A stretch of 64,000 nt of DNA from a virus. Position numbers and translations under genes: made by a program. Of this stretch, positions 1 to 64,000 are shown one piece after another; the first letter of the stretch is position 1; the number at the start of each line of letters is the position of its first letter. The notes beneath the pieces were generated by a model, which made no database searches, was not told the origin of the DNA, and saw only the letters and a list, made by a program, of their open reading frames with translations. The DNA lies in IMG/VR virus record IMGVR_UViG_3300046004_000518, positions 46,478-110,477 of that record. The stretch is one strand, 5' to 3'.

Positions 1-198
1 AAGAACCCAATCGTAGCCTTTTTCAATGAAACTAACTAGATCAATTGCTGGCTCTTTGCCGGCAACTTTAAAGCTAATCACGCAAATATCGGCATCGTCG
101 CCCATTTTACTTTTATATTCGTCGATGTGTAGTTCATTGTGAACTAAACGTTTTAAGTCGCCACTTTCTAAGTTTTCGTTAAGCTGGTTGTTGTGCAT
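1..198 (-). CDS. Conserved phage protein, N-terminal part (runs off window)
   Basis: A reading frame opens at an ATG at 198 on the minus strand and continues out of the window, giving 66 residues. It starts MHNNQLNENL and includes the phrase HIDEYKSKMGDD. From memory, similar small proteins occur in T4-like marine phages, with no known role. It follows the next gene upstream (200-736) by one base, so the two are probably translated from one message. The C-terminus is unseen. Confidence 0.6.
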   Translation of the reverse strand, partial: MHNNQLNENLESGDLKRLVHNELHIDEYKSKMGDDADICVISFKVAGKEPAIDLVSFIEKGYDWVL

Positions 199-199
199 T

Positions 200-736
200 T
201 TATGCGATACCTTGTTCATTGCCTTGTTGATCTTCACTTGATATGTTTTCTGCTGCGTCATCACCTTCTTCGTATGCTTGATTTATATCTTCAAGATCTA
301 GGGTTTCGCTTTCTAACTCTAAACTACCTTGCTGTATTTCTTGCATTAGCTTTTTAGGCATAACAATTTTAACCAGCCACACTGGAACTTTTTTCATTTT
401 TGGCATTTTACCGCCCGGTTCAAAGTCATCTGGTTCTTTAACTTTAACTGGATATTCAAGCATGTCTTTACTATAATAAACTTCACAGTCGTAACTTAGT
501 AAACGCTCGCCACCACGTGGGTCTGGCATACGCTTGTGCGGCCACATGAATGTACAGGTTACAAAATATTTTTCGTATGCTGGCCCTTGTACTAACTCAC
601 CTTCTTTCCAGTGTTTAAACACATAAAGATCAAGTTCGTCTAATACTCGTTCAAAGTCCAATAGAGTATTCAGACTGCTGTCAGTCATAAATATTTCTTT
701 TGTATTTTGTATAACGTCTGTAATTGCTTGTGTCAT
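200..736 (-). CDS. Conserved T4-like marine phage protein, unknown function
   Basis: This 178-residue protein has an acidic C-terminal tail (about residues 140-178, rich in E, D and Q) and a central part with the phrases CTFMWPHKRMPDPRGGERLL and PDDFEPGGKMPK. No catalytic motif is apparent and there are no membrane segments. I recognise it as a conserved protein of T4-like marine phages without an assigned role. It sits directly upstream of the gene at 1-198. A weak late-promoter-like box (AATAAATA, minus strand, 756-763) lies just upstream. Confidence 0.7.
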   Translation of the reverse strand: MTQAITDVIQNTKEIFMTDSSLNTLLDFERVLDELDLYVFKHWKEGELVQGPAYEKYFVTCTFMWPHKRMPDPRGGERLLSYDCEVYYSKDMLEYPVKVKEPDDFEPGGKMPKMKKVPVWLVKIVMPKKLMQEIQQGSLELESETLDLEDINQAYEEGDDAAENISSEDQQGNEQGIA

Positions 737-758
737 AGTTTTAGGTTCTTTATGTTAT

Positions 759-1409
759 TTATTCAATTCCGCGAGCTTGCTTGGATTGTACACCGTGCCA
801 TACTTCCTGATCTAACCAGTATTCATCTACGTGTTTAACATACTTGGCATTAGGATCACTGGATATAAATTTAAATATATCCGGATTAGCGTAGTCTATA
901 GGAAAACTTAATAGTTTACTAATATATTTAAGGTAATGCTCGCGATGTAAAAATAATGCTTCGTTTGATAGGAAATGTATAGGAAAATCGCTGGTTAACA
1001 GCTGATTATAGTAGTATTCTTGCGCAATTGGTGTGGTTATTTCCTTACGCACTCGTAACTGTTGTTCTGCATTAATATTCATATCACGAGTGATAATAGC
1101 AATCTTAACATCTATCCCAAACCCACGTGCTTGTTGTGCTACTTCAAGTATTTTAGGAATATAACGTTGCCCATCGTAAAAGAAAGGACAGCTAACATTA
1201 GCTAGCCAATAATCCTTACCTTCAAATTGACCGGCAGTGAGACGCTCGGGGCGAACCCAATATTCAGCGAACGGTTCTAGGTCACTAGGTACCCAATATT
1301 TGTCTAGTAGACTCTTCCAACCACCTACATTTGGATGTGTACTAAGAATACGGCTGAATAAATGATTGCCACTGCCTTGTGGCCCGGTGATGATTATTAA
1401 TCGTTTCAT
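759..1409 (-). CDS. P-loop NTPase/sulfotransferase-like protein (tandem copy 2)
   Basis: The protein has 216 residues and begins with a strand plus Walker-A-like loop, IIITGPQGSGNHLFSR (about residues 4-19), the arrangement of P-loop kinases and sulfotransferases, where the loop binds a phosphate or PAPS. A second phosphate- or substrate-contacting region is suggested by IITRDMNIN near the middle. It is a clear paralogue of the gene just upstream at 1406-2044: both share GPQGxGNHL and the W-x-(S/T)-LLDxYW phrase. The two overlap by 4 bases (ATGA). Substrate is unknown; sulfotransferase is a guess from the fold. Confidence 0.7.
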   Translation of the reverse strand: MKRLIIITGPQGSGNHLFSRILSTHPNVGGWKSLLDKYWVPSDLEPFAEYWVRPERLTAGQFEGKDYWLANVSCPFFYDGQRYIPKILEVAQQARGFGIDVKIAIITRDMNINAEQQLRVRKEITTPIAQEYYYNQLLTSDFPIHFLSNEALFLHREHYLKYISKLLSFPIDYANPDIFKFISSDPNAKYVKHVDEYWLDQEVWHGVQSKQARGIE

Positions 1410-2044
1410 GGTTTAGTTTTAAATGTTGTTCCAAATTTATTGCCGTTGTCTAATTCATTATAGTCGATGCTGTGTATGTATTTTGCATTAGCATCATCTG
1501 TTAATATTTCATCTATTCTAGGATTATCATGTGCCACTGGTATATTAAGTTTTAAACTTTTTAAATAATCCTGTTTATATAGATACAATAGTTCATAACT
1601 TAAAAATGTTGGATTTGATAATTTAGGCAACTGCTCCAAGAACAATGGCAAGGTACTTTGTGTTCTAATGCGAGTTTGTTGAGTTGCGAGTATAGTTTGA
1701 TCACGGCCAACTATAGCTAGCTCAACTTCAACTCCTTGTGCTAATACTGCGTCTTTGAAGCCTTGTACATCAGCAGTCCATATAGGATTAATGTCACTAC
1801 CGATGATACCCAACGGTAAACTAATACTAGTAAAATAATAGTCACTTTGATTCCAATCAAATTCAGCCAATAAACTATGATCCTTCCAATGCTTGGCGAA
1901 TGGCTCTGCGAAACGATGTGCCTCCCAGTAGTTGTCTAATAGCGTTTTCCACCCATATACTTCTGGATGCAGGCTAAAGATCTTACTCCACAAATGGTTG
2001 CCAGCACCTTGCGGACCAGTCAATATTAACATCTTCTTAGCCAT
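1406..2044 (-). CDS. P-loop NTPase/sulfotransferase-like protein (tandem copy 1)
   Basis: This 212-residue protein is the upstream twin of the gene at 759-1409. It starts MLILTGPQGAGNHLWSK, a Walker-A-like phosphate-binding loop at about residues 5-21, followed by KTLLDNYWEAHRF. The middle has IVGRDQTIL, matching IITRDMNIN of the twin. A tandem duplication followed by divergence is the simplest explanation. It overlaps the glutamine amidotransferase start by 8 bases and the twin by 4, so all are in one operon. The exact reaction is not readable from sequence. Confidence 0.7.
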   Translation of the reverse strand: MAKKMLILTGPQGAGNHLWSKIFSLHPEVYGWKTLLDNYWEAHRFAEPFAKHWKDHSLLAEFDWNQSDYYFTSISLPLGIIGSDINPIWTADVQGFKDAVLAQGVEVELAIVGRDQTILATQQTRIRTQSTLPLFLEQLPKLSNPTFLSYELLYLYKQDYLKSLKLNIPVAHDNPRIDEILTDDANAKYIHSIDYNELDNGNKFGTTFKTKP

Positions 2045-2576
2045 ATAATACCTTTGCTAGATCGTCTAACAATATTCCCTCGGTCCTCTCTGGATGCCAC
2101 ACCAAGCCCCATATAGGTAAGTGACTATGTTTAAATGCTTCAACAGTGCCATCATGGGGGCAAGTTGCTATGGATACTAAGTCAATCCCCAATCTGCCAA
2201 TACTATTAGTATGATGACTATTTACATAGTTTATATTACCATCGATTTCAATTTCGTGCGCAGTATTGTTGTGTCCATCGACAGGCAGGTTGACGCCACT
2301 GTGAAATTCATTAATGAAAAACGCACCGTGGCATACTCCTAATATAGGTATTCCTTTTAATAAGGCAATATTGTAGTACATTGTTTCTGTGTGGGTACGG
2401 TTTGGTGTTGCATCACCACCTGACAGAATTAACATATCGAAATCAAGAGGAATATTCGATACATTGGGTATAGGCTCTATATCGCAGTGATTTAATAACC
2501 CATACCAACCATGTTCTAAACAGTCATATGTAATGTTATTGTGTACTATTTCACGTTGTGAGATTGCTATTTTCAT
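2037..2576 (-). CDS. Class I glutamine amidotransferase-like hydrolase
   Basis: The 179-residue protein shows the triad of class I glutamine amidotransferases: the nucleophile elbow GVCHG (Cys82), and VWHPE with His161 and Glu163. An oxyanion-type SGGD lies at residues 52-55. These enzymes hydrolyse glutamine or a gamma-glutamyl amide; the stand-alone form without a synthetase domain is closest to the PuuD/peptidase C26 group, which cleaves gamma-glutamyl amines. It overlaps its neighbours on both sides (8 and 4 bases). Its phage role is unknown; a part in nucleotide or polyamine metabolism is possible. Confidence 0.8.
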   Translation of the reverse strand: MKIAISQREIVHNNITYDCLEHGWYGLLNHCDIEPIPNVSNIPLDFDMLILSGGDATPNRTHTETMYYNIALLKGIPILGVCHGAFFINEFHSGVNLPVDGHNNTAHEIEIDGNINYVNSHHTNSIGRLGIDLVSIATCPHDGTVEAFKHSHLPIWGLVWHPERTEGILLDDLAKVLYG

Positions 2577-2803
2577 TTGTAGTATGCAAAGTAGATTAAC
2601 CCAGCAATAATCATAAAGATCTGTGGTAAGAAGTTAGTGATTAAACTTTTCTCATTCCACTTAAATCCCACATACACCCATCCACTGGCACCGATAATTT
2701 GCAAGATGCTATTCCATGGAGTAATGCCTAAAATATGCAAAGGCATAGCACATAGAATCATTGTTGCCGAGAACCACTTGACTATTTGTGTATAATCTTT
2801 CAT
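2573..2803 (-). CDS. Small membrane protein, three hydrophobic segments
   Basis: This 76-residue protein has hydrophobic stretches at about residues 10-28, 32-47 and 56-74, with a short charged break (KWNEKS) before the last. It is likely an inner-membrane protein. Layout and length resemble the protein at 46586-46813, although identity is low. It is the first gene of the operon running to the start of the window and overlaps the amidotransferase gene by 4 bases. Function unknown. Confidence 0.65.
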   Translation of the reverse strand: MKDYTQIVKWFSATMILCAMPLHILGITPWNSILQIIGASGWVYVGFKWNEKSLITNFLPQIFMIIAGLIYFAYYK

Positions 2804-2818
2804 TGAAATCCTAGAGGT

Positions 2819-2846
2819 AAAAAAAGGGACCTAAGTCCCTTTTATT
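2819..2846 (-). terminator. Rho-independent terminator after the ferritin-like gene
   Basis: On the minus strand GGGAC and GTCCC arms pair around a short TTAG loop and run into six T residues. It lies between the stop of the ferritin-like gene (2865) and the start of the membrane-protein gene (2803), separating two transcription units. Confidence 0.8.
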
Positions 2847-2864
2847 TGAAACTTATACTATTAA

Positions 2865-3560
2865 TTATGCGCCGTAAGCGTCAGCAATTAATTTTGCAGC
2901 TTCGGGCAATGCTGTTGTGTTCATGCATGATACAGCAAACAAGTCCATGCGCATTGTACGTGCAATTTCTTCAACACGTGCTTGTGCATCAGCATCTGTT
3001 GCTAACAATTCTAATGAACGTGCACCAATGTTACTGTGGAAGCCTTCATCTTTAGCAATTTTAGCATAGGTTGTTGAGATGAATTCGTCTTGAATACAGT
3101 CAGCCATTTTGTTCCATACACGTTCTGCACGACCTTCAGCAATGAACTGATATGCAGCAAGTGCTAGTGGATCTTGTTGTGCTTCGTACTTAGCTAACAA
3201 TGCAGCACCTTTAGCAGTTGGGTTAGCTTCTTCGTTAGCAATTGCAGCCGCAACGTCTAATTTCTCACCAGTCATGTGTTCGATAACATCACGCACCATA
3301 CGGAAGTGATTGGCTTCATCTAATGCTTGTTTGCTAATTAACGCACAATATTCTGCTGTTGCATCTGCAGGCATATTAGCAACTTTATTAGCAATCTCTA
3401 CCATGTTCATACGTTCGTTAACCATACGACCAACAAAGTGTGTTACTAATTGCTCTTGTGTTGGGTTACTGTTGAAATATGCTTCAACTTGCATTTCACT
3501 TGCTTGAAATAGTGCTTCGTTGTCTTGTGCCATTTTAGCAACAAATTGTTTTGAGTTCAT
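2865..3560 (-). CDS. Ferritin-like di-iron protein
   Basis: This 231-residue, mostly helical protein carries two ExxH metal motifs: EANH (Glu82, His85) and EGFH (Glu172, His175), with further glutamates in neighbouring helices (for example around residues 49 and 142). This is the pattern of the ferritin-like superfamily, in which four helices hold a di-iron centre used for oxidation, hydroxylation or iron storage. It does not look like a full ribonucleotide reductase small subunit, which is longer. It is monocistronic, closed by a strong terminator at 2819-2846. Substrate unknown. Confidence 0.7.
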   Translation of the reverse strand: MNSKQFVAKMAQDNEALFQASEMQVEAYFNSNPTQEQLVTHFVGRMVNERMNMVEIANKVANMPADATAEYCALISKQALDEANHFRMVRDVIEHMTGEKLDVAAAIANEEANPTAKGAALLAKYEAQQDPLALAAYQFIAEGRAERVWNKMADCIQDEFISTTYAKIAKDEGFHSNIGARSLELLATDADAQARVEEIARTMRMDLFAVSCMNTTALPEAAKLIADAYGA

Positions 3561-3581
3561 TTTATTATCCTTTTAATAACG

Positions 3582-4166
3582 TTATTTTTTAATTAATGTA
3601 ACTAATATATCTGGCCAGACGTTAGTTACATTAATGTCTGCGTCGAAATTATCTTTAATCCACCCGGATGTAAAGTACTCCCACTTACAGTTATTTATCA
3701 TTCCGAATTCCAAAATAGCTTTGTTTTGTGCTGAAATTTCTGCCAACATGCCTACACTATCCTTGTAAGCATTGTAGCACGGGTATTTAATTTGAAATCC
3801 ACCAGCTTCGTGCCACCATGCATAGCTTGTCATATCTGGACGGTACACTAACATAATCCACGCATCTGAGAATGTATCTTTAATTTCGTGTAACTTGTAT
3901 GCCCAATCGTGACTCTTAACTAACTTAGTACCGCCATCTGCGGTCCATGCACTGTTTATGTGCGCTGCATCTAACGTAGTTTCAAACTCCATACTGCGAC
4001 CAAAGTATGCACCAACATGTCCTGTGTAACTGTGATGACTGTATGTACGTGCAGGAGTACGGTCACTGGTATTCATGTTAGGCATTGACTCTAACACCTG
4101 TGCTATGCCACTCCATCGTGATCCGGGTACGCCTGTAAAAAATATGTGATTAGGTAATTTGCTCAT
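3582..4166 (-). CDS. P-loop/sulfotransferase-like phage protein
   Basis: Starting at the ATG at 4166, the protein has 194 residues and begins MSKLPNHIFFTGVPGSRWSG, a strand followed by a GxxGSxWS phosphate-binding loop as in sulfotransferase-like P-loop proteins. A longer frame reading into the divergent methyltransferase gene exists, but its extra residues look unnatural and the 4166 start fits family members in T4-like marine phages. Later phrases include KSHDWAYKLHEI and MLVYRPDMTSYAWWH; an Arg-Pro-Asp after a hydrophobic strand recalls the PAPS-binding region. Function is unproven. Confidence 0.65.
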   Translation of the reverse strand: MSKLPNHIFFTGVPGSRWSGIAQVLESMPNMNTSDRTPARTYSHHSYTGHVGAYFGRSMEFETTLDAAHINSAWTADGGTKLVKSHDWAYKLHEIKDTFSDAWIMLVYRPDMTSYAWWHEAGGFQIKYPCYNAYKDSVGMLAEISAQNKAILEFGMINNCKWEYFTSGWIKDNFDADINVTNVWPDILVTLIKK

Positions 4167-4178
4167 ATAAGTAATTAT

Positions 4179-4694
4179 ATGAATCAAACAGCACTTAATA
4201 ATTATTTTGGTACCACGTGGCAATCAAATTTAAAACAATACACATACTCCGGGTGGGCATTAGTTGATAAAATTAACCCCAACGAATTAGTATTAGATGT
4301 GGGCTGTGGATTCAATGAGTTTAAATCTCGTATACCCAATCTTGTAGGTATCGATCCTGCAAACGACAAAGCCGATTTTAAACTACCTATAGAATATTTT
4401 AGAAATGATATAAAGTTTGATGTAGCATTTTGTCTAGGTAGCATTAACTTTGGTAAAGAAATTAATATAGTCAATCAGATTAGACATGTAGTTGCATGTC
4501 TCAAGCCTAAAAGTAGAATCTACTGGCGTTGCAATCCTGGCCTAGCTGATCATAACAATGAAGAATGTAAAGAGATAGACTTTTATCCATGGACTATAGA
4601 AAAACATGTAGAGTTTGCTGAATTATTTGGTTATAAGCTAACAGTTGCTAGATGGGACACTGGTAATAGAATTTATGCAGAGTGGATCTCTTAG
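4179..4694 (+). CDS. Class I SAM-dependent methyltransferase
   Basis: This 171-residue protein contains motif I of Rossmann-fold methyltransferases, LVLDVGCGFNEF (about residues 37-48), which binds S-adenosylmethionine, followed by an acidic strand end (GIDPAND) and a motif IV-like FDVAFCLGSINF. It is short and lacks an obvious substrate domain, so the target (small molecule, sugar or DNA) cannot be named. It is divergent from the P-loop gene at 4166, with only 12 bases between start codons. It is one of few plus-strand genes here. Confidence 0.75.
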   Translation: MNQTALNNYFGTTWQSNLKQYTYSGWALVDKINPNELVLDVGCGFNEFKSRIPNLVGIDPANDKADFKLPIEYFRNDIKFDVAFCLGSINFGKEINIVNQIRHVVACLKPKSRIYWRCNPGLADHNNEECKEIDFYPWTIEKHVEFAELFGYKLTVARWDTGNRIYAEWIS

Positions 4695-5001
4695 CTCAGT
4701 ATTTAGTAATTAAATCTCAAACATAACTGTGTACTTTCAACCATTTTCTTATAGTTAAATAAATTTAACATAGGAGGACAAGCGATACATAAATCAGCAT
4801 AAGTTTAATAAATTGTATACTCAGACGACAATGGTTTTAATACACTGACACTACAAGAAGGCATATTCAGACAGTCTCAATTAAACTCTGCACTACTGTA
4901 TTCACAACTACAATAATAAATTCGACCAACCTTTAATTAACAGTGGCGCAACATTTACCACACCGCATGATTAATAACTAATTAACTAACAATGGTGGAC
5001 T
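4695..5001 (+). pseudogene. 307-base gap, perhaps a decayed gene
   Basis: No intact gene is visible. There is an isolated AGGAGG at about 4773 with no good start after it. Two short open stretches look protein-like: one around 4816-4915 (phrase DDNGFNTLTLQEGIFRQSQL) and one around 4919-4973 (phrase FDQPLINSGATFTTPHD), in different frames and each ending in stops. This looks like the remains of a frameshifted gene, but composition alone could mislead. A minus-strand CTAAATA near 4700 resembles the late-promoter box. Confidence 0.3.
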
Positions 5002-5781
5002 ATGACAAAACGCAGAAGCAATACAACTACAAAAGCACGTGAATTCGTAAGATTTATAGATAGTAACCCGATACCAATACCAACAGCATATAACCAAAAG
5101 AAATTTTCAAGTTTTGATTTAGTAAATGTAAGCCCAAAAACAACAAACCAACAAAAAGTTTTTGATATGTGGAATGAAGATTATTCCATGATATTAGCTG
5201 GGTCCGCCGGATCAGGTAAGAGTTTTATTGCATTATATCTTTCATTGTCTGATGTACTTGATAAGGTTAATGGATATGAAAAAATAATTATTGTACGTAG
5301 TGCAGTTCAGGCTCGAGAGCAGGGGTATGTACCTGGTACACAAGAAGAAAAGAATGCAATTTACGAATTGCCCTATACACAACTGTTTAATGATTTATTT
5401 AGAAAAACAAACCAGTATAGATTCTTAAAAGAAGCAGGCATTGTAGAATTTCACACTACTGGTAACATTCGTGGTGTAACATGGGATAATAGTATTGTTA
5501 TCTTTGATGAATTTCAAAATGCTAACTACGAAGAACTTTCAACAGTGGCAACCCGTGTTGGTCAACACTCTAAACTTATTTACTGTGGCGATATTGCACA
5601 AAACGACCTACATCGTAAAAAGAATGACATCAGTGGCTTTGCTAAATTTGTGAAGATTGCCGAAATGATACCATCATTTCGTAGTGTCTACTTCAATCAT
5701 GACGATATTGTACGTAGTGGATTTGTTCGTGAATTTATCATTGCTGAGGAAATGTGGAACGAAGCTAATCCGAATGGGTAA
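5002..5781 (+). CDS. phoH: PhoH-like P-loop ATPase
   Basis: The 259-residue protein has Walker A GSAGSGKS (residues 67-74) and Walker B IVIFDEFQNA, followed by a GDIAQNDL sensor region, the order typical of PhoH family ATPases related to helicase superfamily I. In host bacteria PhoH is phosphate-starvation induced and linked to RNA handling; it is very common in marine phages, where its role is unsettled. Its 3' end overlaps the convergent HAD phosphatase gene by 17 bases. Confidence 0.88.
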   Translation: MTKRRSNTTTKAREFVRFIDSNPIPIPTAYNQKKFSSFDLVNVSPKTTNQQKVFDMWNEDYSMILAGSAGSGKSFIALYLSLSDVLDKVNGYEKIIIVRSAVQAREQGYVPGTQEEKNAIYELPYTQLFNDLFRKTNQYRFLKEAGIVEFHTTGNIRGVTWDNSIVIFDEFQNANYEELSTVATRVGQHSKLIYCGDIAQNDLHRKKNDISGFAKFVKIAEMIPSFRSVYFNHDDIVRSGFVREFIIAEEMWNEANPNG

Positions 5782-6364
5782 TTAACTCAAAGATTTCTTT
5801 CCAGTTTTTAACTACAGGATATGGGCACTCATGATGCATGTTGTGCCCATGTTCGAACAATATTGATTTTAACCCAATTGCATGCCCTAAGTCTGCATTT
5901 TCGGGCTTGTCTTCAACCCACCAGAGACCACTATCTCTGTACTTCTCAAGTGCTTCGTGTTTATCTGCACCAGTATCTAAGCACACAATCTCATCAAATG
6001 TATTAGCACCAAATAACTTATTAAGATTCATTGCACGTAACTTTTGCGCATTAACATCTTTGCTTATGCTAGTGATACAGTTAAACACATAGCCATATTC
6101 TTCATGTAAGCGTTTAACATAGTACACAGCGTCACGCAATGCGGGTACAAAGCCCATAGCCGCACTTTCATTAAACAAGCGTACTAACTTCTTACTTTCA
6201 TCATGCTCGAGATCATTGTACATTAAGTGAATGTAGTATGTTAGCTTTGCATCTTCTTTAAGCACATATCCACGTTCTTGCATCCACACACGAAACGCCC
6301 ATTCCCAATCGAGCAAACAACCGTCGACATCAGTTAATATTATTTTTTTACCTTTATAATCCAT
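5765..6364 (-). CDS. HAD-superfamily hydrolase
   Basis: Taking the ATG at 6364 gives 199 residues, opening MDYKGKKIILTDVDGCLLDW. DVDG (Asp12, Asp14) is HAD motif I, the nucleophile and acid/base pair. A later WWVEDKPENAD supplies the acidic motif IV, and TSISKD fits motif II. Such enzymes usually remove phosphate from small molecules; the set of nucleotide-related genes nearby suggests a nucleotidase-like or sugar-phosphate role, but that is a guess. Upstream in-frame starts are rejected because they enter the region before the plus-strand endonuclease. Confidence 0.75.
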   Translation of the reverse strand: MDYKGKKIILTDVDGCLLDWEWAFRVWMQERGYVLKEDAKLTYYIHLMYNDLEHDESKKLVRLFNESAAMGFVPALRDAVYYVKRLHEEYGYVFNCITSISKDVNAQKLRAMNLNKLFGANTFDEIVCLDTGADKHEALEKYRDSGLWWVEDKPENADLGHAIGLKSILFEHGHNMHHECPYPVVKNWKEIFELITHSD

Positions 6365-6401
6365 AATTACCCAATCTAGTAGTACATTGATAAATAAGTA
6401 T

Positions 6402-7073
6402 ATGTTCATACAAAACAAATACACTAAAACTTATTATAACATAATTAATCGAGCTAAGTCAAGAGCAATTGACGGTTATACTGAAACACACCATATCATT
6501 CCCAGATCACTTGGTGGCGACAATAATATCGACAACTTAGTAAAATTAACTGCACGTGAACATTTTATTTGTCATCTATTATTACCTAAGATGACAACTG
6601 GTGCAAACTATCAAAAAATGTTGTATGCGTACACTATAATGTCCGGGCGCACTCTATACAATGCTAAGAAGTATGAATTCTATAGAAAAGAATATACTGT
6701 AATTAATAGCATACTTAGAACAGGATCAGGTAATGGTATGTTTGGCGCTGATAGAAGTGGTATGAAAAATACATTTTTTGGCAAGACTCATAGTGAAGAA
6801 ACTAAACGAAAAATATCAATTGCAAAAACAGGTGTCAGTACGATCATGCCACCATTCTCGCTCGAACATAAAAGAAATTTAAGTCGTGCAATGCAGGGAC
6901 GTAATGCTGTAACATATAATTTTGTGCATGACGAGCACGGTAACTTTACAGGTACTATTCAGGCATTGATAAAACATTATCCCGACACATTTACTAAAAA
7001 ATATCACAATGCAGAGATATGGAAACTTACGGCTGGACTTTACAAATCATGTAAGGGCTGGAAGTTGCTATAA
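6402..7073 (+). CDS. HNH homing endonuclease with NUMOD3-like repeats
   Basis: From the ATG at 6402 the protein has 223 residues; a TTG at 6387 is an alternative start. The N-terminal half has THHIIPRSLGGDNNIDNL and REHFICHLLL, an HNH nuclease core with metal-binding histidines. Further on, FFGKTHSEETKRKIS and FSLEHKRNLSRAM are NUMOD3-type DNA-binding repeats of phage homing endonucleases. It stands alone, on the strand opposite to most neighbours, between the HAD and cupin genes. That is typical of a selfish free-standing endonuclease. Confidence 0.85.
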   Translation: MFIQNKYTKTYYNIINRAKSRAIDGYTETHHIIPRSLGGDNNIDNLVKLTAREHFICHLLLPKMTTGANYQKMLYAYTIMSGRTLYNAKKYEFYRKEYTVINSILRTGSGNGMFGADRSGMKNTFFGKTHSEETKRKISIAKTGVSTIMPPFSLEHKRNLSRAMQGRNAVTYNFVHDEHGNFTGTIQALIKHYPDTFTKKYHNAEIWKLTAGLYKSCKGWKLL

Positions 7074-7388
7074 AAGATACTTGTCGCTAGGAATACTAGG
7101 AGTTTTGACGCTTATTATAGTGGTTTCTTCGAGATATTCAGATTGACTAATATCATTAGGGTATAATATATAACCCTCACCTGGACCAAATAATTTTCCA
7201 TTGGTTAATACTTTACCAGATACTATTAAAGTAATTTCTGTTATCTCGGTGTGATAATGGCTAGCACATTGACCACGAGGATTAGTCTGTACGCCAACTT
7301 CAAACTCTTTGGTACGGAATACAGCTTCAGCAAAATCTCCAATAAACCAGCCACGGGCGCCGGATTCAGATAATTTAAATTCCTTCAT
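7068..7388 (-). CDS. Small cupin-fold protein
   Basis: This 106-residue protein has a cupin motif 1 remnant, SHYHTEITEITLIVSG, with two histidines and a glutamate placed to hold a metal, followed by a GEGYILYPND turn. Single-domain cupins may be isomerases, dioxygenases or binding proteins; the substrate cannot be told. It overlaps the preceding gene by 14 bases and the HNH gene end by 6. Confidence 0.65.
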   Translation of the reverse strand: MKEFKLSESGARGWFIGDFAEAVFRTKEFEVGVQTNPRGQCASHYHTEITEITLIVSGKVLTNGKLFGPGEGYILYPNDISQSEYLEETTIISVKTPSIPSDKYLL

Positions 7389-7680
7389 TTAAATTATTCA
7401 CTGCATCATCAATATATTCAGCGTAGCCATCATAATAGTGTGTGAATAGCTCTTCGAAATTATTGGCATTTTTGAAGGTGTTTTTAATGATTTTAGCTTC
7501 GGTTAGGTTCAAAATCACTTGGTTTACAAGCTGTTTGTTATGTAATCCGCGGGTGATGTACACTTGCTCTTCATATTCAATATTAGCAGGATCTTTCATA
7601 TAACCTGCTTTATGAGTCTGTTTAGGATCTTTAGGTTGCCCTGTGTACTTGGCAATTAGGTAAATGCTTAGGTCTGCCAT
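7375..7680 (-). CDS. Conserved phage protein next to the clamp loader
   Basis: The 101-residue protein has the phrases YITRGLHNKQLVNQVILNLT and EELFTHYYDGYAEYID and no known motif. It begins one base from the stop of the clamp loader large subunit, the place where T4 has gp62 (clamp loader small subunit), but it is much shorter than gp62 and I see no resemblance. Similar proteins appear at this spot in other marine T4-like phages, from memory. A link to the replisome is only suggested by position. Confidence 0.6.
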   Translation of the reverse strand: MADLSIYLIAKYTGQPKDPKQTHKAGYMKDPANIEYEEQVYITRGLHNKQLVNQVILNLTEAKIIKNTFKNANNFEELFTHYYDGYAEYIDDAVNNLNEGI

Positions 7681-8603
7681 TATTGTGATACCTGACTTAG
7701 TTCAATCATCATTGCCGATAGGTTAATTTCGTGATCTGCAACAAGTGGTGCGTTAACTGCGGCCTTACGAATAATTAGTATTGCTTCGTCTTGCCCTTCG
7801 TCTGTCTTAGACCATAAACTTAAATTGTTATATGCCCAAGAAATAATTTCTTCCATTTCTTCTGGACGAGCTTGTTCACATAACAGTTTACGTGCTTCAC
7901 GAATTTTACCATGTTTAAACAAATCAATCATAGCAAGTTTGTAATCACTTGTACCCGTGCCTGTTTCGTTTGGTGCTTTGAGTACATTATCTGTACTGTT
8001 CATTTGTAACAAGTTTAGGCACTTACGTAAATCTGGATAGGTTGCTTTAACATAGCTGTCCAATGTATCTAAGTCAAACTCTACACCTTCTGTTACTAAC
8101 ACAGTGGCCGCACGTGCTGTAAACTCTGTGTGATCAACTTTCTCGATATGAAAACCTTGACAACGACTGTGTAGCGCAGGAATAATCTTGTGCGGATAGT
8201 TACAGGTCATAATAAAACGTGCTGTATCACTATATGTTTCCATTAGCCCACGCAACACTGCCTGCGCACCTGGTGATAAGTAATCAGCTTCATCTAACAG
8301 GACAATTTTAAACTTGCCAAACGGCATTGTACTAACAAAGCCTTCGATGCGTGTTCTAATAAAGTCTACACCATTATCACGTGACGCATTGATTTGTAAA
8401 ATATCATACTCGTCAATGTTTAACGCTGTAATAAGAATCTTTGCTAGTGTTGTTTTACCGATACCAGCCGAACCACTGAATAGTAAGTGAGGTATTGCAC
8501 CTTCCTTAATCCATTGTTTAACTTGTTCACGTTGTGCTTCGTCGCGAAACACATAACCGTCTACGTCTTTAGGACGGTATGCTTCTACCCATAATTGTTT
8601 CAT
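7680..8603 (-). CDS. 44: Sliding-clamp loader large subunit (T4 gp44-like)
   Basis: This 307-residue AAA+ ATPase begins LWVEAYRPKDVDGYVF, as in T4 gp44 and RFC subunits. It has Walker A GSAGIGKT (residues 44-51), Walker B with the RFC-box DEAD (104-107), and the Ser-Arg-Cys arginine-finger motif (146-148) that acts on the neighbouring subunit. The loader opens the gp45-type clamp and places it on DNA for the polymerase. Length matches gp44. The start overlaps the stop of the small gene at 8600-8764 (ATGA), so translation is coupled. Confidence 0.93.
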   Translation of the reverse strand: MKQLWVEAYRPKDVDGYVFRDEAQREQVKQWIKEGAIPHLLFSGSAGIGKTTLAKILITALNIDEYDILQINASRDNGVDFIRTRIEGFVSTMPFGKFKIVLLDEADYLSPGAQAVLRGLMETYSDTARFIMTCNYPHKIIPALHSRCQGFHIEKVDHTEFTARAATVLVTEGVEFDLDTLDSYVKATYPDLRKCLNLLQMNSTDNVLKAPNETGTGTSDYKLAMIDLFKHGKIREARKLLCEQARPEEMEEIISWAYNNLSLWSKTDEGQDEAILIIRKAAVNAPLVADHEINLSAMMIELSQVSQ

Positions 8604-8764
8604 TGATCGCCTTTGGCTGTTGATGGTTTAAATGGACTGTTGAGAGTGGACAATTCGTCGGCTATTCTGCGCATATCTATGCTTAATTTGCATTGCCCAA
8701 ATGCTTCTTCAACTTTTCTTGCTAGATTATGTTGGTCAATTATTACTTGATCTAAATCGTTCAC
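8600..8764 (-). CDS. Small gene coupled to the clamp loader (54 aa, GTG start)
   Basis: A 54-residue frame runs from a GTG at 8764 to a TGA at 8600-8602. The GTG overlaps the stop of the gene before it (GTGA) and the TGA overlaps the ATG of the clamp loader (ATGA). This double coupling in an otherwise unoccupied 158-base space is strong evidence for a real gene. It looks like a short helical, charged peptide (starts NDLDQVIIDQHNLARKVEEA). Function unknown. Confidence 0.6.
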   Translation of the reverse strand: MNDLDQVIIDQHNLARKVEEAFGQCKLSIDMRRIADELSTLNSPFKPSTAKGDQ

Positions 8765-8919
8765 ACTAATTCCTCTACGATTCCTAATATTTCTGCCAGG
8801 ATAAACAAAACCCCAGCACTTACTAACATATTAGCACATAAAAAGCCGCCTGCCAATATGCGCAGGCCACTTTTGGCAAAACTAACTACTTGATGTTTCC
8901 ACGGATCTGGATGTTGCAT
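8761..8919 (-). CDS. Small membrane protein (52 aa)
   Basis: The ATG at 8919 overlaps the stop of the co-chaperonin gene (TAATG) and the stop at 8761-8763 overlaps the next start. The peptide opens MQHPDPWKHQVVSF and has one long hydrophobic segment (about residues 20-47), ending EELV. The WKHQ...FAKSGLRIL phrase is, from memory, shared with small proteins of T4-like cyanophages. It is likely an inner-membrane peptide. Confidence 0.65.
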   Translation of the reverse strand: MQHPDPWKHQVVSFAKSGLRILAGGFLCANMLVSAGVLFILAEILGIVEELV

Positions 8920-9275
8920 TATGTTAACCCTCTTCCAATAATTTCGTCTACAGTTGGTGTATCTCTAACTAATAAAATATCATTATGATCGATTCTGCGT
9001 AAGGTATGTTCACCGTCTGCATCTTCGATTTCGATTCCACGTGTCCAACGTCCATGTTTAACTAAAACATATTGTCCGACTTGTACATCTTTTTGGCGAT
9101 TACCGATAGCATATACTCGACCCCATCGTGCATGTATACCTTCTAACTTGCCGTCTGTGTTTTGTATAATAATACCACTAGTAGTAACACGTTGATCAAA
9201 ATTCATATCAGTTACCAGCACGTGATCTTGCAGTGCTCTAATCTTGTTTATTTTGTGTGCTTCAAATGCGGCCAT
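8919..9275 (-). CDS. GroES-like co-chaperonin, T4 gp31-type
   Basis: The 118-residue protein has a GroES-like beta-barrel pattern: ALQDHVLVTDM near the start, a region matching the mobile loop (TTSGIIIQNTDG), then GRVYAIGNRQKDVQVGQYVL and a final HNDILLVRD. In T4, gp31 replaces GroES so that GroEL can fold the capsid protein. This phage has a separate, ordinary GroES at 39005-39298 paired with its own GroEL, so this second co-chaperonin may serve the host GroEL or a special substrate. It is coupled to the small membrane gene downstream. Confidence 0.75.
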   Translation of the reverse strand: MAAFEAHKINKIRALQDHVLVTDMNFDQRVTTSGIIIQNTDGKLEGIHARWGRVYAIGNRQKDVQVGQYVLVKHGRWTRGIEIEDADGEHTLRRIDHNDILLVRDTPTVDEIIGRGLT

Positions 9276-9284
9276 AATATTCCT

Positions 9285-9707
9285 TTAAATTCTTCTAATA
9301 CCCGGAGTAGGATCCGATAATGGAGTTAATAATTCTTGTTTAACTTCGGTGTCGCTAGCAATTGCGCCAGCAAAACTACCACGTGGTTTACTAGTCGATG
9401 CAGCGACAGGTGCACTGCTTGTAATTGGCACGTCTTTTGCTGTTGGCTGTACAAGTTTAGTGGGTGCCGGAGCTGTATTTGACGAGCTATCGGATATAAT
9501 ATCATTATCCTGTGATGCTACTGGTGTATTTAATTTATGATATTCCTGCATTATTTGACTGCGAGTTTTTACAATTTGACCTCCTGCACCTAACTCATCG
9601 CCACGTGCATTAGTTTTCATATTGCCTACTGCAATTACATTTTCATTTGCCACACGAAGAGAGTCGATGTCGATCGCTTTCCCCATTGCTGTTTTATATG
9701 TTGCCAT
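9285..9707 (-). CDS. Conserved T4-like phage protein with disordered tail
   Basis: The 140-residue protein starts MATYKTAMGKAIDIDSLR and has VGNMKTNARGDELG, phrases I know from conserved proteins of marine T4-like phages with no assigned role. From about residue 65 it is rich in Ser, Ala, Pro and Thr, so probably disordered. A virion or scaffold-type part is possible but unproven. A good AGGAG lies ahead of the start. Confidence 0.65.
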   Translation of the reverse strand: MATYKTAMGKAIDIDSLRVANENVIAVGNMKTNARGDELGAGGQIVKTRSQIMQEYHKLNTPVASQDNDIISDSSSNTAPAPTKLVQPTAKDVPITSSAPVAASTSKPRGSFAGAIASDTEVKQELLTPLSDPTPGIRRI

Positions 9708-9735
9708 ATCTTTCTCCTATTATACGTGTACTTAT

Positions 9736-10248
9736 TTACTTTAAGAATTCTGTGATGTCAAGTTGATAGTGCAAGGAGTCAATTTTATGCACGCCTAACA
9801 AGAACAATACATAACTTGCCACACTCGATCCACGTCCAACACCCCAAACTAATTTATTCTTACGTAATGTATCCACAAGATATTTTAAATAACGTAATAG
9901 GTTAAACAAATCACGTTCTTGATATAATAATAACTCTTGTGCTACACGCTGTAATTCGTAGTCTTCTCGACATAAACTTAGAATGTATTCTGCGATATCT
10001 AATTCTTTATAATCATCGGGCATGTGCCACTGTGACTGCATAGCATCATCATACTTGTCTACGGGCATACGTTTACTAGTATACAATCCTAGTTTGTTTA
10101 TTTCGGCATGCAGTGCATCAACACTACTATTGAACTCATCAGGATCTTCAACTTGAAATAAATTAATATTTAAATCAGGTTTGGTATATAATAGGTCACA
10201 CAATTCTTTTGTGTCTGTGTAACCTTGACCGTATTCATCGTACTTCAT
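9736..10248 (-). CDS. DNA polymerase III alpha-like fragment protein
   Basis: This 170-residue protein ends with a stretch (about residues 130-170) resembling the polymerase core of bacterial DnaE: WGVGRGSSVASYVLFLLG followed by KIDSLHYQLDITEFL, matching the GRGS...S...Y..G.T..DP..Y.L.FERF pattern. The catalytic aspartates of the polymerase lie outside this region and are absent, so it cannot copy DNA alone. Related short proteins occur in T4-like marine phages. It may bind primer-template or nucleotide. It abuts the next gene (10248) with a one-base overlap. Confidence 0.65.
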   Translation of the reverse strand: MKYDEYGQGYTDTKELCDLLYTKPDLNINLFQVEDPDEFNSSVDALHAEINKLGLYTSKRMPVDKYDDAMQSQWHMPDDYKELDIAEYILSLCREDYELQRVAQELLLYQERDLFNLLRYLKYLVDTLRKNKLVWGVGRGSSVASYVLFLLGVHKIDSLHYQLDITEFLK

Positions 10249-10484
10249 TATTTGATATCAATTTTGTCTTTGAATGTTTTGCTATTCTTTTCTAAATCAT
10301 CTAGCATTTTTTGATTACGACGTTGAACTTCCATATCATAATCGCCCATGACTAACTGTATCTGACCAATCATATCGCCATGCCCCATACGATATGCAAA
10401 CATCATACGATTACTTAACTCAGCACGCTTTTTATGTAATTCATCATCTGATAAACCTGATAGGTCTGGTGTAAGTGGATGCAT
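10248..10484 (-). CDS. Conserved small helical phage protein
   Basis: The 78-residue protein is highly charged and likely helical, with LSDDELHKKRAELSNRMMFA and DYDMEVQRRNQKM. There is no recognised domain. It shares a base with both neighbours (MazG-like stop at 10484, PolIII-like start at 10248), so it belongs to the MazG operon. Similar proteins are known from marine T4-like phages; function unknown. Confidence 0.6.
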   Translation of the reverse strand: MHPLTPDLSGLSDDELHKKRAELSNRMMFAYRMGHGDMIGQIQLVMGDYDMEVQRRNQKMLDDLEKNSKTFKDKIDIK

Positions 10485-10918
10485 TATAAATCTCCGTCTT
10501 GTCTATTCTCACTATAGTAGGCATCAAAACTTCCGCCTGGATAGCGTGATTGTAGTTTATTTACATTTTCTTGTATTACATCATTTGGATCTAAGTTTAA
10601 GGCACGACATGCATTAACCCAATACCACATGATATCACCAAGTTCACGCTTCATGTGGAATACATTCTCATCGTTAAGTGGTTTACCTTGGAATAACATT
10701 TTCTTTGGAATTTCACAAAACTCGCCAGACTCTGCCGCTAGCCCTAAGCATGCTGTAATTAGTAGCGGAACATTAACATCTGGACCATGCAAATTGGTTG
10801 CAGAATCATAATTACCATCCAAATCATCTAAACGATTCATAAAAGTAGTTAAGTCGTTGCTGGGTTGGCTAGTTACTTCTTTTACAAAGTCTGAATATTT
10901 GTTTAAATCGATATGCAT
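10484..10918 (-). CDS. mazG: MazG-like nucleotide pyrophosphohydrolase
   Basis: The 144-residue, mostly helical protein has the all-alpha NTP pyrophosphatase pattern: LAAESGEFCEIPKK (an ExxE-type pair) and about 30 residues on MKRELGDIMWYW (ExxD), which hold magnesium. MazG-type enzymes cut dNTPs or ppGpp-like nucleotides to monophosphates; marine phages often carry one. The C-terminal RYPGGSFDAYYSENR is typical of the phage form. A sigma-70-like promoter lies upstream (10948-10974). Confidence 0.85.
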   Translation of the reverse strand: MHIDLNKYSDFVKEVTSQPSNDLTTFMNRLDDLDGNYDSATNLHGPDVNVPLLITACLGLAAESGEFCEIPKKMLFQGKPLNDENVFHMKRELGDIMWYWVNACRALNLDPNDVIQENVNKLQSRYPGGSFDAYYSENRQDGDL

Positions 10919-10947
10919 AAATGAGAACTCCTTAGTAATACTACTAG

Positions 10948-10974
10948 TTTATAGTAATATCGCTAAGGAGTCAA
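10948..10974 (-). promoter_or_regulatory. Sigma-70-like promoter before mazG operon
   Basis: On the minus strand TTGACT (10969-10974) precedes TATAAA (10948-10953) by 15 bases. Spacing is shorter than in the other promoters here, so it is a weaker call. Confidence 0.45.
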
Positions 10975-10989
10975 TGGGTTTGGTAAAAA

Positions 10990-11931
10990 TTAACCTATTT
11001 TATACCATTTAGTTTCTGATGCATGGTAGAAATATGATACACTTGTGCCAGCAGACAACGTTACGTTGGCACTTGGTACTAATGTTGTACCCACGCTTGG
11101 ATTAACTTTAAATGCTGTGATAGTTTGTGTTGAACTAACTGTAACAACTTTAGCTTCAACGTTGCCTGCAGGAAGTGTTAATGTACCTTTGGCTAATGTA
11201 CTAGCTGGGTTATAAATCACACGTGAAACACTAGCACCAACAGTTTGATCAAAGTCTGACGTAGCAGCACTATACTGATAACCAGTAGCAATGGTAGCAC
11301 CACCTAGTGTTAAATTGCCTGTGATTGTAAAATCACCAGTGATATTATCACAATTACGTGTTAAATCTTCAATGGTAATTGTAGTACCTGCATTATATGT
11401 TGTAAATTCAAATACATATGATCCAGCGGCTGGGAATTTAATATATGATCCGTTCCAACCTTGAATATTTGTAAGTCCTACTGATACCGCCGCTGGCAAT
11501 GTTATTGTATCTGTCGATGCTTGACTAATAACAATTTCAAGTCTTAATTTAGCATACAATCCGCTAGTTGGCCAATTAGTAAATGCACTAATAGTTAATG
11601 CAGTGCCTGCTGTTGTGGTTACCTTTTGATAGTGGCCATCTGCAAAACTAATTATAGTCGATGATGTTTGTGGTCCGATATCTTTAATTGTTTCAACAGT
11701 TCTAATTAATTGCGCACCTTTTATCTGTGCGTAGTTCAGTTCATTAGAAAAGCTACCGTCAGATAATGGTTCTGTTAATATTGATTTGAGTTGCAAATCT
11801 GCAATCTCATTTTTAGCAAACGTTAAATTGTTTTTAATGTTGGTAAAGTTATCACGAAAGCCTTGACTATCATTGTCCTGGCCTGCAATTGGATAACTTC
11901 CGTTTATATTATTTGGGTTAATTGATGACAT
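10990..11931 (-). CDS. Tail fibre/virion structural protein
   Basis: The 313-residue protein starts with INPNNINGSYPIAGQDND and GFRDNFTNIKNNLTFAKNEI, an N-terminal signature of T4-like marine phage structural proteins, followed by Gly/Thr/Ser-rich beta-structure. No enzyme motif is visible. It is the last gene of a three-gene fibre block (17750 to 10990) read from the late-type promoter at 17778-17785, and starts one base after the end of the 1373-residue fibre gene. Confidence 0.7.
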   Translation of the reverse strand: MSSINPNNINGSYPIAGQDNDSQGFRDNFTNIKNNLTFAKNEIADLQLKSILTEPLSDGSFSNELNYAQIKGAQLIRTVETIKDIGPQTSSTIISFADGHYQKVTTTAGTALTISAFTNWPTSGLYAKLRLEIVISQASTDTITLPAAVSVGLTNIQGWNGSYIKFPAAGSYVFEFTTYNAGTTITIEDLTRNCDNITGDFTITGNLTLGGATIATGYQYSAATSDFDQTVGASVSRVIYNPASTLAKGTLTLPAGNVEAKVVTVSSTQTITAFKVNPSVGTTLVPSANVTLSAGTSVSYFYHASETKWYKIG

Positions 11932-14900
11932 TTAATTAAATACTCCGAGTTTAGCAAATTTAATGTATTTATCTCCGGCTTCAGGTATAGTATAACTATC
12001 TCGATAACTATAGAAACGTGTACCATTTCCGTCGAACTGGGTGGATATTATTTGTATTTCTTCTGGTATAGCAGTGTAATTTGGTATTAAATTACCAGAT
12101 TTAACAACTGGATCATAATAGATGTTAGATGTACCGTAGGTAAATCCATTTCTTACGTACAATTTATTATAGAATGTTACTTCTTGTATATATGTTAGGG
12201 TGACTATATTATCGGCGTTGATATTAATACGCCATATACCAATACGTTCATTGGCTATCAACGGATCAAAGTTATGTTCGTTGTAGCCCGGCACTGCACC
12301 AGCGGCATCCCAACCTAGATCATCTAAGGTAACTGATCCTACATTACCTGGAGTTCCTGCGTCATAATCCCAGGAATCTCCGCCCCATACTGTGGTAACA
12401 TCGCGCCATCCTTGATTATAATCGCCAATGTCGTTTTGTCCTTGTTTGAATTCTTGTTGAGCAAACACCAGAGTTTCACCATCTTTGAAGTGAGTCATAC
12501 CGTCTAATCCACCGATACTAATAATTGCTGATTTAGCACGATTATTAATATCCTCATAAGGTGTAGTTATAGCATAATCAACAGTGCCGGCATCAGCGAA
12601 TACACTAGATAATCCAGGATAACGGTCAAAGGTTGTTTCACTACTAGTAATAAATGCACCAGCAGTAATATCATAATTGGCAGAATATATATTATCAACT
12701 TGATAACGATCAACAGTAAAGTCAATTTCATTCATATTATAATTTTGTTGCGCAAATCTATAGGCAATTAAACTGCTAGCACCCGGCACTGTATATGCAA
12801 GTACCACAGCACGAGTGAATCCAAGTACGAAGCCATTTTCTTGTCTACTGGTCATCCAATCAGGCAATGCACCTTTGTTGGCATAGCCAAGCGCAGCAAC
12901 AGTAACATCCTTCATATTACTAAAAGCATTTGGATATGCAGTGGTATAGGCATTTCCATCGTAATCGTAATACGGAGTAGCAATAGCTGGATATACAATA
13001 TCCGCAGGACCCTGTCCACTTGCATTGGTGTTATCATCAGTTACTTCTAAATATACAACTTCATATTTAATATTAAAATTACTATCACGTGCCACTGCTG
13101 TTTTTACACCACCAAGTGCAATTCGTTTTTCGTAATGATTAGTTGATACCACTGCAGCATATTCTGATAATAAACTTGGATTTAATCCTGGTAAAAATAA
13201 TGTTTTAATATCATTAGCCAAACCAAAGAATGGATCTTCGTTACGATATATTAGTTCTGGCGGAAATATAGATGTGTTGTGCATAATTGATGTAAATTGC
13301 GCACGCTGTTCTTTTGATGGTAGAGCTTTGCAATATAAATCTTCATATGGTGTATTATTTCTATTCAGCACTCGAATAGTAAATGTACGATCTGATGTAA
13401 CACTAAGGGCAGAATCTTGAGCAGTAACAGTAAATGTATATGTACTATCAAATGTTGTTGTTGCTTCGCCTAATATATTACCATCTAAGAATGTAGTACC
13501 TTGATCCAAACTAAACAACTCGAAACTAACTCTGCCAGATAGTAATCCCCCAAGGGTAAGTATTAACCCCTGTGGTAATCGATGCGCACTATTAGCGGAC
13601 AAATTATAATACAAAAGTTTACCTTTTGTTGATATAGCACTAATAGATAAATCACTGATTCGGCCGTTTTCAATTGTACCTAAGTCACTTGGGGTGATCC
13701 AATTAATTTTATTATTTAAATCACCCAATACAGTTAATGTAAACAGGCCAGTGGCTTGATACGCTGGGTAATCTCTTTTATACACCACAACTTCAAATGG
13801 ATATTGAATTTCATTAGCCGATATAGTGGGTAATCTTCCAGTAAGCCAGCCTGAATTTATATCTATGGTTATCTCATCGGAAATATATAAAGGACTTTGA
13901 TCAAATTTTGATTCATCAAACCCAATTGTACCTTCAGTAGATAATAGTCCCAATGTAACTCCAACACTGATTACAGAAGTGGGAGTAGCTCCAGTACTAA
14001 CGGCATTTATATATGTTATTGCACTAGTAGCAGATGAGTTAAGTGTAAAGGACTCTGCACTATTGTACACCATTCCGATATCGGCCTGGGCTATAACATC
14101 GATTGGATATACAGGTATATCAGTTGTATTAATAGTTAAGTTGCCGGATCCTGTAGTAAATGTACCAGAAGTAAATGCAACAGGAACATTGGTGGTAGAT
14201 ACAACATTCGCTGTTACTGTTGCAGTTGCACCCGAAGATGTCTGAGTAATCACATCACCGATATTAGCGGTTATTCCTACTGGAGTTTCGGCTCCGGCAA
14301 ATGTGTATGGATATGCATCTATATTGGTGCTGTTAATTGCTATATTACCCGATTCGAGTATAAATGCATTACCTGAATAGGTTACGGATAATTCATCTGA
14401 AATGACTACATTGGCAGTCACTGTGGCAATTGCTCCACTACTGGATTGTGTAATAATATCACCGATGTTGGCTGAAACTAATACATCATTGAATACTGTA
14501 GATATAGGATAAGCATTGATATAAGTGCCATTAATTTGTACATTACTATGTACACTTATATTACCAGCAATAAATGAACCAGCAGTTAGTTCAATTGCCA
14601 CTGTGGGAGAATTTACCACGTTTGCTCGAACTGTTGCATTTGCTGTGCCGCTGGGTTGTGTAATAAAATCACCAACATTAGCAGTAATCAATTGGTCAGA
14701 TACTGCTAAAACACCAATATTTGTATTTCCTCGGATAGTCAATGTGCCAACAATAACTTCACCTAAAACTTCTATACTACCCACAGTAGAACTTATAGTA
14801 GCGATAGTGGCATTGGCAGAACTTATTGTTTGGGTAATAAAATCACCCGGAGCTCCAGCAATTATAGTATCGCCTGTTAATCTTAATTTAATATAATTAT

Positions 14901-16053
14901 TTACAGTAGCGTCATACCAATTTAATTCATCGAGAGTAGTTAAACTTAATATTTTAATATCATCACCGGATAACAGTGCCGGTTTGGTAATATTTTCTAC
15001 TGAATTAACTCCTACGAATAAATTGCCTCCGATTAATGTAGATGCAATATATGGACTACCATTACCTATAATAATCTGTTCGTCGAATGTAACTGAGGTT
15101 GTACTAGGTAAAGCATATTGTAATACATCGCCATCTAAATCTAGCCCAACAATCTGAAACGAAAAATAACTACCTTGTCGTTGATCTTCTAATTCAACCT
15201 GTGTAGTTACTATAATCGGTTCGTGTCGTGCACCGACATCAATAGTAAGTTCGCCAGCACCTGTTACTGTTCTATCTGTGGTAATTAATGTAGAATCCGC
15301 TTCAAGTGTTTCTTGCGGAGTTACTACTATGTTATACGGAGTTGCATCATAATTTACGCCATCGAATACTTCTACAGTAAAATTAAATGTTTTAGAAATC
15401 GCAATAGGCGAAAAATCCCAGCCAAGTTGACCCCAGGGTGTTACAATTGAATCGTATACTTGCCAGCTTGGATTTGTTACCGGATGAGCTGAATCAACAT
15501 ATCCAGGATCTCCGTTGTCTAAATGGCCGCCCCACCCTGACTCGCTGCTCGGACCGGGTCCGATGATTGGTTGAATGTATCCGTAGAGTAGTCCACCGGC
15601 TGATAATGATATTCCTGGTGGGAGCTCACCGTCCTTTAGACGCCAACTTAATGTGGCACCGGGCGTAGCTTCAATTGCTTCTAATTGTATATTAAGTATA
15701 GTACCATCAAATCGTAGGCCAAGATCAACATCGCGCGGTATGATGATTGGAGGAGCAACATTGGACACTGTGATATTAAATGTTCTATCAGCAAGTCCGT
15801 TTGTTACAGAATTTTTTACTCTAATAGTAAATGTATATGTAACGTTTTGATCACCACCCAATTCACTTACTGGGATACCTTGCAATTTACCTGTAGGTAT
15901 TAATTGTATACCTAAAGGTAATTTTCCTGAGATATGACTATAAACTAATGTACCGCCGGATGCATCATATGCATCTAAATCATAGTCGTAATACTCGAGC
16001 TCGGGTATTATACCTAGTTGTCCTGCAGAAGTAATCCACTTTGGTAATGCCAT
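11932..16053 (-). CDS. Very large fibre protein with Ig-like (He_PIG) and repeat modules
   Basis: This 1373-residue protein has several putative Ig (He_PIG-type) domains, marked by the pattern LPxGIxLxxxGxLxGxP and a following TFTIRVKNS-type strand (N-terminal 110 residues, about 120-190, and about 760-870). From about residue 400 to 640 there are four related units of 60-65 residues, each with a GDxITQxSSGAxATVxANV phrase. The C-terminal third has no clear family. It looks like a long, trimeric or multidomain tail fibre or adhesin that touches the host surface. It lies between two other fibre genes in one late operon. Confidence 0.7.
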   Translation of the reverse strand: MALPKWITSAGQLGIIPELEYYDYDLDAYDASGGTLVYSHISGKLPLGIQLIPTGKLQGIPVSELGGDQNVTYTFTIRVKNSVTNGLADRTFNITVSNVAPPIIIPRDVDLGLRFDGTILNIQLEAIEATPGATLSWRLKDGELPPGISLSAGGLLYGYIQPIIGPGPSSESGWGGHLDNGDPGYVDSAHPVTNPSWQVYDSIVTPWGQLGWDFSPIAISKTFNFTVEVFDGVNYDATPYNIVVTPQETLEADSTLITTDRTVTGAGELTIDVGARHEPIIVTTQVELEDQRQGSYFSFQIVGLDLDGDVLQYALPSTTSVTFDEQIIIGNGSPYIASTLIGGNLFVGVNSVENITKPALLSGDDIKILSLTTLDELNWYDATVNNYIKLRLTGDTIIAGAPGDFITQTISSANATIATISSTVGSIEVLGEVIVGTLTIRGNTNIGVLAVSDQLITANVGDFITQPSGTANATVRANVVNSPTVAIELTAGSFIAGNISVHSNVQINGTYINAYPISTVFNDVLVSANIGDIITQSSSGAIATVTANVVISDELSVTYSGNAFILESGNIAINSTNIDAYPYTFAGAETPVGITANIGDVITQTSSGATATVTANVVSTTNVPVAFTSGTFTTGSGNLTINTTDIPVYPIDVIAQADIGMVYNSAESFTLNSSATSAITYINAVSTGATPTSVISVGVTLGLLSTEGTIGFDESKFDQSPLYISDEITIDINSGWLTGRLPTISANEIQYPFEVVVYKRDYPAYQATGLFTLTVLGDLNNKINWITPSDLGTIENGRISDLSISAISTKGKLLYYNLSANSAHRLPQGLILTLGGLLSGRVSFELFSLDQGTTFLDGNILGEATTTFDSTYTFTVTAQDSALSVTSDRTFTIRVLNRNNTPYEDLYCKALPSKEQRAQFTSIMHNTSIFPPELIYRNEDPFFGLANDIKTLFLPGLNPSLLSEYAAVVSTNHYEKRIALGGVKTAVARDSNFNIKYEVVYLEVTDDNTNASGQGPADIVYPAIATPYYDYDGNAYTTAYPNAFSNMKDVTVAALGYANKGALPDWMTSRQENGFVLGFTRAVVLAYTVPGASSLIAYRFAQQNYNMNEIDFTVDRYQVDNIYSANYDITAGAFITSSETTFDRYPGLSSVFADAGTVDYAITTPYEDINNRAKSAIISIGGLDGMTHFKDGETLVFAQQEFKQGQNDIGDYNQGWRDVTTVWGGDSWDYDAGTPGNVGSVTLDDLGWDAAGAVPGYNEHNFDPLIANERIGIWRININADNIVTLTYIQEVTFYNKLYVRNGFTYGTSNIYYDPVVKSGNLIPNYTAIPEEIQIISTQFDGNGTRFYSYRDSYTIPEAGDKYIKFAKLGVFN

Positions 16054-16061
16054 AATGTACC

Positions 16062-17750
16062 TTAAATAATCACTGCTTCAATAATACCGACATCTCTAGT
16101 GGTCTTATTTTCTAATGCTTTGCCAAATACTGCCGCGCCATAGTTTGTACTACGACTAACACTTATTGCTACTCCAGGAGTGTTACCTGTTACTAATAGA
16201 TCACCTTTTTTAACAAATCCTTCTACTTTAACTGGAACACGACCACGTAATGCCACAGGTTGTCCGTCTAATTCGTTATTCATTAGGTACGCAGGATTGG
16301 TTGATATAACCCCTGCAACTGCTGTATCAGCAAATAATTGTGTAGTAGTAATTTCTTTATCACCACCAAATACTACCACAGTACCAGCTTCGTAGTTGGC
16401 ATCACTTAGATAGTTTTCTGCCAAGTCGGCATATTTTGCTGTAGTTGATACACCACTGAATGTAGTAGCATATACTGTGGCAAATGTTGCGCCGACTGCA
16501 CCGATATTAATTGTATTGTGTGTTGCTGCAGTAATCGTACTACCTACTGTTAGTCCGTTAGTAGCAATTAAATTACTGCTTGTTATGATATTACCAGTTA
16601 CAGCCAATGAGCCAAGTGTACCCACAGATTGTAAGTTTGAATTTACGATTGCTGTTGGTAATGTAGTGCCCGTAATTGCGCTTGCAGCAACTGATCCAGC
16701 AGTTCCATCGATGCTAACACCACTTAATGATTGTATAGCACCGGTACGATTTAATGCAATAGCAGTTGTACCGATATACACAGTTGAATTACCCATTACT
16801 GTACTTGATATAGTGCCTATTAAATTACCTGCTGTTAATACAGTTAAATTTGCACCACTAACATTACCAAATGTACCACTCCATGTACCAGCGGTGATTG
16901 TACCAACTGTGGCCAATGCACTTGCTGACGTAATATTATTCTGTGCCGCGGTTTGCAATGTTCCTGTTAAGTTTGTGAAATAACCGTAGTTAAATGTTGC
17001 ACCACTAGCACCAATATTACCAGTAGCAGTTGTACCGCCATTTGAAATTGCAGTTGGAGTTGGAGCATTTAATACAATATTACCTAATACCAATGTGTCA
17101 TATTTGGCATTGGTCAATGGCATCTGTGTTGTAATTGTATCTGGAGTTACATTACTAAATAGATTCCATCTACCGTCGGAGTCATCACGTACAAAACCAG
17201 TAAGTTGCTCTACGTTGCCCACCGCGCCAGTAAATCTTCCATAAAAGCCAATATCAAAATTGTATGGATAGGAAGGAATAGTATCAAAATATACAAGTGG
17301 ACTAGTTGATACTAATGTTGTTGTACTGGTTGCGACCGCATTGGCAACATATAAATTACCTTGAATATATACATCCTTAGCAATACCGACACCACCGTCG
17401 ACTATCAATGCACCACTGTTGAATTGTAATGCATTTGTAGCATCTGTTATATGTGTAACACCATTAACTGTTGCACCGGTAAGTATGCCAAGTGATGTAA
17501 TTTGTGACTGAGTCGGTGTACGAATTAGACCGTACAAGTTTGTAGCGATTGCACTAGCAGAGGTTGTTATATTCCCAGTGGCTTCAATAGCACCCGATAC
17601 TTTAATATTACCGATGTTACATCCGATATCTTCAGTATCTAATAAAAATTCATTTACTTTAGCAAAGGCTGTACGTAGATCATCCCCTGTTCCGTCGTTT
17701 GCTACGGTTCCGATATTGACTGGATTAAATTGTACTGTGGTTATAGTCAT
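16062..17750 (-). CDS. Tail fibre with C-terminal peptidase G2-like domain (copy 1)
   Basis: The 562-residue protein has an N-terminal phage signature (NIGTVANDGTGDDLRTAFAK), a GALIVDGGVGIAKDVYI module, a DSDGRWNLFSNV module, and a low-complexity middle of Thr/Gly/Ala/Ser strands. The last 120 residues start at KYADLAENY and resemble the self-cleaving peptidase G2 (IMC-type) domain of phage fibres, which helps assembly and is then removed. Two other fibres here (26254-28359, 33734-35758) share these modules. A late-type box at 17778-17785 lies upstream. Confidence 0.72.
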   Translation of the reverse strand: MTITTVQFNPVNIGTVANDGTGDDLRTAFAKVNEFLLDTEDIGCNIGNIKVSGAIEATGNITTSASAIATNLYGLIRTPTQSQITSLGILTGATVNGVTHITDATNALQFNSGALIVDGGVGIAKDVYIQGNLYVANAVATSTTTLVSTSPLVYFDTIPSYPYNFDIGFYGRFTGAVGNVEQLTGFVRDDSDGRWNLFSNVTPDTITTQMPLTNAKYDTLVLGNIVLNAPTPTAISNGGTTATGNIGASGATFNYGYFTNLTGTLQTAAQNNITSASALATVGTITAGTWSGTFGNVSGANLTVLTAGNLIGTISSTVMGNSTVYIGTTAIALNRTGAIQSLSGVSIDGTAGSVAASAITGTTLPTAIVNSNLQSVGTLGSLAVTGNIITSSNLIATNGLTVGSTITAATHNTINIGAVGATFATVYATTFSGVSTTAKYADLAENYLSDANYEAGTVVVFGGDKEITTTQLFADTAVAGVISTNPAYLMNNELDGQPVALRGRVPVKVEGFVKKGDLLVTGNTPGVAISVSRSTNYGAAVFGKALENKTTRDVGIIEAVII

Positions 17751-17777
17751 AGTTTCACTCTAATATACTTGTTTAAG

Positions 17778-17785
17778 TATTTATG
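17778..17785 (-). promoter_or_regulatory. T4-like late promoter box (CATAAATA)
   Basis: The minus-strand octamer CATAAATA differs by one base from the T4 late consensus TATAAATA and lies 28 bases ahead of the fibre gene start at 17750. Confidence 0.55.
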
Positions 17786-17817
17786 TTAAAACTATTATTG
17801 TTTAATTTGCTTAGTCA

Positions 17818-17844
17818 ATAAAAAACCCGCACCAGGCGGGTTTA
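17818..17844 (-). terminator. Rho-independent terminator after the Fe-S carrier gene
   Basis: Minus-strand arms AACCCGCC and GCGGGTT flank a TGGT loop and run into six T. It closes the ErpA-like operon just before the late promoter of the fibre block. Confidence 0.85.
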
Positions 17845-17859
17845 CTGAGTAAAAGTTAA

Positions 17860-18180
17860 TTATACTGCAAAACTACTTCCGCAACCACACGTAGTTGTGG
17901 CCTGTGGATTTTTGATACTAAAGTTACTACCTGCTAGAGTTTCGACGTAGTCAACTTCCGCACCTTGTAGATATTGGCTACTCATACTGTCGATTAGTAA
18001 CTGCACACCATCTAAGTCGATCGCAAAATCATCTTCGTTCTGAGATTCATCAAACGTGAATCCATAACTAAATCCACTACATCCGCCACCTTGTACAAAG
18101 ATTCGTAGTTTAGTACCTTCAGTTTCTTCTGCTAGTAATTCTTTAACTTTTTTAATTGCGTTGGGCTGTACAGTAATCAT
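17860..18180 (-). CDS. erpA: A-type iron-sulfur carrier (ErpA/IscA family)
   Basis: The 106-residue protein keeps all three cluster-binding cysteines of the A-type carriers: GGGCSGF (Cys34) and TTCGCGSSF (Cys98, Cys100). Phrases such as [20 protein letters not shown] match ErpA better than IscA. These proteins pass Fe-S clusters to target enzymes. Possible targets within this phage include its radical SAM enzyme (43470). Its start is one base from the IF-1 stop, so the two are likely co-expressed, and a terminator follows. Confidence 0.9.
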
Positions 18181-18181
18181 G

Positions 18182-18397
18182 TTATTTCCTATATACGATT
18201 CTTGCTTTGGTTAAGTCATATGGTGACATCTCAATGTCCACCTTATCACCGAGAATAATTTTAATAGTAAACTTGCGCAATTTTCCACCGATGTATGCTA
18301 TCACGGTATGATTGTTTTCTAATTTAACTCTGAACATGGAATTGCCTAGTACTTCTTCGACTACTCCACTGAATTTTAAGACTTCTTCTTTTGCCAA
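18182..18397 (-). CDS. infA: Translation initiation factor IF-1
   Basis: The 71-residue protein is a full-length IF-1: [17 protein letters not shown], then [40 protein letters not shown]. It has the OB-fold and the Tyr-Asp-Leu-x-Lys-(A/G)-Arg-Ile-Val ending of bacterial IF-1, which binds the 30S A site during initiation. The start codon is TTG (18395-18397), preceded by AAGGA; the frame upstream offers no ATG. Initiation factors on phage genomes are unusual. It lies directly ahead of the Fe-S carrier gene. Confidence 0.9.
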
Positions 18398-18430
18398 TGT
18401 GGCTGTTTCCTTATTATAATACTATTTAAC

Positions 18431-18655
18431 CTAATTGACTGTTAATTGATACCAAGTATACTCTTCCGGTGTCATATACTGATGTAAGATAACTGGGGTA
18501 CTCGGGCCATGGATTACCCTAACCCCGTGATAATATTTCCTTAACCAAATCCATTGGCCGCTGTCTACGCTACGTGGAAGCCAAGCAAATTTTAAACTCC
18601 ATTCCCAACTGCTGTCCCACATACTACCCCAATAATTTGTATATCCTGCTCCCAT
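18431..18655 (-). CDS. Tryptophan-rich conserved phage protein
   Basis: The 74-residue protein has eight or more tryptophans and the phrases WSLKFAWLPRSVDSGQWIWL and HQYMTPEEYTWY. An ATG at 18655 directly follows a GTG, so either could start it. It lies 3-6 bases after the stop of the small gene at 18659. I recall similar proteins in other phages; function unknown. Confidence 0.6.
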   Translation of the reverse strand: MGAGYTNYWGSMWDSSWEWSLKFAWLPRSVDSGQWIWLRKYYHGVRVIHGPSTPVILHQYMTPEEYTWYQLTVN

Positions 18656-18658
18656 CAC

Positions 18659-18838
18659 TTATTTTTTACACCACGGTGAGGTATTCTTTGTCCAATCTTG
18701 TACTAGTAAACTACTAATCATTAACCGATTGTATAGAGGGTATAACCACGCCCAATCAAGCCTATCCATTGGTTTACTTACTAAATCACCTAACCAGTAC
18801 AATACTCGGCTTACTATGCACCCAATAAACTTTTTCAT
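18659..18838 (-). CDS. Small conserved phage protein (59 aa)
   Basis: An ATG at 18838 opens a 59-residue frame that begins MKKFIGCIVSRVLYWLGDLV and contains MDRLDWAWLYPLYNRLM. The N-terminal 20 residues could be an amphipathic or membrane-associated helix. It fits exactly between its neighbours and resembles small proteins of T4-like marine phages (from memory). Function unknown. Confidence 0.6.
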   Translation of the reverse strand: MKKFIGCIVSRVLYWLGDLVSKPMDRLDWAWLYPLYNRLMISSLLVQDWTKNTSPWCKK

Positions 18839-18851
18839 TATGCTTTATCTT

Positions 18852-18983
18852 TTAACAAAATTTAACGATTTTAACTGTGTAAAACAATTCATTGAGGGCT
18901 TGCTCGATTCGATAATATTCAGTGTCACCAATTCTTGTTGCATTTCCTTGACAGACAAGTTTTAATTCTTTATTTTCTGTCAT
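18852..18983 (-). CDS. Small gene (43 aa) coupled to upstream gene
   Basis: The ATG at 18983 overlaps the TAA of the gene at 18983-19372 (TAATG). The 43-residue product begins MTENKELKLVCQGNATRIGD and has no known motif. Tight coupling and a clean end before the next gene are the evidence. Confidence 0.5.
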   Translation of the reverse strand: MTENKELKLVCQGNATRIGDTEYYRIEQALNELFYTVKIVKFC

Positions 18984-19372
18984 TACCCACGTCTCATTTT
19001 ACTAATATCAATAGCATCTTCTTTGCTGAATACAGGCACAGCATTTGACTTGTGTAATTGACCAATGCCAACCATAGCGGTACCAGTATATACTTTATCC
19101 TCCGGACGTACTGCTATACTGATAGTATCGGGCTTACTAGCATGTCTAGGACCAGTATCTCTACGATAAGGCTCTGTAGGCTTATATGCAGGTGCCTTAA
19201 GCGCACGATTACGCTTACGTTCTTCTTGCTCAATGCCCCATTTCTTTTGTAGTTCTTTCCAGGATTCTTCGTTCATACGTGCCTTTTGTGCATGTGCTGC
19301 AGTGCGGAATTTTTCCTTGCCCTTACGTTTACCTGTAGTAGTAAGATACGGACCGACCATGTGCATTGTCAT
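18983..19372 (-). CDS. Conserved basic phage protein
   Basis: The 129-residue, strongly basic protein starts MTMHMVGPYLTTTGKRKGKE and ends SNAVPVFSKEDAIDISKMRR. The sequence MHMVGPYLTTTGK...KF is, from memory, a hallmark of a family found in many T4-like and related phages, with no known role. The middle (about residues 35-70) is probably a charged helix. It is coupled to the 43-residue gene downstream. Confidence 0.7.
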   Translation of the reverse strand: MTMHMVGPYLTTTGKRKGKEKFRTAAHAQKARMNEESWKELQKKWGIEQEERKRNRALKAPAYKPTEPYRRDTGPRHASKPDTISIAVRPEDKVYTGTAMVGIGQLHKSNAVPVFSKEDAIDISKMRRG

Positions 19373-19396
19373 ATATTCTTTCCTTGCTATCTAATG

Positions 19397-19585
19397 TTAT
19401 TCATCAATGTCGTCGTCAATGGTTAATTGCTCAACCATATCACACATTGAACTAAAACACCACGGGCAAAACGCAACAGGCAACATACCAAAGTGACCTA
19501 ATATGCCGCCTTCATCTTCGGTAAATTCGCTTGAACAAACATTACACTTATGTTCTTCACCAACATGATCAAATCCAACTATCAT
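19397..19585 (-). CDS. Small zinc-ribbon-like protein
   Basis: This 62-residue protein has two cysteine pairs, CNVC (residues 14-17) and CPWC (about 40-43), spaced as in a zinc ribbon, and an acidic tail. It may bind DNA, RNA or protein. It overlaps the upstream gene by 4 bases (ATGA). Confidence 0.65.
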   Translation of the reverse strand: MIVGFDHVGEEHKCNVCSSEFTEDEGGILGHFGMLPVAFCPWCFSSMCDMVEQLTIDDDIDE

Positions 19586-19779
19586 ACATTAGTACCTGCG
19601 GTTGCAATTAAGTCTCGCTTAATCATGTTGTATGCAGTGCGCTCTTGTTTGTCTAAATCGTCCCAATTCTTTTCCATGCTGTCTAAAGCACCCCAAAGAT
19701 TGCGCTGTCCGTACGCCTCGCCTGCCCACTGTACAATGCTATACGCTTGTTCAATATCCATATACACAGGTGTGCTCAT
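19582..19779 (-). CDS. Small phage protein, unknown
   Basis: The 65-residue protein (starts MSTPVYMDIEQAYSIVQWAG) looks helical, with no known motif. It is the first gene after a consensus sigma-70 promoter at 19812-19840, so it is likely expressed early. Confidence 0.6.
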   Translation of the reverse strand: MSTPVYMDIEQAYSIVQWAGEAYGQRNLWGALDSMEKNWDDLDKQERTAYNMIKRDLIATAGTNV

Positions 19780-19811
19780 GATTAGTACCTTTCTTAATTA
19801 TCAATACAAGT

Positions 19812-19840
19812 ATTATACACTAAAATCAGTTAGATGTCAA
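19812..19840 (-). promoter_or_regulatory. Consensus sigma-70 promoter
   Basis: Minus-strand TTGACA (19835-19840) and TATAAT (19812-19817) are both perfect and lie 17 bases apart, 32 bases ahead of the ATG at 19779. Confidence 0.9.
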
Positions 19841-20148
19841 GTGTTAATATAGCGCAGTAATGACTTGCCCGGAAACATTGCTTCAGCTGTGGCCCATAGT
19901 GCTTCTTCTGTATCGGCCTGACAGATAAATGCGTTGGTTACCGCGTCATACATCATCACTCGATCCGCTACAACCTCAACACTGACTAATTTAACTGTTG
20001 AAATATCAAGTTGAGTTTTTGTATTAATTTTAGCAATTTCTTTTCGATAGTTAGAATAAAATTTAACAATAAAAAATGTTGTAAATAGTACACAAAAAGT
20101 AATATATCCTGTTATTATTACATTAAATATTAAAATTATCAAGTCCAT
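19837..20148 (-). CDS. Single-pass membrane protein
   Basis: This 103-residue protein begins with a hydrophobic segment (residues 3-30) followed by a basic stretch and a soluble domain of about 70 residues (phrases VEVVADRVMMYDAVTNAFIC, ALWATAEAMFPGKS). It is likely anchored in the inner membrane. Its start lies inside the end of the upstream gene (overlap 10 bases). Function unknown. Confidence 0.55.
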   Translation of the reverse strand: MDLIILIFNVIITGYITFCVLFTTFFIVKFYSNYRKEIAKINTKTQLDISTVKLVSVEVVADRVMMYDAVTNAFICQADTEEALWATAEAMFPGKSLLRYINT

Positions 20149-20966
20149 AGCGATTTCCTTAATTTAACTAAACGAATTAACATTTCTTCATCTTCTGCGT
20201 CATACTGCTTTTCAAGACGATCCATTGCTGCTAAGATAGCTCTGCTACGTTTTTTATCTTTTTTACTTCCCTCGGCAAAGAGCCAATCTTCTCCATCTTT
20301 GACGCTAGTATCTTCGCAGTACTTTGTCCAACCACAGTAATCATAGGCATCAGCACGTTGTGGACGAACATGTTTCCACCAGTAGTATAATTCCCATTTT
20401 TCTTTAGCGGCTTCTGCTTGCGGTGTGGGTTTACCGTATAATGGATCTTTCTTCTTTGTCCATTCGTCGTTGTACTTAAGAGTCATTTCCCACTCTAAGT
20501 GCGCAATAGATGCTTCTGGACAGCGCCACTCTGCAAACCAACGAGTGTACCACTGTGCTCTCCACCACGGCATACGATATTTTGCACGTTCTTCTTTACT
20601 GCCCCAACACACATGACTCCATGCTGTTTCAATTTCGATAAAGTCAACAAAACTGTCAAAAGATGAATGTAGTAAGCGTTCTTCAAACTCGTGCCATTGC
20701 CCACGTTTAAGTCTGCTGGTAAGTGCGTGTGTTCGAGTAGTGTAGCGATTGTTTAGGTAGTAGCGTACATCGTTAATACGTTCTGGAATATAGCACCAAA
20801 CATCTTGCGCCCGGCTCAATGCTGTTTCTACTAACCAATAGCGAAATGGATGGGTAGTTTTGGCTAACTTTGTCCAAGCATTCCATTCTTCGCTGGTACC
20901 ACTGTCGATACTTTTTGTGCCGCGAAGCCAATCCGCAAACTTCCCAATTGTCCAATAATTTCTCAT
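20139..20966 (-). CDS. Conserved Trp-rich phage protein
   Basis: The 275-residue protein is rich in Trp, Tyr and Arg, with GKFADWLRGTKSIDSGTSEEW near the start, RCPEASIAHLEWEMTL in the middle and a charged helical end (EDEEMLIRLVKLRKSLWT). I recognise this pattern from a family widespread in T4-like and other large phages; no function is known. No membrane segment or catalytic motif is visible. It begins 7 bases after the small gene at 20974-21153. Confidence 0.7.
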   Translation of the reverse strand: MRNYWTIGKFADWLRGTKSIDSGTSEEWNAWTKLAKTTHPFRYWLVETALSRAQDVWCYIPERINDVRYYLNNRYTTRTHALTSRLKRGQWHEFEERLLHSSFDSFVDFIEIETAWSHVCWGSKEERAKYRMPWWRAQWYTRWFAEWRCPEASIAHLEWEMTLKYNDEWTKKKDPLYGKPTPQAEAAKEKWELYYWWKHVRPQRADAYDYCGWTKYCEDTSVKDGEDWLFAEGSKKDKKRSRAILAAMDRLEKQYDAEDEEMLIRLVKLRKSLWT

Positions 20967-20973
20967 ATTATTC

Positions 20974-21153
20974 CTAGTGTGCTAACACTGCCATTAAATG
21001 TATCTGTGGGTCATTAAATTCAAACTTGTAATGTAATGGGCTCATTGATAACAATTGTAAATCCCACTCATTGTTATTTAAGTTCGCACGACACCAGTCA
21101 ATACATTTTGCGGTACGGGCAACATCACTGTAGATATCAATCTTGTGAGTCAT
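20974..21153 (-). CDS. Small conserved phage protein (59 aa)
   Basis: Starting at the ATG at 21153 gives 59 residues: MTHKIDIYSDVARTAKCIDW and ending DPQIHLMAVLAH. The longer frame upstream lies inside the next gene and looks artefactual. Similar proteins with the ending DPQIHLMAVLAH are, from memory, found beside the Trp-rich gene in other phages. Function unknown. Confidence 0.6.
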   Translation of the reverse strand: MTHKIDIYSDVARTAKCIDWCRANLNNNEWDLQLLSMSPLHYKFEFNDPQIHLMAVLAH

Positions 21154-21535
21154 TTTCGGTACCGTGTAGTAATGCTTCGAGTGTTTTGTAGTGGTCGAAT
21201 GCCTGCTGTAATGCTTCATACTTGGCTAACAATTCGGGTTTAGGTTCAAGTATGCTAAGACGTTGCTCTACTTTCTGCATCCATATTACCATACTTTTAT
21301 CGCCAATTATAATGTCTGGATTAGCACCTTCTAAAGTTAGTTGCCCCTGCATTGATGTTTTAGCACTAGTGCTAGCCCAATTAGTACCTGCGCCGCCAGA
21401 CATTAATACACTACCAGTTCCGCCGCTACCTCCTGCTCCTAACATAGTAACAGTACCGGTTCCAGCGCCACCACTACCTAAGGTGATATTACTTGTATTA
21501 GGTGTTGAATGATACCCTGGGTATACTATTGCCAC
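21137..21535 (-). CDS. Gly-rich phage protein with helical C-terminus
   Basis: This 132-residue protein has a Gly/Ser/Thr-rich first half (GSGGAGTGTVTM-type repeats) and a helical second half with DKSMVIWMQKVEQRLSIL and KYEALQQAFDHYKTLEALL, which could form a coiled coil. It may be a minor structural protein. It shares one base with the upstream gene's end and overlaps the next gene by 17 bases. Confidence 0.55.
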   Translation of the reverse strand: MAIVYPGYHSTPNTSNITLGSGGAGTGTVTMLGAGGSGGTGSVLMSGGAGTNWASTSAKTSMQGQLTLEGANPDIIIGDKSMVIWMQKVEQRLSILEPKPELLAKYEALQQAFDHYKTLEALLHGTENDSQD

Positions 21536-21690
21536 TAGTTTTTACTCTTGCAATCACAGTTACGACCTTGATTACAGTTGCCCGTACAATTAGTGTCAAC
21601 GTCGCTGCCGTGTGGTCCAAACACCATATAAACTAAGCCTAAACCAATTGCCGCAAGTACAGCCATTGCTAATATTACGTATTCTAACAT
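21535..21690 (-). CDS. Small membrane peptide with Cys-rich tail (51 aa)
   Basis: The ATG at 21690 sits just after the stop of the acidic protein gene. The 51-residue product has a hydrophobic segment (residues 3-25) and a short tail with CTGNC and CDC. The tail could bind metal or form disulfides if periplasmic. Function unknown. Confidence 0.55.
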   Translation of the reverse strand: MLEYVILAMAVLAAIGLGLVYMVFGPHGSDVDTNCTGNCNQGRNCDCKSKN

Positions 21691-21691
21691 A

Positions 21692-22393
21692 TTAATCTTC
21701 CTCCTCGTCGTCGGTGTAGTCATCTTCGTCACGTTCTTCACCTTGGTACACTGGTTCTCCACCTACAATGATCCACTTATTCTCACCCCATTTACCATTG
21801 GTGTCGTAGTCATTGCCGTCGATGTCTTCACCATCATATTGCACGCCAGTGGTAATTTCCCAACCATCCATGTCTTCATAGAATACACGTAGTTTGCTAG
21901 GATCAAACGGGGCTTTAATTTCAAAATCATTGCCGAAGAACGTACCCTTTTCACCTTGCGCACCGTAGAATACTACAGTGCCCGCAGGATAGTCACTGAT
22001 ATACTTTTCATCAATACAATCATATTCTGCACCATTATCACTTAATGCACCACCTAATGGACTAGTCCAAATTTCTGCACCAGTTTCATCATAGACTGTG
22101 ATATTGCTACTGTCATCAAATGTAGCACCACTGGTATGTACATCATCACATTCATACGGACTTCCTGGTGTAAATGGCTGTAGGTCAAATGGAACGTCAT
22201 CCCACATACGTTCTTCCCAACTACCGGCATACTGTTCGATATCAATCTCTTTATCTTTAAAGAAATCGTAGATCTTACGGTCAACCTTGCCCCAATAAAT
22301 TTCACCCCCACGACCCCAAATCTCAACACGATAAGTCTGCGGAGTAAATTTAAGTGTTTGTAATAACTCTTCTTTTTCCTGATCAGTTGCCAT
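21692..22393 (-). CDS. Acidic conserved phage protein
   Basis: The 233-residue protein has the phrases YRVEIWGRGGEIYWGKVDRK and IYDFFKDKEIDIEQYAGSWE, then acidic beta-rich sequence and a tail of Asp and Glu (last 20 residues). Related proteins exist in marine phages (memory). The strong negative charge could mimic nucleic acid, but there is no direct evidence. It is preceded by a perfect sigma-70 promoter at 22419-22447. Confidence 0.6.
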   Translation of the reverse strand: MATDQEKEELLQTLKFTPQTYRVEIWGRGGEIYWGKVDRKIYDFFKDKEIDIEQYAGSWEERMWDDVPFDLQPFTPGSPYECDDVHTSGATFDDSSNITVYDETGAEIWTSPLGGALSDNGAEYDCIDEKYISDYPAGTVVFYGAQGEKGTFFGNDFEIKAPFDPSKLRVFYEDMDGWEITTGVQYDGEDIDGNDYDTNGKWGENKWIIVGGEPVYQGEERDEDDYTDDEEED

Positions 22394-22418
22394 AGTGTTC
22401 TCCCTTTACATTAATTAC

Positions 22419-22447
22419 ATTATACATTAAACAGCCTCTGCTGTCAA
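22419..22447 (-). promoter_or_regulatory. Consensus sigma-70 promoter
   Basis: TTGACA (22442-22447) and TATAAT (22419-22424) with a 17-base spacer on the minus strand. The -35 part overlaps the 3' end of the cyclotransferase gene. Confidence 0.88.
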
Positions 22448-22864
22448 GTATTGATTTTGCACACGATCGATAGCATCGTTCAATTGGTCCAAACTAATGC
22501 CATGGTCCTCGTAACCATCTGCTACCATGTTATAATAACTGTTACTTGGTAGGCTAAGTTGCTCATCTGGATACATTAAGTAGGTCATTGCAGTGTGCAG
22601 GGTACCATCAATCAACACTGTGACCGTTTGTTTGGTATAGTATACCGGATAGCCTTCTAGTATATCTAAGGCATCTTCGCAGTCATCTGATATTTCCCAA
22701 ACTACACCAACTGTATTACTAGCGTAATCAGCTACCACAGTAGCAAAGGATTTAAATTCAAAGCGGAATCCTGGCAATACTGCGGCTCCTAAACTTACTG
22801 CCTGTGGACAACGTCGAGCCATTTGTGCTAGATTAGTATTCATTCCGTAACTGAAGTATTTCAT
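22427..22864 (-). CDS. Gamma-glutamylcyclotransferase-like (AIG2/GGCT fold) protein
   Basis: The 145-residue protein opens YFSYGMNTN (residues 3-11), the glycine/asparagine loop that holds the gamma-glutamyl group in GGCT enzymes, and has LDILEGYP with Glu70 at the catalytic position. Members convert gamma-glutamyl peptides or amines to 5-oxoproline and free amine. It overlaps the hydrolase gene start by 4 bases (ATGA). With the class I amidotransferase at 2037 it is a second gamma-glutamyl enzyme in this phage. Confidence 0.8.
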   Translation of the reverse strand: MKYFSYGMNTNLAQMARRCPQAVSLGAAVLPGFRFEFKSFATVVADYASNTVGVVWEISDDCEDALDILEGYPVYYTKQTVTVLIDGTLHTAMTYLMYPDEQLSLPSNSYYNMVADGYEDHGISLDQLNDAIDRVQNQYLTAEAV

Positions 22865-23430
22865 AGTTTAATTGAATTTCCTTTTGCTTGTGTATAAAAA
22901 ATGTGTTGTCCTATCTTTGCTACTCGTTTACCTTTGTCACGCCAGTCTGGACGAACATAGTCTGCGTGATAAAATAACGCTTTCTTCAATGGCTTAACTC
23001 TAACTCCATTATTTAATACTTGGTCAGCAATTTCTCTACTGCGATACCAAGTTGCATCTTTGGGTCTAGACCAAGCACGTTCTTTAACTTTGGTCCACGA
23101 AAACTGTGCTTTTGAATATACAACATTGCATATATTCTTACCCCAGTAACCCGACTTCTTACGATTAAGTGTTACCTGCGCAACTGCGTATTTGCCTAAG
23201 TCGCTTTCAACGCCTGCTTCATAGTATATATTACGTACCAAACATTCAAACTCTCGCGGAGTGTATTTGGCTCGTGTGCCACTACGTTCTAATACTGCTT
23301 CTTTAATTATTTCAACATCGTCGTGTATTTCAAATACATGTTCTTCCATTTCATCCATGCGTTGATCCTGCACAAATAATATGTATAGCACACCTGCAAT
23401 AATAAAATAAATTAAGCCACGTTTAATCAT
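22861..23430 (-). CDS. Membrane-anchored cell-wall hydrolase (SleB-like)
   Basis: The 189-residue protein has an N-terminal membrane anchor (residues 4-21), a short charged linker that may coil (22-50), and a SleB/hydrolase_2 catalytic domain from about residue 60: CLVRNIYYEAGVESD with Glu71 as the likely catalytic acid, VAQVTLNR, and KALFYHADYV. SleB-type enzymes are lytic transglycosylases that cut peptidoglycan. The anchor suggests a signal-arrest-release endolysin or an exclusion protein. A sigma-70 promoter lies upstream at 23463-23491. Confidence 0.82.
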   Translation of the reverse strand: MIKRGLIYFIIAGVLYILFVQDQRMDEMEEHVFEIHDDVEIIKEAVLERSGTRAKYTPREFECLVRNIYYEAGVESDLGKYAVAQVTLNRKKSGYWGKNICNVVYSKAQFSWTKVKERAWSRPKDATWYRSREIADQVLNNGVRVKPLKKALFYHADYVRPDWRDKGKRVAKIGQHIFYTQAKGNSIKL

Positions 23431-23462
23431 AATGTGCTTTCTCTAATGTTTAAAACACATGT

Positions 23463-23491
23463 ATTATACTATAGATTAGCCCGAAAGTCAA
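23463..23491 (-). promoter_or_regulatory. Sigma-70 promoter before the SleB-like gene
   Basis: TTGACT (23486-23491) and TATAAT (23463-23468), 17-base spacer, minus strand, 33 bases ahead of the ATG. Confidence 0.85.
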
Positions 23492-23502
23492 GCAAAATAT
23501 CA

Positions 23503-23534
23503 ACAAAAAAGCCCGCATTACACGGGCTTTTTTA
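23503..23534 (-). terminator. Rho-independent terminator (works on both strands)
   Basis: AAAAAAGCCCG and CGGGCTTTTTT arms pair around a short loop, with T runs on each strand. It ends the DNA-binding protein gene at 23551 and separates it from the promoter downstream. Confidence 0.9.
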
Positions 23535-23550
23535 TAACTACAGTTGCTAA

Positions 23551-23799
23551 TTAAGCAATGAATGCACGAGCACGTGAACCATTAACGTCGCGAGCAGTAA
23601 CAGCGTAAGCAGTTTTGCCTGTGGTGTTTACTTCTGTTTTAACTACTAGACCGCATTTACGGAACTCTGACATACGAGCTGGTAAGTTTTTGATACCGTA
23701 GTTAGCTGAGGCTTGGGCCGCAGTTAAAGTTTTACCTGTACCACGTAGGTATTTTTCTAAGAATGCTACTTGATTTGTTACTTTAGCTAAATTTGCCAT
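23551..23799 (-). CDS. Small winged-helix-like DNA-binding protein
   Basis: The 82-residue basic protein has a helix-turn-helix pattern (LTAAQASANYGIKNLPARMS, then EFRKCGLVVKTEV and a beta pair), as in small winged-helix regulators. It has its own consensus promoter (23857-23885) and terminator (23503-23534), so it is a single-gene unit likely expressed strongly and early. It may be a regulator or a nucleoid-type protein. Confidence 0.7.
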   Translation of the reverse strand: MANLAKVTNQVAFLEKYLRGTGKTLTAAQASANYGIKNLPARMSEFRKCGLVVKTEVNTTGKTAYAVTARDVNGSRARAFIA

Positions 23800-23856
23800 T
23801 GTTTACTTCTCCATAAAGATTAATAAAAGTTTTGCTTAATTCCTAAGCATGTGTAT

Positions 23857-23885
23857 ATTATATACTCAGTTAATGATGTTGTCAA
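23857..23885 (-). promoter_or_regulatory. Consensus sigma-70 promoter
   Basis: TTGACA (23880-23885) and TATAAT (23857-23862), 17 bases apart on the minus strand; it drives the winged-helix gene. Confidence 0.88.
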
Positions 23886-24049
23886 CCTTTTTTGGTTAAC
23901 CTAATTTCTTTAGTTTCTTCATTGATTGACCATACTAAAGTGTCATTTTCTTTCCAACCTAACTGTTCTAATAAGTCAGTTGGTAGAGGAAGAATTAGTT
24001 CACCAGTTGTTAAATCTTCTTCCAATATCGCAGTCCATTGAGTAGTCAT
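23882..24049 (-). CDS. Small AbrB/SpoVT-like protein (55 aa)
   Basis: An ATG at 24049 starts a 55-residue frame, MTTQWTAILEED, with ELILPLPTDLLEQLGWKEND, which matches the swapped-hairpin AbrB/SpoVT fold (the LPxxLLxxLGWxxGD pattern). These small dimers bind DNA, often as antitoxins or transition regulators. No toxin gene is obvious beside it. The start is adjacent to the stop of the gene at 24050. Confidence 0.65.
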   Translation of the reverse strand: MTTQWTAILEEDLTTGELILPLPTDLLEQLGWKENDTLVWSINEETKEIRLTKKG

Positions 24050-24322
24050 TTAAAATCCATGTAATTCAAGGTGAATTTTAATGTCAGTTACTGAATCTAC
24101 ACGGAAACTGCGCCATGCCTGTTTGTCTATACACCAAACGCTAATTGTAGCAGATTCCTTTTCAGTAGCCTCTTTAACCGGTGTTTTACGCTCATACGCA
24201 GGCACAATATCTGCTCTAAGGGTACAGGGCATAGTACGCACTTCACCGTTTACTTTGGTAAATGTTATTTCACATATACGGTATTTTAATTCTTCTAACA
24301 GTTCTTCTTTAGTTAATATCAT
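24050..24322 (-). CDS. DUF2693/WYL_2-like small beta-barrel protein
   Basis: From the ATG at 24322 (AGAAAGGA ahead of it) the protein has 90 residues: MILTKEELLEELKYRICEIT, then FTKVNGEVRTMPCTL and ISVWCIDKQAWRSFRVDSV. These phrases mark the DUF2693 group of Sm-like/SH3-barrel phage proteins. An upstream ATG at 24376 overlaps the previous stop (TAATG) and would add 18 residues; the shorter form fits family members better. It may bind nucleic acid. Confidence 0.65.
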   Translation of the reverse strand: MILTKEELLEELKYRICEITFTKVNGEVRTMPCTLRADIVPAYERKTPVKEATEKESATISVWCIDKQAWRSFRVDSVTDIKIHLELHGF

Positions 24323-24375
24323 ACGATTCCTTTCTATTGATTCAGTAAATGCGTCCATACCCCAGGCTAATAACA

Positions 24376-24822
24376 TTATTCTTTACCTTTCAAAATGTCA
24401 AATGTAATTTCTTTGGCACGCTCGTCTAATGCTTTGCGTTCTAGTACATCTATAGTGCGCAATAAATCCTGAACCAAATCAACGATGACCTCGCGGCCAT
24501 CTGCTGTTAAATGACAATATTCACGCCCGACTGGACTACTGTGCCATAGTTTGGAGTTGGTAATTAATCCCTGTAATGCACCGTACACAACATCTTTATT
24601 AGCCTGCTGGGCTAGTTTGTAATTCTTTGTCATAATTGCGTCCTTAAACTTTAAATTATACAAATCAAGTGACTTAGTTGGTTTTCTCAGTCGCTGGAGT
24701 CGTTGCCATAGTCGCACATATCGCCATAGTTTATCTAATAGTATCATGCTTACCCACATAACACTTAATCCAACTGCTGTTACTAGAATTAGCCCCAATG
24801 TCGACCATAATCCACTGTACAT
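24376..24822 (-). CDS. Membrane-anchored phage protein, unknown
   Basis: The 148-residue protein begins with a hydrophobic segment (residues 5-29), then a basic, helical region (WRYVRLWQRLQRLRKPTK) and a soluble domain with two or three helices. A type II or N-in anchor in the inner membrane is likely. A promoter at 24844-24872 precedes it. Function unknown. Confidence 0.55.
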   Translation of the reverse strand: MYSGLWSTLGLILVTAVGLSVMWVSMILLDKLWRYVRLWQRLQRLRKPTKSLDLYNLKFKDAIMTKNYKLAQQANKDVVYGALQGLITNSKLWHSSPVGREYCHLTADGREVIVDLVQDLLRTIDVLERKALDERAKEITFDILKGKE

Positions 24823-24843
24823 AATGTTCTCCTACATTACATT

Positions 24844-24872
24844 AATATACTATCATTTAATGGCATTGTCAA
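24844..24872 (-). promoter_or_regulatory. Sigma-70-like promoter
   Basis: TTGACA (24867-24872) and TATATT (24844-24849), 17-base spacer, minus strand. It overlaps the 3' end of the DNA ligase gene. Confidence 0.75.
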
Positions 24873-26187
24873 ATTGTTCGATAACTTTTGCTAAATCATC
24901 TGCTACTTTCTTGTCTGTTCTAAATTCAGCAAAGCGTGGAAGGAATAATGAATATTTTGTGTTGTTACCCGTTGGCGGCATAATGCTGTTGCCTTTAACT
25001 GTGACAATCGTACCTATTAATTTATCACGATTGTTATGTACTTCTAAACGTACTTCATCTGTAAAGCCACTGATGTTTACTTCAAGTAATCCATCGCTTG
25101 ATTGGCAAACAATAGAACCAAACGTTGCTTCGTTTTTACCGTTGCCAGCATTAAATCCCATTATAACCAAATCAACGTCGATATCAAGTTTCATTTTAAC
25201 TTGGTCTTTGCTGGTGGTATCTTTCCAAATACCTGTAGCATTTTTAATAATTGTACCTTCCATGCCAAGGTCTAACATTTCACGATAGTGAGCTAGTGCT
25301 TCTTCCATGTTGTGTACAATACGTGTATCAATAAGTTCAATACATTCTGCTTTTAGTGTTTGTGTTGCTAATTCAGCAAAGCGAAGTTGATACGGTACTG
25401 CATACGTACCTTTAGAAACTACCGAAGTTAAGGCAATTTGGTCCCATACTAGGTATACAATCTCATCATTTGCGCCAATATCGCCGCCTTTTTGCACCTT
25501 GTTCAAGATACCATTACCAATTTGACGTGGTAGCACGACACCATCGCGTTTAACTAATAATTCACCGTGTGATTGTGTACCAATTGGAAATGTTTTTTGT
25601 ACATCAGCAATTAAGTGTGCAAAGTATTGCGATGGAAATAATGAACCTGCACGACTTAGAATTTGTACGTCACCGTCTGCTGTATGATTTACGTTGGCAA
25701 ACATACCATCTGCTTTGAGCTGACTATACACGCCATCTGTCCAACTGAACTCATCTAACTTAGCGGCTTTTGGCAGTGCGCAACGCATATACGGAAACTC
25801 CGGAATTAAATTCTTCCATACTTTGTTTGCTGTTGATTCGCCAAAGCCAGCACGTAGGTCACGGTCTACTACTTTGGCAATTACTTTTGCATTGTCTGCT
25901 GATACACATTCGAGTATAAGTTTAAGCTGATTAATACCAGCGGTGCCAGTAACTTGGCGTGTGCTTAACATTTCTAATAACGAAAATGCTTCTGACATAG
26001 TCATGAAGTCAATGCGCATTTTAGTTTCGTACGGGGGAATTTTTTTAATGAAGAAGTTTACAGTTGGGTCATATGCAAGACGAACAACTTCCTGTAATTC
26101 TTTATTGTCTTTGTGCTTGGTAAGGATGGCAATTTTTGCATTCTTACTGGGTTCGTTTGCGACTTCTTCTAAAATAGCGTTTATCAT
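24853..26187 (-). CDS. 30: ATP-dependent DNA ligase (T4 gp30-like)
   Basis: The 444-residue protein has the nucleotidyltransferase motif I KADGM with the AMP-accepting Lys158, motif III-like SHGELLV, motif IV LGMEGTIIKN and motif V VKMKLDIDVDLVI, followed by an OB-fold domain (GSIVCQSSDGLLEVNISG). Length and order match T4-type ligases, which seal nicks in phage DNA during replication and repair. The N-terminal 130 residues are the helical DNA-binding part. A sigma-70 promoter precedes it. Confidence 0.92.
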   Translation of the reverse strand: MINAILEEVANEPSKNAKIAILTKHKDNKELQEVVRLAYDPTVNFFIKKIPPYETKMRIDFMTMSEAFSLLEMLSTRQVTGTAGINQLKLILECVSADNAKVIAKVVDRDLRAGFGESTANKVWKNLIPEFPYMRCALPKAAKLDEFSWTDGVYSQLKADGMFANVNHTADGDVQILSRAGSLFPSQYFAHLIADVQKTFPIGTQSHGELLVKRDGVVLPRQIGNGILNKVQKGGDIGANDEIVYLVWDQIALTSVVSKGTYAVPYQLRFAELATQTLKAECIELIDTRIVHNMEEALAHYREMLDLGMEGTIIKNATGIWKDTTSKDQVKMKLDIDVDLVIMGFNAGNGKNEATFGSIVCQSSDGLLEVNISGFTDEVRLEVHNNRDKLIGTIVTVKGNSIMPPTGNNTKYSLFLPRFAEFRTDKKVADDLAKVIEQFDNAIK

Positions 26188-26217
26188 TTATACACTCATT
26201 TATTAATTTATAAGTGT

Positions 26218-26246
26218 ATTATACAGCCATTTAACCAAAAAGTCAA
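26218..26246 (-). promoter_or_regulatory. Sigma-70 promoter of the DNA ligase gene
   Basis: TTGACT (26241-26246) and TATAAT (26218-26223), 17-base spacer whose middle (TTTGGTTAAATGGCTG) nearly equals that of the promoter at 60673-60701. Confidence 0.88.
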
Positions 26247-26253
26247 GTGATAT

Positions 26254-28359
26254 TTAGACCCTACCAACAACTACTTCGATTGTGACTATTTCGCCATCGG
26301 GTACTGAGCCCAATGCCTTGCCGATGATACAACCTGGTTGATATTTGGTCATATCTAAACGTTCTGCTACACCGCGCACATCGCTGGTAACTACACGATC
26401 GCCTTTGTTAATTGGACCTTGCACACGACATGGTACACGACCTTGCAATGCAACAGGCAGTCCATCGAGTTCAGAATTCATTAGATGTGCTGGATTAGTA
26501 GATATAACACCTGCAACCGCAGTATCATGACTGAATGTACTAATAGTAATTTCTTCATTACCACCAAATACTACCACAGTACCCGGAACGTATTTCTTAT
26601 CGCTAGAATAGTTTTCAGCCAAGTCAGCGTAACGTGCGTTAGTGGCTGTGCCGGTCATAACACCGCAGGCAAATGCCTCGTATGATGTACCTGGGTTATT
26701 TACAATAGCTATTCTACCACTGGCTTCCATTACAATACTCGAAGCAACCACGCCGCTCCAGTGGAATGCTAGTCTAGGTGCCGCAGCAATAGCACTAGCT
26801 TGGGCGCCAGCTAACCCAGCTTCACGGATTTGAATAGCAGAACCGTAGCCAGTACCACTAGAGCTTGATGCAATATAACTGGCGCCTGCGCCATACAAAT
26901 TAGTTGCTGTGCCGCTAGAAGTGATAAATCCTGCACCATTGGTAAGTTGATTAGTGTTTGTCACATTAGTGGCACCTGCCGCAATACCATCTAATTTACT
27001 AGCGTAGGTGCTGGTCATGTAGCCATTAACTGATGCAGTTGCGGCTGCCATGCTAATTGCCGGTGTGGTTCCGCCGCTTGATGTAACTGGAGCCGTACCA
27101 GTAACACTTGTAACCATAGTAGCGTTTGCACCAGCAAGTGAATTGTTAATTGCAGTAATATTTGCATCAACATAGCCTTTCATTGCTGTGTTAGCTGTAG
27201 TAATAGCAGTTGTTGTGGTACTTATTTGCCCATCAACATAGCCTTTCATGTTGGTATTGGCTGTGGTAATACTCGAGCCAGTAGTTGATATCTGCCCATC
27301 AACATAGCCTTTCATGTTGGTATTGGCTGTGGTAATACTCGAGTCAGTAGTTGATATCTGCCCATCAACATAGCCTTTCATGTTGGTATTAGCAGTTGTG
27401 ATAGCACTTTCAACGTTAGTCAAAATACTCTGCCCATTAGCATAGGTAACACCGGTTGTGATTAAATTACCAACTCTTAAATTACTGTAAGTGGCATTAG
27501 TAAAGTCAACAGTTGTAGTGGGTTCAGCTACTACGTTAGCAAATAATTTCCATACATCGTCACTGGCATCACGAACTAACCCAGTATGTTGATAGCCCGG
27601 GTTAGTAAAAGACGCAACAAATCCAATATCTAATACATCACCCGAATTATCGTGCGCCAAATATAATAATGTATCACTGAGTTGTATATTGTTACTACTA
27701 AATGTAGTCTGTGTACCTAATACATTTAAGTCGCCGCTAACATTTAAATTTGCACCAACACTAACACCGCCGGTAACAATTAATGCACCGGTACCCACCC
27801 CAGTTGATTGCGTTGCATTAGTAATTGATACCGCACCAGTAAATGTTGCGCCGCTTAAATCGGCTTTAGTGACATCAACACTGTCAACATACCCTTTCAT
27901 ATTGGTGTTGGCTGTTGTGGCTGCACTTGAAGTAGTTGATATCTGACCGTCAACATAACCTTTCATGTTGGTATTAGCAGTTACAATAGCGGCATTTGCA
28001 GCAGTTATTTGACTTAATTGAGTAGATGCATTACTTGTCCATGCAGTAGTAACTGCATCAACATAACCTTTCATGTTAGTGTTAGCTGTAACTATTTGTC
28101 CGCTTAAAGCACCAGCATTGGCAATAATTGCTGTTAGAATACTAACTCCGTTAGCATAATTATAATTTGCTGCCGATATATTACCAGTTACAGCCAGCGA
28201 GCTTAATGTACCTACAGAAGTAATATTACCCTGCGTATTTGCTGACAAATCACCAGATACTGTAGGGGTACTAGTTGATCCATCGGATACTACCTGCCCT
28301 GCAATAGATATTTTCTTTGATACATTGTCAAATTTAAATGAACGTTTACGTGACGACAT
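26254..28359 (-). CDS. Tail fibre with 22-residue repeats and peptidase G2-like end (copy 2)
   Basis: The 701-residue protein contains about eight copies of a TANTNMKGYVD motif, several in a regular 22-residue period (window 27165-27428 and about 27880-28095), likely a trimeric coiled or triple-helical shaft. A GALIVTGGVSVGANLNV and DASDDVWKLFANV module is shared with the fibres at 16062 and 33734. The last 125 residues from RYADLAENYSSD form a peptidase G2-like self-cleaving domain. Its start overlaps the end of the next fibre gene by one base. Confidence 0.72.
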   Translation of the reverse strand: MSSRKRSFKFDNVSKKISIAGQVVSDGSTSTPTVSGDLSANTQGNITSVGTLSSLAVTGNISAANYNYANGVSILTAIIANAGALSGQIVTANTNMKGYVDAVTTAWTSNASTQLSQITAANAAIVTANTNMKGYVDGQISTTSSAATTANTNMKGYVDSVDVTKADLSGATFTGAVSITNATQSTGVGTGALIVTGGVSVGANLNVSGDLNVLGTQTTFSSNNIQLSDTLLYLAHDNSGDVLDIGFVASFTNPGYQHTGLVRDASDDVWKLFANVVAEPTTTVDFTNATYSNLRVGNLITTGVTYANGQSILTNVESAITTANTNMKGYVDGQISTTDSSITTANTNMKGYVDGQISTTGSSITTANTNMKGYVDGQISTTTTAITTANTAMKGYVDANITAINNSLAGANATMVTSVTGTAPVTSSGGTTPAISMAAATASVNGYMTSTYASKLDGIAAGATNVTNTNQLTNGAGFITSSGTATNLYGAGASYIASSSSGTGYGSAIQIREAGLAGAQASAIAAAPRLAFHWSGVVASSIVMEASGRIAIVNNPGTSYEAFACGVMTGTATNARYADLAENYSSDKKYVPGTVVVFGGNEEITISTFSHDTAVAGVISTNPAHLMNSELDGLPVALQGRVPCRVQGPINKGDRVVTSDVRGVAERLDMTKYQPGCIIGKALGSVPDGEIVTIEVVVGRV
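27165..27428 (-). repeat. Tandem 66-base repeats inside fibre gene
   Basis: Four consecutive 66-base units (27165-27230, 27231-27296, 27297-27362, 27363-27428) encode 22-residue repeats with MKGYVD. The second and third differ at about one base (Gly versus Asp); the outer two are diverged. Near-identity points to recent duplication. Confidence 0.85.
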
Positions 28360-29573
28360 TATTCTGCTACCTCAATTGTTTTAACCACTGCGGTCCAGCG
28401 GATTGTTTTATTTGCTGCACCTGTAACATACAAGTTTATACTATTATTTGTGTCGTCTGCTCTAGCGTCAACTGCCCATGTTACATCATCATGTGCTACA
28501 ACAATTTCGTACACATCGCCAACGTCAGCTACTGTACCTGAAAAATTATCCGCACAGCCTTCTAATTCCCATGCGGCAGATTCACCGGTGGCATCAGTTC
28601 TTCTTGCTACGATATGTATATCATACAGTACCGTGGTATTTGTATTTACAGGCATTCTTGTACCTGCACCTACTGTTAGTATCTCTGTTTCTGTGGCATT
28701 AGTTGTTGTGCCGTGTAGGACATATTGACGTGTTACATACGTTCCTGTTCCCTGTGACACAAACCCAGTGACATTAATACTACCTGCGGTAACTGCACCA
28801 GAAACGTTTGCATTGGGCGGATTGAAATCATTATTTTTACCCAACTCTACAGTGGTTCCATCACTGGTAAACATCCATTTACCATTGGTGTCCACACTGA
28901 TAGATTCACTACCAATATGAATTGTGCTACCAGCAAACCAACCTTCGCGCCAACGTTGTGTTGGGCTACCTAGATCGTATGTAATGTTAGCACTTGGCAA
29001 CATACTACCAGTAACTGTAACGTTAGCATTACCAACTAATTGTGTTAAAACAACACTATTGCCAACTGTTAATACATTTCCGGTTTTATTAAAAGTTAAG
29101 CCAGCACTTGCCCCAGTATCTCCACTGTCATTGAATTGAACTTGCGTATTTGCGCCTGCGGCTGCAGCTGAGCCAGCAACAAATGGATTAATAAATGTTA
29201 ATCCCGTAACTCCTAGTGTTATAGGATCTGGTGTGGCCAAATTAAATGTTTTACTGCTGTGAGTATCACCTTCAGCAACGGTAGTAGTCATACCGCTTGT
29301 AACTTTATCATTGGCATCGGCATCTGCAGCACGTATCCAAGTGCCATCACTACCTGTGCCCACAGTGGCTACACGATATATACCATTTTGTTTAGTATCA
29401 CTTTGATCTTTAACTAAAATACGATCTGCGACTGCCAATGATTTGCCGTCAACAGTGTTGGTCATATTACCAGTTGCTAGTAAATTACCCACATCCCCGG
29501 TGGTGGCAACCCGCACACTTTGTTTGTAATCGGAATCGTATATCTGACTGTATCTTGGTCTAGTTAATGCCAT
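28359..29573 (-). CDS. Tail fibre/virion structural protein
   Basis: The 404-residue protein begins RYSQIYDSDYKQSVRVATTG and has ADRILVKDQSDTKQNGIYRV and GTWIRAADAD, a module common near the N-terminus of phage tail fibres and tail-associated proteins. The rest is beta-rich. It starts just downstream of a TATAAATA late box and a terminator, so it begins a late transcript shared with the 26254 fibre. Confidence 0.72.
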   Translation of the reverse strand: MALTRPRYSQIYDSDYKQSVRVATTGDVGNLLATGNMTNTVDGKSLAVADRILVKDQSDTKQNGIYRVATVGTGSDGTWIRAADADANDKVTSGMTTTVAEGDTHSSKTFNLATPDPITLGVTGLTFINPFVAGSAAAAGANTQVQFNDSGDTGASAGLTFNKTGNVLTVGNSVVLTQLVGNANVTVTGSMLPSANITYDLGSPTQRWREGWFAGSTIHIGSESISVDTNGKWMFTSDGTTVELGKNNDFNPPNANVSGAVTAGSINVTGFVSQGTGTYVTRQYVLHGTTTNATETEILTVGAGTRMPVNTNTTVLYDIHIVARRTDATGESAAWELEGCADNFSGTVADVGDVYEIVVAHDDVTWAVDARADDTNNSINLYVTGAANKTIRWTAVVKTIEVAE

Positions 29574-29599
29574 TGTATATGCTCTTTATCTTATTGTAG

Positions 29600-29607
29600 T
29601 ATTTATA
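29600..29607 (-). promoter_or_regulatory. T4-type late promoter box (TATAAATA)
   Basis: A perfect minus-strand TATAAATA lies 26 bases ahead of the fibre start at 29573 and directly after a terminator, as expected for a phage late promoter read with a gp55-like factor. Confidence 0.7.
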
Positions 29608-29634
29608 CGAAAATAGGACCCGAAGGTCCTATTG
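29608..29634 (-). terminator. Rho-independent hairpin after the 1221-residue structural gene
   Basis: Minus-strand AATAGGACC and GGTCCTATT arms close a TTCG tetraloop. The T run is short (TT), so it may be partly leaky. It separates two structural transcripts. Confidence 0.7.
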
Positions 29635-29652
29635 TCTATAACAATATTACTA

Positions 29653-32600
29653 TTACGCTTGTGATTCTGTAAACGAAATTTGAATTTCTCCACTGGCTGA
29701 TGCAGTAGTAATTGATGTAATGTTAATAGCCAATACCTCTGGACCATCTGGATAAACACCATTACCTGGAATTGCCGAAGTAACTAATTGTTTAACACGA
29801 CTTAAATCCAGCACCCCAGAGTTCGTTTGGTTAACCGGAATAGCAAACAACCGTTCACCACCCGTAGCAGCCGTGCCGCTGGTGTATGTAGGACTAGTTG
29901 CAAATTGAGTGAAACTTGGTTGAAATCCACTTGCCGCAGTATTTAAGTTAATCCATGTTGTTGCAGTAGCATTAACATTAGTTGGATTTAAAATACCCTC
30001 AATTAAGAAACGTGCGTTAGTACCAGTGTAGTTAACAACCATATCATTTAACTCTAATTGCGCACGATTAATTAAGTCACGTGTACCTAAATCACCAATA
30101 ATAGTGTTTGACACACTAGGAGTTAACCGCATCAAGAATGCTGTTTTAACTGCGTTAGCTGTTGCCGGGAATGTAAAGTTCTGCGCACTGTAAGTAAATG
30201 AATAGCCTCGATCTTCATCAAATCCACCATCCATAATTACTGCAGAACCCCAGTGGTTTAACGTTGGTGCTGAGGTACAACTTAATACAGTTACCCCAGT
30301 ACCCTCAGTATGACCCGCAGCAGTACCCATAGTAAATGATTTACTACTACCATCTTGCCATAGTGTAAATGCCGATGCACGTGTCAAATTGCCTAATCGA
30401 TTTAAACTATAATCAATTGATGAATATTTAATAACTTCATTATCAACTACTACGTATACTGGATATGCCACTGATGCTGGCGGAAATTGTGTTGCATCAA
30501 CTAAATCCATTGATGTATCACCTGCGGAAATTGTAGCAATTAATTTATCTGTTGCGCTTTCATTATTTGCTGCATAACGTACCGGTAAATTACCGGAACG
30601 CATATATGCTTCGTCATTCACGTTATTGTTTTTAATACGATGAACCATGATAAATGCACCATTCGGTCCACGTAAACCATACTCAACAAAACCAGCACCG
30701 TACCACGCATATTGAATCATTAACATCTGCATCTTTGTTATATCGACTTGGAAACCACTCGGACCAGTACCATCAATTTTATCTAAATTAAACTGAGATT
30801 GTGGAATACGGAATTCATTTACTAATGCCATTTTAACACGAATTTGATTAGATGCGCCACGCCACGGTGGACTAACTGTCATAGTATTGTTATCTGTGAT
30901 GCTTGTAACAATATGACTCATGCCACGAATAACTACGCGACTATATTTGGTTAATTGTTCTGCAAAACGACATGTGCCATCACCAGAAATTAAATTACTG
31001 CCAACTTCTGTAGTAACAAATCCGCAAAGTTGTAATGTGGCTGAACGTAATACTACATTTAAATTAGTACCAGTGTATTCCCAATATGCACCATTTTGAT
31101 CATCATATATACCAGCACGTACAGTAGACCCGTGCCAGTTAGCTAAATTAATTTTTGGTTGTATATCCATTTTTGGAGTTGCTGATCCTAACGTTTCTTG
31201 AGCAGTAACAGTAAATGAAGAATCACTTGTGATACTAGTTACACGATAATAATTATCATATCCACTTGTTGCAATATTGTTTAATTTAATATTAGCACCG
31301 ATTTGTAAATAATGTTCATTTTCTGTAGTAATAGTAATAGTACTACTTAATGCAGTTGTACCATCGGCTGATATGTTGGCTACATCAAAGTTAGTTGATA
31401 ATAGTGTACCTGAGCTCCAAAATAATCCCTTGCCAGATTGATAACGGAAGTATTTTTTACTTTGTCTTGCAGCCATTGCGCCATGATGTGGAGTACCTGA
31501 ACCAATATTTACACCGCCATCAAACGGTCTATGAATAAAGAAAGCACTTGCTTTAATATAGATTTTAGCAGTTAAACTACCAGACACAGCAGCTCCGGGT
31601 TTTCCTTGATATGTAAATGTAGTTGGAGTAGGGATACTTAAGATTGTAAATGAGCCATCACCCCATGCTACGTTAGTACCAGATAATAAATCAACGTTGA
31701 TTGGTGTACCTGGACTCATACCGTGCGCATATGGTGTTGTGACTGTAATTGTACTCGGTGTTGCTTCATCACTAACAATAGTTGATAATGGAATTGCAGC
31801 ACCAGTAAATAATGCCGCCTTACGAATTTGTGTATCGTAACGATTTAATGGGTAACCAATATTTAAATTAGTTGTTCTACGTGGATAATAGAACATATGA
31901 TTAGTCTCAGCTGTCTGAAGTTGATATATCCCTTCCGTGTTAGCATTACTATGATTTGTTGTACTTATAAATGAATGACTAACACCACCGTGTGCAATAA
32001 CATTAATTCCAATTTGTGGAACGTATGTGCTACCAGCTTGATATAAACCAGTCATTCGTATAGCAATACTTCCTACTGGAGCTGCCGAAATAGCAGTAGT
32101 TCCTACAGTACCACGACTAATTGTGGCGGCATTGGCTACTGCTGTTCCGATTGTAGTAGCTTTAACAATTTCAACGTTTGATCCAGATCCTGTTAATGCA
32201 TCAAAGTTAAGTTTTTGGATTACTGATCCTGATAATAAATTATCAGCACCTACAGTATTCATCCAACTACGATTTATTGACATGTTAACATTACTTTCGA
32301 TACTTGTAATAATACCAATTTCAACATTGCTTATTAAACGTACACTTTGACCACTTGTAATGTTAACATTACCGGAGTTTGTATTTAAACGTCGACGGGT
32401 AACTGTTAATGAGCTACCGCCATTGGCGGTCACCGTCATTAATTCCCACAGGTCAGTAGTATCGGTTTGAACCATAATAGTCGCACCTGTGGCAATAGCT
32501 GCACCGGATCCAACTACCAATGTAGTTGTAGCACCAGACGAAATTGTAGTTGTTACTGTTGTTGTATCAGCGAGACCCAGATATGCTAATAATAGTTGAT

Positions 32601-33318
32601 CGTTTACAGCAAATCCAGCAGTATTAGCTACTGTTAGACTACGTTGATTACTATTAATTACGTTAGCTGTAGTATATGTTTGAACGTTTGCGCCTGCTAC
32701 ATATGGATTAACAATTAACATGTAATCATTTTGTGTCCAGTTTGGTGACGCAACACCGGTTTGATTCATTAACGTAATACTTGTTGTACCAGTACTTGTA
32801 ATTGGAGTTTGACCAATAAATGTTACATACCCTGCGGTATTAGAAGTAAGTTCACTACCCGGTAATTCATATAAACTTGGAATATCGTTATTTAAAAATA
32901 TCGATTGCCATTTAGTATTTTGTAACCCATACTCAAAGTCAGCATCGATTAATGATTTTGGGTTTGATACCCGCATACGTTCAATAGCATCAGTACCAAA
33001 TGGCCATGGTCGTATTGTTTGACTTTCTGCTTCGACGTATACACCTAGACTATCAGCTGCACTCATCGTGGCGGTACTGGTTGTAAATATTAGGGTAGTG
33101 ACACCATCTTGCCCTTGCGGGAAATCTGCATCATATGCCGATGACCATGTTACTACGCCGCCTAATAATGGATCAGCAAAGTTATATATAAAAGTTTGAT
33201 CTGTAGCATTTAATATTGTTAAAATATCTGAAATATCATAATTGCCTGATATTTTAACTTTTCCAACTCCTGCGCCACCTGGTGTAAATACGTAATTTTT
33301 AATTTGTTGTCTTGCCAT
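29653..33318 (-). CDS. Large virion structural protein (1221 aa)
   Basis: It begins MARQQIKNYVFTPGGAGVGK, an N-terminal style shared by large structural proteins of T4-like marine phages. The body is beta-rich with recurring Ile/Val/Thr strands, and repeated phrases such as TISSGATTTLVVGSGAAI. No enzyme domain is visible. Length and position between fibre genes point to a baseplate wedge, neck or fibre-attachment protein. It lies three bases downstream of the small fibre gene at 33321. Confidence 0.68.
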   Translation of the reverse strand: MARQQIKNYVFTPGGAGVGKVKISGNYDISDILTILNATDQTFIYNFADPLLGGVVTWSSAYDADFPQGQDGVTTLIFTTSTATMSAADSLGVYVEAESQTIRPWPFGTDAIERMRVSNPKSLIDADFEYGLQNTKWQSIFLNNDIPSLYELPGSELTSNTAGYVTFIGQTPITSTGTTSITLMNQTGVASPNWTQNDYMLIVNPYVAGANVQTYTTANVINSNQRSLTVANTAGFAVNDQLLLAYLGLADTTTVTTTISSGATTTLVVGSGAAIATGATIMVQTDTTDLWELMTVTANGGSSLTVTRRRLNTNSGNVNITSGQSVRLISNVEIGIITSIESNVNMSINRSWMNTVGADNLLSGSVIQKLNFDALTGSGSNVEIVKATTIGTAVANAATISRGTVGTTAISAAPVGSIAIRMTGLYQAGSTYVPQIGINVIAHGGVSHSFISTTNHSNANTEGIYQLQTAETNHMFYYPRRTTNLNIGYPLNRYDTQIRKAALFTGAAIPLSTIVSDEATPSTITVTTPYAHGMSPGTPINVDLLSGTNVAWGDGSFTILSIPTPTTFTYQGKPGAAVSGSLTAKIYIKASAFFIHRPFDGGVNIGSGTPHHGAMAARQSKKYFRYQSGKGLFWSSGTLLSTNFDVANISADGTTALSSTITITTENEHYLQIGANIKLNNIATSGYDNYYRVTSITSDSSFTVTAQETLGSATPKMDIQPKINLANWHGSTVRAGIYDDQNGAYWEYTGTNLNVVLRSATLQLCGFVTTEVGSNLISGDGTCRFAEQLTKYSRVVIRGMSHIVTSITDNNTMTVSPPWRGASNQIRVKMALVNEFRIPQSQFNLDKIDGTGPSGFQVDITKMQMLMIQYAWYGAGFVEYGLRGPNGAFIMVHRIKNNNVNDEAYMRSGNLPVRYAANNESATDKLIATISAGDTSMDLVDATQFPPASVAYPVYVVVDNEVIKYSSIDYSLNRLGNLTRASAFTLWQDGSSKSFTMGTAAGHTEGTGVTVLSCTSAPTLNHWGSAVIMDGGFDEDRGYSFTYSAQNFTFPATANAVKTAFLMRLTPSVSNTIIGDLGTRDLINRAQLELNDMVVNYTGTNARFLIEGILNPTNVNATATTWINLNTAASGFQPSFTQFATSPTYTSGTAATGGERLFAIPVNQTNSGVLDLSRVKQLVTSAIPGNGVYPDGPEVLAINITSITTASASGEIQISFTESQA

Positions 33319-33320
33319 TT

Positions 33321-33725
33321 TTATGTCCCGAAAATAATAGAATTTGCTAACAATCTAGCTTTTAATGTTGCTGATAACTTATCGTACTGTAATGTTGAAT
33401 CTGCAAGTGCAGCATTTGTAATAGTATTATTACTTGGAATACCTGTATCTAATACATCACCGTATACTATCACGTGCCATGTATTTAACCACGCACTCGT
33501 TGGGGCCGTATTAAATACGATTGTAGCATTATTGAAATAATAATCTGCGCCAGGAATTAATACATTACCTGCGCCAACAGCAATAGTAGCATACGGATTG
33601 CTAACTGTGTATGCTTGCCCGGATACGGTGGTGTTAAATGTTGATAACACTCCGTTGAATTGAGTAGAAATATTATCTAACTTAACAAAATTTCCAACTT
33701 GTGGTGTTTGACCTATGTAAGCCAT
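33321..33725 (-). CDS. Short fibre/attachment protein
   Basis: This 134-residue protein starts MAYIGQTPQVGNFVKL, the same N-terminal signature (MAYIGxxPQ) as the fibre at 33734-35758, and ends after a helical RLLANSIIF. The MAYIG start is frequent in T4-like marine phage fibres, probably the part that plugs into the baseplate. It may be an adaptor for the longer fibre. Confidence 0.68.
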   Translation of the reverse strand: MAYIGQTPQVGNFVKLDNISTQFNGVLSTFNTTVSGQAYTVSNPYATIAVGAGNVLIPGADYYFNNATIVFNTAPTSAWLNTWHVIVYGDVLDTGIPSNNTITNAALADSTLQYDKLSATLKARLLANSIIFGT

Positions 33726-33733
33726 ATATTCTC

Positions 33734-35758
33734 CTAAACTCTACCAACAACTACTTCAATAACACCCTCAGCGCCATCAAAGTCTTCTAATGCTTTACCA
33801 ATTACTGATCCAACACGTGGGTTAGCTTCCGCTCTTGCTTGGCCATTGCCTGCACTTACCATCATATCACCTTTACGTACAGTGCCTTGTACTTTACATG
33901 GAACACGACCTTGTAGTGCTAATGCCACTACATTGTCGCCAGTTAAACTAGTGTTCATCAAATGTGCCGGAGCAGTGGATACAACACCTGCAACACGTGA
34001 GCACATGTCTGCGTCACATTGTGAAACTTCAAACTCGCCACCAAAGTGTAAGACTGTGCCCGGCTCATAGGCCGCATCAGCTGAATAATTTTCTGCCAAG
34101 TCAGCATATTTTGCTGTAGTTGAAACACCACTAAATGTTGTAGCATATACTGTGGCAAATGTTGAACCAACTCCGCCGATATCGCCAACGCCATTTGTAC
34201 CGCTTTTTGCAATTGCCGGAGTTGTGATCTGTGTAGTAAATGTTGGACTTGTACCAAATACTAGTGCACCTGTGCCAGTTTCATCTGTTACAGCTGCTAA
34301 TAAGTTAGCACTCGATGGAGTTCCTAAGAATGTTGCTACACCTGTACCAAAGCTGGTAATACCGGTACCACCATTTGCAACAGGTAATGTACCGGTTACA
34401 TTAGTAGTTAAGCTACAATAAGTAGTCGAAGTAGATCCAGTACCACCTGATGCTATTGGTAATGTGCCTGTGGTTAATGCACTTGTACTTGATGCATAAA
34501 CCGCACCATTTAATGTAAATGATGTTAATCCAGTGCCGCCAACTGTGGTAGCAACTGTTGTGAATCCCGAACCTAGTGTACCATTGGTCAACGTACCTAC
34601 CGCTGTAATACTAGGTTGACTTGCTGTTAATAATGTACCTGTTAAGGTAGTACCTTGAACATTACCTGCATACAAATTGCCAACAACACCTGCTCCACCC
34701 TTAACCTGTAGTGCACCTGTTGTAGTCGATGACGCAGCCTGTGTACTATATAGATAATTAATACCATAGCTAGTTATTGTTGTTTGTACACTTAGGTTAG
34801 CTAAGTTACCAACTGTAGTAATACTAGTACCACCAGCAATTGTACCAAAAATATTATCAGCAGTAATATTACCAACTATTAGATTGGCATAGTTAAAACT
34901 AACATTTGCAGTATCAACCACTGTAGTTGGTTGCACAGTTAAATTATCAAATAATTTATAGTCACCATCTGTAATATCACGGAACAAACCTGTATATCGT
35001 TGTGTACCATCATTATATGTACTTGTGAAACCAGTATCTAAGCTATCGCCTAGGTTGTTATTGGCCAAGAACACAAACGGAGTATCAATAATTAAACTAT
35101 CAGATGATGTAGTATTAAATGCACCAGCAACTGTAAACGCACCAGATACATCTAAACTACCACCAACAAATATATCTTTTGCAATGCCTACACCGCCACT
35201 AACTATTAATGCTCCGGTGGTAGTATTAGTTGATTGAGTTGTACTTTGTATGTGAGTATCACCGGCAACATGCAGAGCTTGAGCTATGCCAACTCCACCG
35301 TTGACTATTAATGCACCAGTTGTTGGTGATGTAGTAGTCGGGTTGTCAGTTACTGTTACTCTAGTATTACCTGATACAGTAAATCCTAACGTAGTTGTAC
35401 TAGGCCAATATATACCAGTTGATGCAGCATCAGCAGAACGAACTGATGGCTCAACTGAGGTTCCGATTGGAAATGCATTAGCATTAACATTAAGTGTAGC
35501 CAGCGCACCAGCTACGTAGGTGATATTAATATTAGGTGTACCAGAAGAAGCTGGTTCAGTAACAAATAATATAGTTTTGTTCTGTGCTGTGTAATCAACT
35601 TCTGGAATCTGTACGGAGCTACCAACAAATACTATTAAGTCGGCGGCTTTACTAACAGCACGATCTAGCGCAAATTCGTGATCAACACCATTACCGGTGA
35701 GTTGCTGAGTACTGGTAGCAACCGTTTTCTGTTGAGGTTGTAAACCAATATAAGCCAT
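33734..35758 (-). CDS. Tail fibre with peptidase G2-like end (copy 3)
   Basis: The 674-residue protein has the MAYIGLQPQ N-terminus, two GALIVxGGVGIA modules (about residues 145-200), an RDITDGDYKLFDNL module, long Thr/Gly/Ser-rich strands, and from KYADLAENYSAD onward (last 125 residues) the peptidase G2-like self-cleaving domain. It differs from copies 1 and 2 in the middle region, which probably sets receptor binding. It is in the late operon starting at 37284. Confidence 0.72.
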   Translation of the reverse strand: MAYIGLQPQQKTVATSTQQLTGNGVDHEFALDRAVSKAADLIVFVGSSVQIPEVDYTAQNKTILFVTEPASSGTPNINITYVAGALATLNVNANAFPIGTSVEPSVRSADAASTGIYWPSTTTLGFTVSGNTRVTVTDNPTTTSPTTGALIVNGGVGIAQALHVAGDTHIQSTTQSTNTTTGALIVSGGVGIAKDIFVGGSLDVSGAFTVAGAFNTTSSDSLIIDTPFVFLANNNLGDSLDTGFTSTYNDGTQRYTGLFRDITDGDYKLFDNLTVQPTTVVDTANVSFNYANLIVGNITADNIFGTIAGGTSITTVGNLANLSVQTTITSYGINYLYSTQAASSTTTGALQVKGGAGVVGNLYAGNVQGTTLTGTLLTASQPSITAVGTLTNGTLGSGFTTVATTVGGTGLTSFTLNGAVYASSTSALTTGTLPIASGGTGSTSTTYCSLTTNVTGTLPVANGGTGITSFGTGVATFLGTPSSANLLAAVTDETGTGALVFGTSPTFTTQITTPAIAKSGTNGVGDIGGVGSTFATVYATTFSGVSTTAKYADLAENYSADAAYEPGTVLHFGGEFEVSQCDADMCSRVAGVVSTAPAHLMNTSLTGDNVVALALQGRVPCKVQGTVRKGDMMVSAGNGQARAEANPRVGSVIGKALEDFDGAEGVIEVVVGRV

Positions 35759-35759
35759 A

Positions 35760-36092
35760 TTATGTTATCTCCATGATGCTTAAAACTGCGTCAAGTGATG
35801 TTGCAGAATCACTTTTAATTTTAACTGAATCGCCTTCAGCTAAAATAATTTTTTGTTCGCCACCAATTGGCACTAACGCACCACCTGCGGATATCGGAGC
35901 AGCCTTAACAACGTAATAGTCGTTCGTTCCGTCATTTACTGTAATATCAACTGCTACTGTAGAACCTGATGTATTACAAACAGTTAAACCAACTATTACC
36001 GCAGTAGTATCTGCTCCAACAGTGTAGCTGCCAATTGCCGTTGATGTTACTCCTACGTTTCTACTTAATTTTCTATAAAATGTATTTGCCAT
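35760..36092 (-). CDS. Small structural protein (110 aa)
   Basis: It starts MANTFYRKLSRNVGVTSTAI and is a compact beta-sandwich-like sequence (VDITVNDGTNDYYVVKAAPI, GGEQKIILAEGDSVKI). I recall the MANTFYRK start from T4-like cyanophage virion proteins. It lies between two fibre genes, with 1- and 4-base gaps, so is likely a fibre- or neck-associated protein. Confidence 0.65.
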   Translation of the reverse strand: MANTFYRKLSRNVGVTSTAIGSYTVGADTTAVIVGLTVCNTSGSTVAVDITVNDGTNDYYVVKAAPISAGGALVPIGGEQKIILAEGDSVKIKSDSATSLDAVLSIMEIT

Positions 36093-36096
36093 ATAA

Positions 36097-37284
36097 TTAT
36101 CCTAATGCGATCGCTAAAGCGGTTGCGTCATCCGTTGTTGCTACTATTGCTCCACCTACTGTAATTTTGTTTGTAACATCGTTAAAGGTAAGATTTGCAC
36201 TACCACCTAAATCTCCACTACTATTATATTGTATATATGTATCACTACCACCTATTATAACAGCTTTCGATTGTGTGCCACCGCCACCAAATGTAATCTC
36301 TGGTGCATTTATAGTACCGGTGCCATTTAAATTAAAATCTATATTACCGTCTGTGCTTGCTGACAATGTAATAGTTGCACGACCTAAATCTCTATTAGTA
36401 GATAATACTAAATTGTATGCACCAAAACTTGAAATATTAGCTGCTGTACTACCATCACCTACATAAAGATGTGATAGTGCAGTAACAACGCCTGTTCCGC
36501 TTGGGTTAAGTTCAATGTTACCATCATCACTTTGCACTAATGTAATTTTCGGAGCACCTGCACCTGTGTCATTAGTAGTTAATGTTAAATCATAACTACC
36601 TTTAGATGTAACTACGCCAGCGGCACTACCACTACCAACAGTAACATTTCCTGTAACTGCAAGTGCTGTTAATGTGCCCACGGCGGTAATATTTGGTTGG
36701 CTAGCTGTTTGTATATTACCAGTTAAATTAGTTGCATAGACTTCGGCCCATTTCTGATCGGCGCTACCTAACTGATAAGTTGAATCTGTATTTGGAATAA
36801 CATTGCTGTTTACATCTGCACCAAATACAACATTATCTGTATTACTATCACCAAGTGTTAGTGTGCCACCGTTGAGTGTGCTTAAACCATGTACAGTTAA
36901 ATTACCTTGTACTGTTGCATCACCATCTACGTTTAATATGGTTAAATTTCCAACTGAAGTTAAACTAGAATTTACTACGTTTGCGCCTAGTGTTGTTGCA
37001 TTTAGTACTGACTCGCCAGCGATTGCAAATCTATCGCCAGATGCTAAATTAACACCATCTGCATCTACTGTGTGTTCGGTTGTACCGTCAATATTAATAG
37101 TTACTGAAGATCCAGAACCTGTATCAGTAATACTAACGCTGCTGTCGTTTTTTGAAATTTGACTTACACCAAGATTACCTGTGATGACAACGTTGCCTGA
37201 GGTATTGATGTCGCCTGTTGCGGCATCGATTGTTAGTGGGCCCACCGTAAGTCCGTGATGGACTACGAAATTTTTGTTAGCCAT
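36097..37284 (-). CDS. Tail fibre protein
   Basis: The 395-residue protein begins MANKNFVVHHGLTVGPLTID and has GDATVQGNLTVHGLSTLNGG, STYQLGSADQKWAEVYATNL and similar modules of phage fibres. It lacks the peptidase G2-like end found in three others. It is the first gene of the second fibre block, behind a late-type box at 37319-37326. Confidence 0.7.
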   Translation of the reverse strand: MANKNFVVHHGLTVGPLTIDAATGDINTSGNVVITGNLGVSQISKNDSSVSITDTGSGSSVTINIDGTTEHTVDADGVNLASGDRFAIAGESVLNATTLGANVVNSSLTSVGNLTILNVDGDATVQGNLTVHGLSTLNGGTLTLGDSNTDNVVFGADVNSNVIPNTDSTYQLGSADQKWAEVYATNLTGNIQTASQPNITAVGTLTALAVTGNVTVGSGSAAGVVTSKGSYDLTLTTNDTGAGAPKITLVQSDDGNIELNPSGTGVVTALSHLYVGDGSTAANISSFGAYNLVLSTNRDLGRATITLSASTDGNIDFNLNGTGTINAPEITFGGGGTQSKAVIIGGSDTYIQYNSSGDLGGSANLTFNDVTNKITVGGAIVATTDDATALAIALG

Positions 37285-37318
37285 TGTTCCATATCTCCCG
37301 AATGTGCTAGTATACAGT

Positions 37319-37326
37319 TATTTATG
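37319..37326 (-). promoter_or_regulatory. T4-like late promoter box (CATAAATA)
   Basis: Minus-strand CATAAATA, the same octamer as at 17778-17785, 34 bases ahead of the fibre start and after the groEL terminator. Confidence 0.55.
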
Positions 37327-37332
37327 CTAGCC

Positions 37333-37365
37333 AAAAAAATAGCACCCTTGGGGGTGCTATTTTTA
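37333..37365 (-). terminator. Rho-independent terminator of groES-groEL
   Basis: Minus-strand ATAGCACC and GGTGCTAT arms around a CCAAG-type loop end in a run of seven T. Confidence 0.9.
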
Positions 37366-37386
37366 GAACAATTAACTAACAGTTAA

Positions 37387-39298
<1,912 letters not shown>

Positions 39299-39361
39299 TT
39301 GTTACTCCTTTATTAAGCAAATAAAAATATGTACACGCCCTAAGTTAGGCACGAAATACAT

Positions 39362-39390
39362 AGTGTATTACAGATAATTACTTATGTCAA
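39362..39390 (-). promoter_or_regulatory. Sigma-70-like promoter of groESL
   Basis: Minus-strand TTGACA (39385-39390) and TACACT (39362-39367), 17-base spacer. The -10 is weak. No heat-shock-type element was seen. Confidence 0.5.
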
Positions 39391-39812
39391 CTGTTTTCTC
39401 TACTTGTTTGTTCTTGATACCAATCTGCCAAGTCCTCACATAATGGCATTGTTAATGGTAAAAATTCAGCAGGCGCATCGATAAATTTAATGAAGTGCTC
39501 TTCTCGAAGCTCAGTGATAAATTCTAGCAAATCTTCGAGATCAATATCGCAAATCCATTCACTAAGACCTGCTTCTGCGCTTGATATTTTATCTTTAAAA
39601 TAACGTTTGAATTGTCGCTCTGCTATACGAATTTGATTTTCATCTCCAAGCCATACTCGCATGAAACTTTCTTCCCAAACCGGACCTACAGCATTCTGGT
39701 ATGTAGCAAGTCGTGATCGAGCAGTGGTTAGTTGAGCAATGCCCACTTTGAAGTGACGAGGGTCAACAACCCCTGGGCACTTCTTAAAGTATAGAATGTA
39801 GTCTTTAATCAT
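39387..39812 (-). CDS. GIY-YIG/T5orf172-like protein, tentative
   Basis: The 141-residue protein has YILYFKKCPG, FKVGIAQLTTARSRLATYQN and WEESFMRVWLGDENQIRIAE, followed by EWICDIDLEDLLEFI. This order resembles the T5orf172 branch of GIY-YIG nucleases (hydrophobic strand, K-VG, R, then AE and W). The canonical GIY/YIG tyrosines are not clear. It overlaps the ParB-like gene by 4 bases (ATGA). Confidence 0.5.
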   Translation of the reverse strand: MIKDYILYFKKCPGVVDPRHFKVGIAQLTTARSRLATYQNAVGPVWEESFMRVWLGDENQIRIAERQFKRYFKDKISSAEAGLSEWICDIDLEDLLEFITELREEHFIKFIDAPAEFLPLTMPLCEDLADWYQEQTSRENS

Positions 39813-40915
39813 TTTACAGGGTACGTAGCTTCAGGTTGTGCTAACTTGAAACCGCCTTTGCCATGTTTGTTATAGGTAAGGATTAACCCGCTTGTAACAA
39901 CTTCAGGGTGCCCTGCTAGTGAACCAAAGTGATTAATATACTGTGCCTTAAAACCAGTAGTTTCGTCGTGTACTACATCAGCCGGACCATAGTTACTTTT
40001 AAGAATGTTACCTAATTCAACATCAAACGCTGGCGGTAACAATACGCCTGTGTCTAATTCTGTTCGCTGATACAACCGTGCCATACTAAGCATAACAATT
40101 GGTTGAATTTCTTCTTTAGGCCAAGTGGTGCGAAAAAAGTTTAGTGCTTTTGCCAAGTAAAGTCCTTTAAGGCTTGAACTAGCTTGTAAGAGATTATATG
40201 CTCCGTATAAGTGATTAATATGGCTAATGTCACCTGCTTTGGAACTAGTACGACGAATTCGTACATTGTTAGTATCACAAATCGATTGGATTCTTGTGGG
40301 TTCTTCGTGGCCACAATCAACACCAATCATGTGTGCGTCATATAAACTCAGTTCACGCTTGCCGCTCTTGTTAATAGTAATCATACTGTTACCAGCATGG
40401 CTAATTAGAATCTTTGTTGCTTCCTCTAAAGAATGTGTGTCATCAATTTGAGCTTCGGTGTACCATACAGGCATATGAGTCCAACCCTGACGTTCACATA
40501 CTCGAGTAGTGTGATGGCCATCCCAAAACAAAAACTTGCCTGAAATTGGATCTTTAATGGCGCATGGCACAATAATCGTTTCTGTTTTGAATAATGATTC
40601 AATTTTAGCAATATGGTTTGGCATAACGTCACGTTGGAAACGTGGATTAATAGCAATATCGTCCATGGCTACCCAAGCAAATTTAGGAACATTAAGTTGT
40701 CTTGGGTCAACAGACAAGCGTAGAGCAGGCGCTGGGCCAACTACAGCGGCTACTGCTTCACCGATATCCTTGTTAGGGATAATACCGTTAGGATAGTTTT
40801 CAGACATGACCCGAAGATCAATCGCTGTATCATCGATTTCAAATTTAGTAGCAAAAGGTGCTAAAAATTTAGCAATACGTTGTTCTTTAAGTTTTGTTTT
40901 ACTAATCTTAGCCAT
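39809..40915 (-). CDS. ParB/Srx-fold domain protein
   Basis: In the 368-residue protein, residues about 85-150 match a ParB-like nuclease domain: INPRFQRDVMPNHIAKIESL, then WDGHHTTRVCERQGW, the GxHR-like motif found in ParB/sulfiredoxin folds that bind CTP or ATP. No ParA partner is near. Phage members have been linked to DNA nicking or modification systems. It is the first gene after a promoter at 40951-40978 and is coupled to the nuclease-like gene. Confidence 0.68.
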   Translation of the reverse strand: MAKISKTKLKEQRIAKFLAPFATKFEIDDTAIDLRVMSENYPNGIIPNKDIGEAVAAVVGPAPALRLSVDPRQLNVPKFAWVAMDDIAINPRFQRDVMPNHIAKIESLFKTETIIVPCAIKDPISGKFLFWDGHHTTRVCERQGWTHMPVWYTEAQIDDTHSLEEATKILISHAGNSMITINKSGKRELSLYDAHMIGVDCGHEEPTRIQSICDTNNVRIRRTSSKAGDISHINHLYGAYNLLQASSSLKGLYLAKALNFFRTTWPKEEIQPIVMLSMARLYQRTELDTGVLLPPAFDVELGNILKSNYGPADVVHDETTGFKAQYINHFGSLAGHPEVVTSGLILTYNKHGKGGFKLAQPEATYPVK

Positions 40916-40950
40916 ATGTATTCTCTCTTAGTTGTTAACTTACAAATGCT

Positions 40951-40978
40951 ATTATACACTCTTTTATAGAATTGTCAA
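40951..40978 (-). promoter_or_regulatory. Consensus sigma-70 promoter (16-base spacer)
   Basis: TTGACA (40973-40978) and TATAAT (40951-40956) are both perfect. It lies directly behind the tmRNA terminator and 35 bases ahead of the ParB-like start. Confidence 0.88.
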
Positions 40979-41009
40979 GCAAAAAGAAAGCCCACCGAAG
41001 TGAGCTTCC
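40979..41009 (-). terminator. Rho-independent terminator of the cspA-tmRNA transcript
   Basis: Minus-strand AAGCTCAC and GTGGGCTT arms close a TTCG loop, followed by TTCTTTTT. It ends exactly where the next promoter starts. Confidence 0.88.
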
Positions 41010-41370
41010 TACTAGTTTTGATTACAAGGTATAGTTACCCCGTGGTGTTTGTTTCTTAGGCAAACGTTGCTGTTTTAGTAGCAGAACCGAAGCGGAAGCC
41101 ACGACCCATAGATACTTTTACAGCACCAGTTGTAGATGTTTTTGCATTTACAAGATTTTGTATTTTACGTGACCCCACGTGTTGAGTTGTTATCCTATCT
41201 CACGCTGTCGAAACCTGGTCAGGCCCATCAGAAGCATACTATCTCGCTAAAGACATAATCCTTACGGGACCTTAGTGACAATATACTTTTGGTGGACCTG
41301 GGCGGAATCGAACCGCCGTCCAACATGTATTACTTTACAACTTTGCCTTACGGCTACAACAATTTCTTTA
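41010..41370 (-). ncRNA. ssrA: Circularly permuted two-piece tmRNA (ssrA)
   Basis: On the minus strand the acceptor piece comes first: T arm GGCGG-TTCGATT-CCGCC, then CAGGTCC-A-CCA with CCA encoded (3' end at 41290). About 63 bases later the coding piece starts at 41226 with GGGCCTGACCAGGTTTCGAC, whose GGGCCTG pairs with CAGGTCC to form the acceptor stem. An ACGTG...CACGT hairpin fits pseudoknot 1. This 3'-half-before-5'-half order is the permuted form; the spacer (41227-41289) is presumably cut out. tmRNA with SmpB frees stalled ribosomes and tags the protein. Boundaries at 41370 and 41010 are approximate. cspA lies just upstream. Confidence 0.88.
41056..41145 (-). other. tmRNA tag reading frame (29 codons)
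   Basis: The frame in the coding piece starts at a GCA (41143-41145), 82 bases from the 5' end of that piece, close to the E. coli position of 90, with an A at -4. It runs 29 codons to TAA (41056-41058). The tag starts AKTSTTGAVK, has Lys/Arg at positions 2, 10, 15, 18 and 24, no acidic residue, and ends TATFA. It lacks the usual terminal Ala-Ala. The resume codon is inferred. Confidence 0.6.
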
Positions 41371-41381
41371 GTACTAGTGTA

Positions 41382-41585
41382 TTACACTGGTACAATATTC
41401 GAAGCTTGCTTGCCCTTAGGACCTTGTGTTACTTCAAACTTTACTGCTTGGTTTTCTGCTAGTGTTTTGAAACCTGTGCTCTCAATTGCTGAGAAGTGAG
41501 CAAATAAATCCTCACCTCCTGCGTCTGGAGTGATAAATCCAAAACCTTTTGAATCCGAAAACCATTTTACTTTACCTGTTGCCAT
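41382..41585 (-). CDS. cspA: CspA-family cold-shock protein
   Basis: The 67-residue protein is a complete cold-shock domain: [15 protein letters not shown] (RNP1) and [10 protein letters not shown] (RNP2), ending in a KGKQASNIV strand. Such proteins bind single-stranded RNA or DNA and melt structure. It lies just ahead of the tmRNA, behind a sigma-70 promoter, and the two are probably one transcript. Confidence 0.95.
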
Positions 41586-41623
41586 TACTGTTACTTCCTT
41601 TATATTTAATTTACTACATAACT

Positions 41624-41652
41624 ATAATAACATACTATAATCACGTAGTCAA
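41624..41652 (-). promoter_or_regulatory. Sigma-70-like promoter of cspA-ssrA
   Basis: TTGACT (41647-41652) and TATTAT (41624-41629), 17-base spacer, minus strand. Confidence 0.7.
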
Positions 41653-41656
41653 CTAT

Positions 41657-41788
41657 TTATTGCATAGTTTCAGTATGTTTGTGTTTTAAAGACTTTTTGA
41701 GTATTTTTAGCCACAATTTCTTTTGTTTTGTTACATTGTGTCGTACACAGGCTCTATACATTTTTCTTACTAGTTTACGTGTTTTCAT
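41657..41788 (-). CDS. Small very basic protein (43 aa)
   Basis: An ATG at 41788 behind AGGAAG opens a 43-residue frame, MKTRKLVRKMYRACVRHN, with KQKKLWLKILKKSLKHKHTE. About a third of the residues are Lys, Arg or His. Similar short basic proteins occur in T4-like marine phages (memory). It may bind nucleic acid. The coding end overlaps the -35 area of the cspA promoter only by proximity. Confidence 0.6.
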   Translation of the reverse strand: MKTRKLVRKMYRACVRHNVTKQKKLWLKILKKSLKHKHTETMQ

Positions 41789-41796
41789 TTTACTTC

Positions 41797-42225
41797 CTAC
41801 GGTTTTACTACAATTGGCGGTAATGTCATTTCAATTGTACCATTACTAAGATATCTCTTCTTTTCTGTACTAAAATTTCGTTGCATAAATGTTGCTCTGC
41901 CGCCTTCTACCCACCAAGTATTAACCAACGGTATAACACGTATAGTAGGTGCTGGACCTGCTCCTTCTGACTTTGACATCAGCTGGGTTGGAATTTCAGA
42001 AGTGTCTGGACTATTCCAACATCCTTCATGATTGACCAAATCAGAACTTTCCGTAGCATAAGCACGATACGGATATTCTTCTGCCATCTTCTCAACAGTA
42101 CATGGTCGTGTAGTTAACACAACAACCCCACCGGCATCATCGGGCATGTACATTTCCTTAGGCAATTCAGCTGCCGCCACAGACTGAAATAACGATGCTG
42201 TTAACAATAATAGTATTTTACGCAT
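41797..42225 (-). CDS. Exported protein, unknown
   Basis: The 142-residue protein has a clear signal peptide (MRKILLLLTASLFQSVAAA, likely cut before ELPKEM) and a periplasmic domain with two cysteines (TTRPCTVEK, EGCWNSP) that may pair, plus a Pro-rich end. An exported phage protein could act in the envelope, for example in superinfection exclusion or lysis, but there is no direct evidence. The 96 bases upstream hold no clear promoter. Confidence 0.6.
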   Translation of the reverse strand: MRKILLLLTASLFQSVAAAELPKEMYMPDDAGGVVVLTTRPCTVEKMAEEYPYRAYATESSDLVNHEGCWNSPDTSEIPTQLMSKSEGAGPAPTIRVIPLVNTWWVEGGRATFMQRNFSTEKKRYLSNGTIEMTLPPIVVKP

Positions 42226-42321
42226 TCTGTATTCCTCCTATCGAGCGTCGGAAAAATAACAGGGCGCCGTTATCAGTATTTAACCTTTAAGGTGTAAATA
42301 TTTTGTAACAGAATTATACTA

Positions 42322-42630
42322 TTATGCAACTATACCCACCCGTGCTCGAATTGCTTCTAAACTGATTGCCGGCTTAGTAACCCTAACAGTATTATATTTC
42401 TCATCCGATAGGTTAATTGCTTCTGCATATCGAGCTGTCTGCATTAAGTCAGTGGTTTTAAGATACGCAACCACTCCTGCTTTAGTCAACGGAGCCGCTA
42501 GTTCAATTAATTCGATATCAGTATGACCTGATTTAATTAACATCTTAACTCGACTAACAAAATCATTAGCAAAGCGTACTTTGGTAACGCCATTTAATGT
42601 TGAAACCCCTGCTACTTTAAATAAAGACAT
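42322..42630 (-). CDS. Conserved phage protein (102 aa)
   Basis: This protein begins MSLFKVAGVSTLNGVTKVRF and includes KSGHTDIELIELAAPLTKAG. No known motif or membrane segment. I recall similar phage proteins with the NGxxKVRFANDF phrase. It starts 8 bases after the gene at 42639 ends. Confidence 0.6.
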   Translation of the reverse strand: MSLFKVAGVSTLNGVTKVRFANDFVSRVKMLIKSGHTDIELIELAAPLTKAGVVAYLKTTDLMQTARYAEAINLSDEKYNTVRVTKPAISLEAIRARVGIVA

Positions 42631-42638
42631 ACTATCTC

Positions 42639-42833
42639 CTAAAGACGACGTGGAAGTGCCGATAGCCCGCGGATTATCTCACACAATTTATCAATGTCGG
42701 ATACAATTAATCTTGTATCTACCCAATTATCATCATCTGTGTGACCAGAATATTGTAAAGTAAATCCATTGTCATATAAACTGACATTAAACTCATTTAC
42801 ATTTTTTGTTATTCCATTATTTGTTATTGCCAT
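42639..42833 (-). CDS. Small phage protein (64 aa)
   Basis: The ATG at 42833 behind AGGAGAAAT gives 64 residues, MAITNNGITKNVNEFNVSLY, with an acidic middle and a C-terminal PRRL. The upstream in-frame start reads through the previous gene's ribosome site and is rejected. Function unknown. Confidence 0.55.
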   Translation of the reverse strand: MAITNNGITKNVNEFNVSLYDNGFTLQYSGHTDDDNWVDTRLIVSDIDKLCEIIRGLSALPRRL

Positions 42834-42844
42834 TTTATTTCTCC

Positions 42845-43039
42845 TTAACCAATGTGACGTGCGTATTGAATAATACAACGATTAGCACCACCATTCATAT
42901 TACGTACTTGATGTTCTGCATAATCTTGGTTTGGTGCTTCTACTACAACAACATAATTACTTGGACCATCAGTGCCTTGAATACTACCACCTTCATTAAG
43001 TCCACGTGCTAAAGTTTTGTAACTAACTTCGAATCGCAT
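42845..43039 (-). CDS. Small phage protein (64 aa)
   Basis: The protein starts MRFEVSYKTLARGLNEGG and has NYVVVVEAPNQDYAEHQVRN, a compact alpha/beta-looking sequence. A CAGGAG ribosome site and a sigma-70 promoter at 43076-43104 precede it, so it heads a small early operon with 42639-42833 and 42322-42630. Confidence 0.6.
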   Translation of the reverse strand: MRFEVSYKTLARGLNEGGSIQGTDGPSNYVVVVEAPNQDYAEHQVRNMNGGANRCIIQYARHIG

Positions 43040-43075
43040 TTTAATTCTCCTGTTGTTTAATTAACTTACAAACAT

Positions 43076-43104
43076 ATTATACTACCACTTAACCAAAAAG
43101 TCAA
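43076..43104 (-). promoter_or_regulatory. Sigma-70 promoter
   Basis: TTGACT (43099-43104) and TATAAT (43076-43081), 17-base spacer; the bases next to the -35 (TTTTTGGTTAA) match the promoters at 26218 and 60673. Confidence 0.87.
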
Positions 43105-43111
43105 CCAAAAT

Positions 43112-43501
43112 TTATGCGACCCACCCTTGACCAGTAATTTCATGTAGCCACGGATAAAAACTAGGAATCCGCATAGTCCACTCACCGTTAAAATTTAAGT
43201 AACTGGTAGTAGGTTTTGCTACAGTATCCTGATATAAAGGAATAATTTCGTGGCCGTCAATAATAACTTTAACTTCTACTGCTTCTGGATGCTGGCGTGT
43301 TACAATAACCTTAATTTCAATAGGACCATCAATTGGATAACCTTTAACTAGGATTGATTTATTACTATCTAATAGCCCATCGTGTACTACCTGCCCATTA
43401 ATCAAGGCCACACAAACACACTTATCAACAGGTGTTAGTATTAACTCTATAATAGAAGTTAATTGAGGTTTAATAGCCGTAGCTTCTGAGAAATTCTTCA
43501 T
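43112..43501 (-). CDS. Protein downstream of the radical SAM enzyme
   Basis: From the ATG at 43501 the protein has 129 residues (MKNFSEATAIKPQLTSIIEL) and is beta-rich, with IIDGHEIIPLYQ and WTMRIPSFYPWLHEITGQGW. No family recognised. It overlaps the radical SAM gene by 32 bases, so the pair is probably co-expressed; it could be a partner or substrate. Confidence 0.55.
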   Translation of the reverse strand: MKNFSEATAIKPQLTSIIELILTPVDKCVCVALINGQVVHDGLLDSNKSILVKGYPIDGPIEIKVIVTRQHPEAVEVKVIIDGHEIIPLYQDTVAKPTTSYLNFNGEWTMRIPSFYPWLHEITGQGWVA

Positions 43502-44795
43502 ATTCCGGTAAATGATCCAATATATTATTGTTGTGTACTTGTTCAAATGCCTTGGTAAACTTAACTAGATTCGCACGTTCTTGTTCGCAGTCTAAGGGCA
43601 CCTGTATAGCTTCTAAGAGCTGTTTATACTCAAAGATTAAGTTGCTGATCACAGGTCTTACAAGGTCTTCTCTACGGCGATTAATTATGGTTTCATTCGG
43701 AACCAAACTATGCCGTTGGATTACTTGATCTAATTTTGCTACGGCAGTCTTACGTAGATCATTGGGCAACAGTTCAATGCGCAGGCAAGTGGGATCGCTA
43801 AGAATATTGCAACTTTCAGCAATAACGCCATTGACCAACATGTACTCAAACACTTGATCTAAATGATATATGGTATAGATGCTAGGTGTAATACGTAAGG
43901 TAATTTGTATGCCTGTAGAATCACGTAGTGCTAGAAAACGATCTAGATTATGTTTAACTTCATCAATCTTACTTGGATAGCGTATATAATCGTTTAGTGA
44001 GTCGAATGTTTCTATACTAACGCCTAGATGAAACTGTTTAAACTCACTTATAATATCAGCAAGTTCATCACTGTAGATAGTACCATTGGTAGTAATGCCC
44101 ACAATGATATCACGGCTAATACCTGCGGCAATTAATGCTGAACATATACGATAAAAGCTCTTTAGATAAAGTGTTTCTCCACCTAAAAAGTGTAGATACT
44201 TAAGACCTTTTATTTCTATTAACTCAGTAACAAACTTATCTACTAACTCATCATTGTCTGACCAATTCTTAAAACGATCATAGGTTTTAAAAATTGTAGG
44301 CTCAATAGCTGTTAACTGTTCATACTCTTTAGTTAGACGACTGCTGTAGGTAGGATTACACATGATACAGCTACTATTACAAGTATTACCTAGATCAATT
44401 TGAATATCAACTGGCGTGCGATTGATTTGCCCATCATTCTTATACGAGTAATTAAAATTTGACCAATGCGGACTGCTGACAAATGTCTTATTAAAGTTAT
44501 CTACAGTAACAGCACTTTTCAGTAGTTGCCGTTGACGACCACTAACTTTATTATGCTGATCTTCGTAATAACAGCCCTGGCATTCTGTACTAGGAATACC
44601 GGATAGTTGCTGTGTACGAAACGCACACATTGTAGGACTGTTCATAAACTCTGCAATTGATGTGTCGCAGATATTGTAATCACTTTGCCCGTCACCTGGT
44701 CGCCATTCACTCATCCAACGACAGGGAATGTAATAGCCTGCTGGCGTTATTCTAAAGTGGAACCAAGGACTGGAGCAAAATGTATCTTTAAGCAT
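43470..44795 (-). CDS. Radical SAM protein with twitch-type (SPASM-like) features
   Basis: The 441-residue enzyme has the CxxxCxxC motif (Cys139, Cys143, Cys146) for the 4Fe-4S cluster that splits S-adenosylmethionine, a GGE motif (HFLGGETLY) that contacts SAM, and TNGT later. An N-terminal cysteine group (CSSPW, CRW, CQGCYYED) looks like the extra cluster region of twitch/SPASM-type proteins, but placed first. These enzymes often modify peptides or make cofactors. It shares a base with the ClpP stop. Confidence 0.82.
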   Translation of the reverse strand: MLKDTFCSSPWFHFRITPAGYYIPCRWMSEWRPGDGQSDYNICDTSIAEFMNSPTMCAFRTQQLSGIPSTECQGCYYEDQHNKVSGRQRQLLKSAVTVDNFNKTFVSSPHWSNFNYSYKNDGQINRTPVDIQIDLGNTCNSSCIMCNPTYSSRLTKEYEQLTAIEPTIFKTYDRFKNWSDNDELVDKFVTELIEIKGLKYLHFLGGETLYLKSFYRICSALIAAGISRDIIVGITTNGTIYSDELADIISEFKQFHLGVSIETFDSLNDYIRYPSKIDEVKHNLDRFLALRDSTGIQITLRITPSIYTIYHLDQVFEYMLVNGVIAESCNILSDPTCLRIELLPNDLRKTAVAKLDQVIQRHSLVPNETIINRRREDLVRPVISNLIFEYKQLLEAIQVPLDCEQERANLVKFTKAFEQVHNNNILDHLPEYEEFLRSYGY

Positions 44796-45415
44796 TAACG
44801 TTTCGTAATAACTTCGTCGGCTAAACCGTAGGCCACTGCTTCATCTGCTGACAAGAATGTATCAAACTTCATTGCTTCATATAGTTCGTCGTACGTTTTA
44901 CCAGCAGTATTGTGACGTGCATATAACTCTGTTAGACGTTTGTTAATGCGCACACTTTCTTCAAAGCTACGTTTAGCATCTTCAAATTGTAGGTCTTGTA
45001 CGTGTACACTACCACGGGTGCCCGGAGTACCTGAACTAACACGGTGAATCATTGTACGTGCTTCTGGTAGGACAATACGCTTGCCTGGCGCACCTGCTTG
45101 CGCTAGGAAGCTACCCATTGAGCAGGCTTGACCAAGTACAATAGTTGATACATCACATTTGATAAACTGCATTGTATCATAAATTGCTAGGCCAGCAGTA
45201 ACACTGCCACCTGGACTATTGATGTAGAACAAGATATCTTTCTCTGGGCTTTCGCTTTCTAAGAACAGCATCTGTGCCACGATTAAACTAGCAGTATGCT
45301 CGTTAACATCAGTGTCCAACATGATGATACGATCTTTAAGTAAACGACTATAAATGTCATAGCTACGTTCGCCTTGACTTGTACGTTCTACTACCATTGG
45401 GACTAAAGTTGACAT
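44795..45415 (-). CDS. clpP: ClpP-type serine protease
   Basis: The 206-residue protein has the full ClpP pattern and triad: [10 protein letters not shown] with Ser99, MIHRVSSG with His124, and [10 protein letters not shown] with Asp185; the [16 protein letters not shown] strand holds the handle region. ClpP forms a 14-subunit chamber and needs a Clp ATPase; none is in this window, so it may use host ClpX/ClpA or work in mixed rings. With the phage tmRNA this hints at altered protein turnover. It follows the gene at 45424. Confidence 0.93.
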
Positions 45416-45423
45416 GTGATTCC

Positions 45424-46293
45424 TTATATTAAAGTTACTGATTTGACATATTGTCTAGTGGTTAATTGTTCCATTACATCTGTTGCGTTAACTAAATCTG
45501 CCAAGGGTATTGCACCGATATTTAAATACGGATGGCCCCAAGGCAAGTTACGCTGTTCAAAAAACTTATTATGTGTATCATAGTATTGTTTTATTATAAC
45601 AGATTGTTCTGTTACTTGTCTATGATCTGTTGAATAAAATTTAACATTGAAATCTGCACTATAATGTCTAAATGGTTGGAATGCCTCATCTGCAATATAT
45701 GTATCATTGTCTACTGCTAGATTATCTAGAGTCTTGCCAATTTCCGCATAGTTCAAATACACTGTACCAAACTTTATAGCAGGTTCGAACAATGCGTAAT
45801 CTTCTACAGCCAGTGTTTCTGTTTTAGGCAAACCGTAATAGGTCACTACGTGCCTAGGTTGTGCACCTCGATTAACACTTTCGCACCGATGAACAAGTAA
45901 GTTTAAATCTGCTAATGCTAGCCTAACTTCTGGCGATGCTGTCTGCCATACTGGATGTGTCTGCTGATCTAGTAACCCGTGATATACTTCAAAAATATGA
46001 TGTAGATAATTTAATGTATCTTGATCAGCAACGTCAGTTAGTTGTCGATTAATGATTTGTTCATGAGAATTGATAAGCGCAATACATTGTTGCATACGGT
46101 GCAATGCATCTGCTGTTTGTTCTTCTATAGAGCCAAATCCATAAAATCTATCAGGAGCATCAATTGGATATTGCGTCTGAGCTAGCAGTAGTCTTTCAAT
46201 CCATTTTTTAGTTACTGCATGGTTTCTTAATTTAAAATGTAAAGTTACCGAATCGGAAAGATCTGCCGGATTAGCATATTCAATCGCTAACAT
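45424..46293 (-). CDS. Conserved phage protein (289 aa)
   Basis: The protein starts [20 protein letters not shown] and is mainly helical for its first half ([20 protein letters not shown]), with [20 protein letters not shown] and [19 protein letters not shown]. There is no recognised domain. It begins in the stop of the zinc-finger gene and ends 9 bases ahead of ClpP, so it is in that operon. Function unknown. Confidence 0.6.
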
Positions 46294-46532
46294 TAATGTC
46301 GTTCTGCACGTTCTTTACAAAAAATGCAGAGTCTAACACCGGGTATGGCAAGCTGTCTTGCTCGTGGTATTTCATCGCCACATTCTTCGCAATGTTCAAG
46401 ACTTGGTTGAGCGGCCTGTTTGGCTAGCTCACGTTGTACTGCGGCAATATGATTCATGTTATTATGAATAGCATGAAGCTGACCCATTTCTGCTTCTTCT
46501 TCGTTATTATATTGAAATTCATCAGTAACCAT
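46293..46532 (-). CDS. DksA/TraR-type zinc-finger protein
   Basis: The ATG at 46532 gives 79 residues. Cys48, Cys51, Cys69 and Cys72 form the C4 zinc finger with CGDEIPRARQLAIPGVRLC between, as in TraR/DksA-family proteins. An N-terminal acidic helix (NNEEEAEMGQ) may enter the RNA polymerase secondary channel, as TraR does, changing host transcription without ppGpp. An upstream TTG start would lie at the predicted transcription start and is rejected. A perfect promoter precedes it. Confidence 0.8.
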   Translation of the reverse strand: MVTDEFQYNNEEEAEMGQLHAIHNNMNHIAAVQRELAKQAAQPSLEHCEECGDEIPRARQLAIPGVRLCIFCKERAERH

Positions 46533-46560
46533 TTGTTGTTTCCTTATTCTCAAGTAACAT

Positions 46561-46589
46561 ATTATAGACTATTTAACCACTTTTGTCAA
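46561..46589 (-). promoter_or_regulatory. Consensus sigma-70 promoter
   Basis: TTGACA (46584-46589) and TATAAT (46561-46566), 17-base spacer, minus strand; it drives the DksA-like, 45424, ClpP and radical SAM genes. Confidence 0.9.
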
Positions 46590-46813
46590 GCAAAATATAA
46601 TTTAAGTAAACCAGCAAGGCAAACTAGTATACCTGCGGCGTTGACTATCATCTGTGGTTTGTTAGCCACACGAAAACTCCAGGCAAAATAAAACAATCCA
46701 CCAAAGCAACCCAGGATAATATTAACAGGGTATAGCTCAGGATAAAAGCTCATGATCACATACATAGTGATCAGGCAACTTGTTCCTAACCATTGTAGCG
46801 TGTGATTAATCAA
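46586..46813 (-). CDS. Small membrane protein, three hydrophobic segments
   Basis: This 75-residue protein has hydrophobic stretches at about 6-24, 28-46 and 53-74. Size and layout match the protein at 2573-2803, and both start a few bases before a short soluble gene. It overlaps the gene before it by 4 bases (ATGA). Function unknown. Confidence 0.6.
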   Translation of the reverse strand: MINHTLQWLGTSCLITMYVIMSFYPELYPVNIILGCFGGLFYFAWSFRVANKPQMIVNAAGILVCLAGLLKLYFA

Positions 46814-46992
46814 GCCAATGCCCCATCTTCAACAAATTCTAATTCCATCAATGCTTCTTCAACGGAGTCAAAGCCACAGACATCGTAGCCTGTGCGATAG
46901 TGCTTAACATAGTAAGGACCATTGCCTGGACTTGCGTTTGTATCAATACCAACTTCACCAATACCTTTAATTTGTTTAATTATTTTATCCAT
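46810..46992 (-). CDS. Small soluble phage protein (60 aa)
   Basis: From the ATG at 46992 the protein is MDKIIKQIKGIGEVGIDTNA with a GPYYVKHYRTGYDVCGFDSV middle and an acidic end. No known domain. Confidence 0.55.
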   Translation of the reverse strand: MDKIIKQIKGIGEVGIDTNASPGNGPYYVKHYRTGYDVCGFDSVEEALMELEFVEDGALA

Positions 46993-47002
46993 GCTATTCT
47001 CC

Positions 47003-47431
47003 TTACCAACTTGAATTATAAAATACACGTAAGCCTAAGAACAGTTGACTACGTGCTTCTTGAATAAACTTTAAGTCATCCCCACGATAGTAATCATCTG
47101 CCGGATCACCAAAGAAGAAACCACTTGTACCAGGTAGTGCGCCTTGATTGATATCTTCCTCTAACATATCGATATCTTCCCAGGTCAGTTCAAGTTCAAT
47201 ACCGTTGAATGTTTCTTCGTCATCGCTGTCACGTGGACTGCCTTTACTCCGCCAAAGTTCTTCCATCCAACCATGCAAGTTGGGGTGCTTGCGCCAATAG
47301 GCAATTTCAATTGGTTTGGTTACTTTAGCATTAACGTAGTCACCAGTTTCTGGATCAAACTCACCATCATGCCAAAACTCTTTTTGTTGCCCTTCTCTGG
47401 CGGCGGCATACGCATACATGTCTAAGCCCAT
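47003..47431 (-). CDS. Conserved MGLDMY-family protein
   Basis: The 142-residue protein begins MGLDMYAYAA and has IAYWRKHPNLHGWMEELW, LELTWEDIDMLEEDI, GFFFGDPADDYY and ends RVFYNSSW. These are the conserved blocks of a family found in phages and bacteria. Some databases label it phosphoglycerate kinase, but no kinase feature is visible. Function unknown. It is coupled to the upstream gene (one-base overlap). Confidence 0.68.
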   Translation of the reverse strand: MGLDMYAYAAAREGQQKEFWHDGEFDPETGDYVNAKVTKPIEIAYWRKHPNLHGWMEELWRSKGSPRDSDDEETFNGIELELTWEDIDMLEEDINQGALPGTSGFFFGDPADDYYRGDDLKFIQEARSQLFLGLRVFYNSSW

Positions 47432-47712
47432 TAAGCAGCCTTCCTTTCGTCTTTCATCATGTTAAACATAATATATTTGGCAACATTCATATATTGACGA
47501 GCACGGTTAGCAGTTTCTGGACTTACCCACCCATCTTTATTAAACTCTGGATCCATAATCTGTTGCGCATCACTTAACATACCAGCGGCAAACATCAATT
47601 CTGTACCTGGAAAAGCCTGTGTTTCTACTAGGTGCTTAACAGAAGCTTCTGACATACCGTAGCATTGAATTTCCCAATCTAAATCAGCTTGTGTTTTAAT
47701 TGAAGTTGTCAT
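47431..47712 (-). CDS. Conserved helical phage protein (93 aa)
   Basis: The protein starts MTTSIKTQADLDWEIQCYGM and is mainly helical, with GTELMFAAGMLSDAQQIMD and ANRARQYMNVAKYIMFNMM. No motif. It heads an operon behind a perfect sigma-70 promoter (47745-47773). Confidence 0.6.
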   Translation of the reverse strand: MTTSIKTQADLDWEIQCYGMSEASVKHLVETQAFPGTELMFAAGMLSDAQQIMDPEFNKDGWVSPETANRARQYMNVAKYIMFNMMKDERKAA

Positions 47713-47744
47713 ATTTTGCTCCGTTTTGTTATTGTATGTGTAAC

Positions 47745-47773
47745 ATTATACAGTCATTTTACCAAAATGTCAA
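47745..47773 (-). promoter_or_regulatory. Consensus sigma-70 promoter
   Basis: TTGACA (47768-47773) and TATAAT (47745-47750), 17-base spacer, minus strand. Confidence 0.9.
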
Positions 47774-47781
47774 CCAAAATC

Positions 47782-48066
47782 TTAAAGACTCCAATATGTT
47801 TCTGAGCTAACATCACAACTTAGCGGAGTGTTAACACTTTGACGAACAGGTTTACCTGACATTAAGTTGGTAACCGTTTCATATTTTTCAATGTTAGTTC
47901 GGAAGTCGCCAAGTTCTGCCACAGCAAAATCTTCTTTACGATAGCCCATTTTAACCATACGGGTTAAGAACGCTTTAGCGGCAGCTTCTGTAGCATAGTA
48001 TTCTTTGCCATATGCTTTAGCTCGTATTGTTTTAGTAGTTTCTTTGTTGTAGACTATGTATGTCAT
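47782..48066 (-). CDS. Conserved small phage protein (94 aa)
   Basis: It starts MTYIVYNKETTKTIRAKAYG and has YYATEAAAKAFLTRMVKMGY and EDFAVAELGDF. I recall related short proteins in other phages. It is a single-gene unit with its own perfect promoter, so probably early. Function unknown. Confidence 0.6.
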   Translation of the reverse strand: MTYIVYNKETTKTIRAKAYGKEYYATEAAAKAFLTRMVKMGYRKEDFAVAELGDFRTNIEKYETVTNLMSGKPVRQSVNTPLSCDVSSETYWSL

Positions 48067-48098
48067 TTGTTCTTCCTTGTTAACAGTTTATGTATAGC

Positions 48099-48127
48099 AT
48101 TATACAGTCAATTTACCAAAATGTCAA
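48099..48127 (-). promoter_or_regulatory. Consensus sigma-70 promoter
   Basis: TTGACA (48122-48127) and TATAAT (48099-48104), 17-base spacer, minus strand. It lies back to back with the plus-strand gene at 48150. Confidence 0.9.
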
Positions 48128-48149
48128 TCGAAATAAATGTAAATACAAT

Positions 48150-49223
48150 ATGACTAATTCAATACACGTATACGTTGACTCCGACGTTAGCGAATATAAT
48201 CTAAGAATGCTCAATGAATCACAAATTATAATCTATAGAAATGTAGAAGAATTTAAATCATTGCCTGCTGGTACTAATAGACATGCATTGTTTCATGCTT
48301 GTTTTCCGTATTATTCGGATGCAGAAAATGCATTCGACGGAGTTATATTACAACTGCTGGATTTCTGTCAGACAATATCAGTTCTTGTATCTGAAGTGCA
48401 TATACCGATTGTTGATTTTATGAATCGCTTTCAACAACCACAGATGCGATATCTTATATGTGGATTTGTTGAAGGAATTACCACATATCCTTGGATGGAT
48501 TGGTTTCAAACTACTAGTGCGTTTTATAAAAATAATACAAACATATTAGATCAATTACACCCGTATGATGTTAAACCTAAACACTTTGATATATTATTAG
48601 GACAGCCCAAACCTCACAGAGATCGAATTTATCATTATATAAAAAATAACAATCTTAAAGACAAAGTAACAATGACCTATCTAGTAGATCATTGGAGTAA
48701 ATCAATTCGAGCTCATGGCACTGATGGTTTTATATTAGACGAGCCCGGATTAATAATTCCGAACGAAGAATTCAATTGGACTGTTACCCGAGTAAGCTAC
48801 TATGGTCGGCCAATGAGTTTAAGTCAGGTTGTACCAATTTCTATATACAATCAAACTGCATACACTGTGATTGCTGAAACTAATCTTGAAAATCATTATA
48901 CGTTTTTTACTGAAAAAACATGTAAACCAATTCTGGCAGAACGATTGTTTATAATGTTAGGCGGGCAATATTATCTACGCAATCTACGAGAACTCGGATT
49001 TAAAACATTTGATGGTATCATAGATGAAAGTTATGATTTGGAGCCAGATAATAATCAACGATGGGCCATGGCAATAGAACAAATGAAATATCTCTTTAAC
49101 CAACCACAAGCCGAAGTATTGGCCAAGGTTAAGCCTGTTGCCCAACACAATAAACAGGTTATGTTAACAACTGAGTGGGTAGATATTATGCGTGGCAATC
49201 TAAGAAAAATTATCACCAAGTAA
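48150..49223 (+). CDS. Glycosyltransferase-like protein (paralogue 1)
   Basis: From the ATG at 48150 the protein has 357 residues. Its C-terminal half has FFTEKTCKPILAERLFIMLG and LRELGFKTFDGIIDESYDLE, nearly the same order as in the protein at 57675-58790; the T-EK--KPI...GFKTF-GIIDESYD block resembles the donor-binding end of fucosyl- and other GT-B-like glycosyltransferases. The N-terminal half is not alike. The sugar and acceptor are unknown. A TGTAAATA box at 48138-48145 could be a late promoter. Confidence 0.6.
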   Translation: MTNSIHVYVDSDVSEYNLRMLNESQIIIYRNVEEFKSLPAGTNRHALFHACFPYYSDAENAFDGVILQLLDFCQTISVLVSEVHIPIVDFMNRFQQPQMRYLICGFVEGITTYPWMDWFQTTSAFYKNNTNILDQLHPYDVKPKHFDILLGQPKPHRDRIYHYIKNNNLKDKVTMTYLVDHWSKSIRAHGTDGFILDEPGLIIPNEEFNWTVTRVSYYGRPMSLSQVVPISIYNQTAYTVIAETNLENHYTFFTEKTCKPILAERLFIMLGGQYYLRNLRELGFKTFDGIIDESYDLEPDNNQRWAMAIEQMKYLFNQPQAEVLAKVKPVAQHNKQVMLTTEWVDIMRGNLRKIITK

Positions 49224-49256
49224 ATTAAGTGTAAATAATATTACAAGGAGAACTAC

Positions 49257-49523
49257 ATGATTAATTTTATCAAACAACTTTTTGGCTTTGGCGCACCGCA
49301 AGAAACTGTTAAAGAAATTTTAACACCACCAGCTAAAGCTGAAGTACCAGCTGCTGTTTACATTCCACCAGCTAAACCAACAAGACAACGTGCAGGCACA
49401 GTAGCAGACATTAAATTAGCACCATTACCAGCTAAAACAACTGCACCAGCTAAGAAACGTAAACCATATTATGGTAAAAAGAAATCTGCTGCAAAGACAA
49501 AAACGCCAGTGGCAGTTAAGTAA
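49257..49523 (+). CDS. Basic Pro/Lys-rich small protein
   Basis: The 88-residue protein starts MINFIKQLFGFGAP (a possible amphipathic membrane-binding helix) and continues as Pro/Ala/Lys-rich sequence (TPPAKAEVPAAVYIPPAKPT, AKKRKPYYGKKKS), likely disordered. It may bind nucleic acid or membranes. AAGGAG precedes the start and a terminator follows. Confidence 0.6.
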   Translation: MINFIKQLFGFGAPQETVKEILTPPAKAEVPAAVYIPPAKPTRQRAGTVADIKLAPLPAKTTAPAKKRKPYYGKKKSAAKTKTPVAVK

Positions 49524-49550
49524 AAAAAAGCACCGAAAGGTGCTTTTTTG
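49522..49550 (+). terminator. Bidirectional rho-independent terminator
   Basis: A run of A, the arms AGCACC and GGTGCT with a GAAA loop, then TTTTTT. It ends the plus-strand gene at 49523 and also the minus-strand amidinotransferase operon at 49556. Confidence 0.9.
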
Positions 49551-49555
49551 TGGCT

Positions 49556-50782
49556 TTAATTACGGTTGGGAAAATAATCAGTTAGTACACCAGTCCTACT
49601 TATATCACTGGTAATACAATGTATGCCGGCATCCCAAAAATGACTATGTCTAAACTGTACAATATGCGGAGTTATACCATGACGTTCAAATGCATCAAAT
49701 ATTATTTTATTATAACTTTCACATATTACATTTTTTTCATCTATTACCAACATATTAACATCGAATATAGTTTCTTCTACATAACCAACCCAATGGTTTA
49801 AATATTCTTCTACAAAGTCTACAAAGTCATCATCGATGGGTTGATTTGGAACCCACCATTTTCCACCATTTTTCTGTTTTAATTTCACAAACGGATCAAT
49901 TAACCCTAACTTATTTTCATTAGGCACGTAGACTATTTCCCAGTCAGGGAATAATTTAGTGTAGTCAGATCCTGGTATATCGTAACTACTGATAATTAGA
50001 CCAGGTTTAACGGGACTATAAGTTCCATCAGCATGTCCGGCTGTGTTAATTGCATGCCATCTGTAATCAGGATAATGTTCTCTAATTTTTTCCATCTGTC
50101 GAGTAGTATCATGATTATGATATTCATTACCTACGTAGATATCTTTGCCTATTTGAAACATTGTAGCGGTGTTAAAATTACATAGGTACCAAGGAACATC
50201 AGTGAAAATTTTATTACCATTGGTTAATATATCATCAAATGTAGATCCCCAGATTTTCTTATTCATATCGGTGATATGATATTCACCGGCAGGTCCTGTT
50301 ATTCTAACTCCGGTTAGATTAAATATTTCTTGTTTGATATTTTCTGGCAGAGCTGATAATTGATCTATTGTAATATCAGTAGGCCAATTATTACTTTTTA
50401 TAATATCCCAACTGTTTATTATTGCAGTAAAATCATTAACATTTTTTGTACCTGATCGTTCCTCGGAGTTTAGGAAATAGATTCCATCATCCATGGCAAT
50501 AGTATAATCACGAGGGCATGTTGGTGGTCTTAATATTTTTCCAGTTTTAGCAGAAGTATATTCTTGCCAATTATCGGACAATTCTGGTCGCAATACTTTG
50601 ACTCCAAAGTTCGCTAAACACTTAGCTAAGATCTGATAATCTTCTTCAGTTTCCTCAGCAATAAGTTCTAACATACTGCGGACTTTTGTATTTTTTATAA
50701 ATTTAAAAAATTCAGGCGAATATGATCTACCTAAAATACAAACTTTAAGCGGATCCCATCGTTGATATACATTATAAGTCAT
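49556..50782 (-). CDS. Amidinotransferase-fold enzyme (copy 3 of three)
   Basis: Starting at the ATG at 50782 gives 408 residues beginning MTYNVYQRWDPLKVCILGRS, parallel to the copy at 51106-52281. It has the guanidine-group-modifying enzyme residues: the Asp in CPRDYTIAMD, His in GHADGTY, and the nucleophile Cys in AGIHCITSD. In glycine or inosamine-phosphate amidinotransferases this Cys takes the amidino group from arginine. The substrate here is unknown; deiminase activity is also possible. It is the last gene of the operon from 57672. Confidence 0.82.
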   Translation of the reverse strand: MTYNVYQRWDPLKVCILGRSYSPEFFKFIKNTKVRSMLELIAEETEEDYQILAKCLANFGVKVLRPELSDNWQEYTSAKTGKILRPPTCPRDYTIAMDDGIYFLNSEERSGTKNVNDFTAIINSWDIIKSNNWPTDITIDQLSALPENIKQEIFNLTGVRITGPAGEYHITDMNKKIWGSTFDDILTNGNKIFTDVPWYLCNFNTATMFQIGKDIYVGNEYHNHDTTRQMEKIREHYPDYRWHAINTAGHADGTYSPVKPGLIISSYDIPGSDYTKLFPDWEIVYVPNENKLGLIDPFVKLKQKNGGKWWVPNQPIDDDFVDFVEEYLNHWVGYVEETIFDVNMLVIDEKNVICESYNKIIFDAFERHGITPHIVQFRHSHFWDAGIHCITSDISRTGVLTDYFPNRN

Positions 50783-51104
50783 CTGGCCAATCTCTATAAT
50801 ATGCATGTTGTATATTACCCGATACAAACTGATTAAAGCTCTTGTGCTTGTCTTCTAATTCGCCTTTCAACGGTGCCACACGTTTAAATGCATTTTCTAA
50901 CTGTGTCATATCTGTAAATTCTATCATAATATGCCACTCAGGTAAATCTTGTATGCTACGGAATCCCATCTTACAACGTGTAACTCTGTAGCTGACTGCT
51001 TTGTTCTCATCAACTAAATGTTGAAGAAAGCCCTTCATATTGTTGACCCAATCTAAATCGCTGATGTCATCTGATTTGTCAGCCCAAATATGATAAATGT
51101 CCAT
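50772..51104 (-). CDS. DUF6614-like small protein between two amidinotransferases
   Basis: From the ATG at 51104 the protein has 110 residues, MDIYHIWADKSDDISDLDWV, with RVTRCKMGFRSIQDLPEWHI and MIEFTDMTQLENAF. The pattern MDIYHIW...F...P.FH(I/V) fits a small ferredoxin-like (antibiotic monooxygenase-like) family that I believe is DUF6614. It overlaps the amidinotransferase downstream by 11 bases and lies 1 base from the one upstream, so it likely works with them. Confidence 0.6.
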   Translation of the reverse strand: MDIYHIWADKSDDISDLDWVNNMKGFLQHLVDENKAVSYRVTRCKMGFRSIQDLPEWHIMIEFTDMTQLENAFKRVAPLKGELEDKHKSFNQFVSGNIQHAYYRDWPDDL

Positions 51105-51105
51105 G

Positions 51106-52281
51106 TTAACCCCTTTCTGGAAAATAATCTTGCATGGTGCCTTTACGGCTAATATCGCTAGTGATACAATGTAGTCCACCATCCCAGAAATATCTATGAC
51201 GGAAATTTACAATATGTGGAGTAATACCATGGCGATCAAATGCATCGAATACCTGCTTGTTGTAATTGTTACACACTACATTCTTTTCATCAATGACCAA
51301 CATATTGACATCGAATACAGTTTCTTCTACATAGCCAACCCAATGCGACATCCATTGCTCGACGTAGTTAGTAAAATCATCATTAAGTTCTTCTCCAGGA
51401 ACCCACCATTTGCCCATGTTTTTTCTTTTAAGATCTAAGAATGGCGCTACTGCTTCCCAGCTTTGTCCGGGCAAATACACAACTTCCCAGTCTGGAAAGG
51501 TTTTAGCATACGTAGGAATATCATTTAGACTAACTATCAATCCCGGTTTAACTGGGCAAAAGGTACCATCGTTATGTCCACCAGTGTCTACACTGTGCCA
51601 TCTATATTGTGGTTTGTTTAGATTGAGCCATTTGATTTTTTCGGATATATCCTGCTTATAATGCTGTGTACCTGCGTAGATGTCTCGACCGACACGAGTG
51701 TAAGTTGCTGCATTTAAATCTCCAGCAAAATACATACTTTCTTTAGAACTTATATCTCCCCGTTGATCTTTTGTTCGATCTAATAGAGTTTTCCAGGTAA
51801 AATTAATATCAGTTAATTCACTGTCGGCTTTGATTGCTAGTAATTCATCGAAAACCCAGTCTGGTAATTCAGCTACTTCTTCGATGGTAGTGGGACAGTT
51901 AGGTGGCCAATCAGCTCCTTTGAGCTGATCCCAGGTAGCTTGACCTGCATCAAATGTTGCTCGTTGTGCATAGTTAAAATAGAATTGGTCACCTAACATC
52001 AATGAATAATCCCTGGGAGTCATAGGCGGTGGCTTTATTGAACCGCCTTGATTTAAATAAAATTCATAATCATCACTAACCTCAGGACGAATTACTTCAA
52101 CCTTGAATGATTCTAATAATTTAATCAATGATTGAAAATCTTCTTCTGTTTCTTCTGCTATTTTTTCAAATACAGCTCGAACTTTATTATTTTTAATATA
52201 AGAATAAAATTGTGGACTGTAGCCTCGTCCGACTACACACACTTCCAACGGATCCCAGTGTTGATAAACAGAATATGTCAT
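51106..52281 (-). CDS. Amidinotransferase-fold enzyme (copy 2 of three)
   Basis: The 391-residue protein starts MTYSVYQHWDPLEVCVVGRG and is a close paralogue of the 49556 copy along its full length, differing mainly in the middle. It keeps Asp in TPRDYSLMLGD, His in GHNDGTFCPVKPG and Cys in GGLHCITSD. The family moves an amidino group from arginine to an amine, or hydrolyses guanidines. The two copies could be subunits of one enzyme or act on different amines. It shares a base with the GNAT-like gene. Confidence 0.82.
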   Translation of the reverse strand: MTYSVYQHWDPLEVCVVGRGYSPQFYSYIKNNKVRAVFEKIAEETEEDFQSLIKLLESFKVEVIRPEVSDDYEFYLNQGGSIKPPPMTPRDYSLMLGDQFYFNYAQRATFDAGQATWDQLKGADWPPNCPTTIEEVAELPDWVFDELLAIKADSELTDINFTWKTLLDRTKDQRGDISSKESMYFAGDLNAATYTRVGRDIYAGTQHYKQDISEKIKWLNLNKPQYRWHSVDTGGHNDGTFCPVKPGLIVSLNDIPTYAKTFPDWEVVYLPGQSWEAVAPFLDLKRKNMGKWWVPGEELNDDFTNYVEQWMSHWVGYVEETVFDVNMLVIDEKNVVCNNYNKQVFDAFDRHGITPHIVNFRHRYFWDGGLHCITSDISRKGTMQDYFPERG

Positions 52282-52706
52282 TATAATTTTCCTAGTAGTT
52301 CAAATCCATCTAATTGATTTTTATATTCATCTGCTAATCCCAGATACAAATATTCAAATCCACGTGCTTTATATATAGCACATTCATTTTTTAAACTTTC
52401 TATTCCTAATCTAAGTTTTGGATTCTGATAGTCCCACGCAAACTGCAATGCTTCGGCACTATACTTGTCATATGTCCTAACTAAACTAAATGCAACTAAA
52501 TCATTATTATCATAATATCCAATAACATCAGTGTGCTCATCATGATATTGTATATCGAATATTGGCATCACACTCGTGAACTGTTTGTATTCACAATATA
52601 ATTTATAAATTTGATTTAATTTATTGATGTCAAATTGATGCAGATATTGATAATTGTTCAAAGGCCGGTAATCGGTCTTGCTTAGATCAATTCTACAGTA
52701 TTTCAT
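52281..52706 (-). CDS. GNAT-fold protein, arginyltransferase-like end
   Basis: In the 141-residue protein the second half reads VIGYYDNNDLVAFSLVRTYD, then LRLGIESLKNECAIYKARGF and YLYLG. This fits a GNAT acyl/aminoacyl-transferase fold and is like the C-terminal part of Ate1/Bpt-type tRNA-dependent transferases (S/R-LG-x-SL..E...-G-YLYLG). It is much shorter than those. Arginyl transfer would tie in with the neighbouring arginine-using amidinotransferases, but is speculative. Confidence 0.55.
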   Translation of the reverse strand: MKYCRIDLSKTDYRPLNNYQYLHQFDINKLNQIYKLYCEYKQFTSVMPIFDIQYHDEHTDVIGYYDNNDLVAFSLVRTYDKYSAEALQFAWDYQNPKLRLGIESLKNECAIYKARGFEYLYLGLADEYKNQLDGFELLGKL

Positions 52707-53204
52707 TTAACTATTATAACGCCATGTAACTACTTCGTCAAGTTCTGATTGACTCCAAGAGTCATAATAACCTGCGGCGCGAAGTTTGTCAGCCGCTTCG
52801 TTTAGCTTACTTAACCGTTGGATAACATATAATCCACACTGCCCAAAATTCATTTTAATACGGTTGACGTGTTCAACTAAGTCTGGATGATCTTCAAGGA
52901 TAACATAATCGTGTTCCATTAACTCATCATTTAGTGTGGCAGTTAAATTTTGGCAGTCTATGCCTGATATTAGTGTATGGTCAAAACAAATAACAACTAC
53001 TTCATACTCACCAAGTAATGGCAAAATACGATTAACATTATAAGTAAGTTCGGGAATAGTACTGTCTGTTATATATATCTTGTTATTTAATCGTGCGGCT
53101 TGTGCATAAGGACACGGCGCCCAAGTACCCAATGCTGGATTCGGTTTCTCAACAAACGTTTTCATCCATTCGATTAGTTGAGTTTTAATTATCTCGAAAT
53201 TCAT
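52707..53204 (-). CDS. Conserved phage protein (165 aa)
   Basis: The protein includes NPALGTWAPCPYAQAARLNN and ICFDHTLISGIDC, which I recall from uncharacterised proteins of marine phages; a buried Cys-Pro (PCPYA) may be functional. It overlaps the virion protein gene by one base and abuts the GNAT-like gene. Function unknown. Confidence 0.55.
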   Translation of the reverse strand: MNFEIIKTQLIEWMKTFVEKPNPALGTWAPCPYAQAARLNNKIYITDSTIPELTYNVNRILPLLGEYEVVVICFDHTLISGIDCQNLTATLNDELMEHDYVILEDHPDLVEHVNRIKMNFGQCGLYVIQRLSKLNEAADKLRAAGYYDSWSQSELDEVVTWRYNS

Positions 53205-54253
53205 TAGTCAATAATGCCAAAGTTTGCCCAACGTGCGCCACCTATGCATACCCATCCTATAGGCCCACCCGGTGAAGGCAATTCATTATAAACAATCTGT
53301 GCTAGTTCACCTGCATAGTTTGGAACTGTGGCCGATGATGTCATTGCCACACGACCCACAACTAAATTTTCTACATGTACATTACCTTCAGTATCGAGTA
53401 CAATATTTTCTTTATTGTTACTACCGAGTATCAACGGTTGTTTACGTGCTGTGCCAATGTATCCAGTATCCTGTTTACGTTTGGCTACGACTAATTCAAC
53501 TTCTTCATCCCAAACTGCCAACGCACTGCTTGGCTCCATGGTGTTAACACCAACTCTACGTTGTGTGACATAAAGTGTTTCACTTAATAAATTCTCGCCC
53601 GATGTTTGTAAGTCTTTAACCACACCTACACGTTGTAGATTACTATCAACAATATGATATCCTAGTTGCGATCCTTTAACAATTTCTTTACCACCTTGTG
53701 TGATGCGATCTAAATCAATGCCGGTTTCCTGCATCTTAGCAAATACAATATCACTGAATCCAGTAAACAATTGTGCATCAAGTTTATCAACAACTGCGGC
53801 ACTGGCGGCAGAAACAAACTGTGCAAATCCCGGGCTTGCTTCTGACACAGTGCCATTGAGATTCAGTGCACCATCAATTGTTAAATCGCCTTTGATTTCT
53901 GCGCTAGGTGCAAATACAGAATTTTCAAATGCCACAGCATGATCCATAAGTGTCATCTGTACAAAACTGGCTCGATCTTCAATGCCAGTACTGCCGAAGT
54001 TTTGTACAATACCGCTGTTGATATTATCGCCGGATAGACTAAATCCTCGAAAATTTACAGCAGTGTGTGGTATACTTTGTTCTGGGAAACTATGTAATTT
54101 AATTATCTCAGCTATTTTAGATTTGACAATTTCATTTACTATTAGGTTGAGATCAATAGTGGCTAATTGTTTTTTTAGTTCTTGCTCGATTGTTGCGTTG
54201 AGGTTGCCTAATAAGCCGGCGACGACAGGCTGTAATTGTTGATTGATATCCAT
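53204..54253 (-). CDS. Virion structural (fibre-like) protein inside the sugar/amidino operon
   Basis: The 349-residue protein has a helical N-terminus (about residues 1-55, possibly coiled), NFRGFSLSGDNINSGIVQNF, KGDLTIDGALNLNGTVSEAS and LSETLYVTQRRVGVNTMEPS followed by a long beta part, and a C-terminal IGWVCIGGARWANFG. The repeated NLxxxGDLTIDG and RVGVNT-EPSSAL pattern is seen in phage fibres. It is the only structural-looking gene in the amidinotransferase operon, hence a candidate target of its modification. Confidence 0.65.
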   Translation of the reverse strand: MDINQQLQPVVAGLLGNLNATIEQELKKQLATIDLNLIVNEIVKSKIAEIIKLHSFPEQSIPHTAVNFRGFSLSGDNINSGIVQNFGSTGIEDRASFVQMTLMDHAVAFENSVFAPSAEIKGDLTIDGALNLNGTVSEASPGFAQFVSAASAAVVDKLDAQLFTGFSDIVFAKMQETGIDLDRITQGGKEIVKGSQLGYHIVDSNLQRVGVVKDLQTSGENLLSETLYVTQRRVGVNTMEPSSALAVWDEEVELVVAKRKQDTGYIGTARKQPLILGSNNKENIVLDTEGNVHVENLVVGRVAMTSSATVPNYAGELAQIVYNELPSPGGPIGWVCIGGARWANFGIID

Positions 54254-54271
54254 ATGCTCACTCGAAAAACT

Positions 54272-55003
54272 TTAAATTGAAATTGATATTACATGCTCAT
54301 AGTTTCTACGTATAAGACTTTTGTACATTAAATCCTTGTGTACATAAAACTGTTTAGCACCAGCATCGATACTAAACTTTGCTAACTGTTTAAAAAACAT
54401 TGCGCGACGACTAAACGGACCATACGATTTTGTATTACTATCCTGCATTTCATATACCGTTGTTGCCCATGCATTTTTATCTGAATATTCATACTTGTGA
54501 TATTCTAAAAATACCAAACTATCACTGTGATTATAAACTGCCTGTGGTTGACTAAACTCACGGTCTTTAAAGTTCTGATTTTTATAATCACGTAATGTCG
54601 TAACTATTAAATCCTTAGCTAAACTGGCAATTATTTCCACACTAGTCTGTTGCTCTTGCTCTGTGTTGGCAAATGTGAAATATTCATCACCTGCTACTAC
54701 CCACGAGAATTGTTTCTTATATCCCGGTAAATCTTTTACATCTATATATGTGTATTTAATGTCGCTAGCGTCGAGGTAATTTTTTGTTTCGTCGGTTATG
54801 TTAGTAACAAATATTTGTTTATAAGTAACACCCAACATCAATGGGCTAAAACCGACAAATAAGATACTTGTTGGGTTAGATTTGTAGTGATGAGCAATGC
54901 CAGTTAGTATCTCTTGCTTTTTATTAATTGCATCTTGACTTTTAAGATTAAATTGCAAAGCATTAAGTGATGCTTGTGTGTACGTCGCGAAGCTATGCGG
55001 CAT
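54272..55003 (-). CDS. Conserved phage protein, Rossmann-like (243 aa)
   Basis: The protein has TSILFVGFSPLMLGVTYKQI followed by strand-turn units (IFVTNITDETKNYL, YTYIDVKDLPGY) and FSWVVAGDEYFTFANTEQEQ, like a SAM-dependent methyltransferase without a clear GxGxG. The C-terminal FFKQLAKFSIDAGAKQFYVH block is conserved in marine phage homologues (memory). Function unknown; a methyltransferase is possible. Confidence 0.5.
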   Translation of the reverse strand: MPHSFATYTQASLNALQFNLKSQDAINKKQEILTGIAHHYKSNPTSILFVGFSPLMLGVTYKQIFVTNITDETKNYLDASDIKYTYIDVKDLPGYKKQFSWVVAGDEYFTFANTEQEQQTSVEIIASLAKDLIVTTLRDYKNQNFKDREFSQPQAVYNHSDSLVFLEYHKYEYSDKNAWATTVYEMQDSNTKSYGPFSRRAMFFKQLAKFSIDAGAKQFYVHKDLMYKSLIRRNYEHVISISI

Positions 55004-55030
55004 TGTAATTCCCCTGTTACAAATATTTAG

Positions 55031-55945
55031 TTATTCTCTAACTAAATCAAGGGTTACGCAGTGGAAGCCACCGCCAAGTGTCCTGCTATGACGTAGTTGC
55101 ATTGGAATAGTCGTAAAACCTGCCTTCTCTAAGTCTTCTATAAGTCTATATTGTGCCCGATCGACAATTACTGTATTAGGATCTATACTCAACATGTTTA
55201 AGCCAATCCATTTACTTGCGTATGGATATTCATGAAAACCTTGTGCTTCAACGTCATTAACCCATAGTTTAGTCCAACCATCAAAGGCTCGAGGGCAGGT
55301 ATCGGGAGTTACTCTGCTGGCATTAAGTACAACAAAGCCTTCTCGTAACGGAACAATGGTGCTGTCGATATGCACACCATTAAACAATTTACATGATTCG
55401 ATAGTGATATGCGGTAATTTTTTACGTAGCCAATCTAATGCCAATTGATTGCCACTGTCGCTTAATAGATATAACCAAGTGTTACCAAGTCTGCATACAT
55501 TGGCCGCATCCATTACCATACCTTGATTGCGTGGCATTGGCATTACTGTGTTGGCAGACCTTAGCACAAAATCTAATGCTTCAATTTCTTGATCACGGCA
55601 AGGATACATCATTGCAGGATCTATAACACAACCATCAGCAATTAATAATCTATCACGTGGGCAATAATTATACATGCCCCCACGTTCAACAAAATTCATT
55701 TCGTGTGGGCGAAATACTTCTATACCTAATTTAGTTAATACAGTAGCAAGCTCATCTAAATCTTCATTTGACTCGTCAACAATCCATTGCGGTACAGGAC
55801 CGCTTGGTACTGGTGTTTCCTTCCATAATGTTTTTAAATGCTCTTGTGAGAATACAGGATCATTACTAGGCCAATTTGCGTAGGTAGCTGATCCCACTAC
55901 AATACTTTTTAATTTGCCCCATTCATTACTTGTGCTTATTTTCAT
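55031..55945 (-). CDS. Amidinotransferase-fold enzyme (copy 1 of three, divergent)
   Basis: This 304-residue protein is shorter and more distant than the other two. It keeps NYCPRDRLLIADG (Asp), GVHIDSTIVPLREG (His and Asp) and GGGFHCVTLDL (Cys). The start WGKLKSIVVGSA is typical of the glycine amidinotransferase/arginine deiminase fold. It overlaps the 2OG oxygenase gene by 20 bases. It could be the enzyme for a different acceptor in the same pathway. Confidence 0.82.
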   Translation of the reverse strand: MKISTSNEWGKLKSIVVGSATYANWPSNDPVFSQEHLKTLWKETPVPSGPVPQWIVDESNEDLDELATVLTKLGIEVFRPHEMNFVERGGMYNYCPRDRLLIADGCVIDPAMMYPCRDQEIEALDFVLRSANTVMPMPRNQGMVMDAANVCRLGNTWLYLLSDSGNQLALDWLRKKLPHITIESCKLFNGVHIDSTIVPLREGFVVLNASRVTPDTCPRAFDGWTKLWVNDVEAQGFHEYPYASKWIGLNMLSIDPNTVIVDRAQYRLIEDLEKAGFTTIPMQLRHSRTLGGGFHCVTLDLVRE

Positions 55946-56447
55946 CTATATGTCCTGTTATCTGCAATGTATATCTTGGAGTCAGTCCCATGTTTGCCGC
56001 AAGGTGCAGACGATCGTATTGCCAAATTACAACATCGCCTGCTGACCAATTAACAATTGGTGTGTTATCTAATTCCAAATAATGTCCGCTGGCCCATGCT
56101 TCTAAAAATACCACAGCACGAAATATAGTGTGCTCTTGTCCTTTGAGATCGAACAACTCTATATATCTTTTATAGGTATCTCGATGAGCAGGTAATACTG
56201 TTCCACTGCTCATACGATAATAACTAGTGCCAACATCAGACCAGCCGAGTTTATTAAAGTATTTAACAAACATCGGGTTCCAAACTGGTTGTGGTCTACG
56301 CATATCACACATAGCGCCAGTGAACTTGCCTGGATAACCCTGTTCTATCCATGTGGCTGTATCATTAGGATTGTTAAATGCTTCTACAGCATAGTCAAGT
56401 TGTTTAAAACTATCATCCCAAAATGGTTGAATATTAAACTTGTCCAC
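55926..56447 (-). CDS. 2-oxoglutarate/Fe(II) oxygenase, Asp/Asn hydroxylase-like
   Basis: The 173-residue protein has the facial triad His88-x-Asp90 (LPAHRDTYKR) and His148 (YDRLHLAANM), and Arg158 (TPRYTLQITG), which binds 2-oxoglutarate. The order and GHYLELDNTPIVNWSAGDVV fit cupin-like aspartyl/asparaginyl beta-hydroxylases. It probably hydroxylates an amino acid, sugar or nucleobase in this operon's pathway. It overlaps ugd by 14 bases. Confidence 0.78.
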   Translation of the reverse strand: MDKFNIQPFWDDSFKQLDYAVEAFNNPNDTATWIEQGYPGKFTGAMCDMRRPQPVWNPMFVKYFNKLGWSDVGTSYYRMSSGTVLPAHRDTYKRYIELFDLKGQEHTIFRAVVFLEAWASGHYLELDNTPIVNWSAGDVVIWQYDRLHLAANMGLTPRYTLQITGHIDENKHK

Positions 56448-57672
56448 GAGTATTTCCGTAATGGATTACCTTGTAATTAGTGCTGTTAAATTTGCGCCAT
56501 GGATCTAATATAATACTTTGACTACCAGGAGTAAAGTATAATTGTTGTTCTGGCAATTCACCGGTGTAGCCATAGGTAATCTGGCGATTGTGTGCTAATA
56601 ATACCACAGCATCTTGTCCATCAGCAACCGTGTCACCAGTTAATGGGTCACTGTAACTAAATTCTACACCTAAGTCTGTTAAGTAGTGCCCTATTAATAA
56701 ACTGTAGCTACCATCTAACATATCCACATCGGGCTTATAAGCCTTGCCATGAATAACCACAGGCAAGTTGTGTTCATCTGCTAGGTCAGTTAAGTATACC
56801 GCAAGATTTTCTGCTTGCTTTTCTCTGGCGTGCATGACTGTGTCAAAGATATCGTAGCCTAGGTCTAGATTCTCAGCTAGCCAACGTAGGGCAATGTTAT
56901 CACGTGGGTGACAAGGACCAGCATCGCCCATGCCTGCCGTCATATACTTGGTACTGATAATACGCATAGTCGATGCGCATAGTGCGCCAGTTACAACATC
57001 AACATCGATATTGCCCGATTTCATAGCAACGTCTTGTATCATGTTTACCAGACCAACTTTAGTTGAAATAAAAGTATTATAGAAAATCTTAATTGCTTCT
57101 GCTTCATCCCACGTACCAACAGCAATATGCGGATTGTTCTGCATCAATGGTGCGTAAAAGTCCGTAAGCAACTTAGCATCACCTGTTACACTTCCATCTT
57201 CTGTACCAATAATAATCATATCTGGATTTACCATATCCCAAGCCACACTGCCCATAGCAATTAAATATGGGTTATAGATAAAACGTGCGTTGGTAATATG
57301 CTTGCGTAGTTCTCTACGTGTGGTACCCGGTAATACTGTACTGATTAATACTACAAGCTGGTCTTGTGTTACATATTGATTAATATCTGCTAGGACCTGA
57401 TTTACAATAGTGTAATCAAAGTCTTTGTTAGCCAGGTGGGTAATAGGTTGACTACCATCATAGATTGGATCATGTGGTGTTTGTACTGCTACAAAGATAA
57501 CATCTTTGCCACGCACTGCTCCTTCTAATGTATCAGATATTGTTATCTTGCTACTAGTCCGTGGGTAAATATCATAGCCAGTGACAGCATATGATTGTGC
57601 CATTACTTCTGCACATGCTAGGCCTAGTTTACCGATTCCAACGAATCCTACTGTTTTTAATTGAGACGACAT
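56434..57672 (-). CDS. ugd: UDP-glucose 6-dehydrogenase-like enzyme
   Basis: The 412-residue protein has the NAD motif GIGKLG (residues 12-17), AVQTPHDP, STVLPGTT, the catalytic Cys254 in AGPCHPRDN, and VIHGKAYKPDVDMLDGS for the C-terminal sugar-binding part. Ugd oxidises UDP-glucose twice to UDP-glucuronate. The ATG is three bases away from the start of a divergent plus-strand gene. It is the first gene of the amidinotransferase operon and gives a sugar acid for glycosylation. Confidence 0.88.
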   Translation of the reverse strand: MSSQLKTVGFVGIGKLGLACAEVMAQSYAVTGYDIYPRTSSKITISDTLEGAVRGKDVIFVAVQTPHDPIYDGSQPITHLANKDFDYTIVNQVLADINQYVTQDQLVVLISTVLPGTTRRELRKHITNARFIYNPYLIAMGSVAWDMVNPDMIIIGTEDGSVTGDAKLLTDFYAPLMQNNPHIAVGTWDEAEAIKIFYNTFISTKVGLVNMIQDVAMKSGNIDVDVVTGALCASTMRIISTKYMTAGMGDAGPCHPRDNIALRWLAENLDLGYDIFDTVMHAREKQAENLAVYLTDLADEHNLPVVIHGKAYKPDVDMLDGSYSLLIGHYLTDLGVEFSYSDPLTGDTVADGQDAVVLLAHNRQITYGYTGELPEQQLYFTPGSQSIILDPWRKFNSTNYKVIHYGNTRGQV

Positions 57673-57674
57673 TA

Positions 57675-58790
57675 ATGCTCCAAGTTGATCATGTTTACGA
57701 ATTTTTTTACTCTACTATCTTCAATGAATTCGAGATGTGTTTTTGTTTGGGCGGAGTCGTTATTTCCGACGCAGCAAACACTCATGTATTTACACGCATT
57801 GCTATGGAGGAGAAAAAAATCTTCTTTTATGATCAGGAACCATTTATACCTAGTCTAGCATTGCCGTATATGTCAAAGTTTATAACCGAACAAGGTCCAC
57901 ATATTTTAGCAATCAGCGAACATTCGGCTTGCCTAAATGATTACATCACAGACAACAATTTTAATAAATTATATTATTTCTTTCACGGCTTTGCGGCATT
58001 AGATTGGTATCGTGGATTCTATGCTCTTAACTATAATAAGCAAGTAGTTAAAGAATATACGCATGACTATGTAACGTTTAATCGTTTGGTGGCCAACGAC
58101 CGCAGTTATCGTTGTTACTTTGTTAGTAAGCTGGCAGAAGAATTTTTGTTAGAACACGGACAAATTAGTTTTGGGCTAGCAACAGAGCAGGCCACTTGGC
58201 AGGAAGAAATTGCTGATGGTAATACAAAATTATCATCTAAAGCAATTGATCATATTAAACTGCATTTACCAAGCACGCCATTGGTTATAGATAATGAACA
58301 GGTATTGGGTTCAGCTAGTGCAGATATCCCACGTTGCATTAATGATAGCCTGTGGCATATTGTAACCGAAACTGTGTTCTACTATGATAAACTACACCTA
58401 ACTGAAAAGATATTTAAACCTATTGTAATGAAACAACCATTTATGTTACTTGGCGCACTGGGTAATTTAGCCTACTTAAAGTCATACGGCTTTAAAACAT
58501 TTGAAGGCATAATAGATGAATCGTATGATTTTATTCAAGACAATGATCTACGTATAGAAGCTGTAGTTAAGCAGTTAGCTTGGTACTGTGCGTTAACAGC
58601 AGAAGAAAAACAACAGGTTATAGAGGCTATAGCGCCAATCGTAGAGTACAATTTCCATCACTTCTACGGTGAGTTCAAGCATATTATCACAAGAGAACTA
58701 CTTGATAATTGTCAGACTCTATTCAAGGAAATAGGCTACGACGATAACGCCATAGCCTATGATGATATATATCGAGTACTAACTAGTTAA
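57675..58790 (+). CDS. Glycosyltransferase-like protein (paralogue 2)
   Basis: From the ATG at 57675 the protein has 371 residues. IFFYDQEPFIPSL near the start and HLTEKIFKPIVMKQPFMLLG, LKSYGFKTFEGIIDESYDF near the end match the donor-binding style of fucosyltransferase-like enzymes, and the C-terminal block is shared with the protein at 48150. An ATG at 57735 is a possible later start. It faces away from ugd, so the two flank a shared start area. It is likely a GT for the sugar made by the operon (inference). Confidence 0.6.
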   Translation: MLQVDHVYEFFYSTIFNEFEMCFCLGGVVISDAANTHVFTRIAMEEKKIFFYDQEPFIPSLALPYMSKFITEQGPHILAISEHSACLNDYITDNNFNKLYYFFHGFAALDWYRGFYALNYNKQVVKEYTHDYVTFNRLVANDRSYRCYFVSKLAEEFLLEHGQISFGLATEQATWQEEIADGNTKLSSKAIDHIKLHLPSTPLVIDNEQVLGSASADIPRCINDSLWHIVTETVFYYDKLHLTEKIFKPIVMKQPFMLLGALGNLAYLKSYGFKTFEGIIDESYDFIQDNDLRIEAVVKQLAWYCALTAEEKQQVIEAIAPIVEYNFHHFYGEFKHIITRELLDNCQTLFKEIGYDDNAIAYDDIYRVLTS

Positions 58791-58916
58791 GCCTAACTCT
58801 TTAGCACGTTCGTATAAACTAAAGCTGGCTAAGTTCTTGCCTTTGCTTTCGCACATGATATCTGCCCATGCTAAGTGTGCCTGTTCTGCAAGTGCTTTAA
58901 TGTTTTTGTTCATCAT
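58779..58916 (-). CDS. Small ORF (45 aa) similar to the C-terminus of the UV endonuclease
   Basis: The frame from 58916 starts MMNKNIKALAEQ and has LAWADIMCESKGKNLASFSL; the UV endonuclease ends with HWQWADIMVEAKGKNLASFK, so the piece aligns over about 30 residues. The DNA is also alike (shared ctggctaagttcttgcctt near 58830 and 59290). Its ATG overlaps the stop of the gene at 58913-59164 (ATGA). It may be a working small protein or a leftover from a partial duplication. Confidence 0.6.
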   Translation of the reverse strand: MMNKNIKALAEQAHLAWADIMCESKGKNLASFSLYERAKELGLTS

Positions 58917-59164
58917 TTAACTCCGAAATGTTCTTTAATCTTTATACCAATTTTGCTTTGAGGATGGTTACATTTTATATGTTCGTCGCAGAGACAATCC
59001 TTTACATAATCATCCGCAACCCCAACACATTCCCGAACAATCAACTCGGCGAACTTTTCCAAGTCTGTTTCTCGACCATCCACAATAGGCACCATTGGAT
59101 TGCTCATCAGTTGAGTAAATCTTAGTCCAGCCTCATCAGCAAGTTCTCGAATTCGTTCGTTCAT
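58913..59164 (-). CDS. Small conserved phage protein (83 aa)
   Basis: The protein reads MNERIRELADEAGLRF, ETDLEKFAELIVRECVGVAD and ends KIKEHFGVK. The LEKFAELIVREC and IKEHFGV phrases belong to a short protein found in many phages and prophages, with no known function. Two cysteines and a histidine cluster (CLCDEHIKCNH) might bind metal. Confidence 0.65.
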   Translation of the reverse strand: MNERIRELADEAGLRFTQLMSNPMVPIVDGRETDLEKFAELIVRECVGVADDYVKDCLCDEHIKCNHPQSKIGIKIKEHFGVK

Positions 59165-59248
59165 ACTAATCCTAATTGTTTAGTTTGTGTTGCTAAAGAA
59201 TTAGGAATAGGTAAAGGTGTATGCTGTAACCTAAAAAATGGAAAACAT

Positions 59249-60280
59249 TTAATTTTCAAGGCTTTTCCAGAACTCATACAACTTAAAACTGGCTAAGTTC
59301 TTGCCTTTTGCCTCTACCATTATATCAGCCCACTGCCAGTGCTGATGTGCCCATTCATTTACAGCAGTATTCCACATAAAGTCTGAATGTGCTCGCAGTT
59401 TGCTTTTCTTGTAGCCCTGTTCTAATAATAAATTATAATCAGGTTTTACCTCAACATCATGATCAACGAGATAATCTTCACGACTAATGCTATAATGTAC
59501 AACAGGACGGACGCCACGCCAAGCATCCAGAATGCGTTGGATACGCGAGTCCATAGCGTTGATATATTCCCCCTCACGAACAAAATGGTGATGGACATCG
59601 AGCACAATAGGAATACCATGATCGCTAAGAACAAGACAGTCGTCTAGGCCATGTTTCATTTCCTCATTTTCTATAGTTAAGGTATTACGTGCTTCGGGTG
59701 ATAACTTACCGTAGACGTCAATAATACCTTGTGCACCTCTACGACCTGCAATATGCACATTACACTTGAAGTCTTGGAATGTCCGACCATAGCCCATCCA
59801 ACGGATCATATCCGCATGGTATTCAAATTCGTCTATACTTCTTCGAACAATGTCATCATTATCACTCGCAAGTACTGTGAATTGACCTGGATGAAAAGAT
59901 AAGCGCACATCAAGCAAACGAGCAAGCTCACCCACCTTACTGAACGCCTGCTCGCAATAACTAACGACATCAGGCTTGCGCCAAAAATAACACCAATCAG
60001 ACTGAGTGTATACTGGTAGTATATCAGAGCTGATACGAACCATCCTAAGGTTGCCATTTAATGTTCCAATTCGTTCTATTAACTTACGTGTTGATTCTAT
60101 GTTACCTACCATTAGGTCCCATAGTTTTTGTTCGGCAACTTCCTTAGTCTGGCGATTAAGCCATGCTACTGTTGTACTTCCGGTATTATACTGTTTAGCA
60201 TCATCAAGAGGTTTGATCCCAAGAACTTGATCGGGGCGATCAATCCACTTACAAGCAAAGCCGATGCGTTTAGTATTCAT
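59249..60280 (-). CDS. uvdE: UV damage endonuclease (UvdE/UVDE family)
   Basis: The 343-residue protein starts MNTKRIGFACKWIDRPDQVL and has the TIM-barrel metal sites of UVDE: LSFHPGQFTV, FKCNVHIAG, LTIENEEMKH, VLDVHHHFV and HSDFMWN. The enzyme nicks 5' to UV photoproducts and begins an alternative excision repair. The ATG lies 6 bases past the promoter TATAAT, so the message may be leaderless. T4 itself uses a different enzyme (DenV). Confidence 0.9.
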   Translation of the reverse strand: MNTKRIGFACKWIDRPDQVLGIKPLDDAKQYNTGSTTVAWLNRQTKEVAEQKLWDLMVGNIESTRKLIERIGTLNGNLRMVRISSDILPVYTQSDWCYFWRKPDVVSYCEQAFSKVGELARLLDVRLSFHPGQFTVLASDNDDIVRRSIDEFEYHADMIRWMGYGRTFQDFKCNVHIAGRRGAQGIIDVYGKLSPEARNTLTIENEEMKHGLDDCLVLSDHGIPIVLDVHHHFVREGEYINAMDSRIQRILDAWRGVRPVVHYSISREDYLVDHDVEVKPDYNLLLEQGYKKSKLRAHSDFMWNTAVNEWAHQHWQWADIMVEAKGKNLASFKLYEFWKSLEN

Positions 60281-60286
60281 AATATT

Positions 60287-60315
60287 ATTATACAATTAAT
60301 TTATTAAATTGTCAA
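60287..60315 (-). promoter_or_regulatory. Consensus sigma-70 promoter of uvdE
   Basis: TTGACA (60310-60315) and TATAAT (60287-60292), 17-base spacer. The ATG of uvdE (60280) falls at the expected transcription start. Confidence 0.88.
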
Positions 60316-60317
60316 TA

Positions 60318-60638
60318 TTAATCTGCACGGCTACCAGCATAAGCACGGAAACCATATTTACTTAGTACGTCTGCGTAAGCACGAGCACCTTCTTCTAGCA
60401 CATCCATGCTTTGACCATGATAGTTACCTGGGCTCCACAAGTTTAAACATTTAGGACGATAGTCTTTCTTAAAGCCAACACCAAGTAAACCTTTGGCTTC
60501 TGCTGAGTTAGTACGGTCTACATAAACATTTACCCAGGCAAAACCACAATAAGCCATTTCACCATGTGTTTTAAGAAAAGCGTTTTGAGCGTTAGTTGCT
60601 GCTGTTTGTGCTTCGTTGTGTATAGTTTGAAAGTCCAT
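60318..60638 (-). CDS. Conserved phage protein (106 aa)
   Basis: The protein begins MDFQTIHNEAQTAATNAQNA and has HGEMAYCGFAWVNVYVDRTN, GVGFKKDYRPKCLNLWSPGN and YGFRAYAGSRAD. It is a family I recall from phages and a few bacteria with no known role. It is expressed from a strong sigma-70 promoter (60673-60701), likely early. Confidence 0.62.
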   Translation of the reverse strand: MDFQTIHNEAQTAATNAQNAFLKTHGEMAYCGFAWVNVYVDRTNSAEAKGLLGVGFKKDYRPKCLNLWSPGNYHGQSMDVLEEGARAYADVLSKYGFRAYAGSRAD

Positions 60639-60672
60639 TTTGTGCTCCTGTGTTGTTAGTGTATGTATAGCA

Positions 60673-60701
60673 TTATACAGTCATTTAACCAAAAAGTCAA
60701 C
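60673..60701 (-). promoter_or_regulatory. Sigma-70 promoter
   Basis: TTGACT (60696-60701) and TATAAT (60673-60678), 17-base spacer, minus strand. A plus-strand late box follows 9 bases away. Confidence 0.88.
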
Positions 60702-60709
60702 CAAAATCT

Positions 60710-60717
60710 ATAAATAC
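60710..60717 (+). promoter_or_regulatory. T4-type late promoter box (TATAAATA)
   Basis: A perfect plus-strand TATAAATA, 35 bases ahead of the holin-like gene at 60752, facing away from the early promoter at 60673. Confidence 0.7.
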
Positions 60718-60751
60718 TTGTACAATAATAACAAAATTCAAGGAGTAGTTA

Positions 60752-61033
60752 ATGGGCGATATTTTCAAACTAATTGGCGATTTAGGCTTCCCCGTTGCAA
60801 TGGCATTAGCCGGCGGGTACTTTGTTTATCTTACAATTAAACTATTATTAGCTGGCGTACTCGGTGCAATTAAAGGTATGGCTGGTATCATCACTGCATT
60901 AGACAACAGAGTTAAAACAATGAATCACGATGTTATACGCATCGATACAGTGGTGTCAAACGCACTTGGTTTAAAACCAGACGTCGACCGTATTAGTCGT
61001 GCTGATGGTAAAAATGACGCTCGGAGAGATTAA
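60752..61033 (+). CDS. Small holin-like membrane protein (copy 1)
   Basis: The 93-residue protein has an N-terminal hydrophobic pair (residues 7-45), starting MGDIFKLIGDLGFPVAMALA, then a charged helix with VKTMNHDVIRIDTVVSNALG. This layout (one or two membrane segments, then a coiled tail) fits phage holins of the BhlA/YvlB-like type. It resembles the protein at 62001-62327 (GFPxxMA...L-DxxIRIxxxVN-xL). It starts a late plus-strand operon. Confidence 0.6.
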   Translation: MGDIFKLIGDLGFPVAMALAGGYFVYLTIKLLLAGVLGAIKGMAGIITALDNRVKTMNHDVIRIDTVVSNALGLKPDVDRISRADGKNDARRD

Positions 61034-61827
61034 TGACTACACCAATTAACATGCGCCCGTTTACAGAACAGGCGGCCTTATTTGCACACATCAGTGAAAT
61101 AGCATACTTAGATATACCAGAAGGTCCTGCTAAATTTGCTGAACTTGGATTTATCGCAGAACTAATAGACGTAAACGGCAGTCAAGCATACTGGTTGCAA
61201 AATGATACAGATTTGGTCATTGCTTGCCGTGGTACACAACCAACAGACTTTCGTGATATAGCCGCTGATTTAAAAGCTCGTCCGGTAAAAAGCTCACAAG
61301 GCATTAACTTTGTACACGATGGATTTAAATCTAGTGTAGATAACATATGGCCTGAACTAACAGCCAAGGCTAAGAAGTACGGTAAGAAACGCACTGTGTG
61401 GTGCACGGGTCATAGTTTAGGTGCGGCTATGGCTACTTTAGTTTCATTCAAACTACAACGTGCTGAAGATTTACCCAGCCCACAGGCCTTGTTTACTTAT
61501 GGCAGTCCGAAAGTAGGTAACAAAGACTACATCAAAGCCATTGAAGAAATTGGTCTATTACACTTCCGCTTTGTCAACAATGCAGATATCGTTACACGTG
61601 TTCCACCGTGGCCATATTTACACTTTGGTGGTATGTACTATATGAACCACTGGGGTAACTTACGTACACTTACCTGGACGCAATTAATACAGGACCGCTT
61701 ACGTGGTTTTTGGAAAGGTATTAAGAAAGGTGAAATTAACTTCTTTAGTAACCACAGCATCACACGTTATAAAGAAAACTTAGAGCGTTGGGCACGTGGT
61801 GAAGAACGCTCTCAAGATAAAATTTAA
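61033..61827 (+). CDS. Class 3 lipase-like hydrolase
   Basis: The 264-residue protein has the lipase elbow GHSLG (Ser128), a preceding RGTQPTDFRDI strand with the oxyanion turn, Asp in NNADIVTRVPP (near residue 183) and His in SNHSITRY (near 244). It is typical of fungal-type lipase class 3. Such an enzyme could attack membrane lipids or released substrates at lysis. There is no signal peptide. The start overlaps the holin-like stop (TAATG). Confidence 0.85.
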   Translation: MTTPINMRPFTEQAALFAHISEIAYLDIPEGPAKFAELGFIAELIDVNGSQAYWLQNDTDLVIACRGTQPTDFRDIAADLKARPVKSSQGINFVHDGFKSSVDNIWPELTAKAKKYGKKRTVWCTGHSLGAAMATLVSFKLQRAEDLPSPQALFTYGSPKVGNKDYIKAIEEIGLLHFRFVNNADIVTRVPPWPYLHFGGMYYMNHWGNLRTLTWTQLIQDRLRGFWKGIKKGEINFFSNHSITRYKENLERWARGEERSQDKI

Positions 61828-61837
61828 GGGTAATCAA

Positions 61838-61990
61838 ATGTTTAAACTTCCGCATCAAGAATGGTTAGAGAAACAACCAAAGCACACTCAAATTTGGTTA
61901 GCAAACCAAGCAATATGGCATGATAGTGATATGATGCTGGCATTGGCAATTGGATTTGCAATTGGTGTATGCGTTGGTTGCATAGTATAG
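61838..61990 (+). CDS. Small membrane protein (50 aa)
   Basis: An ATG at 61838 gives MFKLPHQEWLEKQPKHTQIW with a C-terminal hydrophobic segment (about 31-50, ending CVGCIV). It might be a small lysis or anti-lysis protein, as it stands between the lipase and second holin-like gene. Confidence 0.5.
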   Translation: MFKLPHQEWLEKQPKHTQIWLANQAIWHDSDMMLALAIGFAIGVCVGCIV

Positions 61991-62000
61991 GAGATCAATC

Positions 62001-62327
62001 ATGGATGTAGTAGATTTAGTAAACAAATATGGCTTTCCCATTGTTATGGCAGTGGGCATGGGATTTATCATCAAATATGTGTGGGAATGGGCAACAAAAG
62101 AGGTGAAACCAGTCATAAATGATGCAAATACTGTGCTTATTGCCTTGATTGATCGCATACGTATGTTAGACAACGATTTGATACGGTTGAATCAAAAAGT
62201 AAACACTGTACTACACCTACGTGGCAAAACCATTGAGTTTGAACGTGTAGAAGCCGAAGCAGAAATTAATAAACACACATTAAAGAAATCAGAAGATGAT
62301 AAAGCCGCTAGTGGCGGCAGTGACTAA
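62001..62327 (+). CDS. Small holin-like membrane protein (copy 2)
   Basis: The 108-residue protein has a hydrophobic first part (residues 10-30, KYGFPIVMAVGMGFIIKYVW) and a charged, probably coiled tail (RIRMLDNDLIRLNQKVNTVL). It is a diverged copy of the protein at 60752. It is the last gene of the plus-strand operon and ends 4 bases before the carboxypeptidase stop on the other strand. Confidence 0.58.
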   Translation: MDVVDLVNKYGFPIVMAVGMGFIIKYVWEWATKEVKPVINDANTVLIALIDRIRMLDNDLIRLNQKVNTVLHLRGKTIEFERVEAEAEINKHTLKKSEDDKAASGGSD

Positions 62328-63115
62328 TCAACATTAATATCGCTGTTACTAACTGTTACAGCGATTTTTTGTGCTTCTGGGAAACGTGTACGAGTATTTT
62401 TACTACCCAATAATACAATTACACGTTGTCCTAATTCAGTATCGAGTAGCATAACCACACAACCGCCACTTTCATTTATATAACCTGTTTTACTAACACG
62501 CACATCATTGCTATTTCTAACCATCGGATTAGTGTTACCAAATTGCCACCAACGACGTTTAACTTTGATACTTACATTAGGTTTACCACTGGCTTCAGTA
62601 ATCTCCGTGTATTCATTTGCAGCTAAAACTAATTTGCCTAAGTCACGAGCATTACTAACATTGTTTGCATCTAGTCCTGTTGGGTCAGCAAATGTGGTAT
62701 TTGACATACCTAGCACAAACGCAATGTGATTCATCTCGGCAATACATCGTGCTACACCGCCTGGATAATTTGCGCCTAATGTATATGCGGCAAGGTTATC
62801 ACTCTTAACAATAGCAAGATCAATTAGTTCACCGCGAGTTAACTGTTTAACACTACGAGGTAATCGAGTGTGATATTTGTTAACTAATCGACGATCTAAT
62901 GTGATCATTTCATCCAAATTTTGGTTAGCATCCAGCACCACCATTACAGTCATTAGTTTAGTAATGCTGGCAATGGGCTGTACATGATCAGCATTCTTTT
63001 CTAGTATAACTTCGCCTGTGTTATCTGCTACTAAAAAACTTTTAGCAGTAATAGGTTTTGCTACTACTGCGGTGCAGAATAATAGCAGTAAGATAAAACT
63101 ACTTGCTCGTAGCAT
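62324..63115 (-). CDS. D-alanyl-D-alanine carboxypeptidase (peptidase S11)
   Basis: From the ATG at 63115 the protein has 263 residues with a signal peptide (MLRASSFILLLLFCTAVVA, cut before KPITA). The three S11 motifs are present: Ser50-x-x-Lys53 (SITK), Ser105-x-Asn (SDN) and Lys209-Thr-Gly. It trims peptidoglycan side chains in the periplasm. It lacks the C-terminal amphipathic anchor of DacA/DacC, so it may be soluble. It overlaps the cyclase gene end by 17 bases. Phage-encoded members are uncommon. Confidence 0.85.
   Translation of the reverse strand: MLRASSFILLLLFCTAVVAKPITAKSFLVADNTGEVILEKNADHVQPIASITKLMTVMVVLDANQNLDEMITLDRRLVNKYHTRLPRSVKQLTRGELIDLAIVKSDNLAAYTLGANYPGGVARCIAEMNHIAFVLGMSNTTFADPTGLDANNVSNARDLGKLVLAANEYTEITEASGKPNVSIKVKRRWWQFGNTNPMVRNSNDVRVSKTGYINESGGCVVMLLDTELGQRVIVLLGSKNTRTRFPEAQKIAVTVSNSDINVD
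62339..62371 (+). terminator. Rho-independent terminator of the plus-strand lysis operon
   Basis: ATCGCTGT and ACAGCGAT arms close an 11-base loop, followed by TTTTTT on the plus strand. It lies within the 3' end of the carboxypeptidase gene and ends the 60752-62327 transcript. Confidence 0.75.
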
Positions 63116-64000
63116 GGTACGTTCCGGACCAGTTAGCAGGAACACCTTGTTCCATGCGTTCAATCATTAGTTCATAGTAGTGTTTAATATCAACTTCATC
63201 ATTATTAACTATTTTATTAGCCCAGACCAATGCTTTACCCCAATTACCGCGAGTATATTCTTTACGATATTCTTCATGCATATAAAGATTAGTGCGACCA
63301 ACTGTATAGATATCTAACCCAATTGTCTTGCCTTTAACAGCAATGTTGTCTAGCCATACTACAGGGAATGCATCTTTACAGTATTCAGCAGTCTTAGGAC
63401 CAATGATTAGTAATACACCGTATGACTTAGTCTGTCCTTCTAACCTTGCCGCGGTACTTACGCTGTCACCTAACACGTCATAGCCAAACTTGCTTTTAGC
63501 ACCAATGTTACCAATTAAGGTTTCACCTGTGTTAACACCAGCACCCATACCAACTGGTGGACGACCACTAGCAACAAGTTCTACGTTAAAGGCCTCAATG
63601 GCTTTGATCATTTCCAATGCTGTTTGTACTGCGGTCTTGGCGTGATTAGCATCATCCAATGGAGCACCGTGTACGTGTAAACTAGCATCACCGATAAACT
63701 TGATTAAGGTACCATCATTCTTAAGCACAGGAATACTTAACGCTGTCATGTAATCGTTCATAATCTGTGTAAGGCCTTCTACATCATCACCAAACGATTC
63801 ACCTAATGTTGTAAACCCACGTAGGTCAGTCATAACAATTGAAAGTTCTTTACGTTCGCCACCTAACTTGATCAGCTCTGGATTCTTTTGTAGGCGTTCA
63901 ACAATAGTAGGGTTGACATAGCTACCAAACTGTTTCTTAATTTGTTGTTTCTGTAAGAACTCGCTAATAAACTTAACACCATAAGCGTGTAGCATAACCA
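63099..64000 (-). CDS. Class III adenylate/guanylate cyclase, C-terminal part (runs off window)
   Basis: About 300 residues are visible; the frame continues beyond 64000, so the N-terminus is missing. The first visible residues (hydrophobic, then QKQQIKKQFGSYVNPTIVER) look like the last membrane helix and linker of CHASE2-type cyclases. The catalytic domain follows: VMTDLRGFT and IKFIGDASLHVHG hold the metal aspartates; Lys and a YDVLGD Asp suggest ATP. The usual VNxAxR reads VSTAAR, so the transition-state Asn is Ser. It would make cAMP or a related signal at the membrane. Confidence 0.8.
   Translation of the reverse strand, partial: VMLHAYGVKFISEFLQKQQIKKQFGSYVNPTIVERLQKNPELIKLGGERKELSIVMTDLRGFTTLGESFGDDVEGLTQIMNDYMTALSIPVLKNDGTLIKFIGDASLHVHGAPLDDANHAKTAVQTALEMIKAIEAFNVELVASGRPPVGMGAGVNTGETLIGNIGAKSKFGYDVLGDSVSTAARLEGQTKSYGVLLIIGPKTAEYCKDAFPVVWLDNIAVKGKTIGLDIYTVGRTNLYMHEEYRKEYTRGNWGKALVWANKIVNNDEVDIKHYYELMIERMEQGVPANWSGTYHATSK

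Follow-up and report, generated by a model that had tools for sequence, protein, structure and literature searches.

The locus lies in a 64,000-nucleotide stretch of DNA (the window) from a large freshwater virus that infects bacteria. Ten open reading frames are packed on the minus strand from 57672 to 49556, as a first reading of the sequence had proposed. Using the likely starts, neighboring genes overlap by as much as 20 nt or are separated by as much as 27 nt. With their likely starts (51104 and 50782), the DUF6614 gene and AT1 are both shorter than the listed reading frames. The features are:

48090..49223, plus strand: GTa, a paralog of GTb that closes the locus (paralogy and neighborhood)
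49556..50782, minus strand: AT1, a paralog of AT2 (same active-site changes as AT2; start at 50782 likely)
50772..51104, minus strand: DUF6614 protein (PF20319, 3.7e-22; start at 51104 likely, with GAAAGGGG upstream)
51106..52281, minus strand: AT2, an amidinotransferase-fold enzyme (residue alignment and PDB matches)
52281..52706, minus strand: GNAT-fold-like protein, nearest to the C-terminal domain of arginyl-tRNA-protein transferase (ATE_C, 5.7e-5; arginyltransferase, 4.1e-4)
52707..53204, minus strand: DUF6875-like protein of the accessory cassette (PF21780, 8.9e-4, under the cut-off; phrog_10325, 6e-13; neighbors)
53204..54253, minus strand: fiber-like protein (profile matches within the window; weak PHROG structural matches)
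54272..55003, minus strand: ross, a class I methyltransferase fold (structure model, fold matches, and alignment)
55031..55945, minus strand: AT3, a StrB1-like amidinotransferase (1bwd, 1.2e-58)
55926..56447, minus strand: OG, a 2-oxoglutarate Fe(II) oxygenase of the Asp/Asn β-hydroxylase type (30-member alignment; PF05118)
56434..57672, minus strand: ugd, an NDP-sugar (UDP-glucose-type) dehydrogenase (PDB UGDs, 3.5e-18; TIGR03026, 6.9e-43, under the cut-off; conservation)
57591..58790, plus strand: GTb, a glycosyltransferase-like (GT-like) protein, divergent from ugd (conserved beside the module; weak GT-B fold matches)

The sequence-only reading had joined the ten genes and their three amidinotransferases into one pathway. 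We reject this, as the ten genes are two units. A conserved core contains the NDP-sugar dehydrogenase, OG, AT3, the methyltransferase-fold protein, the fiber-like protein, and the divergent GT-like genes. An accessory cassette contains the DUF6875-like, ATE/GNAT-like, AT2, DUF6614, and AT1 genes. The whole cassette is present in only one other locus (L003), and L018 and L065 hold parts of it. Also, AT1 and AT2 have altered active sites and form a deep clade that is separate from AT3.

All three proteins are nevertheless related to amidinotransferases of the pentein fold, with PDB matches to StrB1 and AGAT, as had been proposed. AT3 matches StrB1 (1bwd) at 1.2e-58 versus 3.7e-23 for AGAT. It has all of the known catalytic and arginine-binding residues, and these are invariant in 15 diverse members: the catalytic Cys-His-Asp and the guanidinium-binding aspartates are accounted for by D98, D146, H192, D194, and C296, and R211 is the equivalent of AGAT's Arg322, which holds the carboxylate of arginine. 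AT3 is predicted to transfer an amidino group from L-arginine to an amine; its similarity to StrB1 does not fix the acceptor. A single scan of the viral collection found relatives of AT3 at 509 stretches. The same phage encodes a fourth amidinotransferase, outside the window, at 28113-29174 of the contig.

The assignment of OG as a 2-oxoglutarate oxygenase was borne out: the HxD...H metal site and the 2-oxoglutarate-binding arginine (H88xD90...H148...R158) are invariant in an alignment of 30 members. The window's OG scores 14.9 bits against PF05118, compared to a gathering score of 22.6, and 16 of the 30 members match this family (8.8e-6 at best). The gene called ugd does encode an NDP-sugar dehydrogenase, but a divergent one; it scores 146.9 bits against TIGR03026, below NCBI's cut-off of 189.8 bits. 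Its catalytic residues (Cys254, Lys195, Asn199, and Asp258) are near-invariant across 62 aligned rows. The UDP-binding domain (PF03720) is weakly recognized in a marine homolog (L275; 0.057).

Another relevant gene of this phage, which we call mini-DegT, sits outside the window. It encodes a shortened DegT-type aminotransferase (PF01041, 4e-17) of ~195 amino acids, versus 360 positions in the model, without the usual C-terminal domain. Asp87 (pyridine-binding) and Lys111 (PLP) are invariant and are at the positions expected for PLP binding. In freshwater phages, mini-DegT is far from AT3. It is present in all six of the AT3-bearing records of at least 315 kb, and in one genome (G003) it adjoins a GalE (TIGR01179, above the cut-off).

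The remaining core proteins are harder to classify. The protein described at first as Rossmann-like has a class I methyltransferase fold (pLDDT of the model, 91.8), and the closest folds are the small-molecule and amino-sugar N-methyltransferases TylM1, DesVI, and CalS10 (TM ~0.62-0.68). The GxGxG SAM motif was not found in the ross alignment, which has VGFSP or VGFNP there instead. In profile searches, the fiber-like protein is weakly related to two other fiber-like open reading frames in the window, 36097-37284 (7.6e-6) and 16062-17750 (1.3e-5), and it has weak PHROG structural matches. Two plus-strand paralogs do flank the operon, but their description as glycosyltransferase-like is weak: there was no credible Pfam match among 34 homologs, and the best fold matches, all to GT-B enzymes, have E values no better than 0.045. 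GTb probably starts at 57675, two bases off the start codon of ugd.

Relatives of the module are found in many T4-like phages from lakes and oceans. Because AT3 served as the query for collecting the loci, and several contigs nearly duplicate one another, the locus counts given here are not independent. Among 75 freshwater loci, OG is directly upstream of AT3 in 73 (with a 4-nt overlap in 39), ugd is present in 72, and a GT-like gene in 69. A fiber-like gene is near AT3 in 60 of these loci. Some freshwater loci lack ugd (for instance, L029, L035, and L039), and in several, such as L029, L040, L049, and L053, the fiber-like gene is missing from the vicinity of AT3. Among the T4-like phages from the sea, 61/78 loci have OG close to AT3, and mini-DegT is present in 74/80, mostly just upstream of OG, so the commonest order is mini-DegT, OG, AT3. 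Eleven marine loci have ugd, which directly follows AT3 in ten of them. In L280, mini-DegT, AT3, OG, and a GT-like gene are consecutive and ugd is divergent. The marine clusters contain GT25-like genes, and no fiber-like gene was detected in the marine set. Hence OG, AT3, mini-DegT, and the dehydrogenase are linked in both freshwater and marine phages, rather than being found only singly in relatives, which was the outcome that would have spoken against the original proposal. Twitch-type radical-SAM genes also lie near the module.

The pairing of an oxygenase with an amidinotransferase extends beyond this family. 2-oxoglutarate oxygenases of other families adjoin the fourth amidinotransferase of this phage, a second amidinotransferase of Synechococcus phage S-SCSM2R, and amidinotransferases in L078 and L106. 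A metagenome-assembled genome from the Bdellovibrionota has an overlapping OG-AT pair, with no fiber gene evident beside it. Thus, the coupling recurs. No connection was established between the present lineage and that of a jumbo-phage paper (PMC12619734).

The initial view that no such phage system had been described holds in part. A 2010 paper on Campylobacter phages (PMC2853527) described a putative amidinotransferase that adjoins radical-SAM genes. As in our phage, the amidinotransferase of CP220 and CPt10 is in an exchangeable gene cluster, and in CP220 it is followed by genes with nucleotide-diphospho-sugar transferase domains. However, it is just 24% identical, and it is accompanied by radical-SAM enzymes instead of a recognizable 2-oxoglutarate oxygenase. 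CP220's gp085 was considered as a hidden oxygenase, but it matches neither the OG profile nor Pfam. Neither ugd nor mini-DegT was found in the 21-kb stretch of CP220 that we examined. S-SCSM2R (PQ898602) has a glycan-type cluster with an overlapping OG-AT3 pair, already annotated gene by gene, that stands among glycosyltransferases, as well as mini-DegT and radical SAM. Its AT3 and OG are 35% and 28% identical to the present proteins. Unlike our phage, it belongs to a marine cyanophage lineage and has no fiber-like, ross, or ugd gene alongside. The pelagimyophages are also T4-like, and as described in part of PMC7029224, their host-recognition cluster contains UDP-glucose dehydrogenase, glycosyltransferases, and an Asp/Asn hydroxylase; that part of the report interprets the sugar genes as modifiers of the host O-antigen and mentions no amidinotransferase or DegT-OG-AT unit.

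What we observed directly is the linkage of these genes and the intact active sites of OG, AT3, the dehydrogenase, and mini-DegT. Our tentative interpretation, to which we give somewhat less than an even chance, is that the core, together with mini-DegT from another part of the genome, produces a guanidinylated and probably hydroxylated amino-sugar or sugar-like residue that is moved to a glycan. A nucleotide-sugar would be oxidized by the dehydrogenase and/or a GalE-like enzyme and aminated by mini-DegT. AT3 would then transfer the amidino group of L-arginine to the new amine, much like StrB1 when streptidine is made. OG would hydroxylate the substrate or the product, and the GT-like proteins would attach the modified sugar. 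The likeliest recipient would be a surface glycan of the host, which might shut out competing phages, or the phage's own fiber. We infer every reaction, as well as their order and the target. The first reading had already suggested a guanidino- or hydroxy-modified sugar, and this idea is strengthened by the linkage of OG-AT3 with mini-DegT and the dehydrogenase in phages from both fresh water and the sea. The streptidine branch of streptomycin biosynthesis (oxidation, a DegT-type aminotransferase, and StrB1) shares its chemical logic, as the StrB1-like AT3 likewise occurs with an aminotransferase of the DegT family and a dehydrogenase of the sugar type. In contrast to that branch, the module is in a phage genome, the DegT is shortened, the dehydrogenase is of the NDP-sugar kind, and there are an extra 2-oxoglutarate oxygenase and GT-like genes. 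Support for the pathway is limited by the weak assignment of the glycosyltransferases, the small size of mini-DegT and its distance from AT3 in freshwater phages, the gaps in the distribution of ugd, the weakly recognized UDP-binding domain of its marine homolog, and the incompleteness of the record (G000 is a 110-kb fragment). The amidinotransferase of CP220, which has no recognizable 2-oxoglutarate oxygenase gene alongside, also counts against it.

We also considered whether the core modifies a virion protein. OG would hydroxylate the operon's fiber-like protein, the GT-like proteins would glycosylate the hydroxyl, and AT3 would either convert lysine to homoarginine or guanidinylate the added sugar. 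OG's similarity to Asp/Asn hydroxylases, the fiber-like gene inside the operon and near AT3 in most freshwater loci, the nearby twitch-type radical-SAM genes, and the GT25-like genes of marine phages (a family that also takes in collagen galactosyltransferases) are all consistent with this. But the OG-AT3 pair persists where the fiber-like gene is missing or undetected, and the Bdellovibrionota pair has no evident fiber gene beside it, so we consider this unlikely. It seems less probable still that the core makes guanidinoacetate, a hydroxy-arginine derivative, or another free guanidino compound that alters the nitrogen metabolism of the host. The amidinotransferase family has members that can use glycine or another amino acid, and free amino acids are substrates of several 2-oxoglutarate oxygenases. 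Also, a survey (PMC8226683) files a phage amidinotransferase under amino-acid metabolism. On the other hand, among solved structures AT3 is closest to the aminocyclitol enzyme StrB1 and not to AGAT, and its recurrent neighbors are sugar and glycosyltransferase genes. Finally, we disfavor DNA as the target. Phages with glycosylated DNA are well documented, and transferases together with a sugar dehydrogenase would fit with putting a sugar or guanidino group on the bases, but OG belongs with the Asp/Asn hydroxylases, and the thymidylate-synthase/hydroxymethylase family (PF00303) is absent from 12/17 records, including three AT3-bearing ones of 316-347 kb. We regard DNA hypermodification as very improbable. 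There was no match to Tet/JBP (PF12851), but the control was equally silent, so this excludes nothing.

The accessory cassette is a separate module whose chemistry is uncertain. The claim that all three amidinotransferases keep Asp, His, and Cys is correct for AT3 only: AT1 and AT2 retain the cysteine, the histidine, and the guanidinium-binding aspartates, but they have asparagine where human AGAT has the catalytic Asp254, and they have no arginine at the position of Arg322. These changes lead us to reject the AGAT mechanism for both. AT1 and AT2 could be non-catalytic or differently acting pentein homologs, which would serve as partners or use a different donor and would merely lie downstream of the core. 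The two substitutions, the deep separate clade, and the accessory nature of the cassette point this way, while the invariance of His, the guanidinium-binding Asp, and Cys in the aligned AT2 family speaks for some activity; we view this proposal as a coin toss. A match of AT2 to Ty5 Gag was under the cut-off and was taken as chance. Of the other members, the DUF6614 protein was correctly recognized, and DUF6875-like genes adjoin AT2-type genes in marine phages too. For the protein called GNAT-like, the nearest relative is the C-terminal domain of arginyl-tRNA-protein transferase, with a match slightly under the cut-off.

Phage sugar genes are usually thought to modify DNA or the host O-antigen with common sugars, and we know of no virus with positively charged guanidino-sugar chemistry of the kind considered here. 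It is possible, though we would not yet expect it, that freshwater and marine T4-like phages have a dedicated guanidino-sugar pathway (mini-DegT, a 2-oxoglutarate hydroxylase, a StrB1-like amidinotransferase, a sugar dehydrogenase, and a transferase) that decorates the host surface or the virion with positively charged sugars. The relatives of AT3 are a large dark gene family, and the short form of DegT is another oddity. The widespread pairing of a hydroxylase with an amidinotransferase of the aminoglycoside type suggests that guanidinylated glycans are among the products of phages, and if this is true, they would alter the charge of the surface and the way in which phage and host recognize each other.

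The genes at issue form a ten-gene run flanked by two glycosyltransferase-like paralogs, and the same phage encodes another amidinotransferase elsewhere:

57672 to 49556, minus strand: ten-gene run, beginning with the NDP-sugar dehydrogenase ugd
48090–49223, plus strand: GTa, flanking paralog
57591–58790, plus strand: GTb, flanking paralog
28113–29174 of the whole record (8113–9174 of L086, another stretch of this phage), outside the window: fourth amidinotransferase

The sequence-only reading correctly placed both paralogs on the other strand. It also held that the ten genes overlap or touch, which is nearly right: using likely starts for DUF6614 (51104) and AT1 (50782), five junctions overlap and two abut or leave one base, but two have gaps (18 and 27 bases). 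Two bases separate GTb's probable start codon (57675) from the ugd start codon, which puts the ribosome-binding site of each inside the other gene.

Treating all ten genes as one pathway was too broad. Across 61 viral loci found with AT3, the StrB1-like amidinotransferase (54–100% identity), the recurrent order is GTb(-), ugd, OG (a 2OG oxygenase), AT3, ross (a methyltransferase-fold protein), and fib (fibre-like). A second scan gave 75 freshwater-type loci, which overlap with the first set and include some near-duplicates. OG is directly upstream of AT3 in 73 of these 75, with a 4-nt overlap in 39, and the other neighbors near AT3 are ugd (72), GT (69), fib (60), and ross (44). From these counts, OG and AT3 are the heart of the module; some members of the family have lost ugd, fib, or ross. 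The module itself is real, and it is both conserved and widespread among phages.

Searching phage genomes for the gene set thus recovered the core repeatedly, but only locus L003 has the whole accessory cassette (DUF6875-GNAT-AT2-DUF6614-AT1); L018 and L065 each have some of its genes. In L065, the cassette adjoins genes that resemble those near 17.8–19.4 kb of the window (compared by eye at the ORF starts), which suggests that the cassette moves as a unit. In marine phages too, AT2-type genes adjoin DUF6875-like genes (L068, L069, L076) or a small protein that weakly matches monooxygenase-like sequences (L066, L067, L070, L071).

Other genes occur near the module. A UV-endonuclease-like gene (59249–60295, minus strand; named by eye) lies close behind the core in many relatives. 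A twitch-domain radical SAM protein (43470–44795, minus strand; NF033640 above cut-off) has relatives inside or beside the core in L007, L038, and L057. A phosphomannomutase-type HAD enzyme adjoins the module at L044:11696–12403 and L050:11862–12569 (PF03332, 2.1e-24 for L050).

The virus record (110,477 bases, classed linear; the window is bases 46478–110477) is probably a fragment. Relatives with the same core genes reach 357 kb, and Gp23, the T4-type major capsid family, is present in 5/13 tested records, including the four longest, with none in the available part of this record. The window also has genes resembling GroES/GroEL and ClpP, along with several fibre-like ones (by eye, from sequence starts). 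Together these make a large T4-like phage the likely source. A tmRNA gene (40965–41384, minus strand) scores 84.6 with the Rfam beta_tmRNA model, narrowly exceeding the gathering score of 84; its predicted tag is unusually long, and the permuted-tmRNA model matches the same place.

AT3 matches StrB1 (1bwd; 1.2e-58) better than human AGAT (5.4e-23). Its D98, D146, H192, D194, R211, and C296 align with human Asp170, Asp254, His303, Asp305, Arg322, and Cys407 (counted along the printed alignment), whose roles are described in the AGAT literature. All six are invariant in 15 diverse members, including that of Synechococcus phage S-SCSM2R. All three amidinotransferases had been said to keep Asp, His, and Cys; AT3 has the full set, but in AT1 and AT2 Asn replaces Asp254 and Arg is absent at 322. 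Together with the fourth amidinotransferase, these two form a separate deep clade. OG keeps HxD...H...R, and the dehydrogenase keeps Cys254, Lys195, Asn199, and Asp258 (62 rows). The sequences show that the core genes are linked and that AT3, OG, and the dehydrogenase have intact catalytic residues.

Pairing with 2OG genes recurs beyond OG. The fourth amidinotransferase, in which His replaces the catalytic Asp, has a weak match to 2OG-FeII_Oxy_3 two genes away; S-SCSM2R's second amidinotransferase overlaps a 2OG gene; an amidinotransferase of L078 overlaps one of the 2OG-FeII_Oxy_5 family; and in L106 the amidinotransferase has a 2OG gene immediately upstream. These all belong to families other than OG's, which hints at shared chemistry instead of chance linkage, but T4-like marine phages have many 2OG genes, so the pairing is only suggestive. 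An OG-AT3 pair (4-nt overlap) also occurs on a Bdellovibrionota MAG contig with no evident phage genes nearby. L106, labelled a Chloroflexi MAG, is probably phage sequence; within a short distance it has GT-like, 2OG, AT3, mini-DegT, carbamoyltransferase, and tryptophan-halogenase-type genes. L097, a 4.4 kb contig labelled as a Bacteroidetes MAG, is likely misbinned phage DNA, since its GT, OG, AT3 (60% identity), and fib genes follow the order seen in phages.

In Campylobacter phages CP220 and CPt10, an interchangeable gene cluster includes, besides five radical-SAM genes, a putative glycine amidinotransferase (PMC2853527). For the cyanophage amidinotransferase, we found no literature description beyond a mention in one paper's reference list; most subscription journals lay outside the search, so this absence is not proof.

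A DegT-family protein of ~195 amino acids (mini-DegT) is present in 74/80 marine loci found with the S-SCSM2R enzyme. It is two genes upstream of AT3 in 40 of these 74, typically in the order mini-DegT, OG, AT3. It keeps the PLP lysine and the pyridine-binding aspartate and lacks the C-terminal domain. Each of the six records that carry AT3 and reach at least 315 kb encodes it; in our record it lies at the other end, outside the window (13–540 of the record), and in record G003 it adjoins GalE. The sugar dehydrogenase is near AT3 in 11 marine loci (directly after it in 10/11). In L280, mini-DegT, AT3, OG, and a GT-like gene are in a row, with ugd divergent. In the large relatives, L089, L091, and L093 have a sugar cluster beside thymidylate synthase, with a dehydratase-like SDR and a full-length DegT aminotransferase; that of L091 also has a NodU-type carbamoyltransferase.

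Our best reading is a pathway that would mirror streptidine chemistry; we infer each reaction, the order, the acceptor, and the target from sequence. A nucleotide-sugar would be oxidized first and then aminated by mini-DegT. AT3 would guanidinylate the aminated sugar with arginine as the donor, OG would hydroxylate, and the GT-like proteins would transfer the product. DNA is disfavored as the target because three records of 316–347 kb lack a thymidylate-synthase-type hydroxymethylase. The fibre-like gene in the operon favors a virion protein, and a pelagimyophage precedent (PMC7029224) favors a host-surface glycan.

What the first reader, a model, noticed from the sequence alone, without database searches (positions are those of the whole stretch)
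63099..64000. Membrane class III nucleotidyl cyclase on a phage
Catalytic aspartates, the ATP-type Lys/Asp pair and the Arg are present, while the transition-state Asn is Ser (VSTAAR). The visible N-terminus looks like a membrane helix, as in CHASE2 cyclases. A phage that makes cAMP-like signal could reset host metabolism or answer an anti-phage cyclic nucleotide.
Basis: partly seen in the sequence, partly recalled or inferred. Interest (0 to 1): 0.72.

Follow-up and report, generated by a model that had tools for sequence, protein, structure and literature searches.

The report
Phage membrane cyclase from curli module
The phage gene is a real, selection-maintained membrane sensor enzyme predicted to make the signal cyclic AMP; it belongs to an already reported phage gene set for curli surface fibres, so the find is ordinary in kind, with unusual details: an all-viral catalytic variant and repeated swapping of the catalytic domain.

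Summary
Window 63099-64000 (minus) is the C-terminal 299 residues of a class III nucleotidyl cyclase cut by the contig end. A contig identical over 4,055 bases (L002) continues upstream in frame into CHASE2; full-length relatives are 670-700 aa, CHASE2 + transmembrane helices + cyclase. Metal Asps, Lys/Asp specificity pair and Arg are present; the transition-state Asn is Ser, as in 77 of 81 viral copies. dN/dS is 0.04-0.1, so it is not decaying.

It is not new in kind: phrog_35576 covers it, HTVC008M and Melnitz phages annotate homologues, and PMC9599517 (2022) reported phage cyclases with FecR in curli (type VIII secretion) clusters. Here csgG and FecR occur in 34 of 45 relatives' records; in the window's own clade the curli genes lie 9-20 kb upstream, separated by host-like genes. 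New details: a virus-only Asp/Ser catalytic clade, repeated catalytic-domain swaps under conserved sensors, FecR-cyclase 4-base overlaps, and a chromosomal csgF-csgG-curlin-FecR-cyclase operon in a Hyphomonas MAG. No phage record encodes a cyclic-nucleotide receptor. Best reading: an envelope/curli-coupled cAMP sensor; product, signal and target are unproven.

The parts
63099..63998 (-). CHASE2-class III nucleotidyl cyclase, C-terminal 299 residues; 5' end missing (contig end)
   Evidence: Open frame to contig end; phrog_35576 2.9e-93
63951..63998 (-). End of last transmembrane helix and start of coiled linker (VMLHAYGVKFISEFLQ)
   Evidence: Alignment to full-length L008 and AF2 model helix 367-399; hydropathy
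63327..63851 (-). Catalytic domain, PF00211 (residues 50-224 of the visible part)
   Evidence: fold matches CyaB 3r5g at TM 0.88, rmsd 1.5 A (on L008 model)
63825..63827 (-). Metal-binding Asp58 (VMTD)
63687..63701 (-). ATP-type Lys100 and metal-binding Asp104 (KFIGD)
63444..63479 (-). Specificity Asp174, Ser181 in place of transition-state Asn, Arg185 (DVLGDSVSTAAR)
63102..63326 (-). C-terminal helical tail ending in W-x-G-T-Y-x-A-T-S-K, largely conserved in viral relatives
   Evidence: model helices 613-658
62324..63115 (-). Adjacent D-alanyl-D-alanine endopeptidase/carboxypeptidase (Peptidase S11); neighbour, overlaps the cyclase by 17 bases
   Evidence: PF00768 1.4e-41; kept downstream in L006

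Best explanation
It is the catalytic half of a phage-encoded, membrane-anchored CHASE2 adenylate cyclase that works in one functional set with a phage curli (type VIII secretion) module: csgF, csgG, curlin-like proteins and a FecR-domain protein. Inferred mechanism: the extracytoplasmic CHASE2 domain, probably through the periplasmic FecR-domain protein, reads the state of the envelope or of curli export; the signal passes through the transmembrane helices and linker to a homodimeric catalytic domain that turns ATP into cAMP; cAMP then alters host physiology or infection timing. Shown: architecture, fold, catalytic residues, purifying selection, gene linkage in relatives. Inferred from families: topology, homodimer, ATP to cAMP. 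Guess: FecR as signal partner, the signal itself, the cAMP target. Sub-confidences: CHASE2 class III cyclase 0.98; active and makes cAMP 0.75; functionally coupled to FecR/curli 0.7; precise role 0.25.
For: PF00211 and phrog_35576; CHASE2 in full-length relatives; in-frame upstream in the 100%-identical contig L002; AF2 model pLDDT 88 with class III fold, 3r5g rmsd 1.5 A; all metal, specificity and Arg residues kept, 77 of 81 viral copies identical at the six sites; dN/dS 0.035-0.13 against the closer relatives, 0.19 against swapped L020; CsgG and FecR in 34 of 45 relatives' records by Pfam; same-strand FecR upstream in 34 of 35 loci and a 4-base FecR-cyclase overlap in five; curli order in Melnitz and HTVC008M; published FecR-CHASE2 cyclase clusters in Campylobacterota (PMC9239204) and CyaD1 with a neighbouring FecR gene in S. 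meliloti (PMC5498481); active K/D cyclase with Ala at the Asn site (PMC4215837).
Against: No biochemistry. The window's own record ends inside the gene, so its curli genes are not seen and are inferred from relatives. In the closest clade the curli genes lie 9-20 kb away, and in L066 they are inverted, so co-transcription is not universal. No PF00027 receptor in 45 phage records, and only 9 of 147 genomes of the family of a Pelagibacter MAG have one, so the cAMP target is unknown. Loss of the Asn lowers activity in the mammalian enzyme (Yan 1997, from my knowledge).
Confidence: 0.7

Rival explanations
1. Host-metabolism gene: the cyclase raises cAMP constitutively to reprogram host catabolism through the host's own CRP; linkage to curli is incidental.
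For: In the closest clade the cyclase sits beside host-like genes (porins, PstS, AhpC, PQQ methanol/ethanol dehydrogenase, cytochrome c) and 9-20 kb from curli.
Against: The large conserved CHASE2 sensor argues against constitutive output (removal of CHASE2 makes CyaD1 constitutive, PMC5498481); curli/FecR linkage recurs across marine isolates and distant contigs. Relatives infect SAR11, where CRP-like receptors are rare.
Confidence: 0.17
2. Counter-defence or defence: the cyclase makes a cyclic nucleotide that interferes with Pycsar-type immunity or acts as a superinfection defence.
For: Weak matches to PADLOC PycC models (9.6e-12 for the window protein; 9.8e-25 for HTVC008M), which share the class III catalytic domain.
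Against: PycC models hit only the shared catalytic domain; K/D is the ATP-type pair; no Pycsar effector was found or specifically sought next to it; annotated and family-scanned neighbours are curli and envelope genes.
Confidence: 0.05
3. Catalytically dead or strongly impaired cyclase used as a receptor or scaffold, because the transition-state Asn is Ser.
For: Asn is conserved in the clearly cellular relatives examined that align at the site (L090, L096-L105).
Against: Metal Asps, Lys and Arg are kept in all 81 viral copies; strong purifying selection; Ma1120 with Ala at this site is active and loses activity when Asn is put there (PMC4215837).
Confidence: 0.08

Closest known systems
Phage T8SS/curli-cluster adenylate cyclases (Pelagibacter phages, PMC9599517; HTVC008M YP_007517885; Melnitz QZI94833)
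   Same: CHASE2 + class III cyclase; csgF-csgG-curlin-FecR-curlin upstream; viral; Melnitz shares 49% identity and the Asp/Ser catalytic variant
   Different: The window's clade has 9-20 kb of host-like genes between curli and cyclase in relatives; HTVC008M has a different catalytic domain (Ser/Asn type)
FecR-linked CHASE2 adenylate cyclases of bacteria (Campylobacterota clusters, PMC9239204; S. meliloti CyaD1, PMC5498481)
   Same: Same domain order; FecR-domain protein encoded nearby
   Different: Cellular; Thr/Ser + Asn active site in the cellular relatives examined here; in Campylobacterota with a phosphodiesterase and TPR protein, not seen here
P. aeruginosa CyaB catalytic domain (3r5g)
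   Same: Same fold (rmsd 1.5 A), metal Asps, Lys, Arg
   Different: Different membrane sensor (MASE2, from my knowledge); Thr + Asn instead of Asp + Ser
M. avium Ma1120
   Same: K/D specificity pair and a non-Asn residue (Ala) at the transition-state site, yet active (PMC4215837)
   Different: Ala rather than Ser at that site; no CHASE2 or curli link is described in the passages read

Membership tests
Class III nucleotidyl cyclase | Guanylate_cyc catalytic domain and fold | tested here: met
   PF00211 2e-18; class III structures dominate the Foldseek hits
Class III nucleotidyl cyclase | Two metal Asps, substrate Lys + Asp/Thr, Arg | tested here: met
   D58, D104, K100, D174, R185
Class III nucleotidyl cyclase | Transition-state Asn (usual, not strictly required: Ma1120 is active with Ala, PMC4215837) | tested here: not met
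   Ser181; 77 of 81 viral copies have Ser
Class III nucleotidyl cyclase | Cyclase activity, cAMP product | not testable with these tools
   Needs purified protein
CHASE2 adenylate cyclase | N-terminal CHASE2 followed by transmembrane helices and cyclase | tested here: met
   In five full-length relatives by Pfam and in frame in L002, identical to the window over 4,055 bases; the window itself is cut
Phage curli/T8SS-associated cyclase (PMC9599517) | csgG and FecR on the same phage genome, cyclase downstream | tested here: inconclusive
   Met in 34 of 45 records incl. the closest clade; cannot be seen in the window's own record, which ends in the gene
Pycsar cyclase (PycC) | Specific PycC family match (beyond the shared catalytic domain) | tested here: not met
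   Only weak matches confined to the catalytic domain
Pycsar cyclase (PycC) | Adjacent PycTM/PycTIR effector gene | not tested
   Effector models were not run on the neighbours; neighbours identified are curli and envelope genes

The most novel reading that the evidence does not exclude
The virus-only Asp/Ser catalytic clade is a distinct cyclase lineage whose exchange under conserved CHASE2 sensors reflects a changed product or regulation, acting in hosts that have neither a class III cyclase nor a CRP-type receptor, hence through an undescribed cyclic-nucleotide target or as part of a phage-built curli signalling device.
Probability: 0.12. Interest if true: 0.75.

Novelty: new member of a known kind. 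Interest (0 to 1): 0.42.

Why it matters
Phages that install their own curli pore, FecR protein and membrane cyclase in aquatic bacteria are abundant (390 matching stretches in one scan) but their function is unknown. The full-length sequence, the fixed Ser variant, the sensor/catalytic swaps and a cellular operon of the same order give concrete, testable handles: does the phage cyclase respond to curli export, and what reads cAMP in a host without CRP?

Tried and rejected
Frameshift or pseudogene at the contig edge: rejected by L002 and dN/dS. Contig chimera or bacterial gene: rejected by L002/L003 overlap (100% over 4,055 and 6,895 bases), and by homologues in isolated phage genomes. Acinetobacter 'phage' MD-2021a hits: locus L084 is bacterial genes (mfd, isc operon), not phage evidence. 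Single-protein scan of genome contigs found nothing; the alignment scan found 23 loci, of which L089, L091 and L094 carry the small phrog_18771-like membrane proteins and/or lipase seen in the window and L095 similar small membrane proteins, so they look viral by my reading. Receptor search: none in phages. Megablast of the region against isolated phages: no match.

Full report
What is there. The window is the right end of a 110,477-base viral record, and the minus-strand frame 63998-63099 runs off that end. The visible 299 residues match Guanylate_cyc (2e-18) and the C-terminal part of phrog_35576, a 681-aa phage family (2.9e-93).

Upstream. The viral collection gave 390 relatives among 402 candidate stretches, of which 80 were kept. 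L002 is identical to the window over 4,055 bases and L003 over 6,895; L002 adds 866 bases upstream, in frame, encoding most of CHASE2. Complete relatives are about 670-700 aa and Pfam finds CHASE2 plus Guanylate_cyc in all five tested. Hydropathy and an AlphaFold2 model (pLDDT 88, pTM 0.61) give one N-terminal helix, the CHASE2 domain, three further membrane helices, a linker helix, the catalytic domain and a helical tail. The catalytic part superposes on solved class III cyclases (CyaB 3r5g, TM 0.88, 1.5 A). The protein was modelled as a monomer, so the dimer is from family knowledge.

Active site. Asp58/Asp104, Lys100, Asp174 and Arg185 are present and Ser181 replaces Asn. Among 81 viral loci 77 read D-K-D-D-S-R and four D-K-D-T-N-R. 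The clearly cellular relatives that align at the site (L090, L096-L105) have Thr or Ser at the specificity site and Asn. In the catalytic-domain tree the Asp/Ser sequences form one clade (100/100), including Melnitz and the contigs L089, L091, L094, which come from bacterial bins but carry small membrane proteins and/or a lipase like those next to the window's gene and look viral (my reading, not scanned by family). Long branches make the deeper placement unsure. Pairwise dN/dS with the closer relatives is 0.035-0.13: the protein is under strong constraint. Published Ma1120, K/D with Ala at the Asn site, is active (PMC4215837), so Ser does not imply inactivity.

Domain swaps. Sensor and catalytic trees disagree with high support. 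L020 is 97% identical to L008 in the N-terminal part but 70% in the catalytic part; L054 and L076 share their sensor clade with L015/L031 but their catalytic domain with L077; Melnitz and HTVC008M group together by sensor (100/100) but not by catalytic domain. At least three exchanges are implied. This was not found in the papers read.

Gene company. In Melnitz and HTVC008M the cyclase follows csgF, csgG, curlin, FecR-type and curlin-type genes. By Pfam, CsgG and FecR are each in 34 of 45 records; in most of the others little sequence is held upstream of the cyclase, and the window's record ends in the gene. Profiles built from these phages show FecR on the same strand upstream of the cyclase in 34 of 35 loci, overlapping by four bases in five; these profiles are not independent of the loci. 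In the clade nearest the window (L085-L088) curli genes lie roughly 9-20 kb upstream with a variable set of inserted genes: in L085 a porin, a PQQ methanol/ethanol-type dehydrogenase, PstS, a phosphate-selective porin, a metallophosphoesterase, AhpC and cytochrome c. Contig counts include near-duplicates and are not independent lineages.

Cellular counterpart. L090, on a 705-kb Hyphomonas MAG contig with ordinary bacterial neighbours, has csgF-csgG-curlin-FecR-CHASE2 cyclase with FecR and cyclase frames overlapping. [quoted passage not shown] this MAG locus is a candidate exception, subject to MAG error.

Receptors. PF00027 was found in none of 45 phage records (most are fragments). In the family of the genome holding L095, a Pelagibacter MAG by title, PF00027 occurs in 9 of 147 genomes and PF00211 in 3 of 147, one of them the viral-looking contig L095. 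Class I cyclases were not sought. If that family is typical of SAR11 hosts, relatives such as HTVC008M infect cells mostly without either part. The window's host is unknown; a betaproteobacterial-type permuted tmRNA in the window and the dehydrogenase in relatives suggest, but do not show, a methylotrophic betaproteobacterial-lineage host.

Interpretation. PMC9599517 already proposed that cyclase and FecR regulate phage curli, PMC7029224 'sibling capture' by phage curli, and PMC9004378 a lysis-timing pore. FecR and CHASE2 cyclases also cluster in Campylobacterota (PMC9239204) and S. meliloti (PMC5498481). The most economical reading is an imported cellular envelope-sensing cAMP system carried with curli genes. 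The defence/counter-defence idea is weak: PycC models match only the shared catalytic domain.

Verdict. The added value is the confirmed full architecture, the virus-only Asp/Ser clade, the swaps, the 4-base overlaps and the cellular operon.

Noticed in passing
L085:7619-9484 (relative G001, between curli genes and cyclase): Phage relative encodes a 621-aa PQQ-dependent methanol/ethanol-family dehydrogenase (TIGR03075, 613 bits), with PstS, two porins, AhpC and a cytochrome c nearby: an unusual host-like gene block.
   Followed up: partly
L090:2020-8043: Hyphomonas MAG (705-kb contig) with chromosomal csgF-csgG-curlin-FecR-CHASE2 cyclase operon, a cellular counterpart of the phage module.
   Followed up: partly
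window 41083-41384, minus: Permuted, betaproteobacterial-type tmRNA (RF01850 84.6 bits, RF04321 84.4 bits); Melnitz also carries a phage tmRNA.
   Followed up: no
window 47744-47773, 48098-48127, 60671-60700, minus: Three near-identical 30-base copies with TTGACA (TTGACT in one)-17-TATAAT, probable strong phage promoters; none expected by chance.
   Followed up: partly
window 60752-61033 and 62001-62327, plus: Two paralogous small membrane proteins (phrog_18771; one with a weak holin match) flank a class 3 lipase (61033-61827); similar proteins recur on L089, L091, L094.
   Followed up: no
L006:4625-4876: Small protein directly upstream of the cyclase matching RNA polymerase Rpb6/omega (PF01192, 6e-10).
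   Followed up: no
window 59249-60295 and 37387-39027, minus: Phage-encoded UvdE-type UV endonuclease (9.6e-39) and a GroEL chaperonin (phrog_5725, 9.6e-173).
   Followed up: no
L066:1787-7552: Curli genes and FecR lie downstream and inverted relative to the cyclase, the one exception to the common order.
   Followed up: no
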